A stretch of DNA of 64,000 nt from Scytolyngbya sp. HA4215-MV1 (lineage in GTDB: Bacteria; Cyanobacteriota; Cyanobacteriia; Leptolyngbyales; Leptolyngbyaceae): positions 124,001-188,000 of the forward strand of contig JAHHIA010000005.1 in the NCBI GenBank assembly GCA_019359045.1, read 5' to 3'. Shown here piece by piece: positions 1-64,000 of this stretch (positions within the stretch are counted from its first letter, which is position 1; every line of letters begins with the position of its first letter). Both the position numbers and the translations under genes were made by a program. A model generated the notes under the pieces. The model worked only from the letters and a program-made list of their open reading frames with translations. It did not search any database and had not been told where the DNA came from.

Positions 1-2
1 TG

Positions 3-3000
3 AACTTGCTTTCCAATGCTTTCAAATTCACCTTTGAGGGAGAGATTGCCGTTATCTTGCGGTGTCTAGAAAGTGACACCGGGACACAAGGACACGGGGA
101 CACAGGGAATGCCCTCCGTAGCGTGTCTCCTTGCGTTGTCTTGGAAGTCAGGGACACAGGGATAGGCATTCCCGCGGATGAACTCCCTCACATCTTTGAA
201 CGCTTCCATCGGGTGCAGGGTGCAAAAGGACGGACTTACGAAGGGTCAGGGATTGGGCTATCGTTCGTGCAAGAATTGGTGCGCTTGCATGGCGGCACTA
301 TTCAAGTCAGCAGTGTCATCAACCAAGGAACGAGTTTAACCATCTCCCTGCCGACGGGATGTGCCCATCTGCCGTCTGAGCAGATCAACGCAACGCCCAC
401 CCTGAACTCAACTGCCACAGGAGCCATCCCTTTCGTTGCAGAAGCGTTGCGGTGGCTACCGCAAGAGAGTCCGAGTGTGGAGGAGTGGATGAAGGAAGAG
501 GAGCCTCCCCCCTCCTCTCTGCCACCGCTTCACCCTTCTATCCCTCCCCGCGCTACTGTGCGGATTCTCTTAGCGGATGACAATGCTGACATGCGGCATT
601 ATGTGCAGCGTCTGTTGAGCCAACGGTACGAAGTGGAGGCGGTGAGTAATGGGATGGCGGCATTGGCTGCTGTGCGTCAGCGCCTTCCTGATCTGGTATT
701 GACGGATGTGATGATGCCAGAACTCGATGGATTCGAGTTGCTGCGGCAATTGAGGACTGATCCGCAGACCCAGGAGTTGCCCATTATCCTGCTTTCCGCT
801 CGAGCTGGTGAAGAGTCTTGCATTGAAGGACTGGAAGCGGGAGCCGATGATTATCTGATCAAGCCCTTCTCTGCGCGTGAACTGTTGGCACGGGTGGAAG
901 CAAATCTGAAACTAGCTCAGTTGCGGCAAGAAGTGACTCGGCATGAGCAGGTGCAGCGACGAGAAGTGGAGTTAGCGAAGCAGCAACTGGAGTCTGTTTT
1001 ATCAAGTATTAGCGATCAATTTTTGGTTCTAGATCAAGAGTGGCGGTATGTTTACGTTAACGATCGCGTGATTGAAACGCTGGGACTGTCCAGGGAAGCC
1101 CTAATCGGTAGAACTATTTGGGAGATCTTTCCAGGAATTGTGGGCAGTGAGTTTGATACGCAAGTGCGGCGAGCGATCGCAGAGCAAACCCCCGTTCATT
1201 TTGAGTACTTTTATCCAACCTGGAATCGCTGGTTTGAGATTCATGCCTATCCTGCATCAGATGGACTGACCTTTTTAATCACCGAGATTACCGATCGCAA
1301 ACGGGCAGAGGAAGCCTTGCTTGAGAGTGAGGAACGCTTCCGCAACATGGCTGATAACGCTCCCATGATGGTTTGGGTAACTGACCCAATGGGTGACTGC
1401 ACCTACTTAAGCAAAAGCTGGTGTGAGTTCACGGGTCAGACTGAAACAGCGGGACAGGGATCGGGATGGATAGAAGCGGTGCATCCAGACGATCGGAATT
1501 TTGTCTCTAGCCTTTTTCAGGTCGCGAATGAACACTATGAGCCATTTCAGATAGAGTACCGCTTGCGGCGTAAGGATGGCGAATATCGTTGGGCGATCGA
1601 TGCAGCGGCTCCCTGGTTTGGGGTGGATGGTCAGTTCAAGGGCTATATCGGCTCCGTCATGGACATTAGCGATCGCAGGCAAATCGAAGAAACCCTCCGA
1701 CAACGAGAGACAGAGCTTCGCTTAGTCACCAATGCCGTTCCTGCCTTGATATCTTTTGTCGATGTAGACCAGCGCTACCGCTTCAACAATCGAGGCTATG
1801 AAGAATGGTTTGGACGAAGTGGAACAGCAGTCTATGGCAAACACCTTCAAGAAGTGCTAGGGGAGGCTGGCTATGCCAAAATTCGTCCTTATGTGGAGCA
1901 GGTTTTGACGGGGCAACCCGTTAATTTTGAGAATCAGGTCATGCTCAAGAATGGCGAACTCCGCGATGTGAATATTACCTATGTGCCTCGCTCAAATGAA
2001 CGGGGTGTAATTCAAGGCTTTGTGGCATTAATTACCGATATCAGCGATCGCAAGCGTATGGAGCAAGCCTTGCGGGACAGTGAAAACCGCTTCCGCTTAA
2101 TTGTCGAGAGTGCTAAAGACTACGCTATTTTTACCCTGGATTTGAACGGTAACGTCACAATTTGGAATTCTGGGGCGCAGCGATTGCTCGGTTATACCGA
2201 AGCGGAGATTATCGGACAGCCAGAATATATTATTTTTACCCCCGACGATCGTCATCAATGGCAAGTGGAACGAAAGATGCGTCTTGCTCTATCTCAAGGA
2301 CGGGCAGAGAATGAACGCTGGTATATGCGGCAGGATGGTAGTTGCTTTTGGGGTAGTGGTTTGATGATGCCCTTGCAAGATGAAGCTAAACGAACTCACG
2401 GATTTCTCAAAATCTTGCAGGACAAAACGGCAGAGCGACAGGCAGCACAAGCTTTACAGGAAGGTAGCGATCGCCTCAGATTGCTGTATGAAACCGTCAG
2501 TGATCTGCTGTCTAACGAACAACCGATGACCTTGATGGATACCTTATTCCGTAAGCTTTCTGCTCAGATGGAACTGCACTGCTATTACCATTTCACTATG
2601 GTAGAACGCAACCATCGACCCATGTTGCATTTGCTGCACCACGGGGGGATTCCGACAGAGCAAGCAGAAGATTTGGCATGGATTGAGTTTGGTCAAGCGC
2701 TGTGTGGGCTAGTTGCGCGAGATCGTCGTCAACTTGTGTTGAATCAAGCTCAACTGTTAACGCATCCCAATGCTCAAGGCGTTTGTTCAATGGGGTTCAC
2801 TGCTTATGCTGGTCAGCCCTTAATCGTGCAAGGACGCTTATTGGGTACGCTGTCTTTTCTCAGCTACACCCGTACTGAATTCACTGCCGCAGAAATTGAC
2901 CTCCTGCAAGCGATCTCCGATCAAGTTGCCGTTGCTCTGGATCGAGCCACCCTGGTCAACTCTCTCCAGCAACAAAAGGAACAGTTAATCCAGGCAAACC

Positions 3001-4184
3001 GGATTAAAGATGAGTTTCTCGCGATCGTTTCCCATGAATTGCGAACACCGCTCAATCCCATTTTGGGCTGGTCAAAGCTCCTCCAAACCAAGCAGTTAGA
3101 TCCTGCCAAAACCGCGCACGCCCTCAGCACTATTGGACGCAATGCCAAGCTTCAAGCTGAACTGATTGAAGACTTGCTAGATATCTCCCGCATTCTGCGG
3201 GGCAAGCTGAGCCTAAACGTGGATTCAGTTGATCTGGCATTGACCATTCAATCGGCAATGGAGACGGTCCAGTTAGCGGCTGAAGCCAAGTCCATTCAAA
3301 TTCAGACCCAGTTTGAACCCAACATTGGGCAAGTATCGGGAGATTCCAGCCGATTACAGCAAGTGGTTTGGAATCTGCTCTCCAATGCGATCAAGTTCAC
3401 GCCCGAAGGCGGACGGGTTGCGGTGAGGTTGGAGCGAATCGAGCCTGGACAAGCGGATGCCTGGACAAATGGGCGAGTCAACGAAAACGCACCACTCCGT
3501 CCCCCCCTTTGTTCCTATGCCCAAATTACGGTCACCGATACGGGGAAAGGTATACACCCCAGTTTTCTACCGCATGTGTTTGACTATTTCCGTCAAGAAG
3601 ATAGCGCGACCACACGAAAATTTGGAGGGTTGGGACTGGGACTGACGATCGTGCATCATCTAGTAGAGCTGCATGGTGGCACTGTCCAGGCAGAAAGCCC
3701 AGGGGAAGGGCAGGGGGCAACCTTTACCCTAAAATTGCCACTTATGCCAACTTTGCCAATGAGCCATCAGCCAGGTAGCCTGTCTGAGCCAGCGCTGGAT
3801 TTGACGGGTCTCCAGATTTTGGTTGTAGATGATGATGTCGATTCTCGCGAGTTTGTTCTTTTTCTGGTTGAGCAGTACGGTGCGCGGGTGCTCTCTGCCG
3901 CCTCAGCGGACGAGGCACTGGTTGTTTTAACCCACTTCCAGCCAGATGTATTGCTCAGTGACATTGGCATGCCAGAGGTAGATGGCTATGCGCTAATGCA
4001 ACAAGTGAGAGCCTTGCCCCCTGAACAGGGTGGTCAAATTCCGGCGATCGCCCTAACGGCTTATGCGGGAGAAATTGACTATCAGCAGGCGATTTCCGCA
4101 GGCTTTCAGCGCCATATTTCAAAGCCAGTTGAGCCTGAGGTCTTGATACAAGCGATCGTCAATTTGGTGGAACAGATGAAGTAG
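3..4184 (+). CDS. Hybrid sensor histidine kinase, 5'-truncated by the window edge
   Basis: Cytoplasmic multi-domain signalling kinase; the reading frame is open to the left edge, so the N-terminus is missing. Domains in order (residues counted from base 6): the end of a HATPase domain (N-box LLSNAFKFT, G1 DTGIGI near 49, G2 GSGIGLSF), REC1 (about 183-305, phosphoacceptor in TDVMMPE), four PAS domains (about 325-430, 440-560, 570-685, 690-810), GAF (about 820-985), HisKA with SHELRTPL (His1010), a second HATPase (NLLSNAIKFTPEG; DTGKGI; GLGLGLTIV) and REC2 (Asp1319 in SDIGMPE). An ATPase-REC block ahead of a complete PAS-GAF-kinase-REC block suggests a second phosphorelay core upstream. The first HATPase has an insertion of roughly 25 residues between N-box and G1, encoded by a tandem octamer. 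The signal sensed is unknown. Confidence 0.95.
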   Translation, partial: NLLSNAFKFTFEGEIAVILRCLESDTGTQGHGDTGNALRSVSPCVVLEVRDTGIGIPADELPHIFERFHRVQGAKGRTYEGSGIGLSFVQELVRLHGGTIQVSSVINQGTSLTISLPTGCAHLPSEQINATPTLNSTATGAIPFVAEALRWLPQESPSVEEWMKEEEPPPSSLPPLHPSIPPRATVRILLADDNADMRHYVQRLLSQRYEVEAVSNGMAALAAVRQRLPDLVLTDVMMPELDGFELLRQLRTDPQTQELPIILLSARAGEESCIEGLEAGADDYLIKPFSARELLARVEANLKLAQLRQEVTRHEQVQRREVELAKQQLESVLSSISDQFLVLDQEWRYVYVNDRVIETLGLSREALIGRTIWEIFPGIVGSEFDTQVRRAIAEQTPVHFEYFYPTWNRWFEIHAYPASDGLTFLITEITDRKRAEEALLESEERFRNMADNAPMMVWVTDPMGDCTYLSKSWCEFTGQTETAGQGSGWIEAVHPDDRNFVSSLFQVANEHYEPFQIEYRLRRKDGEYRWAIDAAAPWFGVDGQFKGYIGSVMDISDRRQIEETLRQRETELRLVTNAVPALISFVDVDQRYRFNNRGYEEWFGRSGTAVYGKHLQEVLGEAGYAKIRPYVEQVLTGQPVNFENQVMLKNGELRDVNITYVPRSNERGVIQGFVALITDISDRKRMEQALRDSENRFRLIVESAKDYAIFTLDLNGNVTIWNSGAQRLLGYTEAEIIGQPEYIIFTPDDRHQWQVERKMRLALSQGRAENERWYMRQDGSCFWGSGLMMPLQDEAKRTHGFLKILQDKTAERQAAQALQEGSDRLRLLYETVSDLLSNEQPMTLMDTLFRKLSAQMELHCYYHFTMVERNHRPMLHLLHHGGIPTEQAEDLAWIEFGQALCGLVARDRRQLVLNQAQLLTHPNAQGVCSMGFTAYAGQPLIVQGRLLGTLSFLSYTRTEFTAAEIDLLQAISDQVAVALDRATLVNSLQQQKEQLIQANRIKDEFLAIVSHELRTPLNPILGWSKLLQTKQLDPAKTAHALSTIGRNAKLQAELIEDLLDISRILRGKLSLNVDSVDLALTIQSAMETVQLAAEAKSIQIQTQFEPNIGQVSGDSSRLQQVVWNLLSNAIKFTPEGGRVAVRLERIEPGQADAWTNGRVNENAPLRPPLCSYAQITVTDTGKGIHPSFLPHVFDYFRQEDSATTRKFGGLGLGLTIVHHLVELHGGTVQAESPGEGQGATFTLKLPLMPTLPMSHQPGSLSEPALDLTGLQILVVDDDVDSREFVLFLVEQYGARVLSAASADEALVVLTHFQPDVLLSDIGMPEVDGYALMQQVRALPPEQGGQIPAIALTAYAGEIDYQQAISAGFQRHISKPVEPEVLIQAIVNLVEQMK
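74..108 (+). repeat. Tandem ~8-bp GGGACAC-type repeat inside the kinase gene
   Basis: About four copies of a GGGACACA-like octamer lie in the kinase reading frame between the N-box and the G1 box. A further copy (GGGACACAGGG) sits at about 150-160, with complementary GTGTCTCC between them at about 123. It is translated as an Asp-Thr-Gly-rich insertion. Confidence 0.7.
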
Positions 4185-4231
4185 AGCGATGCTGACTAGT
4201 ACTTTGGGGCGTAAGTTAGTCCACCTTCTGA

Positions 4232-4260
4232 GGGGTCAGGAGTCAGGAGCCAGGAATCAG
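4232..4260. repeat. Heptamer short tandem repeat (GTCAGGA type)
   Basis: About four degenerate 7-bp units (GTCAGGA) lie in the gap after the hybrid kinase. The same heptamer family recurs at 37589, 40265 and about 60758. Confidence 0.7.
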
Positions 4261-4455
4261 AATGGTAGGCGGATTTCCGCTAAGTTCTACTAGATACTTG
4301 ATGGGGTGGTTGTAACGGCTGGATGTCGGTTTTTACTGAGCGCGACAAGATCGCTGAAAGTCTCTCCCACAATTTAAGAAGTCCTACTGAAGGCAGAAAG
4401 ATGAAGATTGAGCAAACTCTTTATATAGGAATCATGAAGTAAAGGGTGTTCTTAC

Positions 4456-4647
4456 ATGACCATTGCCTTTAAAAATTACACAATTTACGTTTCAGCGGCT
4501 TCCTTGGGTTTGTGGCAGTCTGAAATTAGAGATGGACAGCAGCGATTGGTAGGAAGCACGTGCGATCGCAGTCTGGACAGCACACTGAAGCGCGCCAAAA
4601 AATTTGTTGAGTTTCTGTTTGAGCCGCAACTGTCACGTATTCATTGA
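4456..4647 (+). CDS. Small hypothetical protein (63 aa)
   Basis: ATG start preceded by an AAAGGG-type ribosome site about 10 bases upstream. The protein begins MTIAFKNYTIYV, is soluble in composition and has no signal peptide. The pattern (short beta strands, central Gly-Leu-Trp, basic helix near the C-terminus) is seen in small orphan proteins beside signalling genes, but I do not recognise a family. A HIP1-like CGATCGCAG lies within it. It stands alone between the hybrid kinase (same strand, 271 bp away) and an EAL pseudogene on the other strand. Confidence 0.5.
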   Translation: MTIAFKNYTIYVSAASLGLWQSEIRDGQQRLVGSTCDRSLDSTLKRAKKFVEFLFEPQLSRIH

Positions 4648-4669
4648 CTGTGAATTAAGCGCTATTTTT

Positions 4670-5855
4670 CTACGAACAAAGCGTGAATAAAAACTGAGTG
4701 AACTCTGTGGCAGGCAAGGGTGGGCTAAACCAGTAGCCCTGTGCTGCATTGCAGTTATATCGATTCAAAAATTGAGTTCTTCTAGTGTTTCAACCCCTTC
4801 AGCAATGACCTGTATCTGTAACTGATGAGTCATTTGGATGACTGCGATCGCAATGGCGGCATTTTTAGAGTTATTCGCAGCGTTTTGGATAAAGCTGCGA
4901 TCGATTTTCAATGCATCAATTGGAAAGCGTTGTAAATAAATCAACGACGAGTAGCCCGTGCCAAAATTATCGATAGAGATTCGTACCCCCAATTCTCTTA
5001 GGGTATTAAGGGTCGAGATGGCAGCGTCCGTATTCTCAACCAGTGTGCTTTCAGTTAGCTCCAAATCTAGGCACTGTGGCTCCAATTCTGTTTCCGCCAA
5101 AACTTGAGCCACGGTATCGTGTAAAGTTGGCTGACTAAACTGACGAGCAGAGAAGTTAATCGCAACCTGTAACTCACCACAGTTATTGTCCTGCCAGGTT
5201 TTGGCTTGCTGACAAGCCGTTCGTAGCACCCACTCGCCAATGGGAATAATCAATCCTGTTTATTCGGCTAGAGGAATAAATTCCCTTGGAGAGATAAAGC
5301 CGCGCTCTGGATGCTACCACCGCAATAGCGATTCTGCGCCAATAATTTGTTGAGTCTGTGAGTCGATTTGAGGTTGGTAGTGGATAGATAATTCGGAGCG
5401 TTCGATCGCGCTTTCTAAATCAGCAGTCAGTGCCTTTTGTTCTAAAGAATTAGCTGGGGGTGCCTGCATATAAAACCTCTGAAAGGCTACCTGTTTTGCC
5501 AACCAAATGGAAATTGCCTCCAGTAATTCCTCAATCTCAAAGGGCTTCGGGAGATAATCATCTGCGCCCAAACCTATCCCGCGCCGTATATCAGCTCGAT
5601 TCGCTTTAGAAGTCAGGAAAATAAAAGGAATGGTTTCTGAAATCGAATGCTGGCGTATGGCTGTCAGGACACTGTAGCCATCCAGTGCAGGCAACATCAC
5701 ATCGCACACAATTAAATCTGGGATCGCTTGTTTGGCAAGTTCGCCCCTGTGAGTCCATCCTCAGCCAGCAAAATCTCAAACCCTTCTCTTTCAAGCAAAT
5801 CCAGAATGAGACCGCGAAGAACTGGGCCATCCTCAATTACAAGAATTTTCTTCAT
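4670..5855 (-). pseudogene. Response regulator-EAL phosphodiesterase, broken by four lesions
   Basis: Originally a REC domain (starts MKKILVIEDG; CDVMLPALDGY holds the phosphoacceptor; lysine in LPKPFEIEEL) followed by an EAL c-di-GMP phosphodiesterase domain (YQPQI, ESLLRW, NFSARQF, ELTES, IDNFGTGYSS, DALKIDRSFI, VIAEGVET). Four lesions are visible. (1) A one-base loss near 5743-5744 breaks REC; a shift restores GAA CTT GCC AAA. (2) An in-frame TAG at 5316-5314 stands where LLRW is normally followed by Gln. (3) An in-frame TAA at 5262-5260 stands where LAE is followed by Glu in the family. (4) One base is missing in the A5 run at 4767-4771 (forward); restoring it extends the C-terminus through NCNAAQGYWFSPPLPA to a stop at 4670. 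Between lesions the frame is well conserved, so decay looks recent. Sequencing error could explain the indels but hardly both stops. Confidence 0.9.
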
Positions 5856-6060
5856 TTCGCAAAAGCGATGGAAAAATACGAACCTCTTGATGGAAGACGA
5901 GGAGCACTTAGCTGGTGGTGGCATCTTTGTAAAACAATAAAATACCTTACGCGCTCAGTATAGCCAGAAGCTTTTTGTAATTTAGAAGAGACTTGCTTCG
6001 AGCTTTTTGAGGGATTTTAATCAGACGGATTCTTTTCCACTGTAAAACCTGAAGCAACTT

Positions 6061-6155
6061 CTATAGCGATCCTATCTGGATTGTGAAAAAGAGTTCCTGT
6101 GGAACTCTTTTTCACACAGCCTTTCTCATTCACAAATGATTTAGGACTGCTATAG
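6061..6155. mobile_element. MITE-like 95-bp palindromic element
   Basis: Outer arms CTATAGCGATCCTA (6061-6074) and TAGGACTGCTATAG (6142-6155) are inverted with two mismatches. An inner 16-bp perfect inverted repeat (6082-6097 and 6101-6116, loop TGT) forms a strong hairpin with A and T tracts. The TATAG ends and overall fold match non-autonomous elements mobilised at TA sites (IS630/Tc1 style) in cyanobacteria. Family assignment is inference; no transposase is present. Confidence 0.65.
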
Positions 6156-6301
6156 ATAGGACAAAAATAAATTGCGGTTACTCTGATGGCACCCATTGTC
6201 TTCAGATATTTCTTGTTGAATAAAAATTATTACTGGGAGTCATATTCTATCTTGTTTGCTGTTTCTCAGGAATTAAATGGCCGGCTGATGTAGATTATCC
6301 A

Positions 6302-6345
6302 TGCCATCGTCATTTCTGGAAAAAGACATGACGATGGCAAAAATT
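6302..6345 (+). terminator. Perfect 12-bp hairpin followed by a T run
   Basis: TGCCATCGTCAT (6302-6313) and ATGACGATGGCA (6328-6339) are exact inverted repeats with a 14-base loop, followed by AAAATTTTTT. It lies about 80 bp ahead of the next + strand start, so it could end upstream readthrough or act as a leader attenuator. Confidence 0.45.
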
Positions 6346-6419
6346 TTTTGATTTTCCATGGCTGAAATGTGCTCCAAGGCATTACCGAATTGAATGGCTT
6401 CAGAACATCTTTCCCATTA

Positions 6420-7121
6420 ATGCATATGACAGTTGATCATCCCTTAGGGCATCTCATTGGCGAGTTTGGTTGGAGCAAGAAAAAGGCAAATTCATTACTT
6501 GGCGCATGGATTTTCCTAGTGCTGGCATCATTAGTGCTTTCAATTTTTCTAATTGGGATACCGATACTGATCTATTCCCTTTACAATTTGTATCAAACGC
6601 TCACTCGGTTGTTTTCCAAACAGTCGGTCATTCTGCTCTATCAACAAGGGCTAGTCGATTGTCGTAAAGACCCACCCCGAACCATTGCTTACCAAGACAT
6701 CAAAAATATCTATCTCTCGGTCAAAAGTGCAGGTGGTGTGATCAACTATGTCGTGAGACTGGAGACTGATAAACAGGGAAAAATCAAAATTGATGAACAT
6801 ATTGCTAATGTCGATCAATTGAGAACGCTCTTGGAGCAACAATTTGTTGAGTATCGGTTTCCTGGCGCGATCGCAGCCTATCAACAGGGTACCCCGATTG
6901 AATTTGCAGAACTTCAGCTGACTCAATCAGGGCTGGTCTTTGGCAAAAAAACGTTACCTTGGGCAGAAGTGAACTCCGTGGACATTTACAAACAGACTTC
7001 AGTATTTGTGAGGGTGTTGCAAAATCCTGACAAAAAGGAATGGTTTGCCAAAAATCGTGACTATTTTCCCAATATGGCGTTGTTTTTTGCCCTTGTAGAT
7101 GCGATTCAAAGAAATCCTTGA
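6420..7121 (+). CDS. Membrane protein, DUF6585-like
   Basis: About 233 aa from the ATG at 6420 (a second ATG is at 6426, and a GTG-started form would begin at 6369). After a short N-terminus (HPLGHLIGEFGWSKKKA) comes a hydrophobic hairpin at about residues 27-60 (two membrane segments). A cytoplasmic part of two PH-like beta halves follows, each with the pattern 'tyr-gln-gln-gly ... ile/leu-val ... ile-ala-tyr-gln-asp-ile' and ending in an FFALVDAIQ helix. The layout fits DUF6585-type proteins, whose function is unknown; the assignment is from memory of the family pattern. It is convergent with the GT2 gene, with only about 23 bp between stops. Confidence 0.75.
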   Translation: MHMTVDHPLGHLIGEFGWSKKKANSLLGAWIFLVLASLVLSIFLIGIPILIYSLYNLYQTLTRLFSKQSVILLYQQGLVDCRKDPPRTIAYQDIKNIYLSVKSAGGVINYVVRLETDKQGKIKIDEHIANVDQLRTLLEQQFVEYRFPGAIAAYQQGTPIEFAELQLTQSGLVFGKKTLPWAEVNSVDIYKQTSVFVRVLQNPDKKEWFAKNRDYFPNMALFFALVDAIQRNP

Positions 7122-7144
7122 ACTCTGACTTCCTGTATTGACAA

Positions 7145-8137
7145 CTACCCTTCGGAACGGTGCGAATAAGCACGATTCTTATCAGCCTCTTCCGAAGGAA
7201 ACTCCATAAAATCGCTCACTTCTGCCAGCGTGTAGAGGGGCCTCCCTTTGACTTCTTCGTAGATGCGCCCGACATATTCGCCTAAAATACCGATGCTCAC
7301 CAGTTGCACGGCACCCAAAAAGAATATGGCAATGATAATCGCTGCTGAACCCGTTAGCGGCGAGTTAGGAGTCACAAAACGCCAATACAACACCAACAGC
7401 GCCATCAAAACCGCAACTAGTGCCGAAAATAAGCCGACATAGGTCGAAATTCTCAAGGGTACTTTGGAGAATGAAACCAATCCACTAATGGCTAAGCCAA
7501 AAGACTTGCTAAAGGTATACTTTACTTCTCCGGCAAAGCGAGGATCACGCTCAAATCGGATAGCAGTTTGACGGAAGCCAATCCAGGCACGTAACCCCCG
7601 GATATAACGATTGCGCTCTGGCATTCCATTCAGTACATCCACTACCCGCCGATCCATCAAGCAAAAATCTCCTGTGTCGGTGGGAATATCGACATCTGCC
7701 AACCGTTTTAGCAAACGATAGAAGGCATAAGCGGTAAAGCGCTTAAACCAGCTTTCCTGATGGCGTTGGGTACGCTGGGCATACACGATCTGGTAACCCT
7801 GCTGCCATTGCTCGACCATGTCCAAAATCAGTTCGGGGGGGTCTTGCAAATCGGCATCCAGAACGATGACAACTCGTCCCCGCACAAAGTTTAACCCCGC
7901 AGTGACGGCGACTTGGTGCCCAAAATTTCGTGCCAGGCTGATGTAGCAGACGCGCGGATCTTTGTGGTTCAAGTCCCGAATGATTTCCAGAGAGCGATCG
8001 TGGCTCCCATCATTCACTAGCACCAGTTCCGCAGGTGCATCGAGTTGACCCATCACACTGCTTACCCGCCGATATAGCTCAGGCAAGGTTGCTTCTTCGT
8101 TATAGACTGGCACGATTAAGGAATACTTCGGGCGCAC
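7145..8137 (-). CDS. GT2 polyprenyl-phosphate glycosyltransferase (GtrB/DPM1-like)
   Basis: GTG start with AGGTGA about five bases upstream. The N-terminal GT-A domain (1-215) has [19 protein letters not shown] and the metal-binding DADLQDPPE near residue 96. [13 protein letters not shown] and [12 protein letters not shown] are typical of the GtrB/YfdH and DPM1 branch. Two C-terminal membrane segments (about 235-260 and 270-295) match GtrB. The family transfers a sugar from a nucleotide donor to undecaprenyl or dolichyl phosphate on the cytoplasmic side. The product would serve as lipid-linked donor for the GT-C membrane enzymes nearby, the closest being 150 bp downstream of this gene's start on the same strand. 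Confidence 0.92.
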
Positions 8138-8293
8138 AGTTCACCTAAAAAAGCTGGACGATCGAATCGATGCAAGATGTATCGATTCACAATGGCAGAC
8201 ATTAGAATACCCTACACGGGTACAACCTGATAGGAATCGCGCCGATCTTCATCAGCTTTACGCCACTCACCCGGCTTCGTCTACCTGATGGCA

Positions 8294-9931
8294 TCAGTGA
8301 GGTTTCGTAACCTCATAGAGCCAGTTCCGCTTCGCAAACCACTTGGATTCGCCCACCCGCACTTGCAGGTCTCCAAGAGACATCTCTGTAAGTTTTTGCA
8401 GTAAATCTTTGGTTGGGAAGTATAAAAACACTTGCTCCGGTGGGCTAGGCGCAGTTTTTGCCAGAGCCAGCTTATCTGCCGATCGTTCCAGGCTTTCTGG
8501 GGTGAACAATTGCACCCTCACATCTGGCTTGAGAAAGTGGCTCAAAGATAGGATAAATGTATGGGAGGCATCGCTGATCAGCAACGGACGACTTGCCTGA
8601 TTCACGAAGGGAGCTACCTGTGGATTAATGGAACTCGATCCCTTGGTCCACCAGGAGGGTGACTGTACACTGACCGCACAAGACAGAACCCCAGCCGTCA
8701 TCACAATAGCGAAAATGCCTTGCCAGCAGCGCTGCTGCCATTGCTTGAGTGAAGGGTTGGCAACTTGGGTTGCCAGGAGGTAAGCAACGGCAATTTGAAT
8801 GCCCACATAAGTTGGGATCAAATATCGAGACAGCAACGATCTCCGCCCTCCGGCTGACGAAAGCAAATCGGGCACTATCTGAGAAACTGCTGTTACTCCA
8901 ATCAGCAGTAATACAAATACCCAGACCCGCCGGGGGGTATGGCGACAGAGATGATAGACGGCATACCCGACTAAAGCTGCGATCAGATAGGGAACTAGAT
9001 TGCGAAAATCTGGGTTGTCTTGGTTAAAGTCCCAAAAGACGACGCTGAGATTGTGTAACCAATACTCAATCCGATGGAAAATGCTGACTTTGAACGAACT
9101 GACCCATTTGGTGGTGCTTTCGGTGCGATCGGTACTGGTAACAAACACCCAAATCCAGGGAACAAACGTGACGATCGCTGCCAGCGAAGCCAACCCATAT
9201 GCGATTAGCTTTTGGCTCAGCCGTTTGCCTAAAGGCAACCCCTCCATCAGCATCACGTAGAGCGCATGACTAATAAAAACCCAAACAAAGAATAAATGGG
9301 TATACAATCCCAAGGCGAGCGAGCCAGCGTAAAGGGTCCAATTGCGTATGGTGCTGGAGCGCAACGATCTCAATAACACGGCACTGGATAATAAAATTGC
9401 CAGCACCCACAAACTATACTGTCGTGCTTGCTGAGCATACAACATCTGAAACGGCGACACTGCAAACAACGCGGCTGCCACCCAGCCCACTAGAGGTGAT
9501 TCAAATAGCTCCAGACATAACCAGTAGGCACAAGGCAGGAGCAAGACCCCCATCACCGCTGACAAATAGCGCGCCCCCACTGTGGCATTGAACGCCTGCA
9601 TCCAAAACCGTGCTGATAGGTAGTAGAGCGGCGGGTGCTCCGGATTGCCCGTCAGCACTTTTAAAGCATCGCCCAGATTCCGTTCTGAATTGGGCTTTTG
9701 ATACTTTTGAATTTCAGCAACGCTCGTAATTTGCCCTGTGAAGTTGCGATCGGTGAATTCATCGCTGGTATATCCTGACGCCCGCATTACCCCTCGCACT
9801 TCATCGGTGTCGTAGGGCTTTTGATCCAAATTTACAAACCGAAAAATAATGCCCAGTAGCAACAGTAGTAGGAGCACTACCCGCCACCAGCCTCCCGGTA
9901 ATGCTAATTTTTGCAGGGGGTCAGCTTTCAT
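8294..9931 (-). CDS. GT39/ArnT-like integral membrane glycosyltransferase
   Basis: About 545 aa from the ATG at 9931; a TTG-started extension to 10036 is possible but has no good ribosome site. The protein begins MKADPLQKL, then a membrane helix and GIIFRFVNLDQKPYDTDE. The acidic pair in the first external loop (DTDE) is the catalytic hallmark of PMT/ArnT GT-C enzymes. About ten further membrane segments follow (for example ARYLSAVMGVLLLPCAYWL, VSPFQMLYAQQARQYSLW). A soluble C-terminal tail of about 100 residues follows the last helix. It would use a polyprenyl-phosphate sugar to modify an envelope acceptor outside the membrane. It is closely similar in layout to the protein at 14306-15904, suggesting old duplication. 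Confidence 0.88.
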   Translation of the reverse strand: MKADPLQKLALPGGWWRVVLLLLLLLGIIFRFVNLDQKPYDTDEVRGVMRASGYTSDEFTDRNFTGQITSVAEIQKYQKPNSERNLGDALKVLTGNPEHPPLYYLSARFWMQAFNATVGARYLSAVMGVLLLPCAYWLCLELFESPLVGWVAAALFAVSPFQMLYAQQARQYSLWVLAILLSSAVLLRSLRSSTIRNWTLYAGSLALGLYTHLFFVWVFISHALYVMLMEGLPLGKRLSQKLIAYGLASLAAIVTFVPWIWVFVTSTDRTESTTKWVSSFKVSIFHRIEYWLHNLSVVFWDFNQDNPDFRNLVPYLIAALVGYAVYHLCRHTPRRVWVFVLLLIGVTAVSQIVPDLLSSAGGRRSLLSRYLIPTYVGIQIAVAYLLATQVANPSLKQWQQRCWQGIFAIVMTAGVLSCAVSVQSPSWWTKGSSSINPQVAPFVNQASRPLLISDASHTFILSLSHFLKPDVRVQLFTPESLERSADKLALAKTAPSPPEQVFLYFPTKDLLQKLTEMSLGDLQVRVGESKWFAKRNWLYEVTKPH

Positions 9932-10206
9932 AACAGGTGCAAAATAAGGGGTCAAAGCAGAGACCGACGCTGGAACGATCGGGACAAACGGTAAACGGTC
10001 TGTCAACCTGCCTTTACTATCAAAACAAATATTCAACGGGAGGTGGCAGTAAAACCATGAGAGTAGTTAAAGTCTCAGTGAAGATATTCTGTGAATCAGT
10101 GCGCATCGTTCAAAAGACTTATTAATATAAGTTCGGCAGGCGATTTTCCTGTAAATCCCTCTTTACAATGGAAAGATAAAAAAACAAGGATGGCTACACC
10201 AACCTG

Positions 10207-11172
10207 ATGTCCGACACAACTTCTGACAAAAAAGGAATTAACATTCTCAAAATTCCTTATGTAGCTGCCCTGCGCCCTCGCCAGTGGACGAAGAATCTTA
10301 TCGTTTTTGCAGCCCCCCTATTTGCATTTCAGTTTACGATTCAATCGCTCTTAGGTGGCATTCTGGCGTTTGCCCTGTTTTGCTGTGCATCAAGTAGCTT
10401 TTATTTATTGAACGATATTGCAGATGTTGAGTCTGATCGGGTTCACCCAGTCAAGTGCAAGCGTCCCATTGCGGCTGGACTCATCAGTATTCCGGTGGCA
10501 ACGGCAATGGCGATCGTCCTTCTGACAAGTGCGATCGGCTTTGGTTGGCTGCGTGCGCCTGCATTGGGAATTACCATTATTGGCTATAGTGTGCTGCAAG
10601 TTGCTTATAACCTGAGACTCAAGCGCACGGTTATTTTGGATGTGGTAGCAATCTCGCTAGGGTTTGTACTGAGAGCCTGTGCTGGCGCTGCTGCAACAGA
10701 TGTTCATGTATCCCCCTGGTTCTTGCTCTGTACTGCCATGTTGGCGCTATTTTTGGGCATCGAGAAACGCAAAGCTGAGTTACGGCTTGCTGAAATTCAG
10801 GGAAAAAGAACCCGTTCTGTTTTGAAACGTTACTCTCCCATGTTGTTAAGTCGCATGGAGAATACCGTCACGACTGGAACGATTATGACCTATGCCCTGT
10901 GGAGCTCTGGACCCAAACTTCAAGGTGCAACAACATCATGGATGATGTTGACGATTCCTTTTGTCATGTACGGCGTTTTTCGCTATCAGCTGCTCAGTGA
11001 CCCGAATGAAATTGCTCGTCGGAGCGACTTGGGGCAGGAAAAGGGCGGCAAAACTGAACGACCTGAAGAAATTTTATTAACAGATTTTCCCATCCTGTTA
11101 ACGGTCATTGCTTGGCTTGTTCTGACCGTGGCGATTTTGCTACTCAAGCGCCATGGACTAATTCCGTCATAA
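10207..11172 (+). CDS. UbiA-family decaprenyl-phosphate phosphoribosyltransferase-like protein
   Basis: UbiA-superfamily membrane prenyltransferase of 321 aa with about eight or nine helices. The opening ALRPRQWTKN and the Asp-rich motif NDIADVESDRVHPVKCKRP followed by IAAG closely match the 5-phosphoribosyl-1-pyrophosphate:decaprenyl-phosphate transferase (mycobacterial Rv3806c), rather than quinone or chlorophyll branches. The second motif lies around GIEKRKAELRLAE. That enzyme makes decaprenyl-phospho-phosphoribose, precursor of polyprenyl-linked pentoses. It is first of a three-gene + strand set with a HAD phosphatase (47 bp later) and a small drug/metabolite transporter-type protein. The cyanobacterial product has not, to my knowledge, been established. 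Confidence 0.9.
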   Translation: MSDTTSDKKGINILKIPYVAALRPRQWTKNLIVFAAPLFAFQFTIQSLLGGILAFALFCCASSSFYLLNDIADVESDRVHPVKCKRPIAAGLISIPVATAMAIVLLTSAIGFGWLRAPALGITIIGYSVLQVAYNLRLKRTVILDVVAISLGFVLRACAGAAATDVHVSPWFLLCTAMLALFLGIEKRKAELRLAEIQGKRTRSVLKRYSPMLLSRMENTVTTGTIMTYALWSSGPKLQGATTSWMMLTIPFVMYGVFRYQLLSDPNEIARRSDLGQEKGGKTERPEEILLTDFPILLTVIAWLVLTVAILLLKRHGLIPS

Positions 11173-11219
11173 ATAAACTTCAGCCATCTGCAAAAACCAG
11201 AAATTGTCGAGTAAATTCG

Positions 11220-11837
11220 ATGCTAGCGAAACGAGTTTTGTCCTCTATTAGCTTTCTGCTGCCCAATCGTCAGTCTACAGAGAGTAGCAATGCTGCTCTC
11301 AAGCAGCACCAGCTCCCCAAGCAAGCAATTACCCTTGCCTGTGTTGATCTCGGTCAACTCAGTTTGGCAGGTATCAAGGGGGTAATTTTGGATTTGGATA
11401 ACACGATCGTTTCTGAAGACGATCGCTATCTTTCTCCTGGTGCTGAAATCTGGATCCAACAGGCGAAGCAAAAAGGATTCCGTTTCTTTGTGCTCTCGAA
11501 TGGCAAACGGCAATATCGGGTCGATGCCTGGAGGCAACGGTTAGAAGTGCCGATTCTGAGTCCTGCCAAAAAGCCGTTTCCCAAATCGTTTCGTCGGGCT
11601 CTGCTTCAGATGGAGCTAGCACCCCATCAGGTGGTGGTGATTGGAGATAGTTGCCATACCGATGTCCTGGGAGCCTGGTTGGTTGGTTGTTTCTGCATTC
11701 AGGTTACAACGCTACCCCACCCTCCCCGATGGTGGGAAAAACTCTGTGGTCGCCTGGTTCAGATTCCCTATCCCGTAGAACAAGAACTTTGGGATATGAA
11801 TGGACAACCAGCTTTTCATCCAAACCAATTGAAATAG
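11220..11837 (+). CDS. YqeG-family HAD-IIIA phosphatase
   Basis: ATG at 11220 chosen because the upstream in-frame extension overlaps the previous gene. HAD motifs: DLDNTIV (motif I, nucleophile Asp), LSNGKR (motif II), AKKPFPKS (motif III Lys) and IGDSCHTDVLGAW (motif IV; family members often have GDQ). COG2179/YqeG members include yeast Gep4 and plant PGPP1, which dephosphorylate phosphatidylglycerophosphate. Two readings are possible: the housekeeping step of phosphatidylglycerol synthesis, or removal of the 5-phosphate from the polyprenyl-phosphoribose made by the gene just upstream. Sequence alone does not decide. The N-terminal 30 residues are basic and may associate with membrane. Confidence 0.85.
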   Translation: MLAKRVLSSISFLLPNRQSTESSNAALKQHQLPKQAITLACVDLGQLSLAGIKGVILDLDNTIVSEDDRYLSPGAEIWIQQAKQKGFRFFVLSNGKRQYRVDAWRQRLEVPILSPAKKPFPKSFRRALLQMELAPHQVVVIGDSCHTDVLGAWLVGCFCIQVTTLPHPPRWWEKLCGRLVQIPYPVEQELWDMNGQPAFHPNQLK

Positions 11838-11850
11838 CGTGGAACGCGCG

Positions 11851-12201
11851 ATGATATCTTTTTCAGCAACGTCGATCCTGTTTGGTTTTTTGATTGTGCT
11901 CACAGTAGCATTGAACACTGCTGCCCAGTTGTTTCTCAAAATGGGTTCAGGGCAAGGGTTACTGAACCTCTACCTGCTCGGTGGTATTGTGATCTACGGA
12001 CTGAGTACGATCGTTTATATTTTAGTTTTAGGAAAATTTAATCTCTCGGTTGCTTATCCGGTGGTCATTGGGTTGACTGTGGTGGCTACGACGATCGTGG
12101 GAAGTTTAATTCTGCGTGAAAAGGTTTCTCCCGTGCAGTGGACTGGGATTGGTCTGATGATCGCAGCAATTTTTGCGATCGCGTTTGGCAAAATTTCTTG
12201 A
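11851..12201 (+). CDS. SMR/EamA-type small transporter, possible lipid-sugar flippase
   Basis: 116 aa from the ATG (a GTG four codons earlier is equally possible) with four membrane helices. NTAAQLFLKMGSGQG, AYPVVIGLTVVATTIVG and LREKVSPVQWTGIGLMIAAI are typical of the small drug/metabolite transporter group that includes EmrE and the ArnE/ArnF flippase of undecaprenyl-phosphate aminoarabinose. The conserved membrane Glu of EmrE is not obvious in helix 1, which favours the ArnE/F-like side. It begins 14 bp after the HAD gene and so is probably co-transcribed. A role in flipping a polyprenyl-phosphate sugar is inferred from context. Confidence 0.8.
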   Translation: MISFSATSILFGFLIVLTVALNTAAQLFLKMGSGQGLLNLYLLGGIVIYGLSTIVYILVLGKFNLSVAYPVVIGLTVVATTIVGSLILREKVSPVQWTGIGLMIAAIFAIAFGKIS

Positions 12202-12230
12202 ATTTCTTGATTTTCCCCACTTTCTAGCTA

Positions 12231-14264
12231 CTAAAGGCGAGATGTGGTAATTTCAAATTCCATCACCTTGACTTGCCCTGGAGCATCAGAAATTGGGATT
12301 GACTGGGAAGAAGGGAGTAGGTGAAAGTTTAGTGCTAGGGGCGATCGGGCAGATAACCCCTGGCTAGGGATGACTGCCTCGTACTCAGACACTTGCCCTG
12401 GGTTTTCTAACTGCCACTGGCTGACTTGTTGACCATTGACTACTACAGCGAGTTGTGGCGTATCTTTGACGAGTTTGGCATCGACGCGCAATTTCAGGCG
12501 CAATCTTACTTGCCTGAGATTTGGAGGCACGATCGGCAAAACAAGGCTGCTCTCACGAGATTTGATCCAACTGCCCTCAGCATCTGGTTTTGACCAACCC
12601 TGAATGGTAAAGTTACGTGCATTGCCACCGTCCGAAAAGCGCAGACTCAAAGGCAAGGCACATTGGAAACTGCCGTTAAGATAGCCCCAACCTTGAGGGT
12701 TGAATCTTGCTTTTGCTAATAAGGTGGCGACTGGATTATCTCCGTCATTGCTGGCCAATTTCCCATTGATTCCACAAAGGCGGGATTCTGTTTGTAATGC
12801 CTGAGCTTGATAGAGCAGAATTTTGCGAATTTTTCCCGTTCGGTCTAGGAAGATGAAGGGAGCATCGATCGGATTAGGGGCGATTGTTTCGCCAAATCGC
12901 TCGTAGCCTCGGGTTCGTTCGGCAAAAATTTCGGGATCAGGATTGTACCATCCCGGCAAGTGAGTCAAAAACCAGGTTGCCTGAGGCTTCATTTTCAAAT
13001 AATGGCCATCCTCGGCGTGTCTGAAAAATATTTCGTTGGGTAAAAGCTGGAGACCCAGGGCGACTGCCAAAACTGAAAATTGGATGAACCCTCTAAAAGT
13101 TTCCAGGTTGGCAACAAACCAAACAATTAATACCATCGTGGTCCAGAAAGCATATCGACTAAAAATTTCTTGACCATGATTCCAGTTGGTCTGGCTGAGC
13201 GTTGGCAGCAGCATCAAGAAAAATGCAGGCAACAAGGCATCTACTGAACGCAAAACAGGTTGGTTTCTATGTAAAAAGATTTGGATTAGTCGATAGAACA
13301 AGACGATTGCAACACCGATTAAAATGCCTGGAAAGCCGACAATGAGTCCTTGATTCCAGTCAAACAAAGTCGAAAAAAATCGATCGCTACTGATTAAACT
13401 GGGATTGACAAAACCCCGTACAGTAATAAGATTGAGCTTTTTGTAGTGATAATAATAAAAAAAGTAAGGAATAAAAGAAGTGGCAGCAATAAGCACCATC
13501 CAGAGGTAAGGTTTAAGCCATTGAACTAAATTTTTAAATGCACTGAGTCGAAAATCTTTTGCAATAAAAAATAACAGAACTGAAGCAACTAAAAAAATAA
13601 CAGATGGATTTTGCAACGTTGCCAGAGTAGCTGCCCCGACTGCCAAATGAAACCGACAATCAAGAAAAGCGCAGCTTGCAATTAAAATACAAGCAGCGAG
13701 GAAAACTTCTGGATGGGGCCATTTGAGATAGAAAAAACTACATCCCAGTACATATAAAAGTGCGATCGACCAACGAAAAAAGGGTGATTGTTTAGAGAAT
13801 AGCAAGACATATTTTAAGGTCAAAATCATCCATAGTGTATTGGTTAATTGAAATGCTTTGAGTTCATTCAATCTCAAAATTGCTAGCAACCATTTAGCTG
13901 GCAAACTTATGAATGAATAAAGCCAAAAATGATAGCCAAAATATTCTCCATGATTCGATCGAAGAATGCCTAAATAAATTTCATTTTTGTGCTGATTGAA
14001 TGCTTTTAGTACCTTTTGTAAAACGGTGGCATCATAAGAACTTGGCTGAGTCTGGATAATTTTTAAGAGACTATTGATATCAACTTGTCGAATATCTGGA
14101 CTCAAATGATTAAAAAAGCTTTGCAAGATCAAAGCGTATTCATAACCATCTCCTTGCCGAATGGGAAGGGCTTTGTAAGCATATCCAATTAGAATACTCG
14201 AAATGATAAATAAAAAGAGAACAGAAAACTTTCGGTTTAGGACTTGAGCAACAATCTTTTTCAT
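12231..14264 (-). CDS. Large membrane protein, GT-C-like, with soluble C-terminal domain
   Basis: 677 aa. Residues 1-430 contain an N-terminal helix, a long external loop (begins RQGDGYEYALILQSFF) and about ten further hydrophobic helices, the GT-C pattern. The acidic residues after helix 1 (GDGYEY) stand where catalytic Asp/Glu pairs lie in that fold, though the family is not one I can name. Residues 430-677 are non-membrane and beta-rich, with paired hydrophobic strands and an arginine-rich RQVRLRLKLRVDAK strand, resembling a carbohydrate-binding sandwich. It is convergent with the SMR gene (29 bp) and followed upstream by another GT-C gene 41 bp away. Codon use is AT-rich in the first two-thirds. 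Confidence 0.8.
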   Translation of the reverse strand: MKKIVAQVLNRKFSVLFLFIISSILIGYAYKALPIRQGDGYEYALILQSFFNHLSPDIRQVDINSLLKIIQTQPSSYDATVLQKVLKAFNQHKNEIYLGILRSNHGEYFGYHFWLYSFISLPAKWLLAILRLNELKAFQLTNTLWMILTLKYVLLFSKQSPFFRWSIALLYVLGCSFFYLKWPHPEVFLAACILIASCAFLDCRFHLAVGAATLATLQNPSVIFLVASVLLFFIAKDFRLSAFKNLVQWLKPYLWMVLIAATSFIPYFFYYYHYKKLNLITVRGFVNPSLISSDRFFSTLFDWNQGLIVGFPGILIGVAIVLFYRLIQIFLHRNQPVLRSVDALLPAFFLMLLPTLSQTNWNHGQEIFSRYAFWTTMVLIVWFVANLETFRGFIQFSVLAVALGLQLLPNEIFFRHAEDGHYLKMKPQATWFLTHLPGWYNPDPEIFAERTRGYERFGETIAPNPIDAPFIFLDRTGKIRKILLYQAQALQTESRLCGINGKLASNDGDNPVATLLAKARFNPQGWGYLNGSFQCALPLSLRFSDGGNARNFTIQGWSKPDAEGSWIKSRESSLVLPIVPPNLRQVRLRLKLRVDAKLVKDTPQLAVVVNGQQVSQWQLENPGQVSEYEAVIPSQGLSARSPLALNFHLLPSSQSIPISDAPGQVKVMEFEITTSRL

Positions 14265-14305
14265 GGGCTAGGGTAAAGGGCAGCCTGAATATAAATTAAA
14301 TATAG

Positions 14306-15904
14306 TTAAATACGGTTTAAAGGTTTGACTTGAAAGAGTTCTCCCTTTTCATCAATGGTCTTAATTTTGTATTTTTCCTTCAATTTATCAAATATATCGG
14401 TTGAGGGTTCAAGTAAAAAGATTGTGCTAAAGCTCTCTGGAATCGTAGTAGTTTTTTGCAACAGCTTGAAAGATGTATCTTTATCTACCAAATAGCTCAT
14501 CGAAAATGCCCGATCTAGATGGGTCACAACCACTAAAGGGTGATTTGCTTGGCGAATAATATCAGCTGTTTTAGGAAAATGAGGACTACCGAAAGCAGTC
14601 CAGGAGCGTGCTTGAGAAATGATTAGACATGAAGCCATACCACCTATAATCAGGATGGATAATGCAAATTGCCCTACTTTTCTTGAAAAGGTTTGTTTGG
14701 TACTTAACAACCTGCCAATATAGTAAGCAACCATCAATTCGGTACTTAGGACAAAAGGAATCAGATATCGTAGACGAGTGGTAATGGCGCTTCCCATGAT
14801 TAAGTCTTTGAGCATTAGGCTGACACCTGAAGCGATCGCGAGTGCCAACAAAAAAGTGCGGATTTTTCCAGAAGTTTCACGACATAACCGATAAATTGAA
14901 ACTGCAACGATGGTCAGTACGATCGGGGCGAGTGCTGCCTGGAATACTCGAAAAAGGTTGGAAGAAAACCAGGGATTATAGACATCAACGAATACTCCTT
15001 GAATTGCTCTACTCCAGGCTTTGATCAATCCCATCCATGATTCACGTTCACTCACCTGATCGACAGAATATTCCAGCGCATTAGCAGTCAGAAATGTGAC
15101 AAACCAGGGCATAAAAACTAACGTTCCAATACCAACCGATGTCAAATAAGCAATTAATCTCTCAGTAATTCTAAATTTTTCAGTGATGAATAGATATCCT
15201 GTATGAGCCACCAGAACAAATCCAAATAGCACATTAGCATAGAGCCCCAAGGCGACGCTCAAGGCATAGAATATCCACCAGATCTTAATTTTTTTATGAA
15301 TGGCTCTGAGTAAACAAGCGCTAGAAAAAGCTGTTGCAGCAATGAGAATACTGTAAGGACGTATGACTTGAGCATATTGTAGATGAAACGGAGAGATAGC
15401 CGCAATGGCAACGGCAACAGAAGCCGAGATTTTAGATTCAAATAACTCAATTCCTAACCAATAAATTCCAACAAGTGAAAGCAAGCTCAAAAAGGCTGAA
15501 AAGCTTCTTTGAATTGTCAGTGAATCATGGGAAAAAAAACTAAATAGATAAGACCAAATTAATCCGAGTACTGGATAAAGTGGAGGGAAAACATAGATTT
15601 TTGATAAAACTTGCTGAATCGATTGAATCAAGCTTTTATCTGGATCAATAAACAAGTATTTCTGGATATCACTAACACTGAGAACGGCGCCATCAAAATT
15701 GTTAAAAGCCTTGGTATGTTGACCATACATATAAGTGGACGTAAAAGTCTCATCAAAAGAATAGACCTTTAATTCCAGATTATAGAATCTAAAAAAAATT
15801 CCCAGAAGAATAGATAGGACGATCAAGGTTTTTAACCAAAGAGGAATTTTTAGCCAGTCTTGCATTGTTTGATTTTTCAGCATAAAGATTTTAATAACTT
15901 GCAT
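14306..15904 (-). CDS. GT39/ArnT-like integral membrane glycosyltransferase
   Basis: 532 aa; GGAACTCA lies just before the ATG at 15904 (internal ATGs at 15883 and 15865 are alternatives). After the first helix comes GIFFRFYNLELKVYSFDETF, with the acidic DE pair of PMT/ArnT enzymes. SPFHLQYAQVIRPYS and LGLYANVLFGFVLVAHTGYL repeat the layout of the 8294-9931 protein. About eleven membrane segments are followed by a 100-residue soluble tail. Proposed role: transfer of a polyprenyl-linked sugar outside the cytoplasm. Base composition is clearly more AT-rich than in flanking housekeeping genes, with one HIP1 site. Confidence 0.87.
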   Translation of the reverse strand: MQVIKIFMLKNQTMQDWLKIPLWLKTLIVLSILLGIFFRFYNLELKVYSFDETFTSTYMYGQHTKAFNNFDGAVLSVSDIQKYLFIDPDKSLIQSIQQVLSKIYVFPPLYPVLGLIWSYLFSFFSHDSLTIQRSFSAFLSLLSLVGIYWLGIELFESKISASVAVAIAAISPFHLQYAQVIRPYSILIAATAFSSACLLRAIHKKIKIWWIFYALSVALGLYANVLFGFVLVAHTGYLFITEKFRITERLIAYLTSVGIGTLVFMPWFVTFLTANALEYSVDQVSERESWMGLIKAWSRAIQGVFVDVYNPWFSSNLFRVFQAALAPIVLTIVAVSIYRLCRETSGKIRTFLLALAIASGVSLMLKDLIMGSAITTRLRYLIPFVLSTELMVAYYIGRLLSTKQTFSRKVGQFALSILIIGGMASCLIISQARSWTAFGSPHFPKTADIIRQANHPLVVVTHLDRAFSMSYLVDKDTSFKLLQKTTTIPESFSTIFLLEPSTDIFDKLKEKYKIKTIDEKGELFQVKPLNRI

Positions 15905-16384
15905 TGAGTTCCAATCTTGAAAATCTAAATTTCTATGATTATCTAGGATTGTTAATTCTTTACAGTTAACTGAGAAAGTAAGCTGGATTTACTAATACTT
16001 ATTCTCCTCGTATCAGAATGAAAATGTTGTTTGTTCTTAGTGTCACATATTTGACAGGGTGGCTTTGGTATTTTTGAGTGAATCGCTTCTTTATTTTTTA
16101 AAAGTAATATTAGAGTCAAGTACTGGTGAATAAGGAATTGATTCCTTATTCACTTAATAACCTTTTGTGCGGCGTTAATCTAGTAGACTCATCAAAATCA
16201 ACATTTTTATAGAACAATGATGTCCAGAATTCTTCATCTGGGTTTGCCCCGACTCCATTTGCTACTTTTTAAAAAAAATTCTCTGATGACTTAAGATACC
16301 CCATATCAGTAAATTTTGGATTCATCTACTCAAATTTGAGTCATGAGTGTTGAAAGTTTTAAAAGCAGCCTCTATCTCAGTATA
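15905..16384. other. AT-rich intergenic region with a 13-bp palindrome
   Basis: 480 bp with no supported ORF. GTGAATAAGGAAT (16126-16138) and ATTCCTTATTCAC (16141-16153) are perfect inverted repeats with a 2-base loop. No T run follows on either strand, so it is not a typical terminator. The promoter of the 14306-15904 gene should lie at the low end. Confidence 0.6.
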
Positions 16385-17518
16385 TTAAACAATTAATGGA
16401 TAGCCACTACTCCAAAAAACCATTAAGAAACCTTGTAGCAATCCCAAAAATATTGTTGTGACTTGATCAAAAGAATGATCTTCACCTAATTTAGCTAAAA
16501 TAATATAAATTGGAAAGATTGGCAAAATGTATCTTGGCATTGATTCTAATTCAGTTGAGAGAGGAATCAAAATTGAGTACATTCCAAATAGCCAGTAAGA
16601 AAATCCAATCTTTTTATAGAAAATACAAAGAATTGCCAAGGAAATTAATGCGATTGAGGCATCTAGATAATTGCGAATATTAGATTGGTAAAAAGCCTTG
16701 TATAATCCATGAACTACAACGTGAAAAGGATTACTAAAGCTCCGACCCCAGGCTGTTTGTACCGTTTTAAAAGCTAGAAAATCTCCAGTTAGATGGTAAT
16801 TATAAAATGAATAGAGTATTAATCCTAGTGGGATCAAAAATAGAAAGATAATATCTAGTCTTATTTTTTTTACATCAAAATGAATTTCCTTTAAATATTC
16901 AAAGAGTAAGGGAATGATCAGTAAGACTCCCAGATTTCGAGTTAGTGCCACAAAAAATCCCACTACTCCGACTAAAATCCAATTACGCTTATAGGTAAAA
17001 TAAAATATCACAACTGTCAAGAATAAGTAAAGCGATTCGGTAAAGACTCCTGATAATATAAAAGCAGTTGGAGATAAAAATAAATATTTAATTGTGTTTA
17101 GCGCTATTCTTTGATTAGATGTTTGATTCACTAATTTGTAAAGAAAAATACAGGCAAAAATTAAAGAAAAATTGGAGATGAGTAAGCCGGCTAGATAGTA
17201 CTTATTACCAGTAGCAGCTCCTAAAAACTTGATTAACATAGGATAAAGTGGAAAAAAGGCATAGTTTCCTTGTCCAAGTAGGTTTGTATGCGATGAGTAG
17301 CCATTTTTAGCAATATCGATATACCAAAAAGTATCAGCTTCTCCCCATATATTTAACCAAGGATACTGAGTTACACCAAATTTGATAGGGCTTTTATGCC
17401 CCAAAATACTTCGCGTAAAGACTGCGATTAATGTCAGCATCAATCGAGTTCCGAAAAATAGGGCAAGAAGAAAGCTAAGTTGCGGCAATGCCTGTTTTAA
17501 TCTATCTAAAAAGCCCAT
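16385..17518 (-). CDS. PIG-V-like mannosyltransferase (GT-C, GT76-type)
   Basis: 377 aa with GAGGA about ten bases before the ATG. Membrane protein with around nine or ten helices. Family marks: EADTFWYIDIAKNGY in the first loop (catalytic acid plus the WY..I...GY pattern), NYAFFPLYPMLIKF, FLSPTAFILSGVFTESLY and ALTRNLGVLL. These match the bacterial PIG-V-like branch; eukaryotic PIG-V adds the second mannose to GPI using dolichol-phosphate mannose. The bacterial acceptor is unknown. It lies in the AT-rich stretch with no HIP1 octamer visible, 113 bp downstream of the next GT-C gene on the same strand. Confidence 0.88.
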   Translation of the reverse strand: MGFLDRLKQALPQLSFLLALFFGTRLMLTLIAVFTRSILGHKSPIKFGVTQYPWLNIWGEADTFWYIDIAKNGYSSHTNLLGQGNYAFFPLYPMLIKFLGAATGNKYYLAGLLISNFSLIFACIFLYKLVNQTSNQRIALNTIKYLFLSPTAFILSGVFTESLYLFLTVVIFYFTYKRNWILVGVVGFFVALTRNLGVLLIIPLLFEYLKEIHFDVKKIRLDIIFLFLIPLGLILYSFYNYHLTGDFLAFKTVQTAWGRSFSNPFHVVVHGLYKAFYQSNIRNYLDASIALISLAILCIFYKKIGFSYWLFGMYSILIPLSTELESMPRYILPIFPIYIILAKLGEDHSFDQVTTIFLGLLQGFLMVFWSSGYPLIV

Positions 17519-17631
17519 GATAAATATGTCCTCGTCTGATAATTAATCCTTTTCGGACACAGTTTCAAACTTCCGGAAAATGCACCTGATTTTGCTGAAG
17601 TAGATGTTTTTAGTTAGCTAGATGCAGTCAC

Positions 17632-19179
17632 CTAATCTATTCGAAAAATCTGAATTTCTGGTTTATTGTGTGGATTTTTAATCAGTTTGACTTTGCTTAA
17701 ACGATAGCCGGCTTGCTCTAATATCTTGTTTTCACCGGGCATCAGAACGAGCAAACAAGTTTGGTCAAGCTTTAAGTCTTTTGAAATTGGCATGATGCGA
17801 TATTTTCCTAATGAATAACCACCCTGCCCCTGAAATGTGATGCTTGAGTCCAATGGAGACTTTTGATACAGACTGGGATCGTATTGTGTATAGAACAGGA
17901 TAAATGTATGAGTGTGATGAAAGAGATTACTAATTACGACACAGTTTGAATTTTTTTCTATGTAATTAATTGTTTCTTTCATTCCATATCGCCAAACTTT
18001 ATAGGATGCATCTTTCGGATAGTCTATAAAATAGAATTTCCAAAATATGGAAATGTTAAGTGTAGCTAAAAAGACAATGCTCCAAATTATTTGCTTAGAT
18101 GTAAATTTTAGACGCTCGATTATCTGGACAAACCCGTATCCTGAAAGAATGGCAAATAAGGGGGAGCCGACGATCGCCCTCAAGGCATGTCCTGGTTCGG
18201 TCAAAATGGCGGGAATGGGATAAAGGAAGAACCACAACAATAAAGCATTTCGAGGTTTACCACCGTGCTTAAATAGGAAAAATAGACCAACCGGCACGGT
18301 AATCATCTCAATCCAGTACAACTCGCCAATGCCTCTTGGACTATGGCGTAGGTTAGCATCCCCATTTAAAAAGAGAAAATCGGGGCTGAAGTAGGATAGA
18401 TAGTTTTGGAGCAGTAGGATCGGATCTTTGACCAAGCCCACAAATTTTGCCCGAGCCATTCCTTCTGGTGAAATCCAGAATTGCAGCAGAATCAAGAAAA
18501 TTGTCAAAAAAATGACGCTGGCGATCGCAGTTTGCTTTTTAAATCGCCAGAAGTGTCGACCAAATAAAATCAAAACTCCGACTAAGAAAAGAGAAGTGAA
18601 TACGCGAGCAGCGGCGTAGGTATAGAGTGTCAAACCAAATCCCAGGGCACTGAGATAGAGATAGAAAGGTTGCTTGAAGCTTTTGAAGAGAAAAAGTAAG
18701 CCCAAACAAAAGCAAAAGGGAACCAAAATTGCGCCAAAGCCGATACGGCTGAACTGAATGTGCCAGGGGCTGATGGCAAGAAACAGGGATGCAAATAAAC
18801 CAATCCGTTGGTTGAAGAGTTCTTTGGCGAGGTAATAAACAACCCATACTGTCAGCACTCCAATTAAGGCTGATGGCAATCGGGTTGCCAATTCAGTTAA
18901 CCCAAAAAGTTGGATGAATGGGACGAGTAGAAAGATGTGAGGAGATTCTCGATAATCATTAAGCGATCTCACAAACATAGGCAAAAATACGCCAAATCCA
19001 TCTCTACCAGTTTTGAGAATGGAATAGGCATCATAGCCATTAATTGCCTCATCTTGGGTGAAGCCGTTGGGAATACTTGAGAGTAAAAATACCCTCAAAA
19101 ATGTAGCGAGTACAAGAATCAAGACCAAGCTTAGGTTGATTCTCTCTGTCACATGCTTGATCCAAAGATTGATTGGCAC
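17632..19179 (-). CDS. GT39/ArnT-like integral membrane glycosyltransferase
   Basis: 515 aa, GTG start. The first helix is followed by FLLSSIPNGFTQDEAINGY (acidic DE pair). Further marks are RLPSALIGVLTVWVVYYLA, FLAISPWHIQFSRIGFG and LTLYTYAARVFTS, the pattern of PMT_2/ArnT-like proteins. About eleven membrane helices are followed by a soluble tail of roughly 110 residues. The likely reaction is transfer from a polyprenyl-phosphate sugar to an envelope glycan or lipid. Same strand as the neighbouring GT-C genes; spacing of 57 bp from the HTTM gene downstream of it suggests a transcription unit running from 21060 down to about 12231, broken by the 480-bp gap at 15905. Confidence 0.87.
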   Translation of the reverse strand: MPINLWIKHVTERINLSLVLILVLATFLRVFLLSSIPNGFTQDEAINGYDAYSILKTGRDGFGVFLPMFVRSLNDYRESPHIFLLVPFIQLFGLTELATRLPSALIGVLTVWVVYYLAKELFNQRIGLFASLFLAISPWHIQFSRIGFGAILVPFCFCLGLLFLFKSFKQPFYLYLSALGFGLTLYTYAAARVFTSLFLVGVLILFGRHFWRFKKQTAIASVIFLTIFLILLQFWISPEGMARAKFVGLVKDPILLLQNYLSYFSPDFLFLNGDANLRHSPRGIGELYWIEMITVPVGLFFLFKHGGKPRNALLLWFFLYPIPAILTEPGHALRAIVGSPLFAILSGYGFVQIIERLKFTSKQIIWSIVFLATLNISIFWKFYFIDYPKDASYKVWRYGMKETINYIEKNSNCVVISNLFHHTHTFILFYTQYDPSLYQKSPLDSSITFQGQGGYSLGKYRIMPISKDLKLDQTCLLVLMPGENKILEQAGYRLSKVKLIKNPHNKPEIQIFRID

Positions 19180-19236
19180 AACCCAGAGCCTTTTTGTCTA
19201 AATGTTATTGTTTGTAATGCCTATGGTTCTTTGCAA

Positions 19237-21060
19237 TTAATTAGATGAATTAGAGCAAGATTGCTGCCAATTGTTTTGCCGATCTACGGTTTGGGATTGA
19301 CCCTGCGGTACGGTTCGCTCACTCATGAAATAGATTTCAAAACTGACCAGCCGTTGTTTGCTACTGTGACGAGCATTCCAGCTGCGGCAAAGGTAGTTGG
19401 CATAGTTGGGATAAAGTACGCGCTTATTACCCCGGTTCATATTAATAAACAGAGTACGCCATTGCATATTGTGGTAAATAGCATTGCGGGTAGCAACCGT
19501 GGGTTTTTCCCAGGCAATGGGTGCACCATTGCGAAGGATATCGACCTCTGAGCCGTCTGCTAATTTGCCAGGGATAACGAACCAACCATCGTCTTTGGGC
19601 GGTCCTGGTGAAAAAATGCTCCACTTTTGATCGACTCGCAGCACACGACTAATCCAATCGATCGAGTTCAACACTTTGCGGTTGAGTTTGTCGGGCATCA
19701 GGGCTTTGAAGTTCCAGAGCGTGACGTAGGCTAACAGCAGCCAGGTCACGATATTAAACATTCGGGTGGGTCGAACTTCCAGATCCTTAAATTGGAAGGG
19801 TCGAGTGAAGGCACCTGCGGTTCGTCGATGGGTGGCGATCGTCTCATAAAACCGAGTTCCCATTGTCATTACCGGTTCACGTCGCAGTAAAGCGGCAATG
19901 GGGTGCAACAAGGGCGAAATACTACCAACATAGGCAATCCCTTCCCATTTGAAGTGGCGGTTGCCTTGCCAGTCCACTACCACCCAGGAGTTATACGCTT
20001 CCATATCAGCGTAAATGCTGGGATCGTCCTGTGCCATCAGTAGGGGGGTATCGGGTGGCAGTACTAAAAACGTCCGGATTAAGTGAACGACCTTTTTGCA
20101 GAATCCGCAATCAGCATCATAGTAAATCCGCAGTCCATACTGGGGATCGCCATAGACCCGTTTTGCTCGCTTTTCCCAAAAATCACTGGGTAGAAACGCC
20201 AGCCAGCAGGCAATGCTGAGAAAGGGGAAAATGCCTAGATTCAGGGTTAGCCCAAAACCTGCGTGCAGCAGAATGAAGGTCACCACAGTCCAAAATTTGA
20301 AGAAGCTGTTACGCCAGGGAATGAAAATGAACAGCGGACCGACCCATTCCAGCGCCATGGTGAAGTAGGTCGAAATCTTCATCAACCAGGGGAAGTTGAG
20401 CAACAGCTTGCCGATCGAAGTGACGTATTGGTCATAGCTCAGTGCATAGTAGACTGCAGATCCTTCGGTTGTCCAGTTAGGGCTGGTGGATTTGAACCCT
20501 GCCGAAAAAATATAGATAAAGCAAAGCTGGACGGCAAACGCCAGGGTTGCGCCTGAAACTACTCTTTGGGGTAGGCGATCTCGTTGGGTATTCAGCGCCC
20601 GATCTATGGAGTAATGTCCCCCCAACGGCAAAAACATTGCCCAAAACAAAATTGCTCGCAGCACATCATCGGCTGCAAAAATCAATGCTGGGTTGCGGTT
20701 ATGGATGGAAATGACCAGCGCCCAAGTGGCAATCGTGGCAAATCGCGTGCGATAGCCCACCAGCATCAGCAGGACAAAGAATATCCCCGTGCCAAAAATC
20801 AACCCTTGAATCAACGGTTGTCCACTGATTAAATTCAGCGACCAATACCAAGGGTTGAGTATTTTAAAGAGTTCTGTTCGAGGCAACACTCCTTCATCGC
20901 TATAGAGCGCCGAGGCATCCGCAGTCCGCAAACATAAATCTGTGAGGATGACGAGCGCCAGACCGATACGGAACAGCGCCAGCGATCGCAAATCTAACCC
21001 GAATATCTCATCGAGCTTTGCACCAAAGAGGGTTTTTGGTTTTGGCTCACTCGTAACCAT
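19237..21060 (-). CDS. HTTM - DCC1-like thiol-disulfide oxidoreductase fusion
   Basis: 607 aa. Residues about 15-290 form an HTTM domain (LDLRSLALFRIGLALVILTD, four or more membrane helices), related to the membrane part of vitamin K-dependent gamma-carboxylase. Residues about 310-430 are a DCC/DUF393 domain with YYDADCGFCKKVV, the Cys-X2-Cys redox pair on a thioredoxin-like fold. A C-terminal region of about 150 residues with another helix (NIVTWLLLAYVTLW) follows. HTTM plus DCC is a known pairing, though the biochemical role is undefined; quinone-linked thiol oxidation is a reasonable inference. It is 177 bp downstream of the NDH-2-like gene. Confidence 0.88.
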   Translation of the reverse strand: MVTSEPKPKTLFGAKLDEIFGLDLRSLALFRIGLALVILTDLCLRTADASALYSDEGVLPRTELFKILNPWYWSLNLISGQPLIQGLIFGTGIFFVLLMLVGYRTRFATIATWALVISIHNRNPALIFAADDVLRAILFWAMFLPLGGHYSIDRALNTQRDRLPQRVVSGATLAFAVQLCFIYIFSAGFKSTSPNWTTEGSAVYYALSYDQYVTSIGKLLLNFPWLMKISTYFTMALEWVGPLFIFIPWRNSFFKFWTVVTFILLHAGFGLTLNLGIFPFLSIACWLAFLPSDFWEKRAKRVYGDPQYGLRIYYDADCGFCKKVVHLIRTFLVLPPDTPLLMAQDDPSIYADMEAYNSWVVVDWQGNRHFKWEGIAYVGSISPLLHPIAALLRREPVMTMGTRFYETIATHRRTAGAFTRPFQFKDLEVRPTRMFNIVTWLLLAYVTLWNFKALMPDKLNRKVLNSIDWISRVLRVDQKWSIFSPGPPKDDGWFVIPGKLADGSEVDILRNGAPIAWEKPTVATRNAIYHNMQWRTLFINMNRGNKRVLYPNYANYLCRSWNARHSSKQRLVSFEIYFMSERTVPQGQSQTVDRQNNWQQSCSNSSN

Positions 21061-21237
21061 AGGGGATCAAGAATGGGGGTAGGGGATAGGGATCAGGAGA
21101 ATGAGTGATAGAAAGAGATAGGAAGAGGGAGAATTTTTGTCAGTCCTATGAACCGGGTTGCCAACGCACAGAGTGCCGGTTGCCGAAGTTGTGAGTTTTA
21201 AGCGCCAGCATTTCTTCACTGCTTCACCTATTTACTT

Positions 21238-22572
21238 CTAATAAGGCGCGCGACGATCGGCATGTCCGGATGTAAAGCGTGGGCGAGTAGCTAATTTCTT
21301 GCTCGTTTGGCGTAAATGGGGTTGCCATTGTCGGGGAAAGCATTTCAGGATGCCTTGTCCAATCCAGTGCAGCATGACTTGGCAGCGATGGTGCAGAGTT
21401 GGAAGGCGTTGAGCATAAACCCACTGACGAATCACTTGAGCGAGGGCACCCCCCAACGTTATACCAAAGCTGGAGACCACTGACTCTCCTTGTCCCAGGG
21501 TCATCATTTCACCCAGGTGAAGATAGCGAAACTGCAGCAGGGGGCGTTGTTTGATTGCTCGCCACAGGTTTTGCGCTGCGCAGTCTGCTTGTTGATAGGC
21601 TGCTTGAGCAGTTGCTGGCACTTTCGGCTTGCCAGGGTTTTGGATTTCTGCTAAATCGCCGAGAGCAAAGACTTCGGGATAGTTTGTCAGTTGCAGCGTG
21701 GGGAGAGAGAAAAGCTGTCCTTGGGGGTTGTGTTGGCAGGGGAGTTGTTTGACCCAATCCACTATTTGAGTACCAGCCGTCCATAGCACCAAGTCGGTGG
21801 GTAAGGTTTTCACGTCTCCCTGGTGGCTGAGGGTGATCTGATCCGCTTCGATCGCAGTGATGCTGGTATCGAGATGGAGTTGAATGCCCCGTTCTTTTAG
21901 AGCGCGATAGGCGAATTTGCGGCTACCGGGAGTAAAAGTTTTGAGAATTTGGTCGCCGCGTTCGATCAAGCGTACTTCAACCCGATGCTTGAGCCGATCG
22001 GCGATCTTGCAAGCAATTTCAACCCCATTGGGACCGCCGCCCGCGATCGCCACTCGAATAATCGGACGATCGGATGCTTCTAAAAACCGGAGTCGTTCTC
22101 TTAAATGCTCGGCATCTGCTAATGAACGAAAGGTTTGGGCATGAGTGGCGGCACCCGGCACCCAGTTCAGTTGGGGTGAGCTACCCACTGCCAAAACCAG
22201 ATAATCGTAATGGAGAGTTTTGCCACTTTGCAGATGCACCGATCGTCTGTTCAGATCCACATCCTGGACACTATCCTGGCAGAAGTGAACATTCTTGCCA
22301 GTCAGCAATTTTTGATAAGGGGGGGCAATGTGCCAGGGTTGCAGTTCGCCCGTTACGACTTCATAGAGCAACGGAGTAAACAAAAAGTTGTCCCGCTGTT
22401 CCACCAGGGTGATTTCGTAGTGGGGCGATCGTAATTGGGCAAATTTTTGTAAGTACAGCGCTGTATACAGTCCACCAAAACCCCCTCCCAAAATACAAAT
22501 ACGGGTCGGTCGCGTCTGCCCCAACTGGGCAGGTAGGCTCAGGATTTCATCCGGGTCTTTTTTGCAGTACAT
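21238..22572 (-). CDS. NAD(P)H dehydrogenase type 2-like FAD oxidoreductase
   Basis: 444 aa. N-terminal FAD Rossmann motif ICILGGGFGGLYTALYL (residues about 24-40), second nucleotide-binding motif VAIAGGGPNGVEIA near 172, and the FAD-contacting EVFALGDLAEI near 300. Layout and length match cyanobacterial NDH-2 (Ndb) proteins, monotopic flavoenzymes passing electrons from NAD(P)H to quinone without proton pumping. The C-terminus (MLHWIGQGILKCF) is amphipathic, suitable for membrane contact. It starts 14 bp after the SGNH gene stop, so it is probably co-transcribed with the MBOAT-SGNH pair, an unusual neighbour. Confidence 0.88.
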   Translation of the reverse strand: MYCKKDPDEILSLPAQLGQTRPTRICILGGGFGGLYTALYLQKFAQLRSPHYEITLVEQRDNFLFTPLLYEVVTGELQPWHIAPPYQKLLTGKNVHFCQDSVQDVDLNRRSVHLQSGKTLHYDYLVLAVGSSPQLNWVPGAATHAQTFRSLADAEHLRERLRFLEASDRPIIRVAIAGGGPNGVEIACKIADRLKHRVEVRLIERGDQILKTFTPGSRKFAYRALKERGIQLHLDTSITAIEADQITLSHQGDVKTLPTDLVLWTAGTQIVDWVKQLPCQHNPQGQLFSLPTLQLTNYPEVFALGDLAEIQNPGKPKVPATAQAAYQQADCAAQNLWRAIKQRPLLQFRYLHLGEMMTLGQGESVVSSFGITLGGALAQVIRQWVYAQRLPTLHHRCQVMLHWIGQGILKCFPRQWQPHLRQTSKKLATRPRFTSGHADRRAPY

Positions 22573-22586
22573 AAGCGCTGACCACG

Positions 22587-23555
22587 TTAAGGAGTAGGAG
22601 TGGGAGAAGGTTGAGGAATTGGGGGAATAGTCGTTTTGTCCAGGACTTCCTGGAGCTTCTGAGCTAATTCAGCCGATCGAAGTTTTCGACCATTGGGGTT
22701 GAGATGGTAATGCGTATCCGCAAATAGACTGGCGTCAGTTTTGATATTCAAAGATGTTTTGTCATACAGCGTAGGAGCAATTTTTTCCAGGGTTTCGGCA
22801 GTGGTGCGAACGTTTTTCACCGTAGCTTCATCTGTGCTGCCGTAGATCCAGGACAGACCCAGCACCAGAGTTGCACCCTTCGCTTCCACTTCTTGCTTGA
22901 ATTTTTGAATCCGTTGCGCCGCATGAGGAGAGATTGACCCGTCGATCTTGAGTTGCCACCATTTGCCAATTCGAGGGTTGATGACGATGGGATCACCATT
23001 GGCGGTGATGGGATCGGAGTAGTAGCCGGTCAAGCGCCCTTTTTCCACCAGATCCAACGTAGATTTGGTGGCGGCTCTCAAGGTGGGCACACCCAACAGC
23101 AGCAGGTCTTGTGCCAATTGCTTGGCAGGAATGTTGCCCAAGCCTGGCTTGCCGATCGCCATGCCAAACTGCCCGGAACGATCGCCAAAGCCATCCTCAT
23201 CCAGCAGCAGCAAATATTCGGGAATCAATAACACGATATCTCCCGGTCGAATTACAGGAGAAACTGCTGGCAGAATCACATCCAGACCGACCGGACCATC
23301 GGTTGCCATGTTCAGTACGGGCATGCCCAGCGTCTTTTGCATCTGCCCTGCATCCACACTGTAGTGGGCACCCGATCCTCCCACAATCAAAACTCGGTGG
23401 GGCGCTTGCACCTGACTGGCGATCGCCATTTTCTGCTCGTACATGATGCGGAGCCAACTCAGTTCTCCCCCATAGCGAGCATTGTAGAAATAGCCCGCTG
23501 TCCAGGCTAATCCAGCAACTGCAAACCAACTGGCAAATCTTAGAATCTTTCGCAT
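22587..23555 (-). CDS. Membrane-anchored SGNH-like protein, DltD/AlgJ-like role
   Basis: 322 aa with one N-terminal membrane helix (about 5-24), so the body lies outside the cytoplasm. RVLIVGGSGAHYSVDA places a nucleophile-like Ser61 in a GxSxA context. GDIVLLIPEYLL and C-terminal FADTHYHLNPNGRK (Asp280, His282/284) give the remaining SGNH-type positions. The Asp-His spacing is not the textbook DxxH, so activity is not certain. A proline-rich tail (PPIPQPSPTPTP) ends it. Its ATG overlaps the MBOAT stop (TGATG), implying translational coupling. In AlgI/AlgJ, PatA/PatB and DltB/DltD pairs the SGNH partner receives or transfers the acyl group outside the membrane. Confidence 0.85.
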   Translation of the reverse strand: MRKILRFASWFAVAGLAWTAGYFYNARYGGELSWLRIMYEQKMAIASQVQAPHRVLIVGGSGAHYSVDAGQMQKTLGMPVLNMATDGPVGLDVILPAVSPVIRPGDIVLLIPEYLLLLDEDGFGDRSGQFGMAIGKPGLGNIPAKQLAQDLLLLGVPTLRAATKSTLDLVEKGRLTGYYSDPITANGDPIVINPRIGKWWQLKIDGSISPHAAQRIQKFKQEVEAKGATLVLGLSWIYGSTDEATVKNVRTTAETLEKIAPTLYDKTSLNIKTDASLFADTHYHLNPNGRKLRSAELAQKLQEVLDKTTIPPIPQPSPTPTP

Positions 23556-25012
23556 CAGAAACTAAAGTAAATGAATGGGGAAGGTGCGGTTGCACCAAAC
23601 AGAACGGTTGAGGCAAACAAAATTCGAGCCACCCAGGGAGAAGTCAACAAGTCATACTCTCCTTCTCGCTTTAACCAAATTGCCAAGTGTTCCAGGAGCA
23701 ATACGCCAATTGCCAGCGCCAGCGTTACACTCAATAAAATTCCTTCATTAAAACTAAAGCTACCCCAGGCTTCAACCAGCTTGCCAGGTGAATAAGCCAA
23801 CGGAGAGACCAGTGTAAGCAGCTTGGTCAACAGGCGACGTGAATCCGTCTCCATGAAGAACACGCAACCCAGAATGACTGAAAGAAAGGTCAATGCCCAG
23901 GAGATGAATTGAGGCATGAACAATCGCTCACCCACAAACCGATAGAAAGGGCGTCCTGCGTATCGCAGCACCAGCAATAAAGCCCCGTGATACGCACCCC
24001 ACAGGATAAAATTCCAGGCGGCTCCATGCCAGAAGCCCGACAGAGTAAAAGTGATAAACAGATAAAAGGCTGCCCACTGACTTCTTTTACCCATTAGCGG
24101 GATAAAAACATAGTCCCGGAACCAGGTACTCAGGGTGACGTGCCACCGTCGCCAGAACTCATTGATGCTTTGGGAGGTATAAGGAGCGAGAAAATTCAAC
24201 GTTAGCTTGACCCCGAAAAACTTGGCTAATCCCAATGCAACGAAACTATACCCAGCAAAGTCAAAGTAAATTCGCAAGGTAAACAGAAAGGCATGAAACC
24301 AGACCAGCCAGGCATTAGTTGCGACTTTGACATCAATAAAGGGAGTCAGGTTGTCTGCCAGAACAAACTTCATGAACAAGCCGAGTGACAACCATCGAAA
24401 GCCTTCATTAAAGTTATCCAAGGTGAATTTGAAGCGGAAAGATTCCATCTGAGAAAACAGCGTGGATTTTCGCTCAATCGGTCCTGCTACCACATGAGGA
24501 AAGAAGGAAACAAAATTCAAATAATCGAGGGCTTTCACCGGGCGCTTCTTACGACTCGTGTAAGAGTCCACCACAAATGACACCATTTCAAAGGTGTAGA
24601 AAGACAAACCGGGGGGGATGGCGCTATGGATTTCGGCATGAGCTTGCCAGTCTGCCGCAAGGCTGGGAAACGCTAATCCCACCACGCCTTCGACGAAAAA
24701 ATTGACATATTTGAAATACGCCAAAATGGCAACATCAATAATGATGACGACGGTGGCGATCGCTTTAGCTTGCCATCCCTGACGCCGCAACATCAGTGTC
24801 ACCATCAAATAATTGAAAATAATTTCAAAGATAAAAATAATAAAGCTGGTGGGAGACGCATTCAGAAACAAAGTCAACGACATGATGGCTAGACCGATGC
24901 CGTCGAAAGGGTCTCGCCACAGGTTCAGAGACTTCCCCACATAGCGCAGGGTAAAAAAGGGAATGCTAAACAGTAATAAAACCCACCAGAAAGAAAAATC
25001 TGAAAAGTTCAA
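23555..25012 (-). CDS. MBOAT-family O-acyltransferase (AlgI/DltB-like)
   Basis: About 485 aa. I chose the TTG at 25012 because GGGAGGG lies about eight bases upstream and the product then begins as MNFSDFSFWW, a usual start in the family; the open frame extends to a TTG at 25033. Many membrane helices. MBOAT marks: HVVAGPIERKSTLFSQM, NEFWRRWHVTLSTWFRDYVF and FWHGAAWNFILWGAYHG with the conserved His of the tunnel. These enzymes move acyl groups (acetyl, D-alanyl, longer acyl) across the membrane to polysaccharide or teichoic acid acceptors. The adjacent ACP and fatty acyl-AMP ligase suggest an acyl-ACP donor here. A hairpin at 25241 separates it from the ACP gene. Confidence 0.93.
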   Translation of the reverse strand: MNFSDFSFWWVLLLFSIPFFTLRYVGKSLNLWRDPFDGIGLAIMSLTLFLNASPTSFIIFIFEIIFNYLMVTLMLRRQGWQAKAIATVVIIIDVAILAYFKYVNFFVEGVVGLAFPSLAADWQAHAEIHSAIPPGLSFYTFEMVSFVVDSYTSRKKRPVKALDYLNFVSFFPHVVAGPIERKSTLFSQMESFRFKFTLDNFNEGFRWLSLGLFMKFVLADNLTPFIDVKVATNAWLVWFHAFLFTLRIYFDFAGYSFVALGLAKFFGVKLTLNFLAPYTSQSINEFWRRWHVTLSTWFRDYVFIPLMGKRSQWAAFYLFITFTLSGFWHGAAWNFILWGAYHGALLLVLRYAGRPFYRFVGERLFMPQFISWALTFLSVILGCVFFMETDSRRLLTKLLTLVSPLAYSPGKLVEAWGSFSFNEGILLSVTLALAIGVLLLEHLAIWLKREGEYDLLTSPWVARILFASTVLFGATAPSPFIYFSF

Positions 25013-25240
25013 GGAATGCGCCCTCCCAGGCAATCGGGGTATTCAGGACTTTTGGCGTGACCAAAACGCAGTGATGAACCGAGATTGGACTTGGAGACGA
25101 TCGACTTTGGATGTGTGAACTGAAAGAGGGTTCAGCCTGAGATACCCGGACTAAAACAGCTTCCAGTCTTGTGTCCAAGATCAGTTGTCTAAACTCTATC
25201 TAAGATCAATCAATCAATAATTGCATCCTATTCCGTAAAA

Positions 25241-25278
25241 ACGCGATGAATCACGTTTCTCACGAAGATTCATCGCGT
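25241..25278 (-). terminator. 12-bp hairpin after the ACP gene
   Basis: ACGCGATGAATC (25241-25252) and GATTCATCGCGT (25267-25278) are perfect inverted repeats. Read on the minus strand the stem is followed by a T5 tract, 66 bp past the ACP stop, as in an intrinsic terminator. The flanking GTAGAGACGCGAT text resembles a palindromic repeat common in cyanobacterial genomes, so it may be a dispersed element used as a terminator. Confidence 0.6.
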
Positions 25279-25343
25279 CTCTACAGAAGATTTACTTGTC
25301 TCACAAAATGATGGACAATTGCCATCCATCATTCTGTTTAGGA

Positions 25344-25637
25344 TCAAGCTGCTTCTGCAGCAGGCGATACGCCGATTTCTTCGACCAAGTAGCTGGCAGC
25401 TTTTGCGATCGTGGGGTAGTCCCACAACAAGGTGGAGGGCAGGTCTTCGCCCAACCAATCTTCCAAATCGCCTACGATCGTGACTGAGTCGATCGAGTCC
25501 AGACCATAGCGGGTGAGAGGTTCGCTCACTTTGATATTGGCAGCCGGAATCGACAATTGGGTGGCAATTTGGTTCACCATCCAGGTTTGGATTGCTTCGA
25601 TCGCGAAGATTTCGGTGGTTGCAGTTGCTTGAGTCAT
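25344..25637 (-). CDS. Acyl carrier protein
   Basis: 97 aa starting MTQATATTE at 25637; an upstream open frame overlaps the dehydrogenase and is not needed. RYGLDSIDSVTIVGDLE carries the phosphopantetheine-accepting Ser48 in the DS(I/L) context, and the four-helix ACP pattern is clear (LSIPAANIKVSEPL, LLWDYPTIAKAASYL). The context is that of stand-alone carrier proteins paired with fatty acyl-AMP ligases and PKS/NRPS starter modules rather than housekeeping AcpP. It begins four bases after the dehydrogenase stop and so is translationally coupled. It should need the Sfp-type transferase at 29673 for activation. Confidence 0.94.
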   Translation of the reverse strand: MTQATATTEIFAIEAIQTWMVNQIATQLSIPAANIKVSEPLTRYGLDSIDSVTIVGDLEDWLGEDLPSTLLWDYPTIAKAASYLVEEIGVSPAAEAA

Positions 25638-25641
25638 GGTT

Positions 25642-27450
25642 TTACTTAGCCTGTAATTGGAGGGTTTGAGAGGGTTCAGAAGCAGTTTCCGGCTGTGCTG
25701 GAGCAAGCTGGAAGGGGACAATAGAGAACATCCGGTCTTCGCTATAGAGCCGAATGAGTTCCTGGGCGATCGCCGCATCATCCAAACGAGGCGGCAAATC
25801 TTTTTCCCGACGGAAGGTCAACATCAGCCGACGCAGAGACAGCGCCAGCCATTCCCCTTTGGCGAAAAAGTCGCCCAAGTGGTGACGGTTGTACAGCCAC
25901 ATATGCACGCAAGCGGCTGCCGTGTGGAGCGTGCAATACTGTTTCGCCATTTCAAACGATTCAGGCGACTGGTCATGTCCGTACTCAAAGCTGGATGCGG
26001 TCACGTGGGCATCCAGGCTATCGAGTTCTGCCTGAATCATTTCGGTGAAAGTGGTGACCTGATGCAGAACTTCTGGAGTCAAGCTCTTGTCTGCTTTCAG
26101 GCTGGCGAGTTGGGTCAATGCCAAAGGCAATCCCTGGAGAACATCATCGGCACCTCGGCTGACCAGTTCTAATTTGCGACCATCAAACGGAGGCAACGGT
26201 TTGTCTAGACCAAAGCTGGTTTCCAGACGGGCATTTAGCACTTCTGGGTTACGTTCCTTGTTGCGGGCGCGATATTTTGCCAGTTGTCGCATTTGCAGCA
26301 GCAGCGCATGCAAGTTCACCACTGTGCTGCCATCGAACATGCTGATAATGGCAACATCGCGGAGTGTCTTCTGGAAAATACCGAATTCAAACTCTTCCCG
26401 CATGTAGAAGCGAGCGCCCAGAACCGCCGAAACGTCTGTCACCATGGCTTCTAGTTTGACGGTGACAAAATATTTCACCACCGCAGACCAGACGGAGAAC
26501 TGTTCCGGTGCCACACTGAAGCCTCTAGCAGCCCCGATCGTCGCGCAATCGCCAATCAGCACATCCAGGAAGGCATCGGTCAGCACCCGGCGGGGTTGGG
26601 GCATGTCGAAAACCGTTTTGCCGTAAAGCTTGCGCTTCATCGCAAATTTGAGCGTTGTGCGGAGTGCGGTATCGGCTGCGCCTTGGGAAAAGGCAGCACA
26701 GAGGGCACGAGTAATCTGAAAGCCCTTCAGCGCCAGTTCCAGTCCAGCTCCCTCGGCACCCAGGCGGGCATCTTCGGCAACAAACGCATCCTCAAAGCGA
26801 ATGCCACTCATATCAGAGCCACGAATGCCATGGGTGAGAATCTTGGGCAAGTGGGTGTAGGTTTTCTCATCCAGCTTGCTCTTTTCCACCATGAACAGCG
26901 ACAGACTCCGCGCACCACCTGCGTCATCGGTTCTTGCCAACACAAAGGTGACACCAGAGATAGTTGCCCGGTTGATGGGCCACTTCTCGCCATTCAGCAA
27001 GTAGCCACCAGGCACCTGGGTTGCGGTGACATCGCCACCCAACAGGTCACTCCCATGCGCTTTTTCGGAATAGGAAAGACACATGGCACCGTGTTGGTCT
27101 TTCATGAACGAAGCCAGACGACGCTTTTGTTCGTCGGTGCCCGCCATCCAGACCAGAAAAGACCAGAACATGGTGGTGAAGGCGATGCCTGCGGTCAAGT
27201 CGCGGCGAGACAACACGCGCACGAAGGCAACGAACTCTTCAAAGTTGGTGAATTCGCCACCGCATTCGGCGGGAATGTAGTGATGGTGAAGATTCCAGTT
27301 ATAGAGCCAGTTGACGATGTCATGGGGAAATTCTTCCTTTTCATCCAGGTCAACCACCTGTTTGAACGACATCATGCTGTCGGGATTGAGGGGATCGCCC
27401 AGATCTCGTTCGAGTGCTTCAGCGACCCAGTAGTGTTTGAGAGGATGCAT
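25642..27450 (-). CDS. Acyl-CoA dehydrogenase-family protein, probably acyl-ACP dehydrogenase
   Basis: 602 aa, longer than the usual ~380-aa ACAD because of a C-terminal helical extension. N-terminal helical part (FVRVLSRRDLTAGIAFTTMF), FAD-contacting middle domain (CLSYSEKAHGSDLLGG, LLNGEKWPINRATISG) and C-terminal four-helix part (MKRKLYGKTVFDMPQPRRVL, MFDGSTVVNLH) are recognisable. Family reaction: alpha,beta-desaturation of an acyl thioester by FAD. Placed between a fatty acyl-AMP ligase (33 bp) and an ACP (4 bp), it most likely acts on acyl-ACP, giving a 2-enoyl-ACP, as proposed for starter units in lipopeptide pathways. No electron-transfer flavoprotein is nearby. Confidence 0.92.
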   Translation of the reverse strand: MHPLKHYWVAEALERDLGDPLNPDSMMSFKQVVDLDEKEEFPHDIVNWLYNWNLHHHYIPAECGGEFTNFEEFVAFVRVLSRRDLTAGIAFTTMFWSFLVWMAGTDEQKRRLASFMKDQHGAMCLSYSEKAHGSDLLGGDVTATQVPGGYLLNGEKWPINRATISGVTFVLARTDDAGGARSLSLFMVEKSKLDEKTYTHLPKILTHGIRGSDMSGIRFEDAFVAEDARLGAEGAGLELALKGFQITRALCAAFSQGAADTALRTTLKFAMKRKLYGKTVFDMPQPRRVLTDAFLDVLIGDCATIGAARGFSVAPEQFSVWSAVVKYFVTVKLEAMVTDVSAVLGARFYMREEFEFGIFQKTLRDVAIISMFDGSTVVNLHALLLQMRQLAKYRARNKERNPEVLNARLETSFGLDKPLPPFDGRKLELVSRGADDVLQGLPLALTQLASLKADKSLTPEVLHQVTTFTEMIQAELDSLDAHVTASSFEYGHDQSPESFEMAKQYCTLHTAAACVHMWLYNRHHLGDFFAKGEWLALSLRRLMLTFRREKDLPPRLDDAAIAQELIRLYSEDRMFSIVPFQLAPAQPETASEPSQTLQLQAK

Positions 27451-27483
27451 AGCAATCCAGTACCAGTGGCTAGATGTGGGTGA

Positions 27484-29319
27484 TTAGTGAGCAGTCTGGA
27501 TTTTTTCCAGCAGCGAATCGACTTCCGATTGCAGATTCTTGTAGTTGGATTTGATTTTGGGATTTTCGCTCCAATCTGCCAGCACACCCAATTCGTCTGC
27601 GAGGAAGCTGGCTTTACAGGCACGACGCTGAATTTTGCCACTGGAGGTCTTGAGAATGTTGCCGGGTTTCACCAGTACCACTGCATAGACTTGGAGTTCG
27701 TGGATTTCAGCGATCGCCTGTCTAATGGAGGTAATCACTTCCTCAGTATCAAATTCCTGTTGTTGCCGTTCCACCTCTTGCACTACGACCAGCTTTTCTT
27801 CGTTATCCACATCAATGGAGAAGGCGGCACCATAGTCAGGACGCAGGGCCGGGTGGATTTGCTGCACGGTCCACTCAATGTCTTGAGGATAGTGGTTAGT
27901 GCCTCGAATGATGATCAGGTCTTTGATCCGTCCGGTGACGAACAATTCACCTTGATGCATAAAGCCTAGGTCACCCGTACGTAAGAAGGGACCTTCGCCT
28001 TCAGCGGTGTGTGCCCGAAAGGTTTCTTCCGACTCTTCGGGACGATTCCAGTAACCGCCAGCCACACCAGGATCAGAAACCCAAATTTCGCCGATTTCAT
28101 CAGCAGCACATTGTGTTTTCGTGTCTGGGTTGACGATCGCCACTTTGGTTTCGCAGACTAGTTGACCACAACCTGCCATGATGCGAGCACTGTCGCGATC
28201 GGGAGCCGATTCCAATACCTTGTTCTTTTCTAAGGCGCTGGTATCAAATGCTCGCAAAACTGGCGTTTGTAGGCGAGGGCTGGTGGTAACCAACAGAGTT
28301 GCTTCTGCCAAGCCGTAGGCAGGTGCAAACGCTTCCCAACGGAACCCTGCCGGCGCAAACTTTTTAGCAAACTCCTTCATTACCTTGGGGTTGATCGGCT
28401 CAGCTGCATTGCCTGCGCCGACCCAACGGCTCAAATCCAGATCGGCAATTTGGGCTTCCTTGATGCGGCGATTACACTGGTCGTAGGCAAAGTTGGGCGC
28501 TTGGCTGTGAGTGCCGCCATAGCGCGACATTGCCTGAAGCCAGTGAATGGGCTTTTTGATAAAGGCAAAGGGTGCCATCACATAGCAAGGGTGCCCGTTG
28601 TACAAGGGTTGAGTCAGCCCTTCCACCAAGCCATAGTCGTGGAAATAGGGCATCCAGGTGATGGTGACGCTGTCTTCCGTGTAGCCACAAGCCCGTTGCA
28701 GGTAAGAAGAGTGATGCAGAATGTCCTGGTGGCTAATCATCACCCCTTTTGGAGTGGAGGTGGAGCCAGAGGTGTATTGCAGATATGCCAGGGTATCGCC
28801 ATGTGCTGCGGGATCTTGCCATTGGTCTGCCAAGCCCAGATCGACTTCTTCCGTGGCGATCCAGGTCATGTCGGCAAATTCGGGGAAGTCCAGTCCGGCA
28901 CTTTCCAGAGTCTCTAGAATGCGCCCGGTGGTGAGGGCAAAGGAAGCTTTAGCATCCTGAACGATCGCCCGCAGGCGGGGTAAAGAGCGCTTGAGGCGAC
29001 TGGCATCCGGAGGCGGCACCGGAATTGCAATGACTCCGCCATAAAGACATCCCAGAAACGCGGCGATTACTTCCAATCCCTGGGGATAGAGCAACAATGC
29101 TCTTTCACCTTTGGCATTGTGCTGTTGCAATTTTGCTCCGATCGCCCGTACTTGCTGATCCAATTCAGCGTAGGTGAGCGAGGAACCTTCGGATTTACCA
29201 TCGACCAAAAAGGTGTAAGCGTGTTTATTTGGCTGCTGAGTGGCGCGCCAACGTAAGAGTTCGACCAGAGTGGAAGTCCCGATAGGGGGAGCAGTGGGAG
29301 TGTCAAGGCATTGAGTCAT
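27484..29319 (-). CDS. Fatty acyl-AMP ligase (FAAL)
   Basis: 611 aa from the ATG at 29319 (MTQCLDTPT); a TTG five codons earlier opens the frame. Adenylate-forming enzyme: P-loop YTSGSTSTPKGVMISH, VTITWMPYFHDYGLVEGL and PAYGLAEATLLVTTSP. The C-terminal subdomain has FVTGRIKDLIIIRGTNHYPQDIE and ends in ILKTSSGKIQRRACK. The HDYGL and NHYPQDIE patterns are those of FAALs, which load fatty acids as adenylates onto an ACP instead of CoA. It heads the FAAL-ACAD-ACP unit and is divergent from the PPTase. Confidence 0.95.
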   Translation of the reverse strand: MTQCLDTPTAPPIGTSTLVELLRWRATQQPNKHAYTFLVDGKSEGSSLTYAELDQQVRAIGAKLQQHNAKGERALLLYPQGLEVIAAFLGCLYGGVIAIPVPPPDASRLKRSLPRLRAIVQDAKASFALTTGRILETLESAGLDFPEFADMTWIATEEVDLGLADQWQDPAAHGDTLAYLQYTSGSTSTPKGVMISHQDILHHSSYLQRACGYTEDSVTITWMPYFHDYGLVEGLTQPLYNGHPCYVMAPFAFIKKPIHWLQAMSRYGGTHSQAPNFAYDQCNRRIKEAQIADLDLSRWVGAGNAAEPINPKVMKEFAKKFAPAGFRWEAFAPAYGLAEATLLVTTSPRLQTPVLRAFDTSALEKNKVLESAPDRDSARIMAGCGQLVCETKVAIVNPDTKTQCAADEIGEIWVSDPGVAGGYWNRPEESEETFRAHTAEGEGPFLRTGDLGFMHQGELFVTGRIKDLIIIRGTNHYPQDIEWTVQQIHPALRPDYGAAFSIDVDNEEKLVVVQEVERQQQEFDTEEVITSIRQAIAEIHELQVYAVVLVKPGNILKTSSGKIQRRACKASFLADELGVLADWSENPKIKSNYKNLQSEVDSLLEKIQTAH

Positions 29320-29672
29320 TTGCACAACTCTCAAGGAGTAAGGTTAAACGGATTGGCTCGATGCGGAAAGTTTTGAACAAACTTGAGTGCCGTTACCAGG
29401 GAATATTTACATACCCAATCGAGTCCAGAGCAGGATTCATCAGCGGTTTCATCAAAAAAACAAATTCCGGTCTGATTAATGAAGCAATCGCCATCCTTTC
29501 AGGAATTGCTCCCGGTACTCTTGGGGATGAGTCAAGGCACTTTTTAAGCATTGATAAATCTCTGCATTAATGAAGTTTTAGGATTCATCAGAATTCACCC
29601 ATTTGAGTGGGAAAATTGTTGCTTAGATCATGTCTTTCAAGCAAGTCTCAAAAGATACCCGTGTGCTCAGAA
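29320..29672. other. Divergent promoter region between FAAL and PPTase
   Basis: 353 bp with no supported gene; a 69-codon + strand frame inside it has no family marks. Both transcription units (FAAL leftward, PPTase rightward) must start here. I see no clear operator. A weak direct similarity of CATTTGAGTGGG-like text was judged insignificant. Confidence 0.5.
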
Positions 29673-30404
29673 ATGGAGTCTATCTTTGTGCCGGAAGAAG
29701 AAATCTGGCAACTGCCTGAACCACCCTTGAGTCTTTCACCACAAGAGGTTCATGTTTGGCGCGTGTTTTTAGATCAAGCTCCAGAGCGACTGGCATCCTG
29801 GTTTGACTTGCTGTCGCATGACGAACAAGTACGGGCAAATCGATTTCATTTTGAGTCCGATCGCGCCCGGTTTATTGTCGGTCGGGGGCGGTTGCGAGAA
29901 ATTTTGAGTTACTACTTGGAAGAAGCACCGGAGCAGGTGCAGTTTTGCTATGGTGAGCGCGGTAAACCCTCACTGGCAACTCCTTCTGCTTCTCCTTTTC
30001 GGTTCAATCTGGCGCATTCTCAGGGGTTGGCGTTGTGTGCGGTGATGCGCGACTATGAAGTGGGGATCGATTTAGAGCAAATTCGTCCCATGCCAAAAGC
30101 GAAAAAACTGGCAATACGCTACTTTTCAGCGGCAGAAGTCACGAGGCTACAAAGCCTTTCTCCGCTGGCTCAACCGGGTGCTTTTTTTCAGTACTGGACT
30201 TGCAAAGAGGCGTATGTGAAGGCGATCGGCACGGGGTTGGCGCATTCTTTACAGCAAATTGAAGTTCATTGGGCGCAAGGCAAACCAGACCTGGTGCCGA
30301 ACTTAAACCAGTGGGCACTGCATTGCTTCGTGCCTGCACCAGGCTTTGTCGCGGCACTGGTGGTGACAGGGAAGATACAGCGGTTGCAATATTTTGCTGA
30401 ATGA
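29673..30404 (+). CDS. 4'-phosphopantetheinyl transferase, Sfp/HetI type
   Basis: 243 aa from the ATG MESIFVPEEE; an upstream in-frame ATG at 29607 gives an unconserved extension. Family marks: FHFESDRARFIVGRGRLR, NLAHSQGLALCAV, VGIDLEQIRP (Mg-binding Asp and Glu) and FFQYWTCKEAYVKAIGTGL (WxxKEA). It transfers 4'-phosphopantetheine from CoA to the conserved serine of carrier proteins. Position beside the FAAL-ACAD-ACP set suggests it activates that ACP, although cyanobacteria usually have one broad Sfp-type enzyme, so it may also serve all other carriers. Confidence 0.93.
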   Translation: MESIFVPEEEIWQLPEPPLSLSPQEVHVWRVFLDQAPERLASWFDLLSHDEQVRANRFHFESDRARFIVGRGRLREILSYYLEEAPEQVQFCYGERGKPSLATPSASPFRFNLAHSQGLALCAVMRDYEVGIDLEQIRPMPKAKKLAIRYFSAAEVTRLQSLSPLAQPGAFFQYWTCKEAYVKAIGTGLAHSLQQIEVHWAQGKPDLVPNLNQWALHCFVPAPGFVAALVVTGKIQRLQYFAE

Positions 30405-30419
30405 GTTGGGGGATCTCTG

Positions 30420-30457
30420 GACTCTGGACTGATCGATCAAGACTTCAGTCCAGGGTC
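30420..30457. terminator. Hairpin between convergent genes
   Basis: GACTCTGGACTGA (30420-30432) and TCAGTCCAGGGTC (30445-30457) pair with one G.T-type mismatch and a 12-base loop, between the PPTase stop and the stop of the convergent glycosyltransferase, which lies within the right arm. There is no T run, so a bidirectional factor-dependent or stabilising hairpin is as likely as an intrinsic terminator. Confidence 0.4.
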
Positions 30458-31518
30458 TCCTGTTTGCCGTCCAATTCTGCACTAAACAACTGTTTCGCGA
30501 TCGTTTTGGCAGTGCGTCCCTCGCGCCAGAGCCACTGATTGTCTTTGCCATGACTACGGATGTGGGGAATCACTTCGCTAATGCGGGACTCCAGCTCATC
30601 GAAGGTTTGAAAGGTTTTGCCCACTTCGACGGGAGAGAGCAATTGATGCTGAATTACGGGGTAATCGGAAGCGAGAATATAACAACCACAGCTGACCGCA
30701 TCATTTACCACACCACTGGCACGATAGTAGTAGCGATCGCCCTTATAAAATGCCACCAAAATATCTAGTTTTTTTAGCAAGTTGAAGTATTCACTTTCTT
30801 GGGTGGTGTCATATAGCTGAACTTCTAGTTGTTCAATTTTTTCAGTTTTTTGATAGAAGGGTAGACCGATAATGAGTTCGCAACCAGAATCGGCTTGTTT
30901 GGTATAAGCTGCTAATCGTTTTGCCAGTTCAAAAATGGGTTTGTCTTCCCGAATCATGCCGACAATGCCGATTTTAATGGGTTCGTTGTCAGGTTTGTGG
31001 CTACCTAGCGGCAGCGTTGGCTCTACATCACTTCTGATCGGGTGGGGAATGATAATTTTTGATTTTGAATGAATTCTAACTTTTTCAGGTAAAATTTTGT
31101 CGTCAATTTCAAATAAAACAATTTTGGATTTAAATAATTTCAAAAAAAGCTTTAGGTAAAGTAATCCAATATATTTGATAATATTTTTTTCAGCAAATTG
31201 TTGTTCCCCATGCAAACAAATCAAGATTTCTTTGCCAGTTAATGCCAATAATGGCAGTGTTATAAATACATGTTGTAAGTAGATTTCAAATAAAAAAATA
31301 CAATCGACATCTTTCAGTTGAAAAGCTCTAAGGGCTGTGGCGATATGGCGATATTCTCGCCGAACATTCAGAGCGATCGAGTAATTAGGAATTGACTGGG
31401 TGAGTTTTTTGAAGAATTCTGGTAGTGGAGTTTCGATCGATAAAAACCCAATTTTGCGGTTGGGAACATATTGCTCGATCGAAAGCAATTCTTTAAGACC
31501 TGGATGCATTAATTCCAT
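30445..31518 (-). CDS. Glycosyltransferase, GT-B fold (GT1/GT4-like)
   Basis: 357 aa, ATG with AAGGATGG upstream. N-terminal half: LKDVDCIFLFEIYLQHV, EILICLHGEQ. Linker IKIGIVGMIREDKPIFELAKRL is the usual start of the C-terminal Rossmann half of GT4-like proteins, followed by DILVAFYKGDRYYYRASGVVNDAVSCGCYILASD, where the ASG/EA-type loop would bind the nucleotide sugar. No membrane helix. Donor and acceptor are unknown. It is isolated: convergent with the PPTase and divergent from fabH. Confidence 0.78.
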   Translation of the reverse strand: MELMHPGLKELLSIEQYVPNRKIGFLSIETPLPEFFKKLTQSIPNYSIALNVRREYRHIATALRAFQLKDVDCIFLFEIYLQHVFITLPLLALTGKEILICLHGEQQFAEKNIIKYIGLLYLKLFLKLFKSKIVLFEIDDKILPEKVRIHSKSKIIIPHPIRSDVEPTLPLGSHKPDNEPIKIGIVGMIREDKPIFELAKRLAAYTKQADSGCELIIGLPFYQKTEKIEQLEVQLYDTTQESEYFNLLKKLDILVAFYKGDRYYYRASGVVNDAVSCGCYILASDYPVIQHQLLSPVEVGKTFQTFDELESRISEVIPHIRSHGKDNQWLWREGRTAKTIAKQLFSAELDGKQETLD

Positions 31519-31758
31519 GTTGCCATTACCATCCTTGATAAAACGCTAAACGATTGGACATGGGAACACCCTGGTACGAAAAATTCGCTAACCTGTTCTA
31601 CAGATTCTAAGCGCTGCCATATAAAAACTCTGTAAACAGTTTAGAGTTAAACTCGAAAAGCTGATGAAGCCGGGGGGCGCACGATTGACGTGCTGGAAAG
31701 CAATGTTTGCAGAATGATTTAGGCGATCGTCAATCCTTACAAATCGCGGGTGAAGAAG

Positions 31759-32760
31759 ATGGTGCAACAGAGTGGAACGGGGGTTGCCCTGACAGGCTGC
31801 GGTTCAGCCATTCCCGCTCAGGTCCTCAGCAATCACGACTTGAGCCAAGTGGTAGACACTTCAGATGAGTGGATTGCTGACCGAACGGGAATTCGACAGC
31901 GACGACTGGCAGATCCAACCACTTCTCTCAGCCAACTGGCTGTGACCGCAGCTCAGTCTGCGATCACTATGGCAGGGATTCAGCCGATCGACATTGACCT
32001 GATCATTTTGGCAACCTCTAGCCCCGATGATTTGTTTGGCACGGCTGCAAAAGTGCAGGCGGAGTTGGGTGCTACCCGTGCTGCTGCCTTTGATCTAACG
32101 GCAGCCTGTTCAGGGTTTGTGTTTGGGCTGGTGAATGCGGCGCAATTTATTCGCACAGGTGCTTACGAAACCGTGCTGCTGATCGGGGCGGACATGCTGT
32201 CTCGCTGGGTTGATTGGGACGATCGTCGCACCTGTGTATTGTTTGGGGATGGGGCTGGTGCCGTGGTGTTGCAGGCAAATGAACCCGATCGGCTGCTGGG
32301 GTTTGAACTGCGCAGTGATGGCAGCTTGAACCGAAGTCTGACGTTGTCAGCCCAACCGCAGCCTAAAGTTCTGACAGCGGACGTGATAGCGGCGCAAGGC
32401 AGCTATCAACCCATCGTCATGGATGGACGAGAAGTGTATCGGTTTGCGGTGCAGCGAGTGCCCGAAGTGATTGAAAAAGCCTTACATCGGGCTGGGTACA
32501 GCATTGGACAGGTGGATTGGTTGTTGCTGCACCAGGCAAATCAACGGATTTTGGATGCGATCGCTCAACGGCTCAAAATTCCCACTGAGAAAGTGATTAG
32601 TAACCTGGCAAATTACGGCAATACTTCTGCCGCATCGATTCCCCTGGCGCTGGATGAAGCGGTGCGGCAGGGGAAAATCCGACCCGGAGATACGATCGCT
32701 GCCTCCGGGTTTGGTGCAGGATTATCTTGGGGGGCAACCCTTTTTCAATGGGGACGGTGA
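31759..32760 (+). CDS. fabH: Beta-ketoacyl-ACP synthase III
   Basis: 333 aa from ATG (a GTG three codons earlier is possible). Condenses acetyl-CoA with malonyl-ACP to start fatty acid synthesis. Catalytic triad visible: Cys in DLTAACSGFVFGL, His in LLLHQANQRI and Asn in NYGNTSAASIPL. TSDEWIADRTGIRQRR is the conserved N-terminal signature. In many cyanobacteria fabH is followed directly by fabD and plsC; here those lie at 59110-60698, 26 kb away. Its last bases overlap the stop of a convergent small gene. Confidence 0.96.
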   Translation: MVQQSGTGVALTGCGSAIPAQVLSNHDLSQVVDTSDEWIADRTGIRQRRLADPTTSLSQLAVTAAQSAITMAGIQPIDIDLIILATSSPDDLFGTAAKVQAELGATRAAAFDLTAACSGFVFGLVNAAQFIRTGAYETVLLIGADMLSRWVDWDDRRTCVLFGDGAGAVVLQANEPDRLLGFELRSDGSLNRSLTLSAQPQPKVLTADVIAAQGSYQPIVMDGREVYRFAVQRVPEVIEKALHRAGYSIGQVDWLLLHQANQRILDAIAQRLKIPTEKVISNLANYGNTSAASIPLALDEAVRQGKIRPGDTIAASGFGAGLSWGATLFQWGR

Positions 32761-33047
32761 AGCCGATCGCGATCAAGCCAAATCCGCACCTCGTGTTCAG
32801 AGTTCATGCATCGGGTTTTGCCTGAAATGGGGTCGTGGACTAACCACCAGGTATTGCCTGCGCGATCGGTCATCAACCGAATCATGGGTTCATAGCGGGG
32901 GGTCAGCGCATCCACTAAAAAGTGCCAGACTTTGCCCAGCCAAGACTGGGGCGGATTATCCGCCATTTGTCCCCTTGTTTGTGCAGGTGGGGTGAGATCC
33001 AGCGTTTCGTACATCAGAGATCGAGTGTTCAATCGGGTTCTCATATC
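32745..33047 (-). CDS. Conserved small cyanobacterial protein (about 100 aa)
   Basis: Start at 33047 (MRTRLNTRSLMYETL) chosen because the longer open frame has low-complexity text; MYETLDLTPP at 33017 is an alternative. The C-terminal half, WWLVHDPISGKTRCMNSEHEVRIWLD, follows a pattern familiar from small cyanobacterial proteins: Trp, then a Tyr/His-Asp-Pro-X-Ser/Thr-Gly strand and an EVRxWL helix. Function unknown. It overlaps the 3' end of fabH tail to tail by 16 bp. Confidence 0.72.
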   Translation of the reverse strand, partial: DMRTRLNTRSLMYETLDLTPPAQTRGQMADNPPQSWLGKVWHFLVDALTPRYEPMIRLMTDRAGNTWWLVHDPISGKTRCMNSEHEVRIWLDRDRLHRPH

Positions 33048-33564
33048 AAGTGCTCCGGTAGCTAGGACAGCGAAACGGGGGCAGGAAAAAATCTGAAGAA
33101 GCCCAAGATGCCGATCGAGCCAATCGGCTTTGGGCAGTGGACACGCACGGCTCTTTCCGAGGAGCGTAGTTTTGAATGTAGGGAAGAAGTGGGAAGAAGT
33201 CGGGAAGACGTCAGCTTGCCTTTCCCCAATTTTGAACTCTCCGGATCTCATCCTTGAAGATCCGTAATTTTAAGATGAACCGATCAGGCGGCTGTACCGC
33301 ATGTATCGCAGCTGTCAGGCAGCTTAGGACAAGCGCATCCAAGAGAGGATAAAGGCAATCCTCAGCCAGGGTTAATCGTCCATTGCTTCGTTCTAATCAA
33401 GATGACAATTAGCATCACACAAGGGTTTGGAGACAAAGTTTCTTTGTTCCACGGTCGGAATGAAAGGTTCACTGTCGGATATCACGATCGAGCAACCAAT
33501 GCTTGTAGAGGGTCTGAGTCAATGCAGCGAACCGGGATATTAATAAAGTGGGTGCTGGGAAGGT
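33048..33564. other. Intergenic region, no gene seen
   Basis: About 517 bp between divergent genes. It contains only a short 7-bp dyad (CGGATCT/AGATCCG near 33241-33263) and no convincing promoter or RNA. Confidence 0.5.
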
Positions 33565-36159
33565 ATGAACAGCCAAAATAACAATTGGTTAAAAACTGCG
33601 GAATATTTGTCAGTCTCGGCGGCTGTCGTTGGCACAGTTGCATCCAAGGTTTCGGGACAGGCGTTCATGGCAACAACACCCTTGTCGATCGCCTTGATGT
33701 TGAACCTGGTGAACCGGCGTCGAGCAGATCTGCTGATCCAAAGAAATGTAGGTGAAGGGATTCAACAAGTCAACCACGACTTTTTGGAACTCAACGATTT
33801 AGTGTCGGGCAGTATTGAGAGCTTACGCCAACAATTATTAGCGCTGCCTAGTGTTCCCGAACAAATTGACTTTAGCCCGATGCAGGGAGTAATTGAAACC
33901 GTTCGCACAGAGCTAGAAAGTCGCTTGCAAGAACTCGAACATTTGGATGTCGATTCTGTGCACCTGGGATTAACCCAATTGCGAGCCGAAATTGAGCAGT
34001 TTCAGACCCAACTTCAAGGACTCACCGAGGGTGCATTGCCAAATCTAGCAGTTTTACCGGCCGATTCCACCGATCAAAGCGAAGAATTCAATCCAGCCGA
34101 AATGTTTGATATCAACTCATTAGATAAGGAAGTCGTGGGCATGAGCGGTATCGATCCCTATGCCGATCGGGAATATCCCAACCGATCGCAAGCGATGACG
34201 CTCAGTGATCTGGAAATTAAGCATTTGCAAGAGTGGCAAGATGCCATCACCCAAGAGGTGATCAGTGCTGTGCGATTGGAAGTACAAAATAGCCTGGCTT
34301 CGCTCACCAATGCCAGCTCGACCGCAATTCAGCATGGTATCCAGCAACTCCAAGCGGAAGCCGTTCATCTACAAGATCGGTTGCGAGAAACTGCGACTCC
34401 AACTGTTGCCAATCTGGTGCCTTTGCAAGGACAAATTGAGCAACTTGCCCAGCGATTGGATCAACTGCCCCTATCGGCGGATTCGTCTCGTCTGGAGGCT
34501 CGATTTGACGAATTGCAAACCACGATTGTTCAACTGGTCGAAGATGTCAAAGCCAATCCTGCCAACGAAGATACGGCACTCGTATTTTCTGCCATGCGTA
34601 GCCTCTACGAGCGGCAGAATGCCATGGAGCAAGACTTCATTAGTGCGATGCGAGAAGAAATCCAGAGCAGCCTGACCTCCCTGACCTTACCTGACTTTGG
34701 AGCAATTCGGACGGAAGTGACTCAGCTGCAATCCGAAATGGCTCAACTCCGCAACCAGCTTCAGGCAGGGGTACAACACTCCACAACCGATCTAGGGGCT
34801 TTGCAAACCCAGTTCGATATTGCCTTTACGCAACTTCAGGCAGAAATGGTGCAAATCCAGCAAAAAATGCAGGAAGCGAAGTCTGCGCCTGCGATTGACC
34901 TGATGCCTCTACAAAACCAGATGACCCTGTCAATCAGCCAGTTGCAGGCAGAACTAGCGCGGATGCAAACCCAGTTGCAAGAAATTGGCAAACCAACCCC
35001 GATCGACCTCCTGCCACTGGAAGCCAAAATGCACCAGGGCATGACTGGATTGCGCGCAGAAATTGTCCAACTTCAGCAAAAACTGAGGGAATCGGCTCAA
35101 CCGCCGATGGTAGATGTTGCCCTGCTACAAGCCCAAATGAATGATGGAATGGCGCAACTGCGGGATGAACTGATCCAACTGCAACGACAGATGCGGGATC
35201 TGGCGTCACCTGCCACCGATCTTGAGTCAGCCCACGCACCCATTCATGCCAGTTTAATTCAGTTGCAAACAGAAATTGCTCGACTAAAAATGAATTTGCA
35301 AGAAATGCAAACCAATTTGCAAGATGTACAAAAAAATCTGCAAAGCCCTTCATCAGCACCTATTGATATTACGCCTTTACAGATTCAAATTCATCAACTG
35401 AGTCGTCAGATTGAAGAACTTTCTGCTCCATTTGATTCCACTGCTTTAGAACAACAAATTGCAGACTTAAATGTAGTTGTTAGTGACTGGCATCGTGAAA
35501 CTCAAGACTCACCGAATGAAGACTCTGAGTTTATCTTCTCGGCAATGCGGAGTTTGTACGATCGCCAAAACACGATGGAACAAGATTTCATTACCCGGGT
35601 GCGATCGGAAATTCAACAGCAACTCGCGACTCTGCCTGCGCCCGATACCAGTGCGATTCAAATGGGAGTGACCCAATTGCGGGCAGATTTGAGCCAGTTA
35701 CAGCAATCCTTGCGGGATATTGCCCCGCCCATTATCGATTTTTCGCCCATGCAAGCGCAAGTTAGCGATCGCCTGACCCAACTGCAAAGTGAAATTAGCC
35801 GCTTGCAAAACCAAATTTATGAGCTGGCAAATATGCCGATCGACCTCACACCCATCCAGGAACAATTTAATGAGGGGCTAATGCAACTGCAAGCTGAGGT
35901 CACTGAACTTCAAGCACGAGTGCAGCATGCCGCTCCCCCACCTATTGACCTCACACCAATCCAAGCACAAATTAACCAAATCAATCAACAGATTGCTCAG
36001 TTACCCCCACCCTTTGACCCCGCTCCCCTGGAGCACCGGGTTGAAGATCTGAAAGCAGCCCTTGACCTCTGGCGTGAAGACATTGAAAGCTCTCCCATGC
36101 GCGAAGATTTTCGGATCTTCTTTGCTGCAATGCGGGGGTTGACTGAGCGGCAAAAGTGA
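33565..36159 (+). CDS. Large coiled-coil repeat protein with N-terminal membrane segment
   Basis: 864 aa. A hydrophobic stretch at about residues 15-50 (VSAAVVGTVASKVSGQAF, then TPLSIALMLNLVNRRR) could anchor it. The remainder is long Gln/Leu-rich coiled coil made of units like 'P-I-D-L-x-P-L-Q-x-Q ... L-x-Q-L-Q-A-E-I'. A distinct 35-residue module, VFSAMRSLYERQNAMEQDF, occurs at about 338, again as FIFSAMRSLYDRQNTMEQDF at about 655, and in part at the very C-terminus (FFAAMRGLTERQK, about 850), where the protein stops mid-module. I do not recognise a described family. Cytoskeletal or scaffold-like coiled-coil proteins are known in filamentous cyanobacteria, so a structural role is plausible but unproven. 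Confidence 0.85.
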   Translation: MNSQNNNWLKTAEYLSVSAAVVGTVASKVSGQAFMATTPLSIALMLNLVNRRRADLLIQRNVGEGIQQVNHDFLELNDLVSGSIESLRQQLLALPSVPEQIDFSPMQGVIETVRTELESRLQELEHLDVDSVHLGLTQLRAEIEQFQTQLQGLTEGALPNLAVLPADSTDQSEEFNPAEMFDINSLDKEVVGMSGIDPYADREYPNRSQAMTLSDLEIKHLQEWQDAITQEVISAVRLEVQNSLASLTNASSTAIQHGIQQLQAEAVHLQDRLRETATPTVANLVPLQGQIEQLAQRLDQLPLSADSSRLEARFDELQTTIVQLVEDVKANPANEDTALVFSAMRSLYERQNAMEQDFISAMREEIQSSLTSLTLPDFGAIRTEVTQLQSEMAQLRNQLQAGVQHSTTDLGALQTQFDIAFTQLQAEMVQIQQKMQEAKSAPAIDLMPLQNQMTLSISQLQAELARMQTQLQEIGKPTPIDLLPLEAKMHQGMTGLRAEIVQLQQKLRESAQPPMVDVALLQAQMNDGMAQLRDELIQLQRQMRDLASPATDLESAHAPIHASLIQLQTEIARLKMNLQEMQTNLQDVQKNLQSPSSAPIDITPLQIQIHQLSRQIEELSAPFDSTALEQQIADLNVVVSDWHRETQDSPNEDSEFIFSAMRSLYDRQNTMEQDFITRVRSEIQQQLATLPAPDTSAIQMGVTQLRADLSQLQQSLRDIAPPIIDFSPMQAQVSDRLTQLQSEISRLQNQIYELANMPIDLTPIQEQFNEGLMQLQAEVTELQARVQHAAPPPIDLTPIQAQINQINQQIAQLPPPFDPAPLEHRVEDLKAALDLWREDIESSPMREDFRIFFAAMRGLTERQK

Positions 36160-36263
36160 GGAGTGAAGGGGTAGATGGGTGAAGGAGTGGATGGGAAAGG
36201 GTACTCAACTTTTCCCATCTTTCCTGTTTTCCTCACACCTCTTCCTAGATTGAATTCCCCAAC

Positions 36264-37430
36264 TTACTCCTCATCTTGCACTTGAGTAATGGGCAGGTGC
36301 AAATATTGGCTTAACTCATGTGCAAGCCAATGGGTTTCGGCTTCGGTCAACAGACCATTGCCAAGTTCGTGTTTTTGGATGACTCCCCAGATAAGAATTT
36401 GTGAAGGGCTGACTTCTAGCCTTCTTAAATCTTTTCGGCGTAGAGGTTCCGTCTGTTTGTACTTCCAACCCAATAATTCGTTGGATAGGATCAGTTGACG
36501 ATCGTCAATGTGGAGTCGCAGCTTTCCCATTCCAGTGGGAATGACCAGCGTCAACGAATCTTTGCCTTTGGTCAGCACAATTTTGCTCTCGATCGGTTTT
36601 TGCAGTAAAGGGGGCACTCCTTGGCTGGGAGGGCTTTCGAGGACTTGCAGTGCCTCTCGTGCTGAGCTAAATCGCTGATCTAAAGCGGGGGCAATCATTT
36701 GTCCTAGCCAATCTGCAAAGGCAGGACTGCATTGGGTCAAGTGCTCAAACTCAATCCGGCGACCTTTGCGCGGTAGCCTTGCGGGGTCTTGATTGGTCAT
36801 CGCGTTGAGCAGGGTGGCCCCCAGACTGTAGAGATCGGAGGCGGTAATAGGACGACCGCTGACCTGTTCTGGTGCGGTGTATCCATAAGTGCCGACAACT
36901 GTGAAAGACCCTTTGGCTGAGGCAAGGAAATTTTGGGCTGAACTGAAGTCAATGAGATACACTTGCCCGATCGTCTTTTCACCCTGGGGACGAATCAAAA
37001 GATTACTCGGTTTAATATCCCGATGAATAATGGGGGGCTGTTGATTATGTAGATAAATCAGTAAGTCCAAAACTGATGTAGCAATTTGCTTAGCTTCTGC
37101 TTCTGTCAACGTTTGCCCTGCTTTGAGCAGATCTCGCAAAGACTTCCCTTCAATATAGGTTTGCACCAGCCCCAAGCCCTTGCCATCCTGAAAATTGAGT
37201 TCAAAATAATCGAGATAGCGAGGAATGAGCGGATGGTTTAATGCTTTGAGCGTTTCAGCTTCTCGTTGAAAAAGTTTTAATTCCTTAGATTCAAAGCTAC
37301 TGCGATACACTAGCAGCTTAATGACGACCAATTCTTGAGTGATTAAATCCCGCGCTAAGACTGTGCCCTTCCCTTCACCCCGACTCAAACGCTGCTGGAC
37401 TTCATAACGATCGTCCAAAATTTTTGCCAT
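36264..37430 (-). CDS. Serine/threonine protein kinase
   Basis: 388 aa; ATG at 37430 chosen because GGAGGA lies five bases before it. Kinase domain at 5-270: degenerate glycine loop LSRGEGKGTVLARD, VIK lysine, catalytic loop IIHRDIKPSNLLI, metal-binding segment YLIDFSSAQ, APEQVSGRPITASDLYSLG. The DFG glycine is replaced by serine; the catalytic Asp is kept. The C-terminal 110 residues form a PH-like beta domain ending TEAETHWLAHELSQYL, seen in a subgroup of cyanobacterial kinases. Substrate unknown. It is convergent with the coiled-coil gene (104 bp). Confidence 0.93.
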   Translation of the reverse strand: MAKILDDRYEVQQRLSRGEGKGTVLARDLITQELVVIKLLVYRSSFESKELKLFQREAETLKALNHPLIPRYLDYFELNFQDGKGLGLVQTYIEGKSLRDLLKAGQTLTEAEAKQIATSVLDLLIYLHNQQPPIIHRDIKPSNLLIRPQGEKTIGQVYLIDFSSAQNFLASAKGSFTVVGTYGYTAPEQVSGRPITASDLYSLGATLLNAMTNQDPARLPRKGRRIEFEHLTQCSPAFADWLGQMIAPALDQRFSSAREALQVLESPPSQGVPPLLQKPIESKIVLTKGKDSLTLVIPTGMGKLRLHIDDRQLILSNELLGWKYKQTEPLRRKDLRRLEVSPSQILIWGVIQKHELGNGLLTEAETHWLAHELSQYLHLPITQVQDEE

Positions 37431-37588
37431 CCATTCCTCCAAACGCAGGCTGCCCCGTTACTCTGTACTTCATTCTTCAACTAAAAACCGCTCTGACCGG
37501 AAATTGGAAGTGGGGATGAGGGAATGAGAAGATAGGAAAATGGAGGGGGAAGGCGTAAAGGAGGGAAGAAGCGAAGAAACAGAATTTC

Positions 37589-37623
37589 CTGACTCCTAAC
37601 TCCTAATCCCTAACCCCTAACCT
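37589..37623. repeat. Heptamer short tandem repeat (ACTCCTA type)
   Basis: Five degenerate 7-bp units (ACTCCTA/ATCCCTA/ACCCCTA) lie immediately ahead of the ribokinase start, preceded by a purine-rich tract from about 37500. Confidence 0.75.
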
Positions 37624-37639
37624 CAACACTTTTCCCCCG

Positions 37640-38557
37640 ATGCTTCAACCTATTGTCGTCTTTGGCAGCATCAATCTGGATCTAGTCGCCCGCTCGCCGC
37701 GTTTGCCAGTGCCAGGTGAAACGCTATTGGGACACGATTTGGCACGAGTGCCGGGCGGCAAGGGGGCGAATCAGGCGGTGGCGGCGGCGCGGTTGGGGGT
37801 GCCAACGATGATGGTGGGTCGAGTGGGCAGCGATGGGTTTGGACAGGAGTTGTTGGCGAGTTTGCAGCGATCGCAGGTGCAATGTGAAGGGGTACAGGTG
37901 GATACCTCGACCCATTCGGGGGTGGCAATTATCGCGGTGGCGGATGATGGCGAGAACCACATCATCGTGATTCCGGGTGCGAACGGACAGGTCAATCTCA
38001 CAGACGTTGAGCGGTTGCAGCCTCTACTAGAAGGCGCTTCTAGCTTGCTATTGCAGTTTGAAATCCCGTTGCCAGCGGTGCAGATGGCGGCAGCAGCAGC
38101 ACGGGCAGCAGGGGTACGGGTGATTCTCGACCCCGCTCCAGCGATCGCGACGGTGCCGTCTGAGCTTTATACGCTGGTGGATATTCTGACGCCGAATGCG
38201 GTGGAGGCAGCTCAGTTGGTAGGCTTTGCGGTGGATACTCCTGCTGAGATCGAACGAGCTGCAAAAGCGTTGCTGCAACGGGGGGTGAAGCAGGTGGTGA
38301 TTAAACTCGGAGAGACGGGGGCATTTTGTGCCACAGCGTCCGAGGCTTTTTGGGTGCCTGCCTTTTCGGTTCAGGCGATCGATACGGTGGCAGCCGGTGA
38401 TGCGTTTAATGCAGGCATGGCGGTGGCATTGGCAGAAGGACGATCGTTACGAGAATCCCTCACCTGGGGATCGGCTGCCGGAGCATTGACAGTCACCAAA
38501 ACTGGAGCACAGTCATCTTTACCCGATCGGGCTGCTTTAGAAGCCTGTCTTGTCTGA
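37640..38557 (+). CDS. rbsK: Ribokinase (PfkB family)
   Basis: 305 aa. Phosphorylates D-ribose to ribose 5-phosphate. PfkB signatures: VFGSINLDLVARSPRLPVPG near the N-terminus, GGKGANQAVAAARLG (substrate-binding GGKGxN) and DTVAAGDAFNAGMAVAL with the catalytic Asp and AAGD anion hole as in E. coli RbsK. ILTPNAVEAAQLVG is also typical. No ribose transporter or regulator is adjacent. GC content is high (long GTGG/GGCG stretches) compared with the rest of the window. The leader is made of the heptamer repeat, so the ribosome site is weak. Confidence 0.93.
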   Translation: MLQPIVVFGSINLDLVARSPRLPVPGETLLGHDLARVPGGKGANQAVAAARLGVPTMMVGRVGSDGFGQELLASLQRSQVQCEGVQVDTSTHSGVAIIAVADDGENHIIVIPGANGQVNLTDVERLQPLLEGASSLLLQFEIPLPAVQMAAAAARAAGVRVILDPAPAIATVPSELYTLVDILTPNAVEAAQLVGFAVDTPAEIERAAKALLQRGVKQVVIKLGETGAFCATASEAFWVPAFSVQAIDTVAAGDAFNAGMAVALAEGRSLRESLTWGSAAGALTVTKTGAQSSLPDRAALEACLV

Positions 38558-38740
38558 TTTCAAGTCGTTTCGTGATCCCCAATCAAACTTTGGACTATCG
38601 ACTTTACTGTGATTGGTTTTTTACAAATCTGTCTAAAATTTTGAGATAATTACGGGGGATGAGCTGGTGGTTGTTTTGTTTGTATACTTGGAGCCAGAAA
38701 GAACATTGACGACCATCCGCAGCTACATTGAGCCGTAATT

Positions 38741-38920
38741 ATGCGAGTTGTTGAGCCTGGATCAGTTGAAGAATACCACTACCACGTACAGGCATTAAGC
38801 CTGCGTTTGCGGCGTGAAACTGAGCCTGAGGTGAAGGCAAACTTGGCAAGACGGTTAGCCGAAGGAGCAGCAAAGCTCGCGGAACTGGAGCAAGCTCAAA
38901 TTCCTCAAAAATCAGCTTGA
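38741..38920 (+). CDS. Small hypothetical protein (59 aa)
   Basis: ATG to TGA. The protein begins MRVVEPGSVEEYHYHVQAL and continues as a charged amphipathic helix rich in Leu, Arg, Glu and Ala (RLRRETEPEVKANLARRLAE), ending QIPQKSA. It has the look of a conserved small cytoplasmic protein or antitoxin-like partner, but no family is recognised and no toxin is adjacent. Codon use resembles the neighbours. Confidence 0.5.
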   Translation: MRVVEPGSVEEYHYHVQALSLRLRRETEPEVKANLARRLAEGAAKLAELEQAQIPQKSA

Positions 38921-39160
38921 AGAGACAGTGCTAGAACCCTTAGATGGAGTTTCTGGTTGTGGTTGATCAGCGTTTGACTCTACAGGCTTTTCACGGTTGA
39001 GATTATCTTTGTAAACAAGCATTTTATCTGGTCTGCATACAGAGGTCCCATCAGTTTTTGCTGAATATTGGTCTACCGTTGCTTCAGTCAATCCTGCTCA
39101 GTGCAGGACTAAGATACCCTGAAGGGGAAAGTTTCCAGTATTGACGCAGAGTCAGACAAA

Positions 39161-39363
39161 ATGGTGAATCAAGTCATTCTGGATTGGGATACGCCTCAAC
39201 CCTCTACTGACCTGATTTTTGATGATGCAGAACCGTTGGCAACGAACCGTCACCGCATTGCCATGAACGTGCTATGCCTTTGCCAGAGGCGGCGGCTCAA
39301 CAAAAAGCCGATCGTCTGGTGGCCCGTCTACGAGAGCTGGGAGAAAACCCAGAGGGACTCTAA
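39161..39363 (+). pseudogene. Uma2-family (DUF820) nuclease remnant with internal deletion
   Basis: The N-terminal part (MVNQVILDWDTPQPSTDL, then FDDAEPLATNRHRIAMNVL) matches the start of cyanobacterial Uma2-family PD-(D/E)XK proteins. Directly after it the frame changes, and the third frame gives AAAQQKADRLVARLRELG followed by ENPEGL and a stop at 39361-39363, the usual Uma2 C-terminus. The roughly 150-residue catalytic core is missing. The undisturbed frame runs to 39370 with meaningless sequence. Intact family members are about 190-250 aa. Confidence 0.8.
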
Positions 39364-39387
39364 AGGCTGATCGATTCTGATTCAAGA

Positions 39388-40515
39388 TCACTTGAAATCA
39401 AACCCCAAAGGCACTGCTGAGGTTTGAGCAGTGGGACTGTCCCCCATTGGTTGTGCCGATCGCCCCCCATCCTGCGCGATGATTCGCTCCGTTACGGGAT
39501 CTGTTTTGGGTTGAGTTTGCGGTTCCACCGGGGCAATGGGCGGCTGCGACAAGTCTTGGGAAATCAGAGCATCGGCGATCTCGTCTGATTTCACAGAGGG
39601 CTGGGTTGAGCTGGGTTCGGCCATTGCCACCTGAGGTGGTTGTACCGCCAGCGTTTGGGCAATCCGGCTCATGCGCCGCTCCTGGTCATGGGCAATGCGA
39701 TCAACCGTATTGCCCAATCCCGGTGCATTCCACTTGCCCGTATCCGGGTCAAGATAAGATCGCACTCGCGCCCACAACACCGCATCCGACCCTGCTAACC
39801 CCATTTCCTGCGCCTGCTTGAGCCGATCAATATAGCCTCCCCCATCCTGCGCGATCGCTGCTAAAGGCGCCTGGTTTGCCAGGTCAATGCCATTCAGGCG
39901 CACCTCCAGATCCTCAAGATAAGCAATCCCCAACTCAGCTGCCTTTTGCTGTAACAGCGCATCTTGCCGAGCCAAGCGCTGCAATTGCTTCTGATCCGCC
40001 TCTTCTGGCGTTTTGGCCGCATGTTGATAAGAAAAACTGCCCTGATTCCAGGCACCATTCCCAGGATCTTTGTGCCCATAGTAAGCTGGCGTTTTGTCAC
40101 CTGTAGGTGTGCGAGTACCTTCAGCCGCCCCAACCGCATGAGCAACGAGAGAATCGGCCCCCCCCAAGAAGGGATCAGTGGAAGAAGGAGAGGTGAGGGG
40201 ATGGGGAGATGAGGAGGCAGCGGAGTGAAGGGGTAAAGAGGGAGCGGGGTTAAGTGACTGATTTCTAACTCCTGACTCCTGACTCCCGCCTCCTAACTCC
40301 TGACTCCTGACTCGCGTCTCCTGCTCCGGTGGATTAAAGCTGAGAATACTGTGATCAGGAACCGTCGATGCTGAACTGGAGGGTGCAGATGCGATCGCTG
40401 CTGGCGAATGGCTGGGGGGCGAAAAGTTGAGAATCTCGTCTGCCTGGGCAGATTGGGCCGTACTGAGGGTGAGAGCAATCAGGCTGAGGGTAGTAAGGGG
40501 AGCAGTGGGCTTCAT
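39388..40515 (-). CDS. Secreted protein of unknown function, last gene of LexA-box cassette
   Basis: 375 aa with an N-terminal signal peptide (cleavage near AQSAQA-DE). A low-complexity linker (about 30-110) contains translated heptamer repeat DNA. The conserved core, about 115-275, reads HAVGAAEGTRTPTGDKTPAYYG, then NQGSFSYQH, LNGIDLANQAPLAAI, DAVLWARVRSYLDP and APGLGNTVDRIAHDQERRM. The AEGT...YGH pattern recalls muramidase or transglycosylase catalytic glutamates, but that is speculation. The C-terminal 90 residues are Pro/Gln-rich. Its ATG overlaps the stop of the lipoprotein gene by four bases (ATGA), so the two are coupled. Confidence 0.82.
   Translation of the reverse strand: MKPTAPLTTLSLIALTLSTAQSAQADEILNFSPPSHSPAAIASAPSSSASTVPDHSILSFNPPEQETRVRSQELGGGSQESGVRNQSLNPAPSLPLHSAASSSPHPLTSPSSTDPFLGGADSLVAHAVGAAEGTRTPTGDKTPAYYGHKDPGNGAWNQGSFSYQHAAKTPEEADQKQLQRLARQDALLQQKAAELGIAYLEDLEVRLNGIDLANQAPLAAIAQDGGGYIDRLKQAQEMGLAGSDAVLWARVRSYLDPDTGKWNAPGLGNTVDRIAHDQERRMSRIAQTLAVQPPQVAMAEPSSTQPSVKSDEIADALISQDLSQPPIAPVEPQTQPKTDPVTERIIAQDGGRSAQPMGDSPTAQTSAVPLGFDFK
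40265..40327. repeat. Heptamer short tandem repeat inside a coding region
   Basis: Eight to nine ACTCCTG/CCTCCTA-type 7-bp units lie in frame within the secreted-protein gene. They are translated on the minus strand as ETRVRSQELGGGSQESGVR. A purine-rich tract (40185-40255 on the + strand) continues the insertion. Confidence 0.85.
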
Positions 40516-40961
40516 GGTTTGCGGAGGGTGCGTTCGAGGATAGATTTAGCAGGTTCAACCATTGCCCAACGCCCATCGGATTGCTTGCGCAGGGCAGCGA
40601 ATTCCAGGTGATTGCCAGTCCCGATTGGGTCACCCTGGAGGACATCGCCGAGTTTGGGGGCAGTGAGACCACAGAAGCGGAACAAGTAACCGGGCACATC
40701 CGGGCTGGAGAAGAGTACGCAGTTGGCTTTGGTGGGGTCTACTTTGCCATCAAAAGGGGCATAGACCGCATTGCCGTCGAGTTCGATGGAGATGTCGCCC
40801 AAGCCGCCTGTAACGGAGCGTCCCGCGATCGTGTCACCCGGTTGCAGTTGCCACTGTTGGTAAAGTTGGATGTCAACGATAGGGGGGTTACTTGCTTGTG
40901 AGGAACAGCCCGTCAGTAACACTACCACCAAAGCCCCTGCTAGAGTTCCCTTAGCGGACAT
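40512..40961 (-). CDS. Lipoprotein with degenerate M23/LytM-like fold
   Basis: 149 aa from the ATG at 40961 (ATG at 40979 also possible). Lipobox LVVVLLTGC puts a lipidated Cys after about 19 residues. The remainder, VYAPFDGKVDPTKANCVLF, then FRFCGLTAPKLGDVLQGDPIG and LEFAALRKQSDGRWAMVEP, follows the M23 peptidase beta-sheet pattern ('aPfdGkV ... GD.v..Gd.iG ... lhfe') but lacks the HxxxD and HxH zinc ligands. It would therefore be a non-catalytic LytM-like protein binding or regulating murein hydrolases. It overlaps the gene before it by 11 bp and the gene after it by 4 bp. Confidence 0.78.
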   Translation of the reverse strand: MSAKGTLAGALVVVLLTGCSSQASNPPIVDIQLYQQWQLQPGDTIAGRSVTGGLGDISIELDGNAVYAPFDGKVDPTKANCVLFSSPDVPGYLFRFCGLTAPKLGDVLQGDPIGTGNHLEFAALRKQSDGRWAMVEPAKSILERTLRKP

Positions 40962-41340
40962 CGAAGCGGTATCCGGCATACTGGTCTCCTTCGTAGAGCA
41001 CCACTAACCGAGTCGAGCGATCGAACTCCAAAGGGTAGGCTTCACGCTCTGCCTTCGTTCCAGCGCGCACTTCCAACGTTGGCAATTTGCAATACGATTC
41101 ACCTAGAATTGCCTGAACCTTGATTCGCTGATCGCCTTCTGGAATGGTCAAGAGTTTCGCTAACTGTTGTCGCGAAAGGGCAATTTCTGCTTTGGGGGTG
41201 CTCTGGCAGCGATTGTCCCCGCTTTTGTTTCCGGTTAAGGGCAAACCAGGTAACTCGCCGAGTACTGCGAGAGCCACAAACATCGCTCCAGCAGACATCA
41301 GTACTTTAGAACTCAGTGGATTGAATTTGGAGTACGACAT
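40951..41340 (-). CDS. Small secreted or membrane-anchored hypothetical protein
   Basis: 129 aa. N-terminal hydrophobic segment (SSKVLMSAGAMFVALAVLG, about 9-28) with Pro-Gly after it, then a soluble part with two Cys (NRCQSTP and ESYCKLPTLEVR), which could form a disulfide outside the cytoplasm. It ends in beta strands (STRLVVLYEGDQYAGYRFDVR). No family recognised. Second gene of the four-gene cassette, 83 bp after the 379-aa protein, overlapping the lipoprotein start. Confidence 0.75.
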   Translation of the reverse strand: MSYSKFNPLSSKVLMSAGAMFVALAVLGELPGLPLTGNKSGDNRCQSTPKAEIALSRQQLAKLLTIPEGDQRIKVQAILGESYCKLPTLEVRAGTKAEREAYPLEFDRSTRLVVLYEGDQYAGYRFDVR

Positions 41341-41423
41341 ATTTCCCTCATCAACAGAACAAACTTAGAATGGCTGGTCTAACGCTCGATCGCCTCAGAT
41401 AACAGACTGACAGACTAGGTTGG

Positions 41424-42563
41424 CTAGTGACCCCCTAACCAGAAACCCAGCACAATCAGCAGGAGGCGATAGATGGAAACTGCTGTGGAGCGGGGGACGA
41501 AGATTGCCAGATAAACTGCGATCGCAGCCATGAGAAGAGTCATTGGCAACTGTGGAAGGGAGAAAGTTACCACCAAAAATTTCAACCCCATTCGCAATAG
41601 GGTTGCACTGACCACCCACAAACCAGCATCGACGATCCGTCCCGCAACAGGATGGGATAAGGGCAATACTTGCCGGATTTGTCTCAGGTAAGACTTCAAC
41701 GTGCGACGTCGAGTGGGAGCATACGAGGTTTCAGATGCAGTGGGCGTGTGAGGTTCCCAGCGCTCTTCCGGTATTCCCCCCTCTCGATGGGTGCGATCTC
41801 GCAAAATCTGCGCCATTCTCAAGGCATCTTGCTCTGAGCGTCGATGATCGACTCTGGGTGCCCCAGCATAATATTCATCGGTTCGTTGGGGGTGTGCAGA
41901 GGGGGATGGCGAGACAGTCTGTGGTGGCCAATTGGATGAATATGGGTTGCTGAATCCTATCGCATCTGGCATTGAAGAACGCGCATCGGGGTTTCCGATC
42001 GCCTGACTGCCTCGATCAATTTCGACCGCAATCTCTTTCAGGCGATCCATCTCGGTCGCCAACTCGGTCGTAATTTGCTGCAAAAACTTGACCCGCGACT
42101 GAATCTGATCGAATTGTTCAGTTCCTCCTGGGGGCAGCACTTCTGGCAGAGCAGATTGAGCCGCAGTGGACGGTTGAGCCGCCTTAATTGAGCGCGATCG
42201 TTTTTTAGGTGTTGTCCCAGGAGCGGATGGCAATTTTTCTGCGGCAGGCTTTTCAGGAGCAGCGGATGGTTTTGCTTCAGTAACAGAGTCCATCTGCTTT
42301 TGTTTCGTAGCAGCTCGTCGCCGAGGTTTCTTTTCGGCAGGCTGAGCAAGCGGTTCAGGATAATCTGGATACTCAGATTCAGGACGATCTGATTCGGGGC
42401 GATCGCCGAGGGGTTTTCGGCTGTATAGTTCTACAACTTTCTCACGAGCACTGCTGGCTTCTGCACCCTCATCATTGGTAGCAGGAGTCAATCCTTGCCT
42501 ATTTAAGCTTTGCGCCGCCCGGCTTGCCCGGACAGACATAAAATCTGCTTGTGGCTCTATCAT
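41424..42563 (-). CDS. Membrane protein with long disordered N-terminus, first gene of LexA-box cassette
   Basis: 379 aa; ATG at 42563 (MIEPQADF; MSVRASRAAQ at 42539 is an alternative). Residues 20-150 are Pro/Lys/Ala-rich and charged (EKKPRRRAATKQKQ). A helical stretch at about 155-185 (IQSRVKFLQQITTELATEMD, then RLKEIAVEID) may form a coiled coil. Residues about 285-379 carry two to four hydrophobic helices (DAGLWVVSATLLRMGLKFLV, LPMTLLMAAIAVYLAIFVP, LLLIVLGFWLGG). No known family. It opens the cassette and its upstream region has two LexA-box-like sites. Confidence 0.8.
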   Translation of the reverse strand: MIEPQADFMSVRASRAAQSLNRQGLTPATNDEGAEASSAREKVVELYSRKPLGDRPESDRPESEYPDYPEPLAQPAEKKPRRRAATKQKQMDSVTEAKPSAAPEKPAAEKLPSAPGTTPKKRSRSIKAAQPSTAAQSALPEVLPPGGTEQFDQIQSRVKFLQQITTELATEMDRLKEIAVEIDRGSQAIGNPDARSSMPDAIGFSNPYSSNWPPQTVSPSPSAHPQRTDEYYAGAPRVDHRRSEQDALRMAQILRDRTHREGGIPEERWEPHTPTASETSYAPTRRRTLKSYLRQIRQVLPLSHPVAGRIVDAGLWVVSATLLRMGLKFLVVTFSLPQLPMTLLMAAIAVYLAIFVPRSTAVSIYRLLLIVLGFWLGGH

Positions 42564-42614
42564 ATGCGTCTAGGGGGCTAAGGTCGGTTCGCGTTTGCCA
42601 GTTTAGGCTCCTAT

Positions 42615-42649
42615 CGTACAAATGTACTATATATCGGTACGATTGTACT
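42615..42649 (-). promoter_or_regulatory. Two LexA-box-like operators in the promoter region
   Basis: AGTACATTTGTACG (minus strand, 42628-42615) and GGTACGATTGTACT (plus strand, 42636-42649) each fit the cyanobacterial LexA consensus RGTACNNNDGTWCB at every position. Their centres are 21 bp apart, two helical turns. A -10-like TATAGT (minus, 42631-42626) overlaps the first site, and the ATG of the cassette is about 52 bp downstream. The placement fits repression by blocking RNA polymerase. The consensus is from published Anabaena work; binding here is inferred. Confidence 0.65.
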
Positions 42650-42876
42650 AAAAATCTTTAAAAGTTTCACCCAAAAGTATGAGGGAATTTCCAGCAGAGC
42701 TTATAGCCATTTTTTTTACATGAGCCACACTCAGCCCCATCGGCTCATCGACTCCTCTACCAAACTTTGGCTTACTCGCCCGAAAATTGTTGTAGGAAAG
42801 GGATTGGGAGAGGGGATAAAGCACAGCAGGCGGAAGAGGTGCATCCCAGTTTTGTAAATTTGCCCTTATCCTCCAG

Positions 42877-42939
42877 CCCTTCTCCCAAAACGGGAGAAGG
42901 GTAGCCAGAGCAAAGTCCTTCTCCCAGAGCGGGAGAGGG
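42877..42939. repeat. Paired CCTTCTCCC palindromes (dispersed cyanobacterial repeat)
   Basis: CCCTTCTCCC/GGGAGAAGGG (42877-42886 and 42892-42901) and CCTTCTCCC/GGGAGAGGG (42917-42925 and 42931-42939) form two adjacent hairpins within text (TCCCTCTCCCGCTCTGGGAGAAGG and 'gatttagggtgagggc') found as a dispersed repeat in many cyanobacteria. It lies just past the stop of the inositol-phosphatase gene and may act as its terminator. Confidence 0.7.
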
Positions 42940-42979
42940 ATTTAGGGTGAGGGCTACGAAAGTGAGATACACCCGGTCA

Positions 42980-43882
42980 TTACACCTTTGCCGCATCAAT
43001 GTCTGCCAGAATTTTTTCTGCTTCAGTACATAACAATGGATGACAGGCACCATTACTCGCCATCAATCCGCCCCATTGGCTGACATCCCCCGTGTTGTAG
43101 CGCAGCGGACTGCCATCAAAATGGGTAAATTTGCCACCGGCTTCGGTCAAAATCAGTTCTGGCGCCGCCATGTCCCAATCTTTGGGTGCAGACTTACCCG
43201 ACAGCGAAATGTAGACATCCGCCAAATGCTCAATGATTGCCACCACTTTGCAACCTACACTGCCCACAAACAAGCGTTTTTCTAAAGGCAACTGACTCAG
43301 TAGTTGATCAAATCGTTGATCGCGGTGAGTCCTGCTGACCACTGCAGTCAAATCTTCGGGTCGATCGCGTTTAGAAACCTGCAACACCCGCGTCGCTCCA
43401 TCCGATGTTTCCACAAACGCCCCTCCCCCCAATGTGGCATAGTAAACCTTTTCCTGTTCGGGCAAGGCAACTACCGAAAGGATGGGGCGATTTTGATGAG
43501 TCAATGCAATGTGAACCGCATACTCTCCTGTTTTTTCAATGAAATCGCGGGTACCATCCAGGGGGTCAATGATCCACACCCAGGGTTGAGGAAAAGCTGC
43601 GCGCGAAGTCTGCGTTTTATAGGTTTCTTCAGTCAGATAGCCAAATTCCTGCGTGCCCAGATTCATCTGCAAGCGCTCCAGGATGTGATGATTGACTGCC
43701 AGATCAGCAGCGGTCACGGGACCATCACTAGGATCTGCCGATTCAAGTGCCTGACTGGTTTGCTTGCCGCGATAGTAAGCACGCAGAATGGCACTGACTT
43801 CCCATCCGATCGGGCGAACAATTGCCAGCATTTCCGCCAAACCTTCATAACTGCCATTACTCAGTGCTTTTAAATTCACCAT
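42980..43882 (-). CDS. Inositol monophosphatase-family phosphatase (CysQ-like)
   Basis: 300 aa from the ATG at 43882 (GAGG about nine bases upstream); an open frame reaches 43978. Metal-site motifs: GYLTEET (Glu pair), WVWIIDPLDGTRDFIEKTGE (DPLDGT) and KDWDMAAPELILTEAGGKF (WDxAAxxxIL). Family enzymes are Mg-dependent, Li-sensitive phosphatases acting on inositol phosphates, PAP/PAPS or fructose bisphosphate. The long N-terminal helical part and DPLDGTRDF favour the 3'(2'),5'-bisphosphate nucleotidase/CysQ side. It stands alone, with a repeat hairpin after it. Confidence 0.9.
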   Translation of the reverse strand: MVNLKALSNGSYEGLAEMLAIVRPIGWEVSAILRAYYRGKQTSQALESADPSDGPVTAADLAVNHHILERLQMNLGTQEFGYLTEETYKTQTSRAAFPQPWVWIIDPLDGTRDFIEKTGEYAVHIALTHQNRPILSVVALPEQEKVYYATLGGGAFVETSDGATRVLQVSKRDRPEDLTAVVSRTHRDQRFDQLLSQLPLEKRLFVGSVGCKVVAIIEHLADVYISLSGKSAPKDWDMAAPELILTEAGGKFTHFDGSPLRYNTGDVSQWGGLMASNGACHPLLCTEAEKILADIDAAKV

Positions 43883-44079
43883 TACAGCCTCGACGATCGG
43901 ATGGTTTAGATAATGGATTTTGGACTTTGGCACAGGCACAACGCCTATCCAGTTTCGCATAGAGTTTGCTGATCGCAAGGATATCCAGGATTAAGCTGCC
44001 CTGGCAACCGATGATGAATCACTCTTAGGAGTGTATCGGTTGCACCCCATTCACCCGTTCTGGCGATCAAGCAGTTGCC

Positions 44080-47000
44080 TCAAAATCCATTGCCAATCAA
44101 AATAAAAGGTGCCCAGTAGTAGGGATGGGCAAATTCCCAATCTGCCTTGCCATAAAGCAGGCTTAACTGCGCCTGACGGAGGGCTTCGGCTTTGGTAATT
44201 CGGGTTTGGGGGGTTGTCTGCGCCAGGTTGCGATAGAACTGTTGCATCAGGTTGCTGGTGCTGGCATCGTTGACCGACCAGAGCGATGCCAGCACTGCCG
44301 AAGCCCCAGCGTTGAGAAAATAAGAACTGATGCCCGAAATTTCAACCCCATCCTGGTCGGGACCTCCTAGTGCTGTTTCGCAGGCAGAGAGCACCACCAG
44401 ATGAACATCGCTCAGGTCAGTCAAGGTTTTGATATCATCGGTCGTGAGCTTACTGCCATTGCCCAAGATGAGATAAGAATCTTCCGGACGACCAGGCACA
44501 AACGCCCCGTGAGTCGCAATATGGAGAATTTTTCGTCCAGAGAGATTGTCTCGCAAGGCACGAAAGTCAAAAGCTCGGTCGAGAAATTCTAAACCGGGGT
44601 AGATGCCCTGAGAATCAGTGGGATGTTTGCGAACAATCGCCGCCAATTCAGCGGGGACATTGGGCAAGGGCGAAAGGTCAGAGAAGGTAGACGCACCAAC
44701 TGCTAAAACCGTCGTGTTTTGGGTGCCCGTTGGCAGACGATCGCGCATGTCGGTCAAATCCGCTGCCAAAATTGTTGAGACAGCATAGTTTTCGATCAGA
44801 TATTGTTTGCCATCAAAGAGCGTACTCATGGGAATGTAGCGAGTGACGCGATCGAGGGAAAAGACAAGATTGTGGATCTGGTTGGCTCGTAGCTCTGCCT
44901 CAATCGGGTGAATCAACCAGGTATAGAGTTGTTGACTCGTTTCCTGTAAGGCTTGTACCGAAGCAGTCGGGTCTTGCAACTGTTCCCGAAACTTAAGCAC
45001 TGTTTCTCCTAATTGTCGTTCACTGACGAGCACCTCAGCACTTTTCACCACGCCTCCCTGAGCTGCCAAAATCAGCCAGATCTTATCCTTCAATACCAGT
45101 GGATAAATCAGCACGGTGCCGGGTTCTGCTTCGATAATTCTTCTCGCTCTGGGCAGCAACTTCACCGGATCAAGAAAAGCATCATCTTCAGCTCGACGCT
45201 GACGAATTTCTTTTTCGAGGGTTTCAACCGTCTGATTATATTCTTGAGTCAATGCCTGAAGCTGGTCATTCAGTTGACTTAATCGATCGCATCGGGTTTG
45301 TTTGCAAGTTTCTATTTGTTGCCCGAAAGCAATCAAGGTGCCATGTTGTTGGAGGATTTTTTCTTCGATCGGGTTTAGCACAACGCCGGCAAGGCGTGCT
45401 CCTAAGTTACTCTCTCGCGTAAAGTTTTGCAGTTCCTGGACTTTTAGGAGTTCCAGTACCTGTTGGGCTTCCAAAATTCTGCCCTGTGCTAACAGCAAAT
45501 CTGCCAGAGCGCGATAGGTCGTGGCAACCGTTTGGGTATAGGTTTCTTGTTCTTGGCGAGAGAGAGTTTTGAGATCGCGACGAATTGATTCGGTGACATT
45601 AACGGATTGTTTATAGAAGGCGATGGCCAGTTGAGGCTGATTTTGTTTTTCCAGAAGTAGACCTAGATTACTGAGAACTAAGCGTTCACCGGCACGATCG
45701 CCAATTTCCCGCAAAATCCCCAATGCCTGTTGATACAACGCTTTCGCTTGGGACTTTTGGTTCAATTGATCATAAATCAGTGCCAGGTTGTTCAGGGTTT
45801 CTCCCTCTCTGGCACGATCGCCTGTTGCCTGGTGAATCGTCAGCGCCTGTTGGTACAAGACCAACGCCCGCTGAGACTCTCCCAATTCACTGTAAATCGA
45901 GCCTAGACTGTTGAGCGTAATTCCCTCGCCTGCCCGATCGCCAATTTCTCGCCGAATCGTCAAAGCTTGCTGGTAGAACCCTAATGCCTGATCAGCTTGC
46001 TTAAGGCTGTCGTAGATACCACCCAGGTTACTGAGCGTGCGTGCCTCGCCTGCCCGATCGCCAATTTCTCGCCGAATCGTCAAGGCTTGCTGGTAAAAGG
46101 TAAGGGCTTTGTCAGTTTGTCCCAGGTTGTTATAAGCAGCACCGATGCTGTTCAGGGTATGTCCTTCGGCAGCCCGATCGCCAATCGCTTGCTGAATTGC
46201 TAACCCTTGCTGGTAAGCAGTGAGCGCTTTGGCATAGGCTCCCTGGTTAGCATAGGCAGTGCCGATGCTGGTCAGCAGGTATGCCTGTCCAGCGCGATCG
46301 CCGATCTGACTGGCAATGGCAAGTGCTCGTGGGTAAAATTCCAACGCTTTGTTAAATTGCCCCAAATTGGAATAAGCCAAGCCAATATTACCAAGACTGA
46401 GTTCTGCCCCTGCCCGATCGCCAATTTCCTGCTGAATGCTCAAAGCGGGTTGATAGAGTGCCAGTGCCTTTTCGTAATTACCTTGCCCGTCATAAACTGC
46501 ACCAATACTTCCTAAAGTTCGAGCTTCACCTGCCCGATCGCCCAGTTCCCGTCGTAGATCGAGCGATTGTTGATAAAACTTGAGCGCCTGAGTATAGTCA
46601 CCCGAACTGCTGTATACATAACCGAGTGCACTCAGAACTCGCCCTTCACCTACCCGATCTCTGACCGCACGGGTCAGGGTCAGGGCTTGCTGTTGAATCT
46701 CTAGCGCTTTGCCATATTTTCCCTGACTGCCGTAAGCTGCACCCAATTCATTCAGAATACGCCCTTCGGTCAGCCGATCGCCCACTTGCTGGCTAACTGC
46801 CAGCGCCTGCTGGTGAAACGCGATCGCCTCGTCATAGCGAGAAAGTTTGCGATGCACCACCCCCAATTCATTCAAGGTCGCACCTTCTCCTTGGTGATCG
46901 TGAAGGGAGCGATTGATCGCCAGTGCTTTTTGAAGCACGGTCAGTGCCTGAGGATAGTCACCCAAGCTATGGTACATCCGACCAATCGCAGTAAGAGTAC

Positions 47001-47271
47001 GCCCTTCGTTTAAGCGATCGCCTAATGCTTGCCGTATTGCCAATGTTTGTTGAAAAGTAGCCAATGCTTGCTGCCATTGTCCCTGTAAGAACTGGCGATC
47101 GGCCATTTCAAACAATCGATTTGCCTCCAGCTCGCGATTCGGGTGATCGTGATTTTGGGCATGGAGAGACCGCGCCAGAGCCACCTGTTTGAACACAATG
47201 CCCGGTTCAACCCAGGGAAAAAACAGCAGACAGAATGCAACAAACCAGCAATAAAGGCGGCAGGGATACAT
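44080..47271 (-). CDS. CHAT-domain protein with TPR repeats
   Basis: 1063 aa from the ATG at 47271, which gives a signal peptide-like start (MYPCRLYCWFVAFCLLFFPW); earlier in-frame ATGs, for example 47367, would bury it. About a dozen 40-residue TPR units of Kinesin-light-chain type follow (ALAIRQALGDRLNEGRTL, AYLLTSIGTAYANQGAYAKAL), then a coiled linker and a caspase-like CHAT domain. The dyad is visible: His in ILHIATHGAFVPG and Cys in LVVLSACETALGG, so it is probably proteolytically active. Each TPR carries a GDR turn coded by CGATCG, repeating every 120 bp. The DUF928 gene lies 136 bp upstream on the same strand, a usual partner. Confidence 0.93.
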   Translation of the reverse strand: MYPCRLYCWFVAFCLLFFPWVEPGIVFKQVALARSLHAQNHDHPNRELEANRLFEMADRQFLQGQWQQALATFQQTLAIRQALGDRLNEGRTLTAIGRMYHSLGDYPQALTVLQKALAINRSLHDHQGEGATLNELGVVHRKLSRYDEAIAFHQQALAVSQQVGDRLTEGRILNELGAAYGSQGKYGKALEIQQQALTLTRAVRDRVGEGRVLSALGYVYSSSGDYTQALKFYQQSLDLRRELGDRAGEARTLGSIGAVYDGQGNYEKALALYQPALSIQQEIGDRAGAELSLGNIGLAYSNLGQFNKALEFYPRALAIASQIGDRAGQAYLLTSIGTAYANQGAYAKALTAYQQGLAIQQAIGDRAAEGHTLNSIGAAYNNLGQTDKALTFYQQALTIRREIGDRAGEARTLSNLGGIYDSLKQADQALGFYQQALTIRREIGDRAGEGITLNSLGSIYSELGESQRALVLYQQALTIHQATGDRAREGETLNNLALIYDQLNQKSQAKALYQQALGILREIGDRAGERLVLSNLGLLLEKQNQPQLAIAFYKQSVNVTESIRRDLKTLSRQEQETYTQTVATTYRALADLLLAQGRILEAQQVLELLKVQELQNFTRESNLGARLAGVVLNPIEEKILQQHGTLIAFGQQIETCKQTRCDRLSQLNDQLQALTQEYNQTVETLEKEIRQRRAEDDAFLDPVKLLPRARRIIEAEPGTVLIYPLVLKDKIWLILAAQGGVVKSAEVLVSERQLGETVLKFREQLQDPTASVQALQETSQQLYTWLIHPIEAELRANQIHNLVFSLDRVTRYIPMSTLFDGKQYLIENYAVSTILAADLTDMRDRLPTGTQNTTVLAVGASTFSDLSPLPNVPAELAAIVRKHPTDSQGIYPGLEFLDRAFDFRALRDNLSGRKILHIATHGAFVPGRPEDSYLILGNGSKLTTDDIKTLTDLSDVHLVVLSACETALGGPDQDGVEISGISSYFLNAGASAVLASLWSVNDASTSNLMQQFYRNLAQTTPQTRITKAEALRQAQLSLLYGKADWEFAHPYYWAPFILIGNGF

Positions 47272-47407
47272 AGCGATCCAATCTGGGCGGGAAGATGCAA
47301 GAATGGGCGTTGCTGAAAAGCAGGATGATTTGGAACGAAGTTTCAAATCATTCAGTATCGTTTTCATCCCGTCGTTGAGCAATGCCCAAGAATGAGTTAT
47401 TAAAATG

Positions 47408-48370
47408 CTAGCGCGCCCCTCCCCCTGCATCCCTTCTAGGAGGAAGTTTGGCATCAGGTGGATGAAACTTGCCTGGAGCATTTTGAGTCGAGACGTTGGC
47501 GGGAGTGGCAGGCGATCGACTCGATGGGGCAACAGTTAAAGGAACTAAGCCTGGTATATTGACCAGCGGCGCATTGACCACAGGGTTGGGTAGTTTGATA
47601 GCTCTGAGTAAATCCGCCCATTCTGCTTTGAGTTGGGTATCTGCTGGACGGCTATGTCGCAGATTTGCCAAGGTTGTGAGTGTATCGTACCAGATGCCTG
47701 CTGCGGCATAAGTTGCAGGATAGTTTTCGGGCGATGCTGTTCGCAATTGGGCGACCAAGTTGATGTCAGGAAGCACCCGCTGAATCATTGCCTGCATAAA
47801 GAAGGGTTCCTGAACCAGGCTCTGCGGGTCGCAGTAGATCGTCACAATCCAGGTATAAGATCGGTTGAGTTTCAATGGCGGTGAATTGGCAGGCAGTTGC
47901 AGCTGCATAATCCCTGCTTCAGATGCCTGAATCTTTGTCTGGAAGACAGCTTCGTCAGTCCCGTCTAAACCTTCTTCCATTAACATGAACTCAACGGGGG
48001 TTGGATTGGCGACATACCAGAAGAAACTGGGATGCTCGGAGGTGGTGACGCCAATATGATCGTTGGGTGCCAGTAAGATCGGTGATTGACAATTTCCCCG
48101 AGTACCACCGCCTTCTCGCCGACCCGGTAACCCGCGTTTGGGCGGAACGTATCGGGCGGGAACCCGTCCATCGGGTTTACGGGAAGCCTGGGCAAGCAGA
48201 GATCGCTGCAAGTGGGACAGTGCGGAGAAATCAGTGAAAAGAGGAGTAGGGTGATCGTCAACTGGTGTAGGTTCGATCGGCGAGGGGTTAAATGCTTCTG
48301 CCTGCACAGCCATTTTTATCCAAGAAATGGCTGACAACAGCACCGTGGCAAGAATGATGCTTCGCTTCAT
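47408..48370 (-). CDS. DUF928 protein
   Basis: 320 aa with a signal peptide (ATVLLSAISWIKMAVQAEA). Family marks: PPKRGLPGRREGGGTRG, LAPNDHIGVTTSEHPSFFWYV, YTWIVTIYCDPQ and AGIWYDTLTTLANLR. DUF928 proteins are extracytoplasmic, function unknown, and in cyanobacteria are commonly encoded with CHAT/TPR or CHASE2 proteins, as here. The C-terminus is a Pro/Ala/Arg-rich tail ending near DAGGGAR. Probably the first gene of an operon with the CHAT gene. Confidence 0.92.
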   Translation of the reverse strand: MKRSIILATVLLSAISWIKMAVQAEAFNPSPIEPTPVDDHPTPLFTDFSALSHLQRSLLAQASRKPDGRVPARYVPPKRGLPGRREGGGTRGNCQSPILLAPNDHIGVTTSEHPSFFWYVANPTPVEFMLMEEGLDGTDEAVFQTKIQASEAGIMQLQLPANSPPLKLNRSYTWIVTIYCDPQSLVQEPFFMQAMIQRVLPDINLVAQLRTASPENYPATYAAAGIWYDTLTTLANLRHSRPADTQLKAEWADLLRAIKLPNPVVNAPLVNIPGLVPLTVAPSSRSPATPANVSTQNAPGKFHPPDAKLPPRRDAGGGAR

Positions 48371-48710
48371 TTTAACGGCACAAGAAATGGTTAAGAGCGG
48401 CAGATGCGAGGCTGGAACAATTTAAAGAAGTAACTTGTATTAGTAAAAGCATCGAAAATTTTACCGAAGAAAAATTGCCTACTTAATCATACGCAACTTT
48501 TATTCGATCGCTTTTAAGAATGACTTCTTTTCCTACAGTAGACATCAAGCAATCCCCAGTAGGTTCCGGTATTCAGAGATTTCAGGACCTCAAAATATAA
48601 ATTTTTTTGTATCCTAATACCCTATAAAATGCGCTATCAGGTGAATACTCGTTTTTTATCTTCACTGAATTGCTCTCTCCCAATCCCAAGCATTGGACAA
48701 GCTTAGGCAA
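48371..48710. other. AT-rich intergenic region, no gene seen
   Basis: 340 bp between the DUF928 start and the stop of the Rpn-type gene. No ORF, RNA or strong dyad is evident. It should contain the DUF928-CHAT promoter at its low end. Confidence 0.5.
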
Positions 48711-49670
48711 TCAAGCTTTTGGTTGTTCTTGCCCCAACCAGGCAACCAGATCAGTAGTCTGGGAGAAACCCAGCAAAGCTTCTGCCAGGTTTTCCAGTTG
48801 AACCCGCGATAGTTCTCGAACTTGTTCTTGTAGAGCTAGCTCAACTTCGCCCAATTGCCGTATCAACAGACGCATCACCAGTGAGAAAGCTTCAGCCTGC
48901 TGTCCCTGCTGTAAACCCTGCTGTAAACCCTGCTGTAAACCCTGCTGTAAACCCTGCTGTAAACCCTGCTGTAAACCCTGCTGTAAACCCTGCTGTAAAC
49001 CCTGTTGTAAACCCTGTTGTCGTCCTTCTTCTAGCCCTTGCTGTAAGATATCTTGGTAAATTACAGATTCGCGCATAACCTCCTCCCGAAATACCTGTCG
49101 AATTAAGTCTTTTTCAAAGCGTAATCCTGCCAAAATTTCAATACAGCTGACTAAATTACTACGCTGTTGTTTATTTTCAATTTTAGTGACTTGCTCAGCC
49201 ACCGCCCGCAACAGATCGTTCTGGGATTTCCCTGTGGCCAACGTCGCAAAAGGGAGTAGCGCTGGGGTATTGAGGAAGATGCTGGAGTCCTGCTCCCATA
49301 AGCGAATGATGCGGTAGCGATGTACAGTCGTGCGATCTTCGTATTGTTCTATGAAGGCGGTATCTGAGGTTGTTTCTTTTAGAAATAGAACAACCTGTTC
49401 TATATCGCAATTGTACTGTCGCTTTAGTCGGACTGAATAATCCAACATCCGGAAGGACAGAGGAGGGGCTGAATCGGGTCGTGTTTGAAATTCTAGGTGC
49501 AGGATCTGGTTAGTGGTTTTTAGAAAAGTCAGGGCATCGGCTCGAATAGGTTCTTGACTCAACTCCGTTTTCAAAAGCTGAACGTCTCCCGTTTCATCGA
49601 GCAATAGCCAGCGGACAAACTCGTTGGGGTATTGTTCAGCCAGGAATTTGCAAGCGTTGTCGTAGCTCAT
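48711..49670 (-). CDS. Rpn-type recombination-promoting nuclease / PD-(D/E)XK family with DUF4351
   Basis: 319 aa from MSYDNACKFLAEQYP at 49670. The N-terminal PD-(D/E)XK part has LLLDETGDVQLLKTELSQEP, RADALTF and ILHLEFQTRPD, giving the Asp and E-x-Q catalytic positions seen in Rpn/YhgA-like proteins. It is followed by RMLDYSVRLKRQY. The linker is nine QQGL repeats from a 12-bp tandem array. A C-terminal DUF4351 helical domain follows (AFSLVMRLLIRQLGE, then VELALQEQVRELS). Such proteins cleave DNA and promote recA-independent recombination, and are often expanded in cyanobacteria. It starts two bases after the GH15-like gene stop. Confidence 0.9.
   Translation of the reverse strand: MSYDNACKFLAEQYPNEFVRWLLLDETGDVQLLKTELSQEPIRADALTFLKTTNQILHLEFQTRPDSAPPLSFRMLDYSVRLKRQYNCDIEQVVLFLKETTSDTAFIEQYEDRTTVHRYRIIRLWEQDSSIFLNTPALLPFATLATGKSQNDLLRAVAEQVTKIENKQQRSNLVSCIEILAGLRFEKDLIRQVFREEVMRESVIYQDILQQGLEEGRQQGLQQGLQQGLQQGLQQGLQQGLQQGLQQGLQQGLQQGQQAEAFSLVMRLLIRQLGEVELALQEQVRELSRVQLENLAEALLGFSQTTDLVAWLGQEQPKA
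48906..49020. repeat. 12-bp tandem repeat in coding sequence
   Basis: CTGCTGTAAACC is repeated nine times with nearly perfect identity (the last two units have CTGTTG). It encodes (Gln-Gln-Gly-Leu)n on the minus strand between nuclease and DUF4351 domains. It is flanked by decayed units, as expected from slippage. Confidence 0.95.
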
Positions 49671-49672
49671 GA

Positions 49673-52600
49673 CTAGCGGGCTGAACTGGTTTGACCCAGT
49701 TCGCTGAGGAACTTGAGGGCTTTGGCGATCGCACCCGCACAAACATAGGGGGAACTGCCGTAGAACGATCGCCAGGCGTTGGCTTTGTGTTCATCGTAAC
49801 GATCGCCTTTTTCGGGATTTTTTTCTAACCAGGCAATCCGCACGGCATGACCAATCAGCACATCTAGCACAATGTAGTCTTCAATGCGGAGACTGGGGTT
49901 GCGTTCAGCGATCGCTGCTAACTCCATCAGGGCTTCGAGATTAACCTGACGATATTCCGGCGCTTCGATCTTATTTAGCAAATGCTCGACGCGCAGGGCA
50001 AAGTTTTTTTCACCTGGTGTCATTTCTGCCAGAATCGGATCACTATCCAGGCGATTGCGGCGCTCCAGTTTATCGCCAATGACCAGTCCGCGGCAGTGGC
50101 GCAACACGCCCCAGACCTTCGGATAAAACCCTTTGGGTATACGGTTGAGTGCGCCTTCTGACTGCCGTTTGCGCCGCCAATCGGCTTCTTCGGTAGGTTG
50201 TTCGGGCAGCACCACCCAATCGATATTGCGTTGATTGACATGCAGGGATTCTTGCTTGAAAAGTGCCTGGTTTAGGCCTTCATAGCCTGCCATTGCCTGA
50301 CGCAACCGTTTTTTGATGGCAAAGGGGCTGAGGTGCATCAATTGCTCATAGGCTTCGTCTTGAGTCACTTGCAACTCGCGCGCCAGTTCGCTGGTGATCA
50401 GCAAAATGAGGTAACCCACTTTTAGCGTCAACAAACCGTCAAACAACTGGGGATCTGATTTAATCAACAAACTCAGATAAATCAAGATTTCTTGCGTGAG
50501 TACCCGATCGCGAATATCTTCTCGGCAGAAGTGATTGATCTTGTCAATAATCTCGATATAGGGTTTAGGGCGCGTAATTACCGAATCTTCGCTGTAAGCT
50601 CTGCCCACAGTTATTTGCTTTTGTCGCACTAAAATATCGGTCACTGCATCAGATAGACCAATATCGCCTTTGTTCAGCAACCCTGCCGCGCGCCGTACCA
50701 CTGCCCATAGCTCGTGCTTGCCAGCTCGAATGTAAACCTCATTGAGTAAATCGCTGACTTTGACGGGATGCCCCTGCCCCCAACCAGTATCGAAATTCAA
50801 TCCCCGTAAGCGGGTTAGGGTATGCAACAATTCAATTTGTTCGTAGAGGTTTTCCGATTCGCGCAGACTTCTGAGTAGCAGATTAATATTGGTTTCACAT
50901 TCCAGAATGAATTCCTGGGTATGTCCCAGGGCGCCGCTGTGGTCGGGGCGATAGGTCAGATAGAACTGTTGCAATCGAGCATCTTTAACCGAGTCTTGCG
51001 AAAATTCTAGATCATGCAAGAAATCGATCCGCTCGATGCCTGCGGTCAGCAAAAACTGGTTCAGGCTGCCTAGCTGTACCCGAATGCCGTTACAAGTTCC
51101 TTCCTGGAACGATCGCATCAATTCCAGCAAGGCTTCACTGCCCGTTTCCAGCATGGTTTTGGTTAACAGTAGCGTCATCGTGGGTCTGCCCAATTGTTGC
51201 CAGTGGCGATGAATATACGCCAGTTCACTTTGAATATGGGACACCAAAAAGTGATAGTCCAGCGTCAGATAAAACTCCTGGGCATCCAGAAAGGAGGGGA
51301 GGAAGACGATCGTCTCACCGCGAATGCGAAAAATATTGCAGGTGATCAGGCTGCGGAGACGACGAGTGGGGCGACCCGTCAAACCTAGCGCATCATTGCG
51401 CCCAATCTGAGCAAATACCAGGGATAGATCTCTGGCGTGACGCACCTGAATCGGTTCCACTTGCGCGGGGGTTTGGGTTTTAATGCCGTAAGCTTCGAGC
51501 TTTGTCTGAAGGATCTGATCCTCGGACAAGAGGGCAATTTGGATCAGTGGATCGCGTTGGTGCCCCAATCGCAGGTGTCGTCCCAGCGGATCAATATCGC
51601 CGATCGACAGCAACTTTTCATTTAACATTTGCGCTAGCAGGTATAGGCTCTGCGCCCAGACCAGTGGCACATTCTCGTTAGGCAAGCGGTGTTGGCTGGA
51701 GGGATTTTGCCGTTCTGCCTCAATGAGATCGCTTGGCACATAGTAGAGTTCAGGTAAAAGTGGTTGACCATCGCGAACGATCGCTACTTTTTCGAGCTTT
51801 TCTAAATACGCCTGCGCCTGTTGTTCATCTTTGCGAAACAGTCCATCCAGCGCCAGGTAGGTGAAAAACAACGGCCATTCGCATTCAATATGTTCAAACT
51901 GTTTCAGTTCCCAGGGTTCGTAGTGTAAACGAGTTGTGTTTTCCAGTACGGTCTGGTGCCCATCTCGCAGAAACCGTTTGCAGCCGTATCGTCCCTGGAG
52001 TTTGGTGATAATGTCTTTGCGTGTGCGTTCCACCAAAGCAGGGTCTTCGATCGCAAACGCCGGATAGCCAATTACACTCAGGAGCGCCGCATCCACCTCT
52101 TTGGAACTGGATTCTCTTGGCAACAACGATCGCAGTGTGGTGCGGGCACGGGCAATTTCATCTGCTAGCACATGCACCACCGAAGCCTGCCCCCCTCGCA
52201 CCCCAAACAGGTTTAGCCCATTCATCGCTTCCAGGGCCGCTTTTGCCATCCCGACAGAACTGGCATTCAGTTCTGGGTTGCCGTGGTTAATTTTGTTGCC
52301 GCGCTCCCAGATGCCATAGTCTGGTGTGCGGTAAGTCCGCCCGATGTAGTAGACCAGATTTTGAATGAAGTTGACCTCATCCAGCGTAAAGACGATGTTC
52401 AAGCCAGAAGTGGTCATCTGCGCCAGCATCAGCAGAAAAACTGATGTGGCATCCAATTGCAAATGCCCCCATTCCGTATCGCCCACCACGGTTCCCCCCG
52501 TGTGGGTGTCATACTTAGCATGGAGTGCATTCAGCAAAGACTGCGTGTCTTTAAACTGTTCCACCTTGCTTGCCTGCCGCATCATGGCAAACAACAAGCC

Positions 52601-52885
52601 CCGCATGAGTTTGACGACGCTTTGCTCCAGTTCGTAGGCGCGTCCTCGATCGTCGTCCAACTTACGATATGCCAGCGCTAACCCCCAAACCGCCAAAATG
52701 CTGTAAACGTTGTCTCGTACCCAGGCGTCGGTGTAATCACCATGAGCGTTGACAGCGGTGCTGGCAGGTAATAGCCCGGTGATGGGGTTCTGGCGAGAGA
52801 GGATGATGGTTTTGATCTGTTGGTAGTAGTGATCCAGACGATCGGGGAGAGAAGAGGAGCGCTGTAACATGCCCTGATGATTCAT
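49673..52885 (-). CDS. GH15-family / phosphorylase kinase regulatory subunit-like protein
   Basis: 1070 aa. The N-terminal (alpha/alpha)6 barrel of glucoamylase type shows NPITGLLPASTAVNAHGDYT, AWVRDNVYSILAVWGLALAY, WGHLQLDATSVFLLMLAQM, IWERGNKINHGNPELNASS and a later LPNENVPLVWAQSLYLLAQM. These match bacterial homologues of phosphorylase b kinase alpha/beta, which carry a GH15-like domain and a long helical C-terminal part. In the animal proteins the domain is regulatory, so catalysis in this protein is uncertain. It may take part in glycogen metabolism. It is the first gene of a pair with the Rpn-type nuclease. Confidence 0.9.
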   Translation of the reverse strand: MNHQGMLQRSSSLPDRLDHYYQQIKTIILSRQNPITGLLPASTAVNAHGDYTDAWVRDNVYSILAVWGLALAYRKLDDDRGRAYELEQSVVKLMRGLLFAMMRQASKVEQFKDTQSLLNALHAKYDTHTGGTVVGDTEWGHLQLDATSVFLLMLAQMTTSGLNIVFTLDEVNFIQNLVYYIGRTYRTPDYGIWERGNKINHGNPELNASSVGMAKAALEAMNGLNLFGVRGGQASVVHVLADEIARARTTLRSLLPRESSSKEVDAALLSVIGYPAFAIEDPALVERTRKDIITKLQGRYGCKRFLRDGHQTVLENTTRLHYEPWELKQFEHIECEWPLFFTYLALDGLFRKDEQQAQAYLEKLEKVAIVRDGQPLLPELYYVPSDLIEAERQNPSSQHRLPNENVPLVWAQSLYLLAQMLNEKLLSIGDIDPLGRHLRLGHQRDPLIQIALLSEDQILQTKLEAYGIKTQTPAQVEPIQVRHARDLSLVFAQIGRNDALGLTGRPTRRLRSLITCNIFRIRGETIVFLPSFLDAQEFYLTLDYHFLVSHIQSELAYIHRHWQQLGRPTMTLLLTKTMLETGSEALLELMRSFQEGTCNGIRVQLGSLNQFLLTAGIERIDFLHDLEFSQDSVKDARLQQFYLTYRPDHSGALGHTQEFILECETNINLLLRSLRESENLYEQIELLHTLTRLRGLNFDTGWGQGHPVKVSDLLNEVYIRAGKHELWAVVRRAAGLLNKGDIGLSDAVTDILVRQKQITVGRAYSEDSVITRPKPYIEIIDKINHFCREDIRDRVLTQEILIYLSLLIKSDPQLFDGLLTLKVGYLILLITSELARELQVTQDEAYEQLMHLSPFAIKKRLRQAMAGYEGLNQALFKQESLHVNQRNIDWVVLPEQPTEEADWRRKRQSEGALNRIPKGFYPKVWGVLRHCRGLVIGDKLERRNRLDSDPILAEMTPGEKNFALRVEHLLNKIEAPEYRQVNLEALMELAAIAERNPSLRIEDYIVLDVLIGHAVRIAWLEKNPEKGDRYDEHKANAWRSFYGSSPYVCAGAIAKALKFLSELGQTSSAR

Positions 52886-53198
52886 GATGTGTGAGATTCT
52901 TCATTAAAACGTGATTGCGGAATCGGTCGCCAGCTTTTTCATGAGATCCACACTTTCGTAGGTCAGCGGGATTGGCAGCGATCGTGGAGGTAGAGACTCC
53001 GGGGTGGGTTCCCAAGTAGAGCATGAAACCAGTGCTTTTTTACTTGCGTCCTTTCTTCACTTTCCACCCCTCCACCTCATTCTGTGGCAGTTGATTTCCC
53101 AGCGACTCGTTCGGTAGAGACCTCCATGCCTGAGAATGGTGTAGAGGAAAGACTGACTTCCCAGGTTTTTCACCGATCGTCATGAGTAGTTCAGACCT
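52886..53198. other. Divergent intergenic region, no gene seen
   Basis: 313 bp between the GH15-like and PSI-factor starts. It must contain both promoters, but I could not place -10 or -35 elements with confidence. Confidence 0.5.
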
Positions 53199-53795
53199 AT
53201 GTTTTTTGCCAAATTCAGAGCGTTGATGATAAGGACTAGTTGTCAGATATGGCGAAGCGTCGTCTGTTGTTTACTGGTTGGGGCGATCGTCCTATTCGGT
53301 TGGTTCCCGGCTCAGCCTGCTCTGGCTGCTTTAGAAGATGACCACTACGATGGCAATATTTTTGCCCTGTATGGAGGCAATGGTTCCCTGGTCCCCCCCA
53401 AAGTGACCCTGGCAGATTCGTTGAAACGGGACAAAGCCACCCTGATGGTGTTTTATGTGGATGACAGTCGCGATTGCAAACTCTATGCTCCCGTTGTTTC
53501 GCGGTTGCAGGGATTTTATGGTCGTGCCACCGACTTCCTAATGATTCGAGCAGATGCCATTCCGCCCCAATCGTCCTACACCCCTGCGGAATCGGGTTAC
53601 TACTACAAAGGGCTAGTGCCTCAGACCGTCGTTCTCGACCCTGCTGGCAAGGTGGTGTTGAATACTCAGGGCATTTTGTCGTTTGAGCAATTAGATGATG
53701 CCTTTCGAACCGTCTTTGACTTGCTGCCGCGATCGCAGTCCGCAGAACTCAAACGTCGTCCTTTGAACGATGTCAACACGGAGTTTTCACCCTAG
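53199..53795 (+). CDS. Thylakoid photosystem I accumulation factor-like protein (thioredoxin-like)
   Basis: 198 aa (ATG at 53226 also possible). N-terminal signal/anchor (SVVCCLLVGAIVLFGWFPAQ, then PALAAL) directs it to the thylakoid lumen or membrane. The core has DDHYDGNIFALYGGNGSLVP, TLMVFYVDDSRDCKLYAPVV, YYYKGLVPQTVVLDPAGKVV and LPRSQSAELKRR. It is a thioredoxin-like fold in which the CxxC is replaced by DDSRDCK with a single Cys. The pattern corresponds to the cyanobacterial protein annotated as a thylakoid PSI accumulation factor; my naming rests on memory of that family. It lies 238 bp upstream of petC. Confidence 0.85.
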   Translation: MFFAKFRALMIRTSCQIWRSVVCCLLVGAIVLFGWFPAQPALAALEDDHYDGNIFALYGGNGSLVPPKVTLADSLKRDKATLMVFYVDDSRDCKLYAPVVSRLQGFYGRATDFLMIRADAIPPQSSYTPAESGYYYKGLVPQTVVLDPAGKVVLNTQGILSFEQLDDAFRTVFDLLPRSQSAELKRRPLNDVNTEFSP

Positions 53796-54033
53796 GTAGT
53801 TTGTTGCAAACCTGTTACTCAGGAAGTACAGAGAATGTAATAATACTCATAAAGAACCTTGAAATAGGTTTCTGATGCACTGCTTAAGATACGATTTACT
53901 TCGGTAGACATCGTTCAGAAGGTAGTTTTTGCTGCAGTTCTGAAGTCTGGAGCACTGAACTGGTAAGATGTTGAGTGCTTCGCAGGTGTCTGTCCAGGCA
54001 GGTCACCGCAAACTCATATTGTAAGCGTAGGTC

Positions 54034-54573
54034 ATGGCTCAAATTTCTGGATCATCAGACGTGCCCGATATGGGGCGTCGCCAATTTATGAATCTGCTCA
54101 CCTTTGGTGCAGTGACAGGGACAGCACTGGGCGCTCTGTATCCCGTCATTAAATACTTCATCCCACCCTCGAGTGGGGGTGGTAGCGGTGGGGTCACTGC
54201 GAAAGATGCGTTAGGAAATGATGTCAAAGTCGGTGAGTTTATTGCCACCCATAGTGCGGGCGATCGCGTCCTGGCACAAGGTCTCAAGGGTGATCCAACC
54301 TATCTGGTGGTGACAGAAGAGAAAGAAATTGGTAGCTATGGCATCAATGCGGTCTGCACTCACCTGGGTTGTGTTGTGCCCTGGAACGCCAGCGAGAACA
54401 AGTTTATGTGCCCCTGTCATGGCTCCCAGTATGACAACACTGGCAAGGTCGTCCGAGGTCCAGCGCCGCTGTCTCTCGCCCTCGCTCATGCTTCAGTTAC
54501 AGACGATAAAGTAACCTTCACGACCTGGACTGAAACGGATTTTCGGACGGGCGAAGATCCCTGGTGGTCTTAA
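54034..54573 (+). CDS. petC: Cytochrome b6f Rieske iron-sulfur subunit
   Basis: 179 aa. Carries electrons from plastoquinol to cytochrome f. N-terminal [20 protein letters not shown] (twin Arg and membrane helix) and a glycine hinge (SSGGGSGG) are followed by the 2Fe-2S ligands in [11 protein letters not shown] and CPCHGSQYD (Cys/His each), with [11 protein letters not shown] after them. Length is standard. AGGTC lies before the ATG. It is followed by petA after 97 bp, the usual operon order. Confidence 0.98.
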
Positions 54574-54670
54574 CGAATGCACATCCAATGGTCATGGTGA
54601 GTAGCGAAGCGAAGAATCGCTGCTCGCCGCCCCATTCTCGTTATCGAAACTTCATTACAAATTATTGAAA

Positions 54671-55675
54671 ATGAGAGACAATTTTCCACTCGTGATCTTG
54701 CGCCATGCGGCGAGAGCCATAACCAAAGCTGGCGCAATGACAAAAAGCCTAACGATCGGGCTGGTGACGATCGCGATTTTCTTCTCCAGTGGGTTGCTGT
54801 TGTCTCAACCCGCTGCGGCATACCCCATCTTTGCCCAAACCAACTACGAAAATCCCCGTGAGGCAACTGGACGCATTGTTTGCGCCAACTGCCACCTGGG
54901 TGCAAAACCCACCGAGGTAGAAGTGCCTCAGGCGGTATTACCTGACACCGTATTTGAAGCAGTGGTCAAAATCCCTTACGACACCAGCGCCCAACAAGTG
55001 GTTGGCGGCGGTGACAAAGGTCCTCTGAACGTCGGTGCTCTGTTGATGCTGCCCGAAGGGTTCCAACTCGCGCCCGAAGATAGATTGACAGAAGAGTTGA
55101 AAGAGAAGTCTTCCGATCTCTATATTCAACCTTATAGCGAAAGCAAACCTAACTGGTTGGTGGTCGGTCCTCTGCCCGGGGAACAGTATCAGGAAATTAC
55201 CTTCCCAGTACTTTCTCCCGATCCAACAGCCAACAAATCCATCCAGTTTGGGAAGTACTCTGTCCATGTGGGTGGCAACCGGGGACGCGGTCAGATCTAT
55301 CCCACTGGGGAAAAGAGCAACAATGCCGTGTTTAATGCTTCCATTGCCGGCACGATTACCCAAATTGCTAAGGATGAAGATGGCGCTTATCAGGTCACCA
55401 TTCAATCTGCTGATGGCAAGTCGGTTGTGGATACAGTTCCTGCAGGTCCTGAGTTGATCGTTTCAGAAGGTCAAACTGTTGCTGCGGCTGAAGCGTTGAC
55501 TTCGAACCCCAATGTGGGTGGCTTTGGTCAAGCTGATACGGAAATTGTGTTACAAAATCCCGATCGCATCAAAGGGCTGATTGCATTTTTGGCAGCGGTC
55601 ACCCTTTCTCAAATCATGCTGGTTTTGAAGAAAAAGCAAGTTGAGAAAGTTCAAGCGGCTGAAATGAACTTTTAA
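54671..55675 (+). CDS. petA: Cytochrome f
   Basis: 334 aa precursor from ATG at 54671 (a TTG two codons earlier opens the frame). Signal peptide ends in PAAA before [18 protein letters not shown]; the mature N-terminal Tyr is an axial haem ligand. IVCANCHLG supplies the CxxCH haem site. The small domain is between about 210 and 270, and the C-terminal helix [20 protein letters not shown] anchors it. Component of the cytochrome b6f complex with PetC. A strong intrinsic terminator follows 22 bp after the stop. Confidence 0.98.
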
Positions 55676-55697
55676 GTCTGTTCTGTCAAGTTGGTGG

Positions 55698-55726
55698 AAG
55701 GGAGGGATTTACCCCTCCCTTTTTTT
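55698..55726 (+). terminator. Intrinsic terminator of petC-petA
   Basis: AAGGGAGGG (55698-55706) pairs perfectly with CCCTCCCTT (55713-55721) over a 6-base loop and is followed by a run of T through 55726, 22 bp after the petA stop. Confidence 0.88.
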
Positions 55727-55875
55727 GTGTTTGAAACACGATTCGGCAATTTTAGAAAAAAAATTCAAATTTTTGCCAAATTTTGCCCCAAAAGTTGAGT
55801 GCAGGTGTACTGAAGTGCGATCGTACTGCTACTCTTGAGAATAGACGTAGATGTCCCGCAGTGTGTGGGTTCTGC

Positions 55876-58800
55876 ATGATCCCAATTCAGTTAAACCTCA
55901 AAAACTTTCTGAGCTATCGCGAAGCCACCCTCGATTTTCGCGGTCTACACACAGCTTGTATCTGTGGTGCCAATGGTGCAGGCAAATCTTCGCTATTGGA
56001 AGCGATCGCTTGGGTTGTGTGGGGGCAAAGTCGTGTCAACAGCGAAGAAAACATCATTCATTTAGGTGCCGAAGAAGCTAAGGTCGATTTCATTTTTAGC
56101 AGTAACCAACATCTGTATCGGATTATTCGGATTCGGCATCGGGTCCAGGGAACTTCGCTGGAATTTCAGATTGGGCAAGAAGTGGAGCAGGAGGCAGAGG
56201 CTTTCCCTTGCTACTCCGCCCCTCCTTTATCACTTCTGCCCTTTCGCTCACTCACCGAAAAGACTATCCGGGCAACCCAACAACGAATTTTGCAGCACTT
56301 GAAGCTGGACTATGACACCTTTGTCAATTCAGCATATCTCCGGCAGGGGCGAGCCGATGAGTTTATGCTGCGTCGCCCGGTAGAGCGCAAGCAAATTTTG
56401 GCAGATTTGCTGAAATTGGGACAATATGACGAATTAGCAGAACGGGCGCGGGAACGATCGCGCCAATTCAAAGCTCAGATGGAGTTGTTGGAACGCAACT
56501 TGGCAAGCGTACAGGTGCAGTTACAAACGGGGGAAGTAATCGCCCAAGAAAAAGCGACGTTAGAATCAATCCTCATCAATCTGCAACAACAACAGGCGAT
56601 CGACACCGCGCAACTTCAGGTATCCCAACACGATCAGCGCCAACGCCAAACCTGGCAAACCCAACTCACCTGGCAACAACAACAGCAACGCACCCTCGGC
56701 CAAGACTGCCAACACCTGCAACAAGATCTGGTACTGGCACAACAACAATTGCAAGAAGTGGAAACTTTACTACATCAAGGTGAGGCGATTGTCGCAGGCT
56801 ATCAACAATTTCAATCCTTGCAAATAGAAGAAGAAGCGCAAACTGCGAAGTTCCAGTCCTACCAACAGTTGCAAACCCAACGGCAGCAGTTTCAGCAACA
56901 ACAATCAGAACAAGTTACCAATTTAGAACGGCAACAGCAACAGTTTCAGGCACAGTTGGCGGCACTAACTCAGCAAATGCTAGAGGTGCAGCATACCCTC
57001 AGTAAAGGACCGGATGTCGAAGCAGCGTTGGAAAACTTGAAACAAGCACGGTTACAGCTCAATCATCTTGATCAGTTACAAGCGCAAGTCTCTCCTTTGC
57101 TGCAACGGCGTCAGCAACTCCAGACCCAAATCGATCGCCAATCGGCTCGACTCAGCGCCCGCCTGGAAGAACTACAAATCTCTGCGAATCAACTGCGAAC
57201 CCAACAAGAGCAGCAGCCCAAGTTACGACAAGCTGCGATCGCCGTTGCCGATCGTATCGAAGTCCTGGAACAACAACGCCTCTACCAACAACAAGTGCGC
57301 GAAAAAGGCGTCGAGCGTCGTAACTTCATGGAACGGCTGCAAGAAAACCAGCGAGAATACGAAAAGCAACTGGCAGAACTGGATCACAAAATTTCCATGT
57401 TGAAGCAGGAAGCAGCAGCTCATGCCTCAACCCTGGTTCCTGATCATTTGTATCCCCCTTGCCCCCTCTGCGATCGTCCCCTGGATGAGCAGCACTGGCA
57501 CTTGGTGCTAGAAAAACATCAAACTCAACAGCAAGAAATTCTTGATCAACTGTGGCTGATTCGCGATCAACTCACCACCTCTGAGCGAGAAATCCAAGTC
57601 TTGCGGCGAGAATACCGCGAGTTAGAAGCAGCCCTGGGGCATTATGGTTCGACTCTGGAGCGGCGGGGACAATTGCAAGAGCAACTACAAATCACGGAAA
57701 GCTTTCAAAAAGCGCTACAACAACTGACACACGAAGCCGCCAAAATTGAACAAACGCTCCACACGGGCAACTATGCCACTGAGCTACAGGAAGAATTGCG
57801 ATCGCTCAACCAAACCCTGCAACACCTCAATTACGACGAAAAAAATCATGCTTTGGCAAGAGGAGAACTCGATCGCTGGCGTTGGGCAGAAATTAAACAA
57901 GCCGAGATTAAACAAGCTCAGCGAAAGCAGGCACAGCTCGCTGAACAACAGCCCCATCTTGCCACCCAAATCGCATGCCTAGAGCAACAACTGACCGCGT
58001 TAAAAGCTGACACTCAGATCGGGCTAGCGGACTATGATCGGCGTTTGATGCACCTGGGTTATGACCTCGACCACCACGCCACCCTCCGCACTAATCTTCG
58101 GCGAATGCAATCCTGGCAACTGCGCTATCAAGAGCTAGTACAAGCGCAGCAACAATATCCCCTGTTGCAACAACGAGTCATCACCCTGTCCCAAACCCTG
58201 GAGACACGCTGGCAAAACCTGCATATCCTCAATATGGAAGTAGGTGCACTGGTTGAGCAAATTGAAAAGACACCCGATAGCGCTGCTGAAATCGAGCGAT
58301 TGGAACAGCAAATCCAATCTCGACGCCAACAACTAGATAATCAACTTGCACAACTGGGGCGTCTAGAGCAACAATTACAGCAGCACTCGACACTCAGTAC
58401 TCAACACTCAGCACTTAGTACAGAATTTCAAACCACCCAACATCAGTACCGTATCTACCAAGAACTAGCGCAAGCCTTCGGCAAAAATGGCATCCAGGCA
58501 TTGATGATCGAAAATGTGCTCCCGCAATTGGAAGCTGAAACCAATCGGATTTTGTCGCGCCTCAGTGGTAACCAACTCCATGTGCAGTTCCTAACCCAAC
58601 GGGCAAGCAAAACAAAAACGAAATTGATCAGAACAGATGGCAAAGCGTCTGCCATTCCTACCCTGCAAGCGTCTGCCAAACTCATTGATACCCTGGATAT
58701 TGAAATTGCCGACGCTCAAGGTACTCGTCCTTACGAAACCTATTCGGGGGGTGAGGCTTTTCGGGTCAATTTTTCCATTCGGTTGGCACTGGCACGCTTG

Positions 58801-59028
58801 CTGGCACAACGCTCTGGAACCGCCCTCCAGATGCTGATTGTCGATGAAGGCTTTGGCACTCAGGATCAAGAAGGTTGCGATCGCCTGATTTCTGCCATTA
58901 ATGCAATCGCGCCCGACTTTGCCTGCATTCTTACTATCACCCACATGCCCCATTTCAAAGAAGCTTTTCAGGCACGGATTGAAGTTTGCAAAACCGACCA
59001 AGGCTCTCAATTGACTCTGTCAATGTGA
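55876..59028 (+). CDS. sbcC: DNA double-strand break nuclease/ATPase subunit SbcC
   Basis: 1050 aa from MIPIQLNLKNFLSYREATLDF; the longer open frame has no similarity. SMC-like ATPase of the SbcCD (Mre11-Rad50) complex. Walker A CGANGAGKSSLLEAI near 35, Gln-rich coiled coils, a zinc hook with CPLCDRPLD near 533, then a returning coil, signature YSGGEAFRVNFSIRLALARL and Walker B LQMLIVDEGFGTQDQEG. sbcD is not in the window. A short low-complexity insert (FPCYSAPPLSLLPFRSL, about residue 115) looks like repeat-derived DNA in the globular N-terminal part. Confidence 0.96.
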   Translation: MIPIQLNLKNFLSYREATLDFRGLHTACICGANGAGKSSLLEAIAWVVWGQSRVNSEENIIHLGAEEAKVDFIFSSNQHLYRIIRIRHRVQGTSLEFQIGQEVEQEAEAFPCYSAPPLSLLPFRSLTEKTIRATQQRILQHLKLDYDTFVNSAYLRQGRADEFMLRRPVERKQILADLLKLGQYDELAERARERSRQFKAQMELLERNLASVQVQLQTGEVIAQEKATLESILINLQQQQAIDTAQLQVSQHDQRQRQTWQTQLTWQQQQQRTLGQDCQHLQQDLVLAQQQLQEVETLLHQGEAIVAGYQQFQSLQIEEEAQTAKFQSYQQLQTQRQQFQQQQSEQVTNLERQQQQFQAQLAALTQQMLEVQHTLSKGPDVEAALENLKQARLQLNHLDQLQAQVSPLLQRRQQLQTQIDRQSARLSARLEELQISANQLRTQQEQQPKLRQAAIAVADRIEVLEQQRLYQQQVREKGVERRNFMERLQENQREYEKQLAELDHKISMLKQEAAAHASTLVPDHLYPPCPLCDRPLDEQHWHLVLEKHQTQQQEILDQLWLIRDQLTTSEREIQVLRREYRELEAALGHYGSTLERRGQLQEQLQITESFQKALQQLTHEAAKIEQTLHTGNYATELQEELRSLNQTLQHLNYDEKNHALARGELDRWRWAEIKQAEIKQAQRKQAQLAEQQPHLATQIACLEQQLTALKADTQIGLADYDRRLMHLGYDLDHHATLRTNLRRMQSWQLRYQELVQAQQQYPLLQQRVITLSQTLETRWQNLHILNMEVGALVEQIEKTPDSAAEIERLEQQIQSRRQQLDNQLAQLGRLEQQLQQHSTLSTQHSALSTEFQTTQHQYRIYQELAQAFGKNGIQALMIENVLPQLEAETNRILSRLSGNQLHVQFLTQRASKTKTKLIRTDGKASAIPTLQASAKLIDTLDIEIADAQGTRPYETYSGGEAFRVNFSIRLALARLLAQRSGTALQMLIVDEGFGTQDQEGCDRLISAINAIAPDFACILTITHMPHFKEAFQARIEVCKTDQGSQLTLSM

Positions 59029-59109
59029 AATGGCTCAGGGGATCACCCAAAACTGTAAAATAACAAAGCCGCTACCGAGTGGTTTACTGAGTCTTTGGGT
59101 TGAAAGCGC

Positions 59110-59991
59110 ATGACTAAAACAGCATGGGTATTTCCTGGGCAGGGTTCCCAGGCGATCGGAATGGGGATAGATTTACAAAACTCACCTCTTGGCAAAGCCC
59201 GATACGAGCAGGCAGCCGATATTCTAGGCTGGTCGATTGTGGAGATTTGCCAGAGCAAAGAGGACAAACTTTCTCGTACCCTCTATACTCAACCCTGTCT
59301 CTATGTTGTCGAAAGCATCTTGGCAGACCTGCTGAAAGAACGTGGACACCATCCCGACCTGCTGGCTGGGCATAGCCTGGGAGAATACGTTGCTCTTTAC
59401 ACCGCAGGCGTGTTCGATTTTGAGTCGGGTTTACGACTAGTCAAACGCCGCGCCGAACTAATGGATAACGCTTCGGATGGCATGATGGCAGCTCTGTTGG
59501 GGTTCGATCGCGACCAGTTGGAACAGCAAATTGCCCAGACCCCTGATGTAGTGTTGGCAAATGACAACAACGCTGGACAGGTTGTCATCTCCGGCACCCC
59601 CGCAGCCGTTGAAACCATTATGGCAACGGTCAAATCAAAGCGTGCGGTGAAATTGAATGTCAGCGGTGCTTTTCACTCGCCTTTGATGGCAGAGGCTGCT
59701 GCCGAATTTCAACTCGTTCTGGACATCGTGTCCTTCAACACTGCCAAAATTCCGGTTTCCTCCAACGTAGATCCTGAACCCTCCACCGACTCAGCCACGC
59801 TTAGGGAACGCCTGGTCCAGCAGATGACGGGTTCCGTGCGTTGGCGCGAAATTTCCCTCAAACTGACTGAAGTGGGAATTGAGCGAGTTGTGGAAGTCGG
59901 TCCCGGAAAAGTGCTGACAGGTATCATCAAGCGCACCTGTCCTAATCTATTACTGGAAAACATTAGCACGGTTGCCGAGTTACCTCAATGA
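59110..59991 (+). CDS. fabD: Malonyl-CoA:ACP transacylase
   Basis: 293 aa. Transfers malonyl from CoA to ACP for fatty acid synthesis. TKTAWVFPGQGSQAIGMG, nucleophile Ser in LLAGHSLGEYVAL, Arg in LVKRRAELM and His in GAFHSPLMAEAA form the active site. VEVGPGKVLTGIIKR closes the protein. It begins 81 bp after sbcC and is followed by plsC after 68 bp. fabH, its common upstream neighbour in cyanobacteria, is 26 kb away at 31759. Confidence 0.97.
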   Translation: MTKTAWVFPGQGSQAIGMGIDLQNSPLGKARYEQAADILGWSIVEICQSKEDKLSRTLYTQPCLYVVESILADLLKERGHHPDLLAGHSLGEYVALYTAGVFDFESGLRLVKRRAELMDNASDGMMAALLGFDRDQLEQQIAQTPDVVLANDNNAGQVVISGTPAAVETIMATVKSKRAVKLNVSGAFHSPLMAEAAAEFQLVLDIVSFNTAKIPVSSNVDPEPSTDSATLRERLVQQMTGSVRWREISLKLTEVGIERVVEVGPGKVLTGIIKRTCPNLLLENISTVAELPQ

Positions 59992-60059
59992 GAGTTGTAT
60001 CAGTGATTCCAGGTTAATCCTTTTCGCAGCTACCCCATTTCCCATCTACTCCCGTTTGT

Positions 60060-60698
60060 ATGAACCGCGATCGCGAACCCCTGATCAGCCTTGCCCTGTA
60101 CCATCTGTTCAAATGGTCAGTGGTTAGCCCAATGCTCCATACTTATTTTCGGGGGCGGGTCTACGGAGCAGAAAACGTCCCTCTGCAGGGGCGCCTTGTG
60201 GTCGTGAGTAACCATGCCAGCGATTTTGACCCCCCCATTCTTTCTGCTTGTGTGCGTCGCCCAGTTGCATACATGGCAAAGGAAGAATTGTTTCGTGTAC
60301 CTGTGTTGAGTCAAGCCATTCAACTCTATGGTGCCTATCCAGTGAAACGCGGTTCTGCCGATCGCAGCGCCATCCGTGCCGCGATCGCCTCTCTGGAATC
60401 GGGTTGGGCAGCAGGCGTCTTTTTGCAGGGCACCCGTACTCCCGACGGACGCATCACCGCTCCCAAACTCGGTGCCGCCATGATTGCCGCCAAAGTACAG
60501 GCTCCCCTGTTACCCGTTTCTCTGTGGGGCACTCATGCCATTCTCCATAAAGGCTCTGCCTTTCCCCATCCTGTACCGATTACCGTCCGGATTGGACAAC
60601 CCATCGACCCACCGCAAGCGGGCGATCGCACCGATCTGGAAGCCATTACTCAACACTGTGCCGATAGAATCAATGAAATGCATGATTTGGGCAGGTGA
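60060..60698 (+). CDS. plsC: 1-acyl-sn-glycerol-3-phosphate acyltransferase-like protein
   Basis: 212 aa LPLAT-family protein making phosphatidate from lysophosphatidate. Motif I VVVSNHASDFDPPILS (NHx4D), GAYPVKRGSADRSAIR, and motif III VFLQGTRTPDGRI, where the usual EGTR glutamate is Gln. KVQAPLLPVSLWGTHAI corresponds to motif IV. Adjacent to fabD, as in other cyanobacteria. The TGA stop lies within the first unit of a 9-bp tandem repeat, so the C-terminus may have been altered by it. The E-to-Q change occurs in this cyanobacterial subgroup as far as I recall, so activity is likely kept. Confidence 0.88.
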   Translation: MNRDREPLISLALYHLFKWSVVSPMLHTYFRGRVYGAENVPLQGRLVVVSNHASDFDPPILSACVRRPVAYMAKEELFRVPVLSQAIQLYGAYPVKRGSADRSAIRAAIASLESGWAAGVFLQGTRTPDGRITAPKLGAAMIAAKVQAPLLPVSLWGTHAILHKGSAFPHPVPITVRIGQPIDPPQAGDRTDLEAITQHCADRINEMHDLGR

Positions 60699-60732
60699 AG
60701 TCGTGAAGTCGTGAAGTCGTGAAGCAGTGAAG
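60695..60732. repeat. 9-bp tandem repeat (GTGAAGTCG) at the plsC stop
   Basis: Three to four copies of GTGAAGTCG run from the plsC stop, trailing into GTGAAGCAGTGAAGAGGTAAAGG, then a heptamer-type tract (about 60758-60800, CTGACTCCTGGCTC). All sit between plsC and the DUF2288 gene. Confidence 0.85.
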
Positions 60733-60842
60733 AGGTAAAGGGGTAAGGTGATTTTCCCTGACTCCTGGCTCTTGACCCCTGAATTCTGACTCCTGTCTCC
60801 ACTCGTGCCTTCTGTCCCCCTATCCCCTACCCCCCGACTCCT

Positions 60843-61133
60843 ATGCAAGACTTACGCACCGAACTTACAGAATCTCTAGACGAAGCCACTTGGGATTGGT
60901 TGATGCCCCATGCCAAACGAGACTCTGTGATTGTAGTAAGTCCAGAATTGGATTTGTTGGATGTGGGAGTGGCGATCGCTAGCGACAACACGACTTCGGT
61001 ACAGCATTGGATCGCCGAAAGCCTGATTGCCAAGCCATCTCCTGACCAGTTGGCAAATTGGAACGACCATCTTAACCAACGATTTACAGCCCTAATAGTA
61101 CAACCTTACGTTCTGGTACAAGAACTCGAATAA
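60843..61133 (+). CDS. DUF2288 protein
   Basis: 96 aa. The sequence matches the DUF2288 pattern: an N-terminal helix (DLRTELTESLDEATWDWLMP), VIVVSPELDLLDVGVAIASD, SVQHWIAESLIAKPSPDQL and a C-terminal FTALIVQPYVLVQE. Small soluble proteins widespread in cyanobacteria; function unknown. It begins directly after the repeat tract and stands alone before the lipase gene (81 bp). Confidence 0.88.
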   Translation: MQDLRTELTESLDEATWDWLMPHAKRDSVIVVSPELDLLDVGVAIASDNTTSVQHWIAESLIAKPSPDQLANWNDHLNQRFTALIVQPYVLVQELE

Positions 61134-61214
61134 ATGTCTAAAATCCAGAATTTTATCGGTGCAATCGGTATCTATCGAATGTCCGCTGTATAAAAAGCGA
61201 AGGAGATACTCGCA

Positions 61215-61982
61215 ATGGATTATGCTAAAGCCCTCAAATGTGCCCAGCTTTCACAGGAAGTCTATCGCGATTTTTCAGGCATCCAATTTAGCGGGTTTCC
61301 GAACATTACTCCCGACTGCATTGATCAATCCGCTACCGACACCCAATGTGCTGTTTTGCTAGATGCCCCTGGAGCCAATCTCTACATTGTTTTCCGGGGC
61401 AGCGAGAAACGCGCCGACTGGAACACCAACTTTGACATTCAAGAAGAAGTGGCTGATTTCCAGGAAGCAGTGATTCAAGAACAAATTGTTGACAATCGGG
61501 AACCGATTTATCCCTATGCTGGGGAAAGTAAATCGGGTGCAAAGATGCATCGGGGCTTCGTTTCTGCTTATATGTCCGTGCGAGAGCAAATCCATACTTA
61601 TCTGAAAAACTATACGGCTGCAACGGTCATTGTCACAGGTCATAGCTTGGGGGGAGCCTTAGCTACACTGGCTGCGGTAGATGTGCAGTACAACTTCGCT
61701 AGCAAGTTTAAGATTGAGGTTTATACGTTTGGTGCACCCAGAGTTGGCAATGGCGGATTTAGAGATTCATTCAACCGTCGCGTCCCTGACAGCTATCGGT
61801 TTGTCTATGGTATGGATATCGTGCCTGCCTTACCCCGTCCCTGGCAAGGATACAGCCATGTCGATAAAGAATACAGATTGGGACCTCGGTTCAGCCTCAA
61901 TTTTCTAACGCGCCGCTTTAAAGACCATCAAATCCAAAATTATATTGATGCATTGAAAGACCTGGTGGTTAAGCAAGCTTAA
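61215..61982 (+). CDS. Class 3 lipase family protein
   Basis: 255 aa with AAGGAGA nine bases before the ATG. Alpha/beta hydrolase of the fungal triacylglycerol lipase type. Nucleophile Ser in VIVTGHSLGGALATLAAVD, Asp in RFVYGMDIVPALPRP (the DxVP turn) and a C-terminal His in KDHQIQNYIDAL complete the triad. LYIVFRGSEKRADWNTNFDI forms the oxyanion side, and GAPRVGNGGF is typical. No signal peptide, so it is likely cytoplasmic and may act on membrane lipids. Confidence 0.92.
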   Translation: MDYAKALKCAQLSQEVYRDFSGIQFSGFPNITPDCIDQSATDTQCAVLLDAPGANLYIVFRGSEKRADWNTNFDIQEEVADFQEAVIQEQIVDNREPIYPYAGESKSGAKMHRGFVSAYMSVREQIHTYLKNYTAATVIVTGHSLGGALATLAAVDVQYNFASKFKIEVYTFGAPRVGNGGFRDSFNRRVPDSYRFVYGMDIVPALPRPWQGYSHVDKEYRLGPRFSLNFLTRRFKDHQIQNYIDALKDLVVKQA

Positions 61983-62059
61983 GGCTGGTATTTGGAGAGT
62001 AATCTCTGCTGATTGTGAGATTGACACAGTTCTCGCTGTCGGAATTCAGGAGTTGGAAT

Positions 62060-63592
62060 TCAGGAGCGATCGCGATCGATCTCAATCACCCCATAAACAT
62101 CTGGGTTATCGATCGCACTTTCACCCGCCTGGGTTGCCATATTCTCATGAAACGTAAGATTGCCCAATGACCGAACCTTGGGCACGATCGCCACACCGGC
62201 TTGGGTCTTGAGCGCTTCCGTCACCATGAAAAGTGCCCCCCCTTTGCCTTGACCAGGATTGGTGCCCTGTCCAGCGATCGCGGCATTCTGGCGAAACGTC
62301 ACACCTTGCAGCGTCACAGTTCCGGCTCGGACAAACACTGCACCGCCAAATCCGCCGCCGCCGCCGCTACTGCCCAAACTGCCATTGCCCCCGCCAAAGC
62401 CTCCCAAACCAGGCAACCCAGCAATGCCAATCCTACCGCCATTGCCACCCGTACCGCCACTGCCACCCCCTCCCCCAAAACCGCCCCTTCCGCCATTTCC
62501 GCCATTGCCACCATTCCCCGCATCATGATAGACCGGAGGCTCATTCGGTTTGGTGGTTAATTGAGCATTGCCGCCGTTGCCGCCATTGCCAGCATTGCCA
62601 AAACCGCCAAAGCCACCGCCACCGCCAAAAGCGATCGTCCCCATACTTGTGGGATTTGCCAAATGCTCCAGGTTACTAAAGCCGCCAAAGATCCCAATCC
62701 CGCCATTACCGCCATCTCCCCCGTTACCGCCATTGCCACCATCGGCTCCCCCATTTCCCCCATTACCGCCATTGCCCGCATTACCGAAGCCACCAAATCC
62801 ACCGCCTCCCCCAAAGGCAATGCTGCCAATACCATGGATGCCAATGCCATTCACTCCCGCGATCGCCCCCCGATTTGCCTTCAATTGACCTTTCTGGCTG
62901 GTAATCTGAACGGTTTCTGGCAGAGCAGCCTCCTCAAAATCTGCCAAACTGATGCCATTGAGACCGACGATCGCCCCTCGATTGACTTCCAGATGATTGC
63001 GATCTGTGGTGACTTGGCTGCGCAGCGGCAACTCCCGACGACTGCCATCTCCCCCAATCGCCTGGTTAGCAACAAACATCACCCCTTTCATCGTCACTGT
63101 ACCATCGTTGATAAACACGCCCCCTCCCATGCCCGCTGCGCCGCCGCTGCCCTGCCTGCCTGCTTCTCCCTTTGCTAGCCCATGAGCAATAATGAGGTTT
63201 TCGAGCGTCACGTTGCCGCGATCGAGATACAGAACCCGCACCGTATCATTGCCACTAATCGTGACATTTCCATTCCCAAGCAAAACCAGATTACTCCGGA
63301 TTTTGGGTAAAGACTGGGTAAGCGTAATCGTACCGTTGAGACCGCGCAAATCCAACAAGGTCAACTCAGACTGGTGATTCGCCTGTTCAATGGCCGATCG
63401 CAAAGAGCCTGCGCCGGTCTCTCTCGTGGTTGTAATGGGTAGGATATGGCGAAAGGTTGTTTCCGCCGCCTGAACGGGCAGTATGGTCAGTAGCCAAATC
63501 CAGACGATCGCTAAAACAACCCCAAAGATCAGCCCAAATCGCCAGCGACTTTCCCCAAGCCCAAAGTATTGCCTCAGCACCCAGACAAACAT
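62060..63592 (-). CDS. Glycine-rich beta-helix envelope protein
   Basis: 510 aa. An N-terminal membrane segment (FGLIFGVVLAIVWIWLLTIL, about 24-43) acts as signal or anchor. Residues about 55-190 are CSLREA/POMP-like: TRETGAGSLRSAIEQANHQ and TLLDLRGLNGTITLTQSLP, followed by parallel beta-helix steps (NVTISGNDTVRVLYLDRGNV). Residues about 250-410 are dense Gly-Gly-Xaa-Gly-Gly-Asn/Phe repeats, then a second helix segment (TVTLQGVTFRQNAAIAGQG). Similar proteins are surface-exposed. The Gly-rich part resembles PE-PGRS composition but shows no other relation. It is convergent with the lipase (77 bp), with a 14-bp direct repeat (GGAATTCAGGAGTT) in between. Confidence 0.85.
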   Translation of the reverse strand: MFVWVLRQYFGLGESRWRFGLIFGVVLAIVWIWLLTILPVQAAETTFRHILPITTTRETGAGSLRSAIEQANHQSELTLLDLRGLNGTITLTQSLPKIRSNLVLLGNGNVTISGNDTVRVLYLDRGNVTLENLIIAHGLAKGEAGRQGSGGAAGMGGGVFINDGTVTMKGVMFVANQAIGGDGSRRELPLRSQVTTDRNHLEVNRGAIVGLNGISLADFEEAALPETVQITSQKGQLKANRGAIAGVNGIGIHGIGSIAFGGGGGFGGFGNAGNGGNGGNGGADGGNGGNGGDGGNGGIGIFGGFSNLEHLANPTSMGTIAFGGGGGFGGFGNAGNGGNGGNAQLTTKPNEPPVYHDAGNGGNGGNGGRGGFGGGGGSGGTGGNGGRIGIAGLPGLGGFGGGNGSLGSSGGGGGFGGAVFVRAGTVTLQGVTFRQNAAIAGQGTNPGQGKGGALFMVTEALKTQAGVAIVPKVRSLGNLTFHENMATQAGESAIDNPDVYGVIEIDRDRS

Positions 63593-63750
63593 CCCCCTAC
63601 ACCCTCACGATCGAGTTACCATGTCTCATCGATATCACCCTTGTCACCCAGATGCCATCTATCACATCAGGAAAGTCATCACCAACTCATGAAGTTCTAC
63701 CTACCTCATTCGCGTGACTGATTCTTGATCATCGATAGTGGTTTTACTGC

Positions 63751-64000
63751 ATGACTTTTATTTCCTTGCCTGCAACTGCTCTCCTTATTTATATCAGCAT
63801 TAACCTCTGGTTATATTGGTCAGTTTTTTGTCATGAAATGGGGCATTTTATCTTTGCCAAAATTTCAGGAATTAAACCGTATCGAGTCAAGGTTGGATCG
63901 GGTCCTCAGCTATTTCGAGGACGATGGTTCGATGCCATTTTTGAATTGAGGCTCTTCCCTTCAGGAGGCGTTACTTATACTGCCTATTCCCATCTCGAAG
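63751..64000 (+). CDS. M50 site-2 protease-like membrane protein, 3'-truncated by window edge
   Basis: 83 codons are visible, beginning MTFISLPATALLIYISINLW, a membrane helix. FCHEMGHFIFAKISGI carries the zinc-binding HExxH motif within a hydrophobic segment, and KVGSGPQLFRGRWFDAIFEL followed by RLFPSGGVTY matches the beta loop after the first helices in M50 intramembrane proteases. The second metal-ligand motif (NxxPxxxLDG) lies beyond the window. The gene starts 158 bp from the divergent glycine-rich protein. Confidence 0.82.
   Translation, partial: MTFISLPATALLIYISINLWLYWSVFCHEMGHFIFAKISGIKPYRVKVGSGPQLFRGRWFDAIFELRLFPSGGVTYTAYSHLE

Follow-up and report, generated by a model that had tools for sequence, protein, structure and literature searches.

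A gene set for fatty acid activation co-inherited with an MBOAT-SGNH pair in cyanobacteria: a probable carrier-fed fatty-acylation machine

Do the fatty acid-activating genes and the membrane acyltransferase genes that lie side by side in Scytolyngbya sp. HA4215-MV1 form one system, and how does that system relate to Dlt? The stretch of DNA analysed (the window) is 64,000 nt long. The initial annotation had confined the system to 22587-30404 and had named six genes, for a fatty acyl-AMP ligase (FAAL), an acyl-CoA dehydrogenase-type enzyme (ACAD), an acyl carrier protein (ACP), an MBOAT acyltransferase, an SGNH-like protein and a phosphopantetheinyl transferase (PPTase). All six are present. 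The span proved too short, as an NDH-2-like gene and a gene for a DCC/membrane protein are also co-inherited. The features are as follows.

19237-21060, minus strand: DCC/membrane protein, 607 aa, with a DCC1-like thiol-disulfide oxidoreductase domain at 25.6 bits, just below the cut-off of 27.8
21238-22572, minus strand: NDH-2-like FAD/NAD(P) oxidoreductase (Pyr_redox_2, 162.8 bits)
22587-23555, minus strand: SGNH-fold protein, 322 aa (alignment, predicted structure, fold matches)
23555-25012, minus strand: MBOAT acyltransferase, 485 aa (Pfam MBOAT, 92.5 bits; DltB structures matched)
23558-23575, minus strand: C-terminal FIYFSF of the MBOAT, an FxYxxF acyl-shuttle motif as defined in PMC12148441
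25235-25284, minus strand: long hairpin with a T run after it, in the gap separating the ACP and MBOAT genes, terminator- or attenuator-like (sequence, RNA fold)
25344-25637, minus strand: ACP, 97 aa (PP-binding, 52.9 bits)
25642-27450, minus strand: ACAD-type flavoenzyme, 602 aa (Pfam Acyl-CoA_dh N, M and C domains)
27484-29334, minus strand: FAAL, 616 aa (Pfam AMP-binding, 209.8 bits)
29607-30404, plus strand: Sfp/HetI-type PPTase (ACPS, 65.7 bits; HetI, 243.8 bits, with the cut-off at 370)

The best solved structures for the ligase are FAALs (7r7e, E 1.6e-167; 3kxw, E 6.9e-128). Its matches to FAAL structures range from E 1e-68 to 1e-167, and the first acyl-CoA ligase, a 4-coumarate-CoA ligase, follows at E 1e-20. 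FAAL models gave 338-460 bits, which is below their own cut-offs, and the protein is the single full-length match in its genome. An identity as DltA was rejected on these structures and on a DltA model score of 98 bits against a cut-off of 476. We propose that the FAAL activates a free fatty acid and loads the ACP, which is the role of DltA. In the ACAD the usual Glu is absent; Asp373 aligns with the catalytic Glu of MCAD (the Glu of YEGT) and is invariant in the 13 sequences aligned. The enzyme is proposed to oxidise acyl-ACP, and the desaturation at C2 named in the initial annotation is what we infer for it, with Asp rather than Glu at the catalytic position. The ACP begins 4 nt past the ACAD stop (its ORF as listed opens at 25781, overlapping the ACAD gene), and its Ppant-attachment Ser, within a conserved YGLxSI motif, is invariant in 12 aligned sequences. 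No DltC model matched it in the model search.

The best start of the MBOAT gene is a TTG at 25012, after GGGAGG, within an ORF listed from 25033 (492 aa). Both catalytic histidines, His298 and His336 in the numbering of the 492-aa ORF, align with those of DltB and are invariant in 19 sequences. At the position of FIYFSF, all 19 MBOAT orthologues listed carry FIYFEF. The FxYxxF motif also occurs in six other MBOATs listed, as FIYFQF or FLYFQF, and thus it marks a kind of MBOAT rather than this particular system. A separate DltX-like ORF was not found: the interval 18900-30600 contains 192 ORFs of at least 20 aa, and the MBOAT is the only one with FxYxxF at its end. Membership of the DltB family did not hold up, as the MBOAT reached 177.9 bits on the equivalog model TIGR04091, whose cut-off is 375; the same model gave 140-176 bits for five other cyanobacterial MBOATs. 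Helix HC, which in DltB binds DltC (PMC11035591), is not conserved, and nine DltB residues are unmatched there in the alignment. A cytoplasmic loop reads PLMG in the MBOATs of the operon, versus PLGGNR or PLGGSR in AlgI-like cyanobacterial MBOATs.

The start of the SGNH gene shares one base with the MBOAT stop. The protein had no Pfam or NCBIfam match, and a search with four orthologues at E up to 5 likewise gave no Pfam family. The structure predicted for the window's protein (pLDDT 79.6) matched SGNH-fold proteins at Z 11.4-13.4 among the 50 matches listed, including PatB (Z 11.5, 170 residues aligned) as well as esterases and thioesterase I/TesA. S61, D280, H282 and H284 are invariant in 17 sequences. 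Block V of SGNH proteins is commonly DxxH, and here it reads DTHYH. As to the membrane anchor described in the initial annotation, the model places a helix at residues 2-27, which may be the anchor, but a crude hydropathy scan stayed below threshold there. We propose this protein as the final acyltransferase, in the role of DltD or PatB.

Seven genes form a core in the order FAAL-ACAD-ACP-MBOAT-SGNH-NDH2-DCC, which lies at 19237-29334 on the minus strand of the window and recurs in eight other distinct loci (L027, L028, L029, L030, which equals L035, L032, L033, L034 and L036). A further locus, L026, holds six of the seven, with no NDH-2 copy within its 21.8 kb. A neighbourhood check thus found FAAL-ACAD-ACP beside MBOAT-SGNH in genomes other than this one. 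The gap of 331 nt between the ACP and MBOAT genes contains the terminator-like hairpin, whose arms are inverted copies (25267-25284 and 25235-25252) with 16 of 18 bases alike. The window may therefore have two transcripts.

We surveyed 386 cyanobacterial genomes for the core genes. Close orthologues of the ACAD (at least 58% identity), MBOAT (at least 62%), SGNH protein (at least 47%) and DCC protein (at least 48%) were each found in 17 genomes, and the four sets of 17 are identical. Within the 18 ACAD genomes that the FAAL search covered, the FAAL was present in all 17 carriers at 61% identity or more. All 17 carriers have two NDH-2 matches; of the 111 remaining genomes that gave any match, 6 have two. 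The ACP adjoins the ACAD in every carrier genome, the loci concerned being the window and L032-L047. Where the cluster is split, every gene is retained, in sub-clusters such as ACAD-ACP-MBOAT-NDH2, SGNH-DCC, MBOAT-SGNH-NDH2, SGNH-NDH2 and NDH2-DCC. In one further genome, G383, the cluster as a whole is in decay: six of the seven genes stand in the same order with every one interrupted, and the ACP was not detected. Sequencing errors could account for some of these breaks, but large parts are missing as well. The arrangement is more than chance, given the same order in eight other loci and the identical phyletic profiles. These results indicate that FAAL-ACAD-ACP and MBOAT-SGNH are one system, as first suggested: their adjacency recurs and their co-inheritance survives its loss. 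Named Anabaena and Sphaerospermopsis strains are among the carriers.

Neighbours that had been drawn into the system dropped out of it. The PPTase is not in the conserved set and was seen in just three other loci compared, L027-L029, where it lies past the DCC gene by 2.1-2.6 kb, in a comparison where the flanks of some loci end short of that place. It could activate the ACP. Conservation across the other loci does not extend to the adjacent glycosyltransferase-like genes, and there is therefore nothing to link the system with a glycan of their making; the ORF at 30445-31518, taken for a glycosyltransferase, had no Pfam match. Across the loci compared, no conserved gene identifies the acceptor.

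The NDH-2-like gene is a second copy besides another NDH-2 in each carrier genome. The 607-aa DCC protein has five hydrophobic segments in a crude scan and may resemble vitamin K-dependent carboxylase-like (HTTM) proteins. It had no Pfam match to an HTTM-type family and no PDB relative, and its structure model is poor. The NDH-2/DCC pair also occurs without the acylation genes, in L071. ETF was found in none of the 13 carrier genomes searched, whereas 10 of 14 control genomes were positive. The co-inherited NDH-2-like flavoprotein is thus a candidate to accept electrons from the ACAD.

On the gene content, fold, key residues and co-inheritance established here, the set is probably a machine that draws fatty acyl groups from a carrier protein to acylate a target outside the cytoplasm. 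The initial annotation had also considered that the FAAL and ACP feed a PKS or NRPS elsewhere, which would make the MBOAT-SGNH link accidental. For rotihibin, a set of the same enzymes has been proposed to supply an NRPS (PMC8552735), and in an Acinetobacter record FAAL-ACAD-ACP precedes an ORF of 964 aa that contains an adenylation domain, so the module is portable. Condensation domains occur in 14 of the 17 carriers. However, none was found in G000 (the window's genome), G310 or G109, which keep the full set; G000 has three ketoacyl-synthase genes, all of 393-432 aa, and the carrier thus has no megasynthase to feed there. Neither a condensation domain nor a PKS-type KS was found inside the cluster. 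Among the matches listed are 27 further FAAL-type ones, none above 53% identity, of which 15 fall in ORFs of at least 1300 aa and the other 12 in ORFs between 580 and 731 aa long, which indicates that these genomes have separate ligases that can serve their megasynthases. With the identical phyletic profiles and the joint decay in G383, this explanation is already largely refuted and very improbable.

A single pathway with two acyl steps is unlikely but carries the most weight among the alternatives: FAAL-ACAD-ACP would build a modified fatty acid that enters a lipid or other acceptor, and MBOAT-SGNH would add a separate, CoA-derived short acyl group such as acetyl at the membrane. The poor conservation of the DltC-docking helix HC and the PatA-type fused FxYxxF speak for it; PatA uses acetyl-CoA according to PMC12148441. 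Yet the conserved set, MBOAT aside, has no evident enzyme to take the chain off the ACP, and the PLMG loop fits a different donor, although it proves nothing. Quite improbable is the export of a free or small-molecule 2-enoyl fatty acid, for example a signal, released by the SGNH protein as a periplasmic esterase with no envelope acylation. The esterases and thioesterase I/TesA among the fold matches and the lack of a conserved acceptor gene would suit it, but the SGNH partners of FxYxxF MBOATs are transferases where PMC12148441 describes them, and the MBOAT-SGNH gene overlap fits a relay. We give hardly any credence to an acyl-quinol lipid, in which the NDH-2-like enzyme and DCC protein supply the acceptor by turning a quinone into a quinol that is then esterified by the acyltransferase. 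In its favour, relatives of NDH-2 can reduce naphthoquinones, the pair is co-inherited with the acylation genes, occurring in split clusters together or with MBOAT/SGNH, and it stands without the other genes in L071. Nevertheless, NDH-2 homologues are found in many cyanobacteria, and acylation of a quinol needs no periplasmic SGNH protein.

In the carrier-fed machine that we prefer, the catalytic steps, the hand-over from ACP to MBOAT and the envelope acceptor are read from the protein families. The FAAL would make acyl-AMP from a fatty acid and then load holo-ACP. The ACAD-type enzyme would oxidise the chain while it is bound to the ACP, in the simplest case giving the 2-enoyl form, and pass electrons to an acceptor other than ETF, for which the NDH-2-like flavoprotein is the best candidate. 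Acyl-ACP would then dock at the cytoplasmic face of the MBOAT, and the chain may move through the MBOAT tunnel to the Tyr of the C-terminal FIYF(E/S)F. At the outer membrane face the SGNH protein would take the chain onto its Ser and deliver it to a putative envelope acceptor, with the DCC/membrane protein as a constant partner. The machine may, tentatively, represent a third bacterial architecture for trans-membrane acylation. In it, an MBOAT with a PatA-type fused acyl-Tyr shuttle would be supplied by a dedicated ACP, and in place of acetyl or D-alanyl it would handle a fatty chain chosen by the FAAL and oxidised by the ACAD. The NDH-2-like and DCC proteins would form the machine's own redox pair, draining or using the electrons. 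If so, an envelope molecule so far unknown from cyanobacteria would bear an ester with a long and probably unsaturated chain. A fatty-acylated envelope component would be predicted for several cyanobacteria, including the named Anabaena and Sphaerospermopsis strains, and the set offers a candidate case of an acyl-ACP dehydrogenase operating without ETF.

We found no description in the literature of this combination of known machines. The initial view of a Dlt-like machine stands as to how it works and not as to kinship, the MBOAT being far below the DltB cut-off and having FxYxxF fused to it. Like Dlt (DltA, DltB, DltC, DltD and DltX, for D-alanylation of teichoic acid), it combines a ligase, a Ppant carrier, an MBOAT and an SGNH protein. 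Unlike Dlt, it has a FAAL in place of DltA, the fused motif instead of a separate DltX-like ORF, and additional ACAD, NDH-2-like and DCC genes. To our knowledge, cyanobacteria are not known for teichoic acids. With PatA-PatB (peptidoglycan O-acetylation) and AlgI-type pairs it shares an MBOAT with a fused C-terminal FxYxxF, present in PatA and missing from DltB, next to an SGNH protein. The acyl groups for which envelope acylation by MBOAT-SGNH pairs is well understood are acetyl and D-alanyl. A 2025 paper (PMC12148441) states that MBOATs with this fused motif hand acyl-Tyr to SGNH proteins, and that all these systems except Dlt, where DltB draws its donor from a carrier, use acyl-CoA without a carrier protein. 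Contrary to this generalisation, a FAAL and an ACP are here co-inherited with MBOAT-SGNH, which would make the carrier-fed relay a more general design, fatty acids included. The lipopeptide starter modules of the rotihibin and ramoplanin type, and the Acinetobacter FAAL-ACAD-ACP-NRPS, have the same enzymes, in Acinetobacter in the same order; for rotihibin, the proposal in PMC8552735 is that they produce an acyl chain that is desaturated on the carrier. The ACAD is at most 38% identical to its relatives in the plasmid collection, among the 30 records listed out of 33. Unlike those modules, the cyanobacterial set has no NRPS downstream, and a membrane acyltransferase pair is its outlet.

The initial annotation had assigned six genes to a Dlt-like fatty-acyl system, and all six are present in the window. 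The gene set itself was incomplete, since an NDH-2-like flavoprotein gene and a gene for a membrane protein with a DCC1-like domain (DCC protein) had been missed. The phosphopantetheinyl transferase (PPTase) was rejected as a core part after comparison of loci. The set is transcribed from the minus strand in the following order:

27484-29334, minus strand: fatty acyl-AMP ligase (FAAL); Pfam AMP-binding, 209.8 bits
25642-27450, minus strand: acyl-CoA dehydrogenase-type flavoenzyme (ACAD); three Acyl-CoA_dh domains (Pfam)
25344-25637, minus strand: acyl carrier protein (ACP); Pfam PP-binding, 52.9 bits
23555-25012, minus strand: MBOAT, from the likely TTG start (ORF open from 25033); Pfam MBOAT, 92.5 bits
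22587-23555, minus strand: SGNH protein; no Pfam match, assigned by predicted structure
21238-22572, minus strand: NDH-2-like flavoprotein; Pfam Pyr_redox_2, 162.8 bits
19237-21060, minus strand: DCC protein, 607 aa; DCC1-like, 25.6 bits, slightly below the cut-off of 27.8

The intergenic gaps in the same order are 33, 4, 331, -1, 14 and 177 nt. Between ACP and MBOAT lies a hairpin (25235-25284) formed by an 18-nt inverted repeat, alike at 16 of 18 positions and followed by a T run. Because of this long hairpin, the FAAL-ACAD-ACP half and the half from MBOAT onward may be transcribed separately in the window. The repeat resembles dispersed cyanobacterial hairpin repeats, and its nearest other copy within the window is at 54601 with 3 mismatches; in 13 other loci examined, the ACP-MBOAT gap differs in sequence from that of the window. 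A promoter and terminator scan gave no excess relative to shuffles.

A functional link to the adjacent glycosyltransferases, which had been suggested earlier, was rejected as the neighbouring regions 16385-19179 and 30445-31518 lack conservation across the loci compared. The former, directly downstream of the DCC gene, holds two polytopic glycosyltransferase-like genes, one of them (17632-19179) with a PMT_2 match of 49 bits. Near the cluster, a gene at 31750-32760 reads by eye like a FabH-type ketoacyl-ACP synthase III; none of the loci it was compared with holds a matching gene.

ACAD, MBOAT, SGNH, DCC and NDH-2 were searched in 386 cyanobacterial genomes, and FAAL in the 18 genomes with an ACAD match only. 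ACAD matched in 18 of the 386 genomes at E ≤1e-60, 17 of them at ≥58% identity. MBOAT matched in 21 (17 at ≥62%, 4 at 36-38% identity), SGNH in 21 (17 at ≥47% identity, one in broken pieces in genome G383 and three weak) and the DCC protein in 26 (17 at ≥48% identity), the other DCC matches being broken in G383, 38% identical in G143, partial in G213 and six from family f38. All four of these 17-genome sets contain the same members, spanning 11 genera and 5 families. FAAL orthologues at ≥61% identity occur in 17 of the 18 ACAD genomes; the best match in the remaining one, G227, is 48%. NDH-2 was matched in 128 of 386 genomes at E ≤1e-95, with two matches in all 17 carriers of the set versus 6 of the 111 other genomes with a match. 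It is near certain that the genes of the set are linked to one another. The overlap of the ACAD and MBOAT genome sets (~1e-28) was not used as evidence, as this statistic ignores relatedness. Within genera g8, g34 and g45 the set is present in some genomes and absent from others, a patchiness that tends to argue against shared ancestry alone. In a plasmid collection, 131 records had MBOAT relatives, none reaching 80% query coverage.

The 18th ACAD genome, G227, was kept apart from the carriers. Its ACAD, FAALs and MBOAT are 47%, 47-48% and 37% identical to those of the window, and neither an SGNH nor a DCC match was found in it. Its locus (L048:3901-17522) encodes two FAALs, a fatty-acid hydroxylase, ACAD, ACP, a class I/II aminotransferase, an SDR and a CarS-like protein, along with a divergent MBOAT adjoining a 320-aa protein without a Pfam hit. 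By resemblance, the locus might encode a cyanobacterial lipid pathway of the sphingoid type, fed by a carrier. In family f38, a locus of genome G321 (L078:8388-12262) encodes a tandem pair of DCC-type membrane proteins with 33-34% identity to that of the window, and four other genomes of the family also have at least three DCC matches.

The seven genes form one contiguous run in the window. The same holds for 8 further distinct loci, namely those of Anabaena sp. UHCC 0204, A. lutea, A. catenula and Sphaerospermopsis aphanizomenoides (L027-L030; L035 is, by its length, the same contig as L030 and was counted once) and of genomes G305, G189, G229 and G072. In A. azotica (L026) the NDH-2 copy is absent from the stretch examined. 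In the remaining carriers the set is scattered yet complete: FAAL-ACAD-ACP-MBOAT-SGNH and NDH2-DCC in G129; FAAL-ACAD-ACP-MBOAT and SGNH-NDH2 with DCC apart in G109; ACAD-ACP-MBOAT-NDH2 and SGNH-DCC with FAAL apart in G103 and G141; and ACAD-ACP and MBOAT-SGNH-NDH2 with FAAL and DCC apart in the seven genomes of genus g29, where the MBOAT locus was inspected in six genomes and placed from match coordinates in the seventh. Several of these assemblies are fragmented. Within the set, ACAD is the only neighbour seen for FAAL, while the pairings among MBOAT, SGNH, NDH-2 and DCC vary.

G383 (L076:5558-15619) retains pieces of FAAL, ACAD, MBOAT, SGNH, NDH-2 and DCC in the standard order, six of the seven genes and all interrupted; no ACP was detected there at E 1e-4. 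Sequencing errors could account for some of the breaks, but FAAL and ACAD are also incomplete. Such whole-cluster decay is what one expects for a single function. In G213 (L071:7183-10566) an NDH-2-like gene adjoins a DCC gene whose frame appears interrupted. Since this genome has no ACAD, MBOAT or SGNH match, the pair may have existed earlier as a redox unit and been recruited later, or else be a remnant. A divergent PPTase-like gene adjoins it.

As an alternative outlet for the acyl carrier we considered an NRPS or PKS. Condensation domains were found in 15 of the 18 ACAD genomes, the exceptions being the window's genome, G310 and G109. In the window's genome the only ketoacyl-synthase genes found were three of 393-432 aa, and the outlet was rejected for this genome. 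It has one full-length FAAL match. Among the 18 genomes, the other FAAL-type matches listed number 27 and are ≤53% identical, 15 of them in ORFs of ≥1300 aa and 12 in ORFs of 580-731 aa. The FAAL-ACAD-ACP module can thus do without a megasynthase.

Electron-transferring flavoprotein (ETF) is the usual electron acceptor of acyl-CoA dehydrogenases. It was found in none of the 13 carrier genomes searched (of 17) versus 10 of 14 control genomes. As the NDH-2 copy is co-inherited with ACAD, it is a natural candidate for the acceptor; the aligned sequences retain both of its dinucleotide-binding motifs. ACAD aligns Asp373, invariant in 13 sequences, with the Glu of YEGT in MCAD, so its catalytic base is possibly weaker or different.

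Sequence-based searches gave no support for the SGNH assignment, which proved right by predicted structure. The model, built from 17 aligned orthologues, has a pLDDT of 79.6 and a pTM of 0.81. Foldseek returned three matches at E ≤0.001, YxiM and two of one rhamnogalacturonan acetylesterase. A second fold comparison gave Z scores of 11.4-13.4 over 157-192 residues for the best 50 matches listed, three of the best four being designed scaffolds. These 50 include Campylobacter PatB (Z 11.5, 170 aligned, rmsd 4.2); DltD is not among them, an absence that excludes nothing. All 17 sequences share S61 (in GSGxH) and, within ADTHYH or ADTHHH, the residues D280, H282 and H284. A helix at residues 2-27 of the model would suit an anchor; a crude hydropathy scan stayed below threshold there. 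For the DCC protein, neither family nor structure matches supported a vitamin K carboxylase-like reading; the AlphaFold model of this protein is of poor quality (pLDDT 53.8).

According to the accessible text of PMC12148441, DltB receives D-Ala from its carrier, DltC, and transfers it to the FxYxxF Tyr of DltX, from where it reaches a Ser of DltD; MBOATs other than DltB bear an FxYxxF-type motif at their own C-terminus; PatA auto-acetylates the Tyr of this motif from acetyl-CoA, and PatB uses the acetyl-Tyr. The C-terminal motif reads FIYFSF in the window's MBOAT, FIYFEF in the 19 orthologues listed and FIYFQF or FLYFQF in the six other MBOATs listed. No other cluster ORF has an FxYxxF-type end, and a separate DltX was not found in the cluster. 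The shuttle is thus PatA-like, but it is inherited together with a carrier, a mixture absent from the accessible text of the papers found. H298 and H336 (492-aa numbering), invariant in 19 sequences, correspond in the alignment to the histidines of RWH and FWHG in DltB. Membership of the DltB family was rejected, as a DltB model fails to separate this MBOAT from other cyanobacterial MBOATs.

A comparison with DltB speaks against a hand-over from ACP to MBOAT. DltC contacts DltB through Met302, Val305, Ile306 and Met309 of helix HC, as given in the portion of PMC11035591 available, and the accessible part of PMC9338922 describes a corresponding surface. In one alignment the window's MBOAT is shorter by 9 residues in the HC stretch, which counts against this hand-over. 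Nor do the operon MBOATs have the PLGG(N/S)R loop seen in AlgI-like cyanobacterial proteins. Judged from sequence, these two differences suggest a special donor site and do not indicate its binding partner.

In our literature searches, limited to partial texts, no description of the whole combination was found; matches listed for acinetin 505 were unrelated papers only. A related case is rotihibin, in whose cluster FAAL, ACP and ACADs have been proposed to supply an NRPS with a desaturated acyl chain, as also for ramoplanin (available text of PMC8552735). The set fits the MBOAT-SGNH kind, plus a carrier which that kind is said to lack. A carrier-to-envelope route is likely. In its working the set resembles Dlt, with fatty acids and with a fused shuttle of the PatA type, but it is not Dlt by the tests made.
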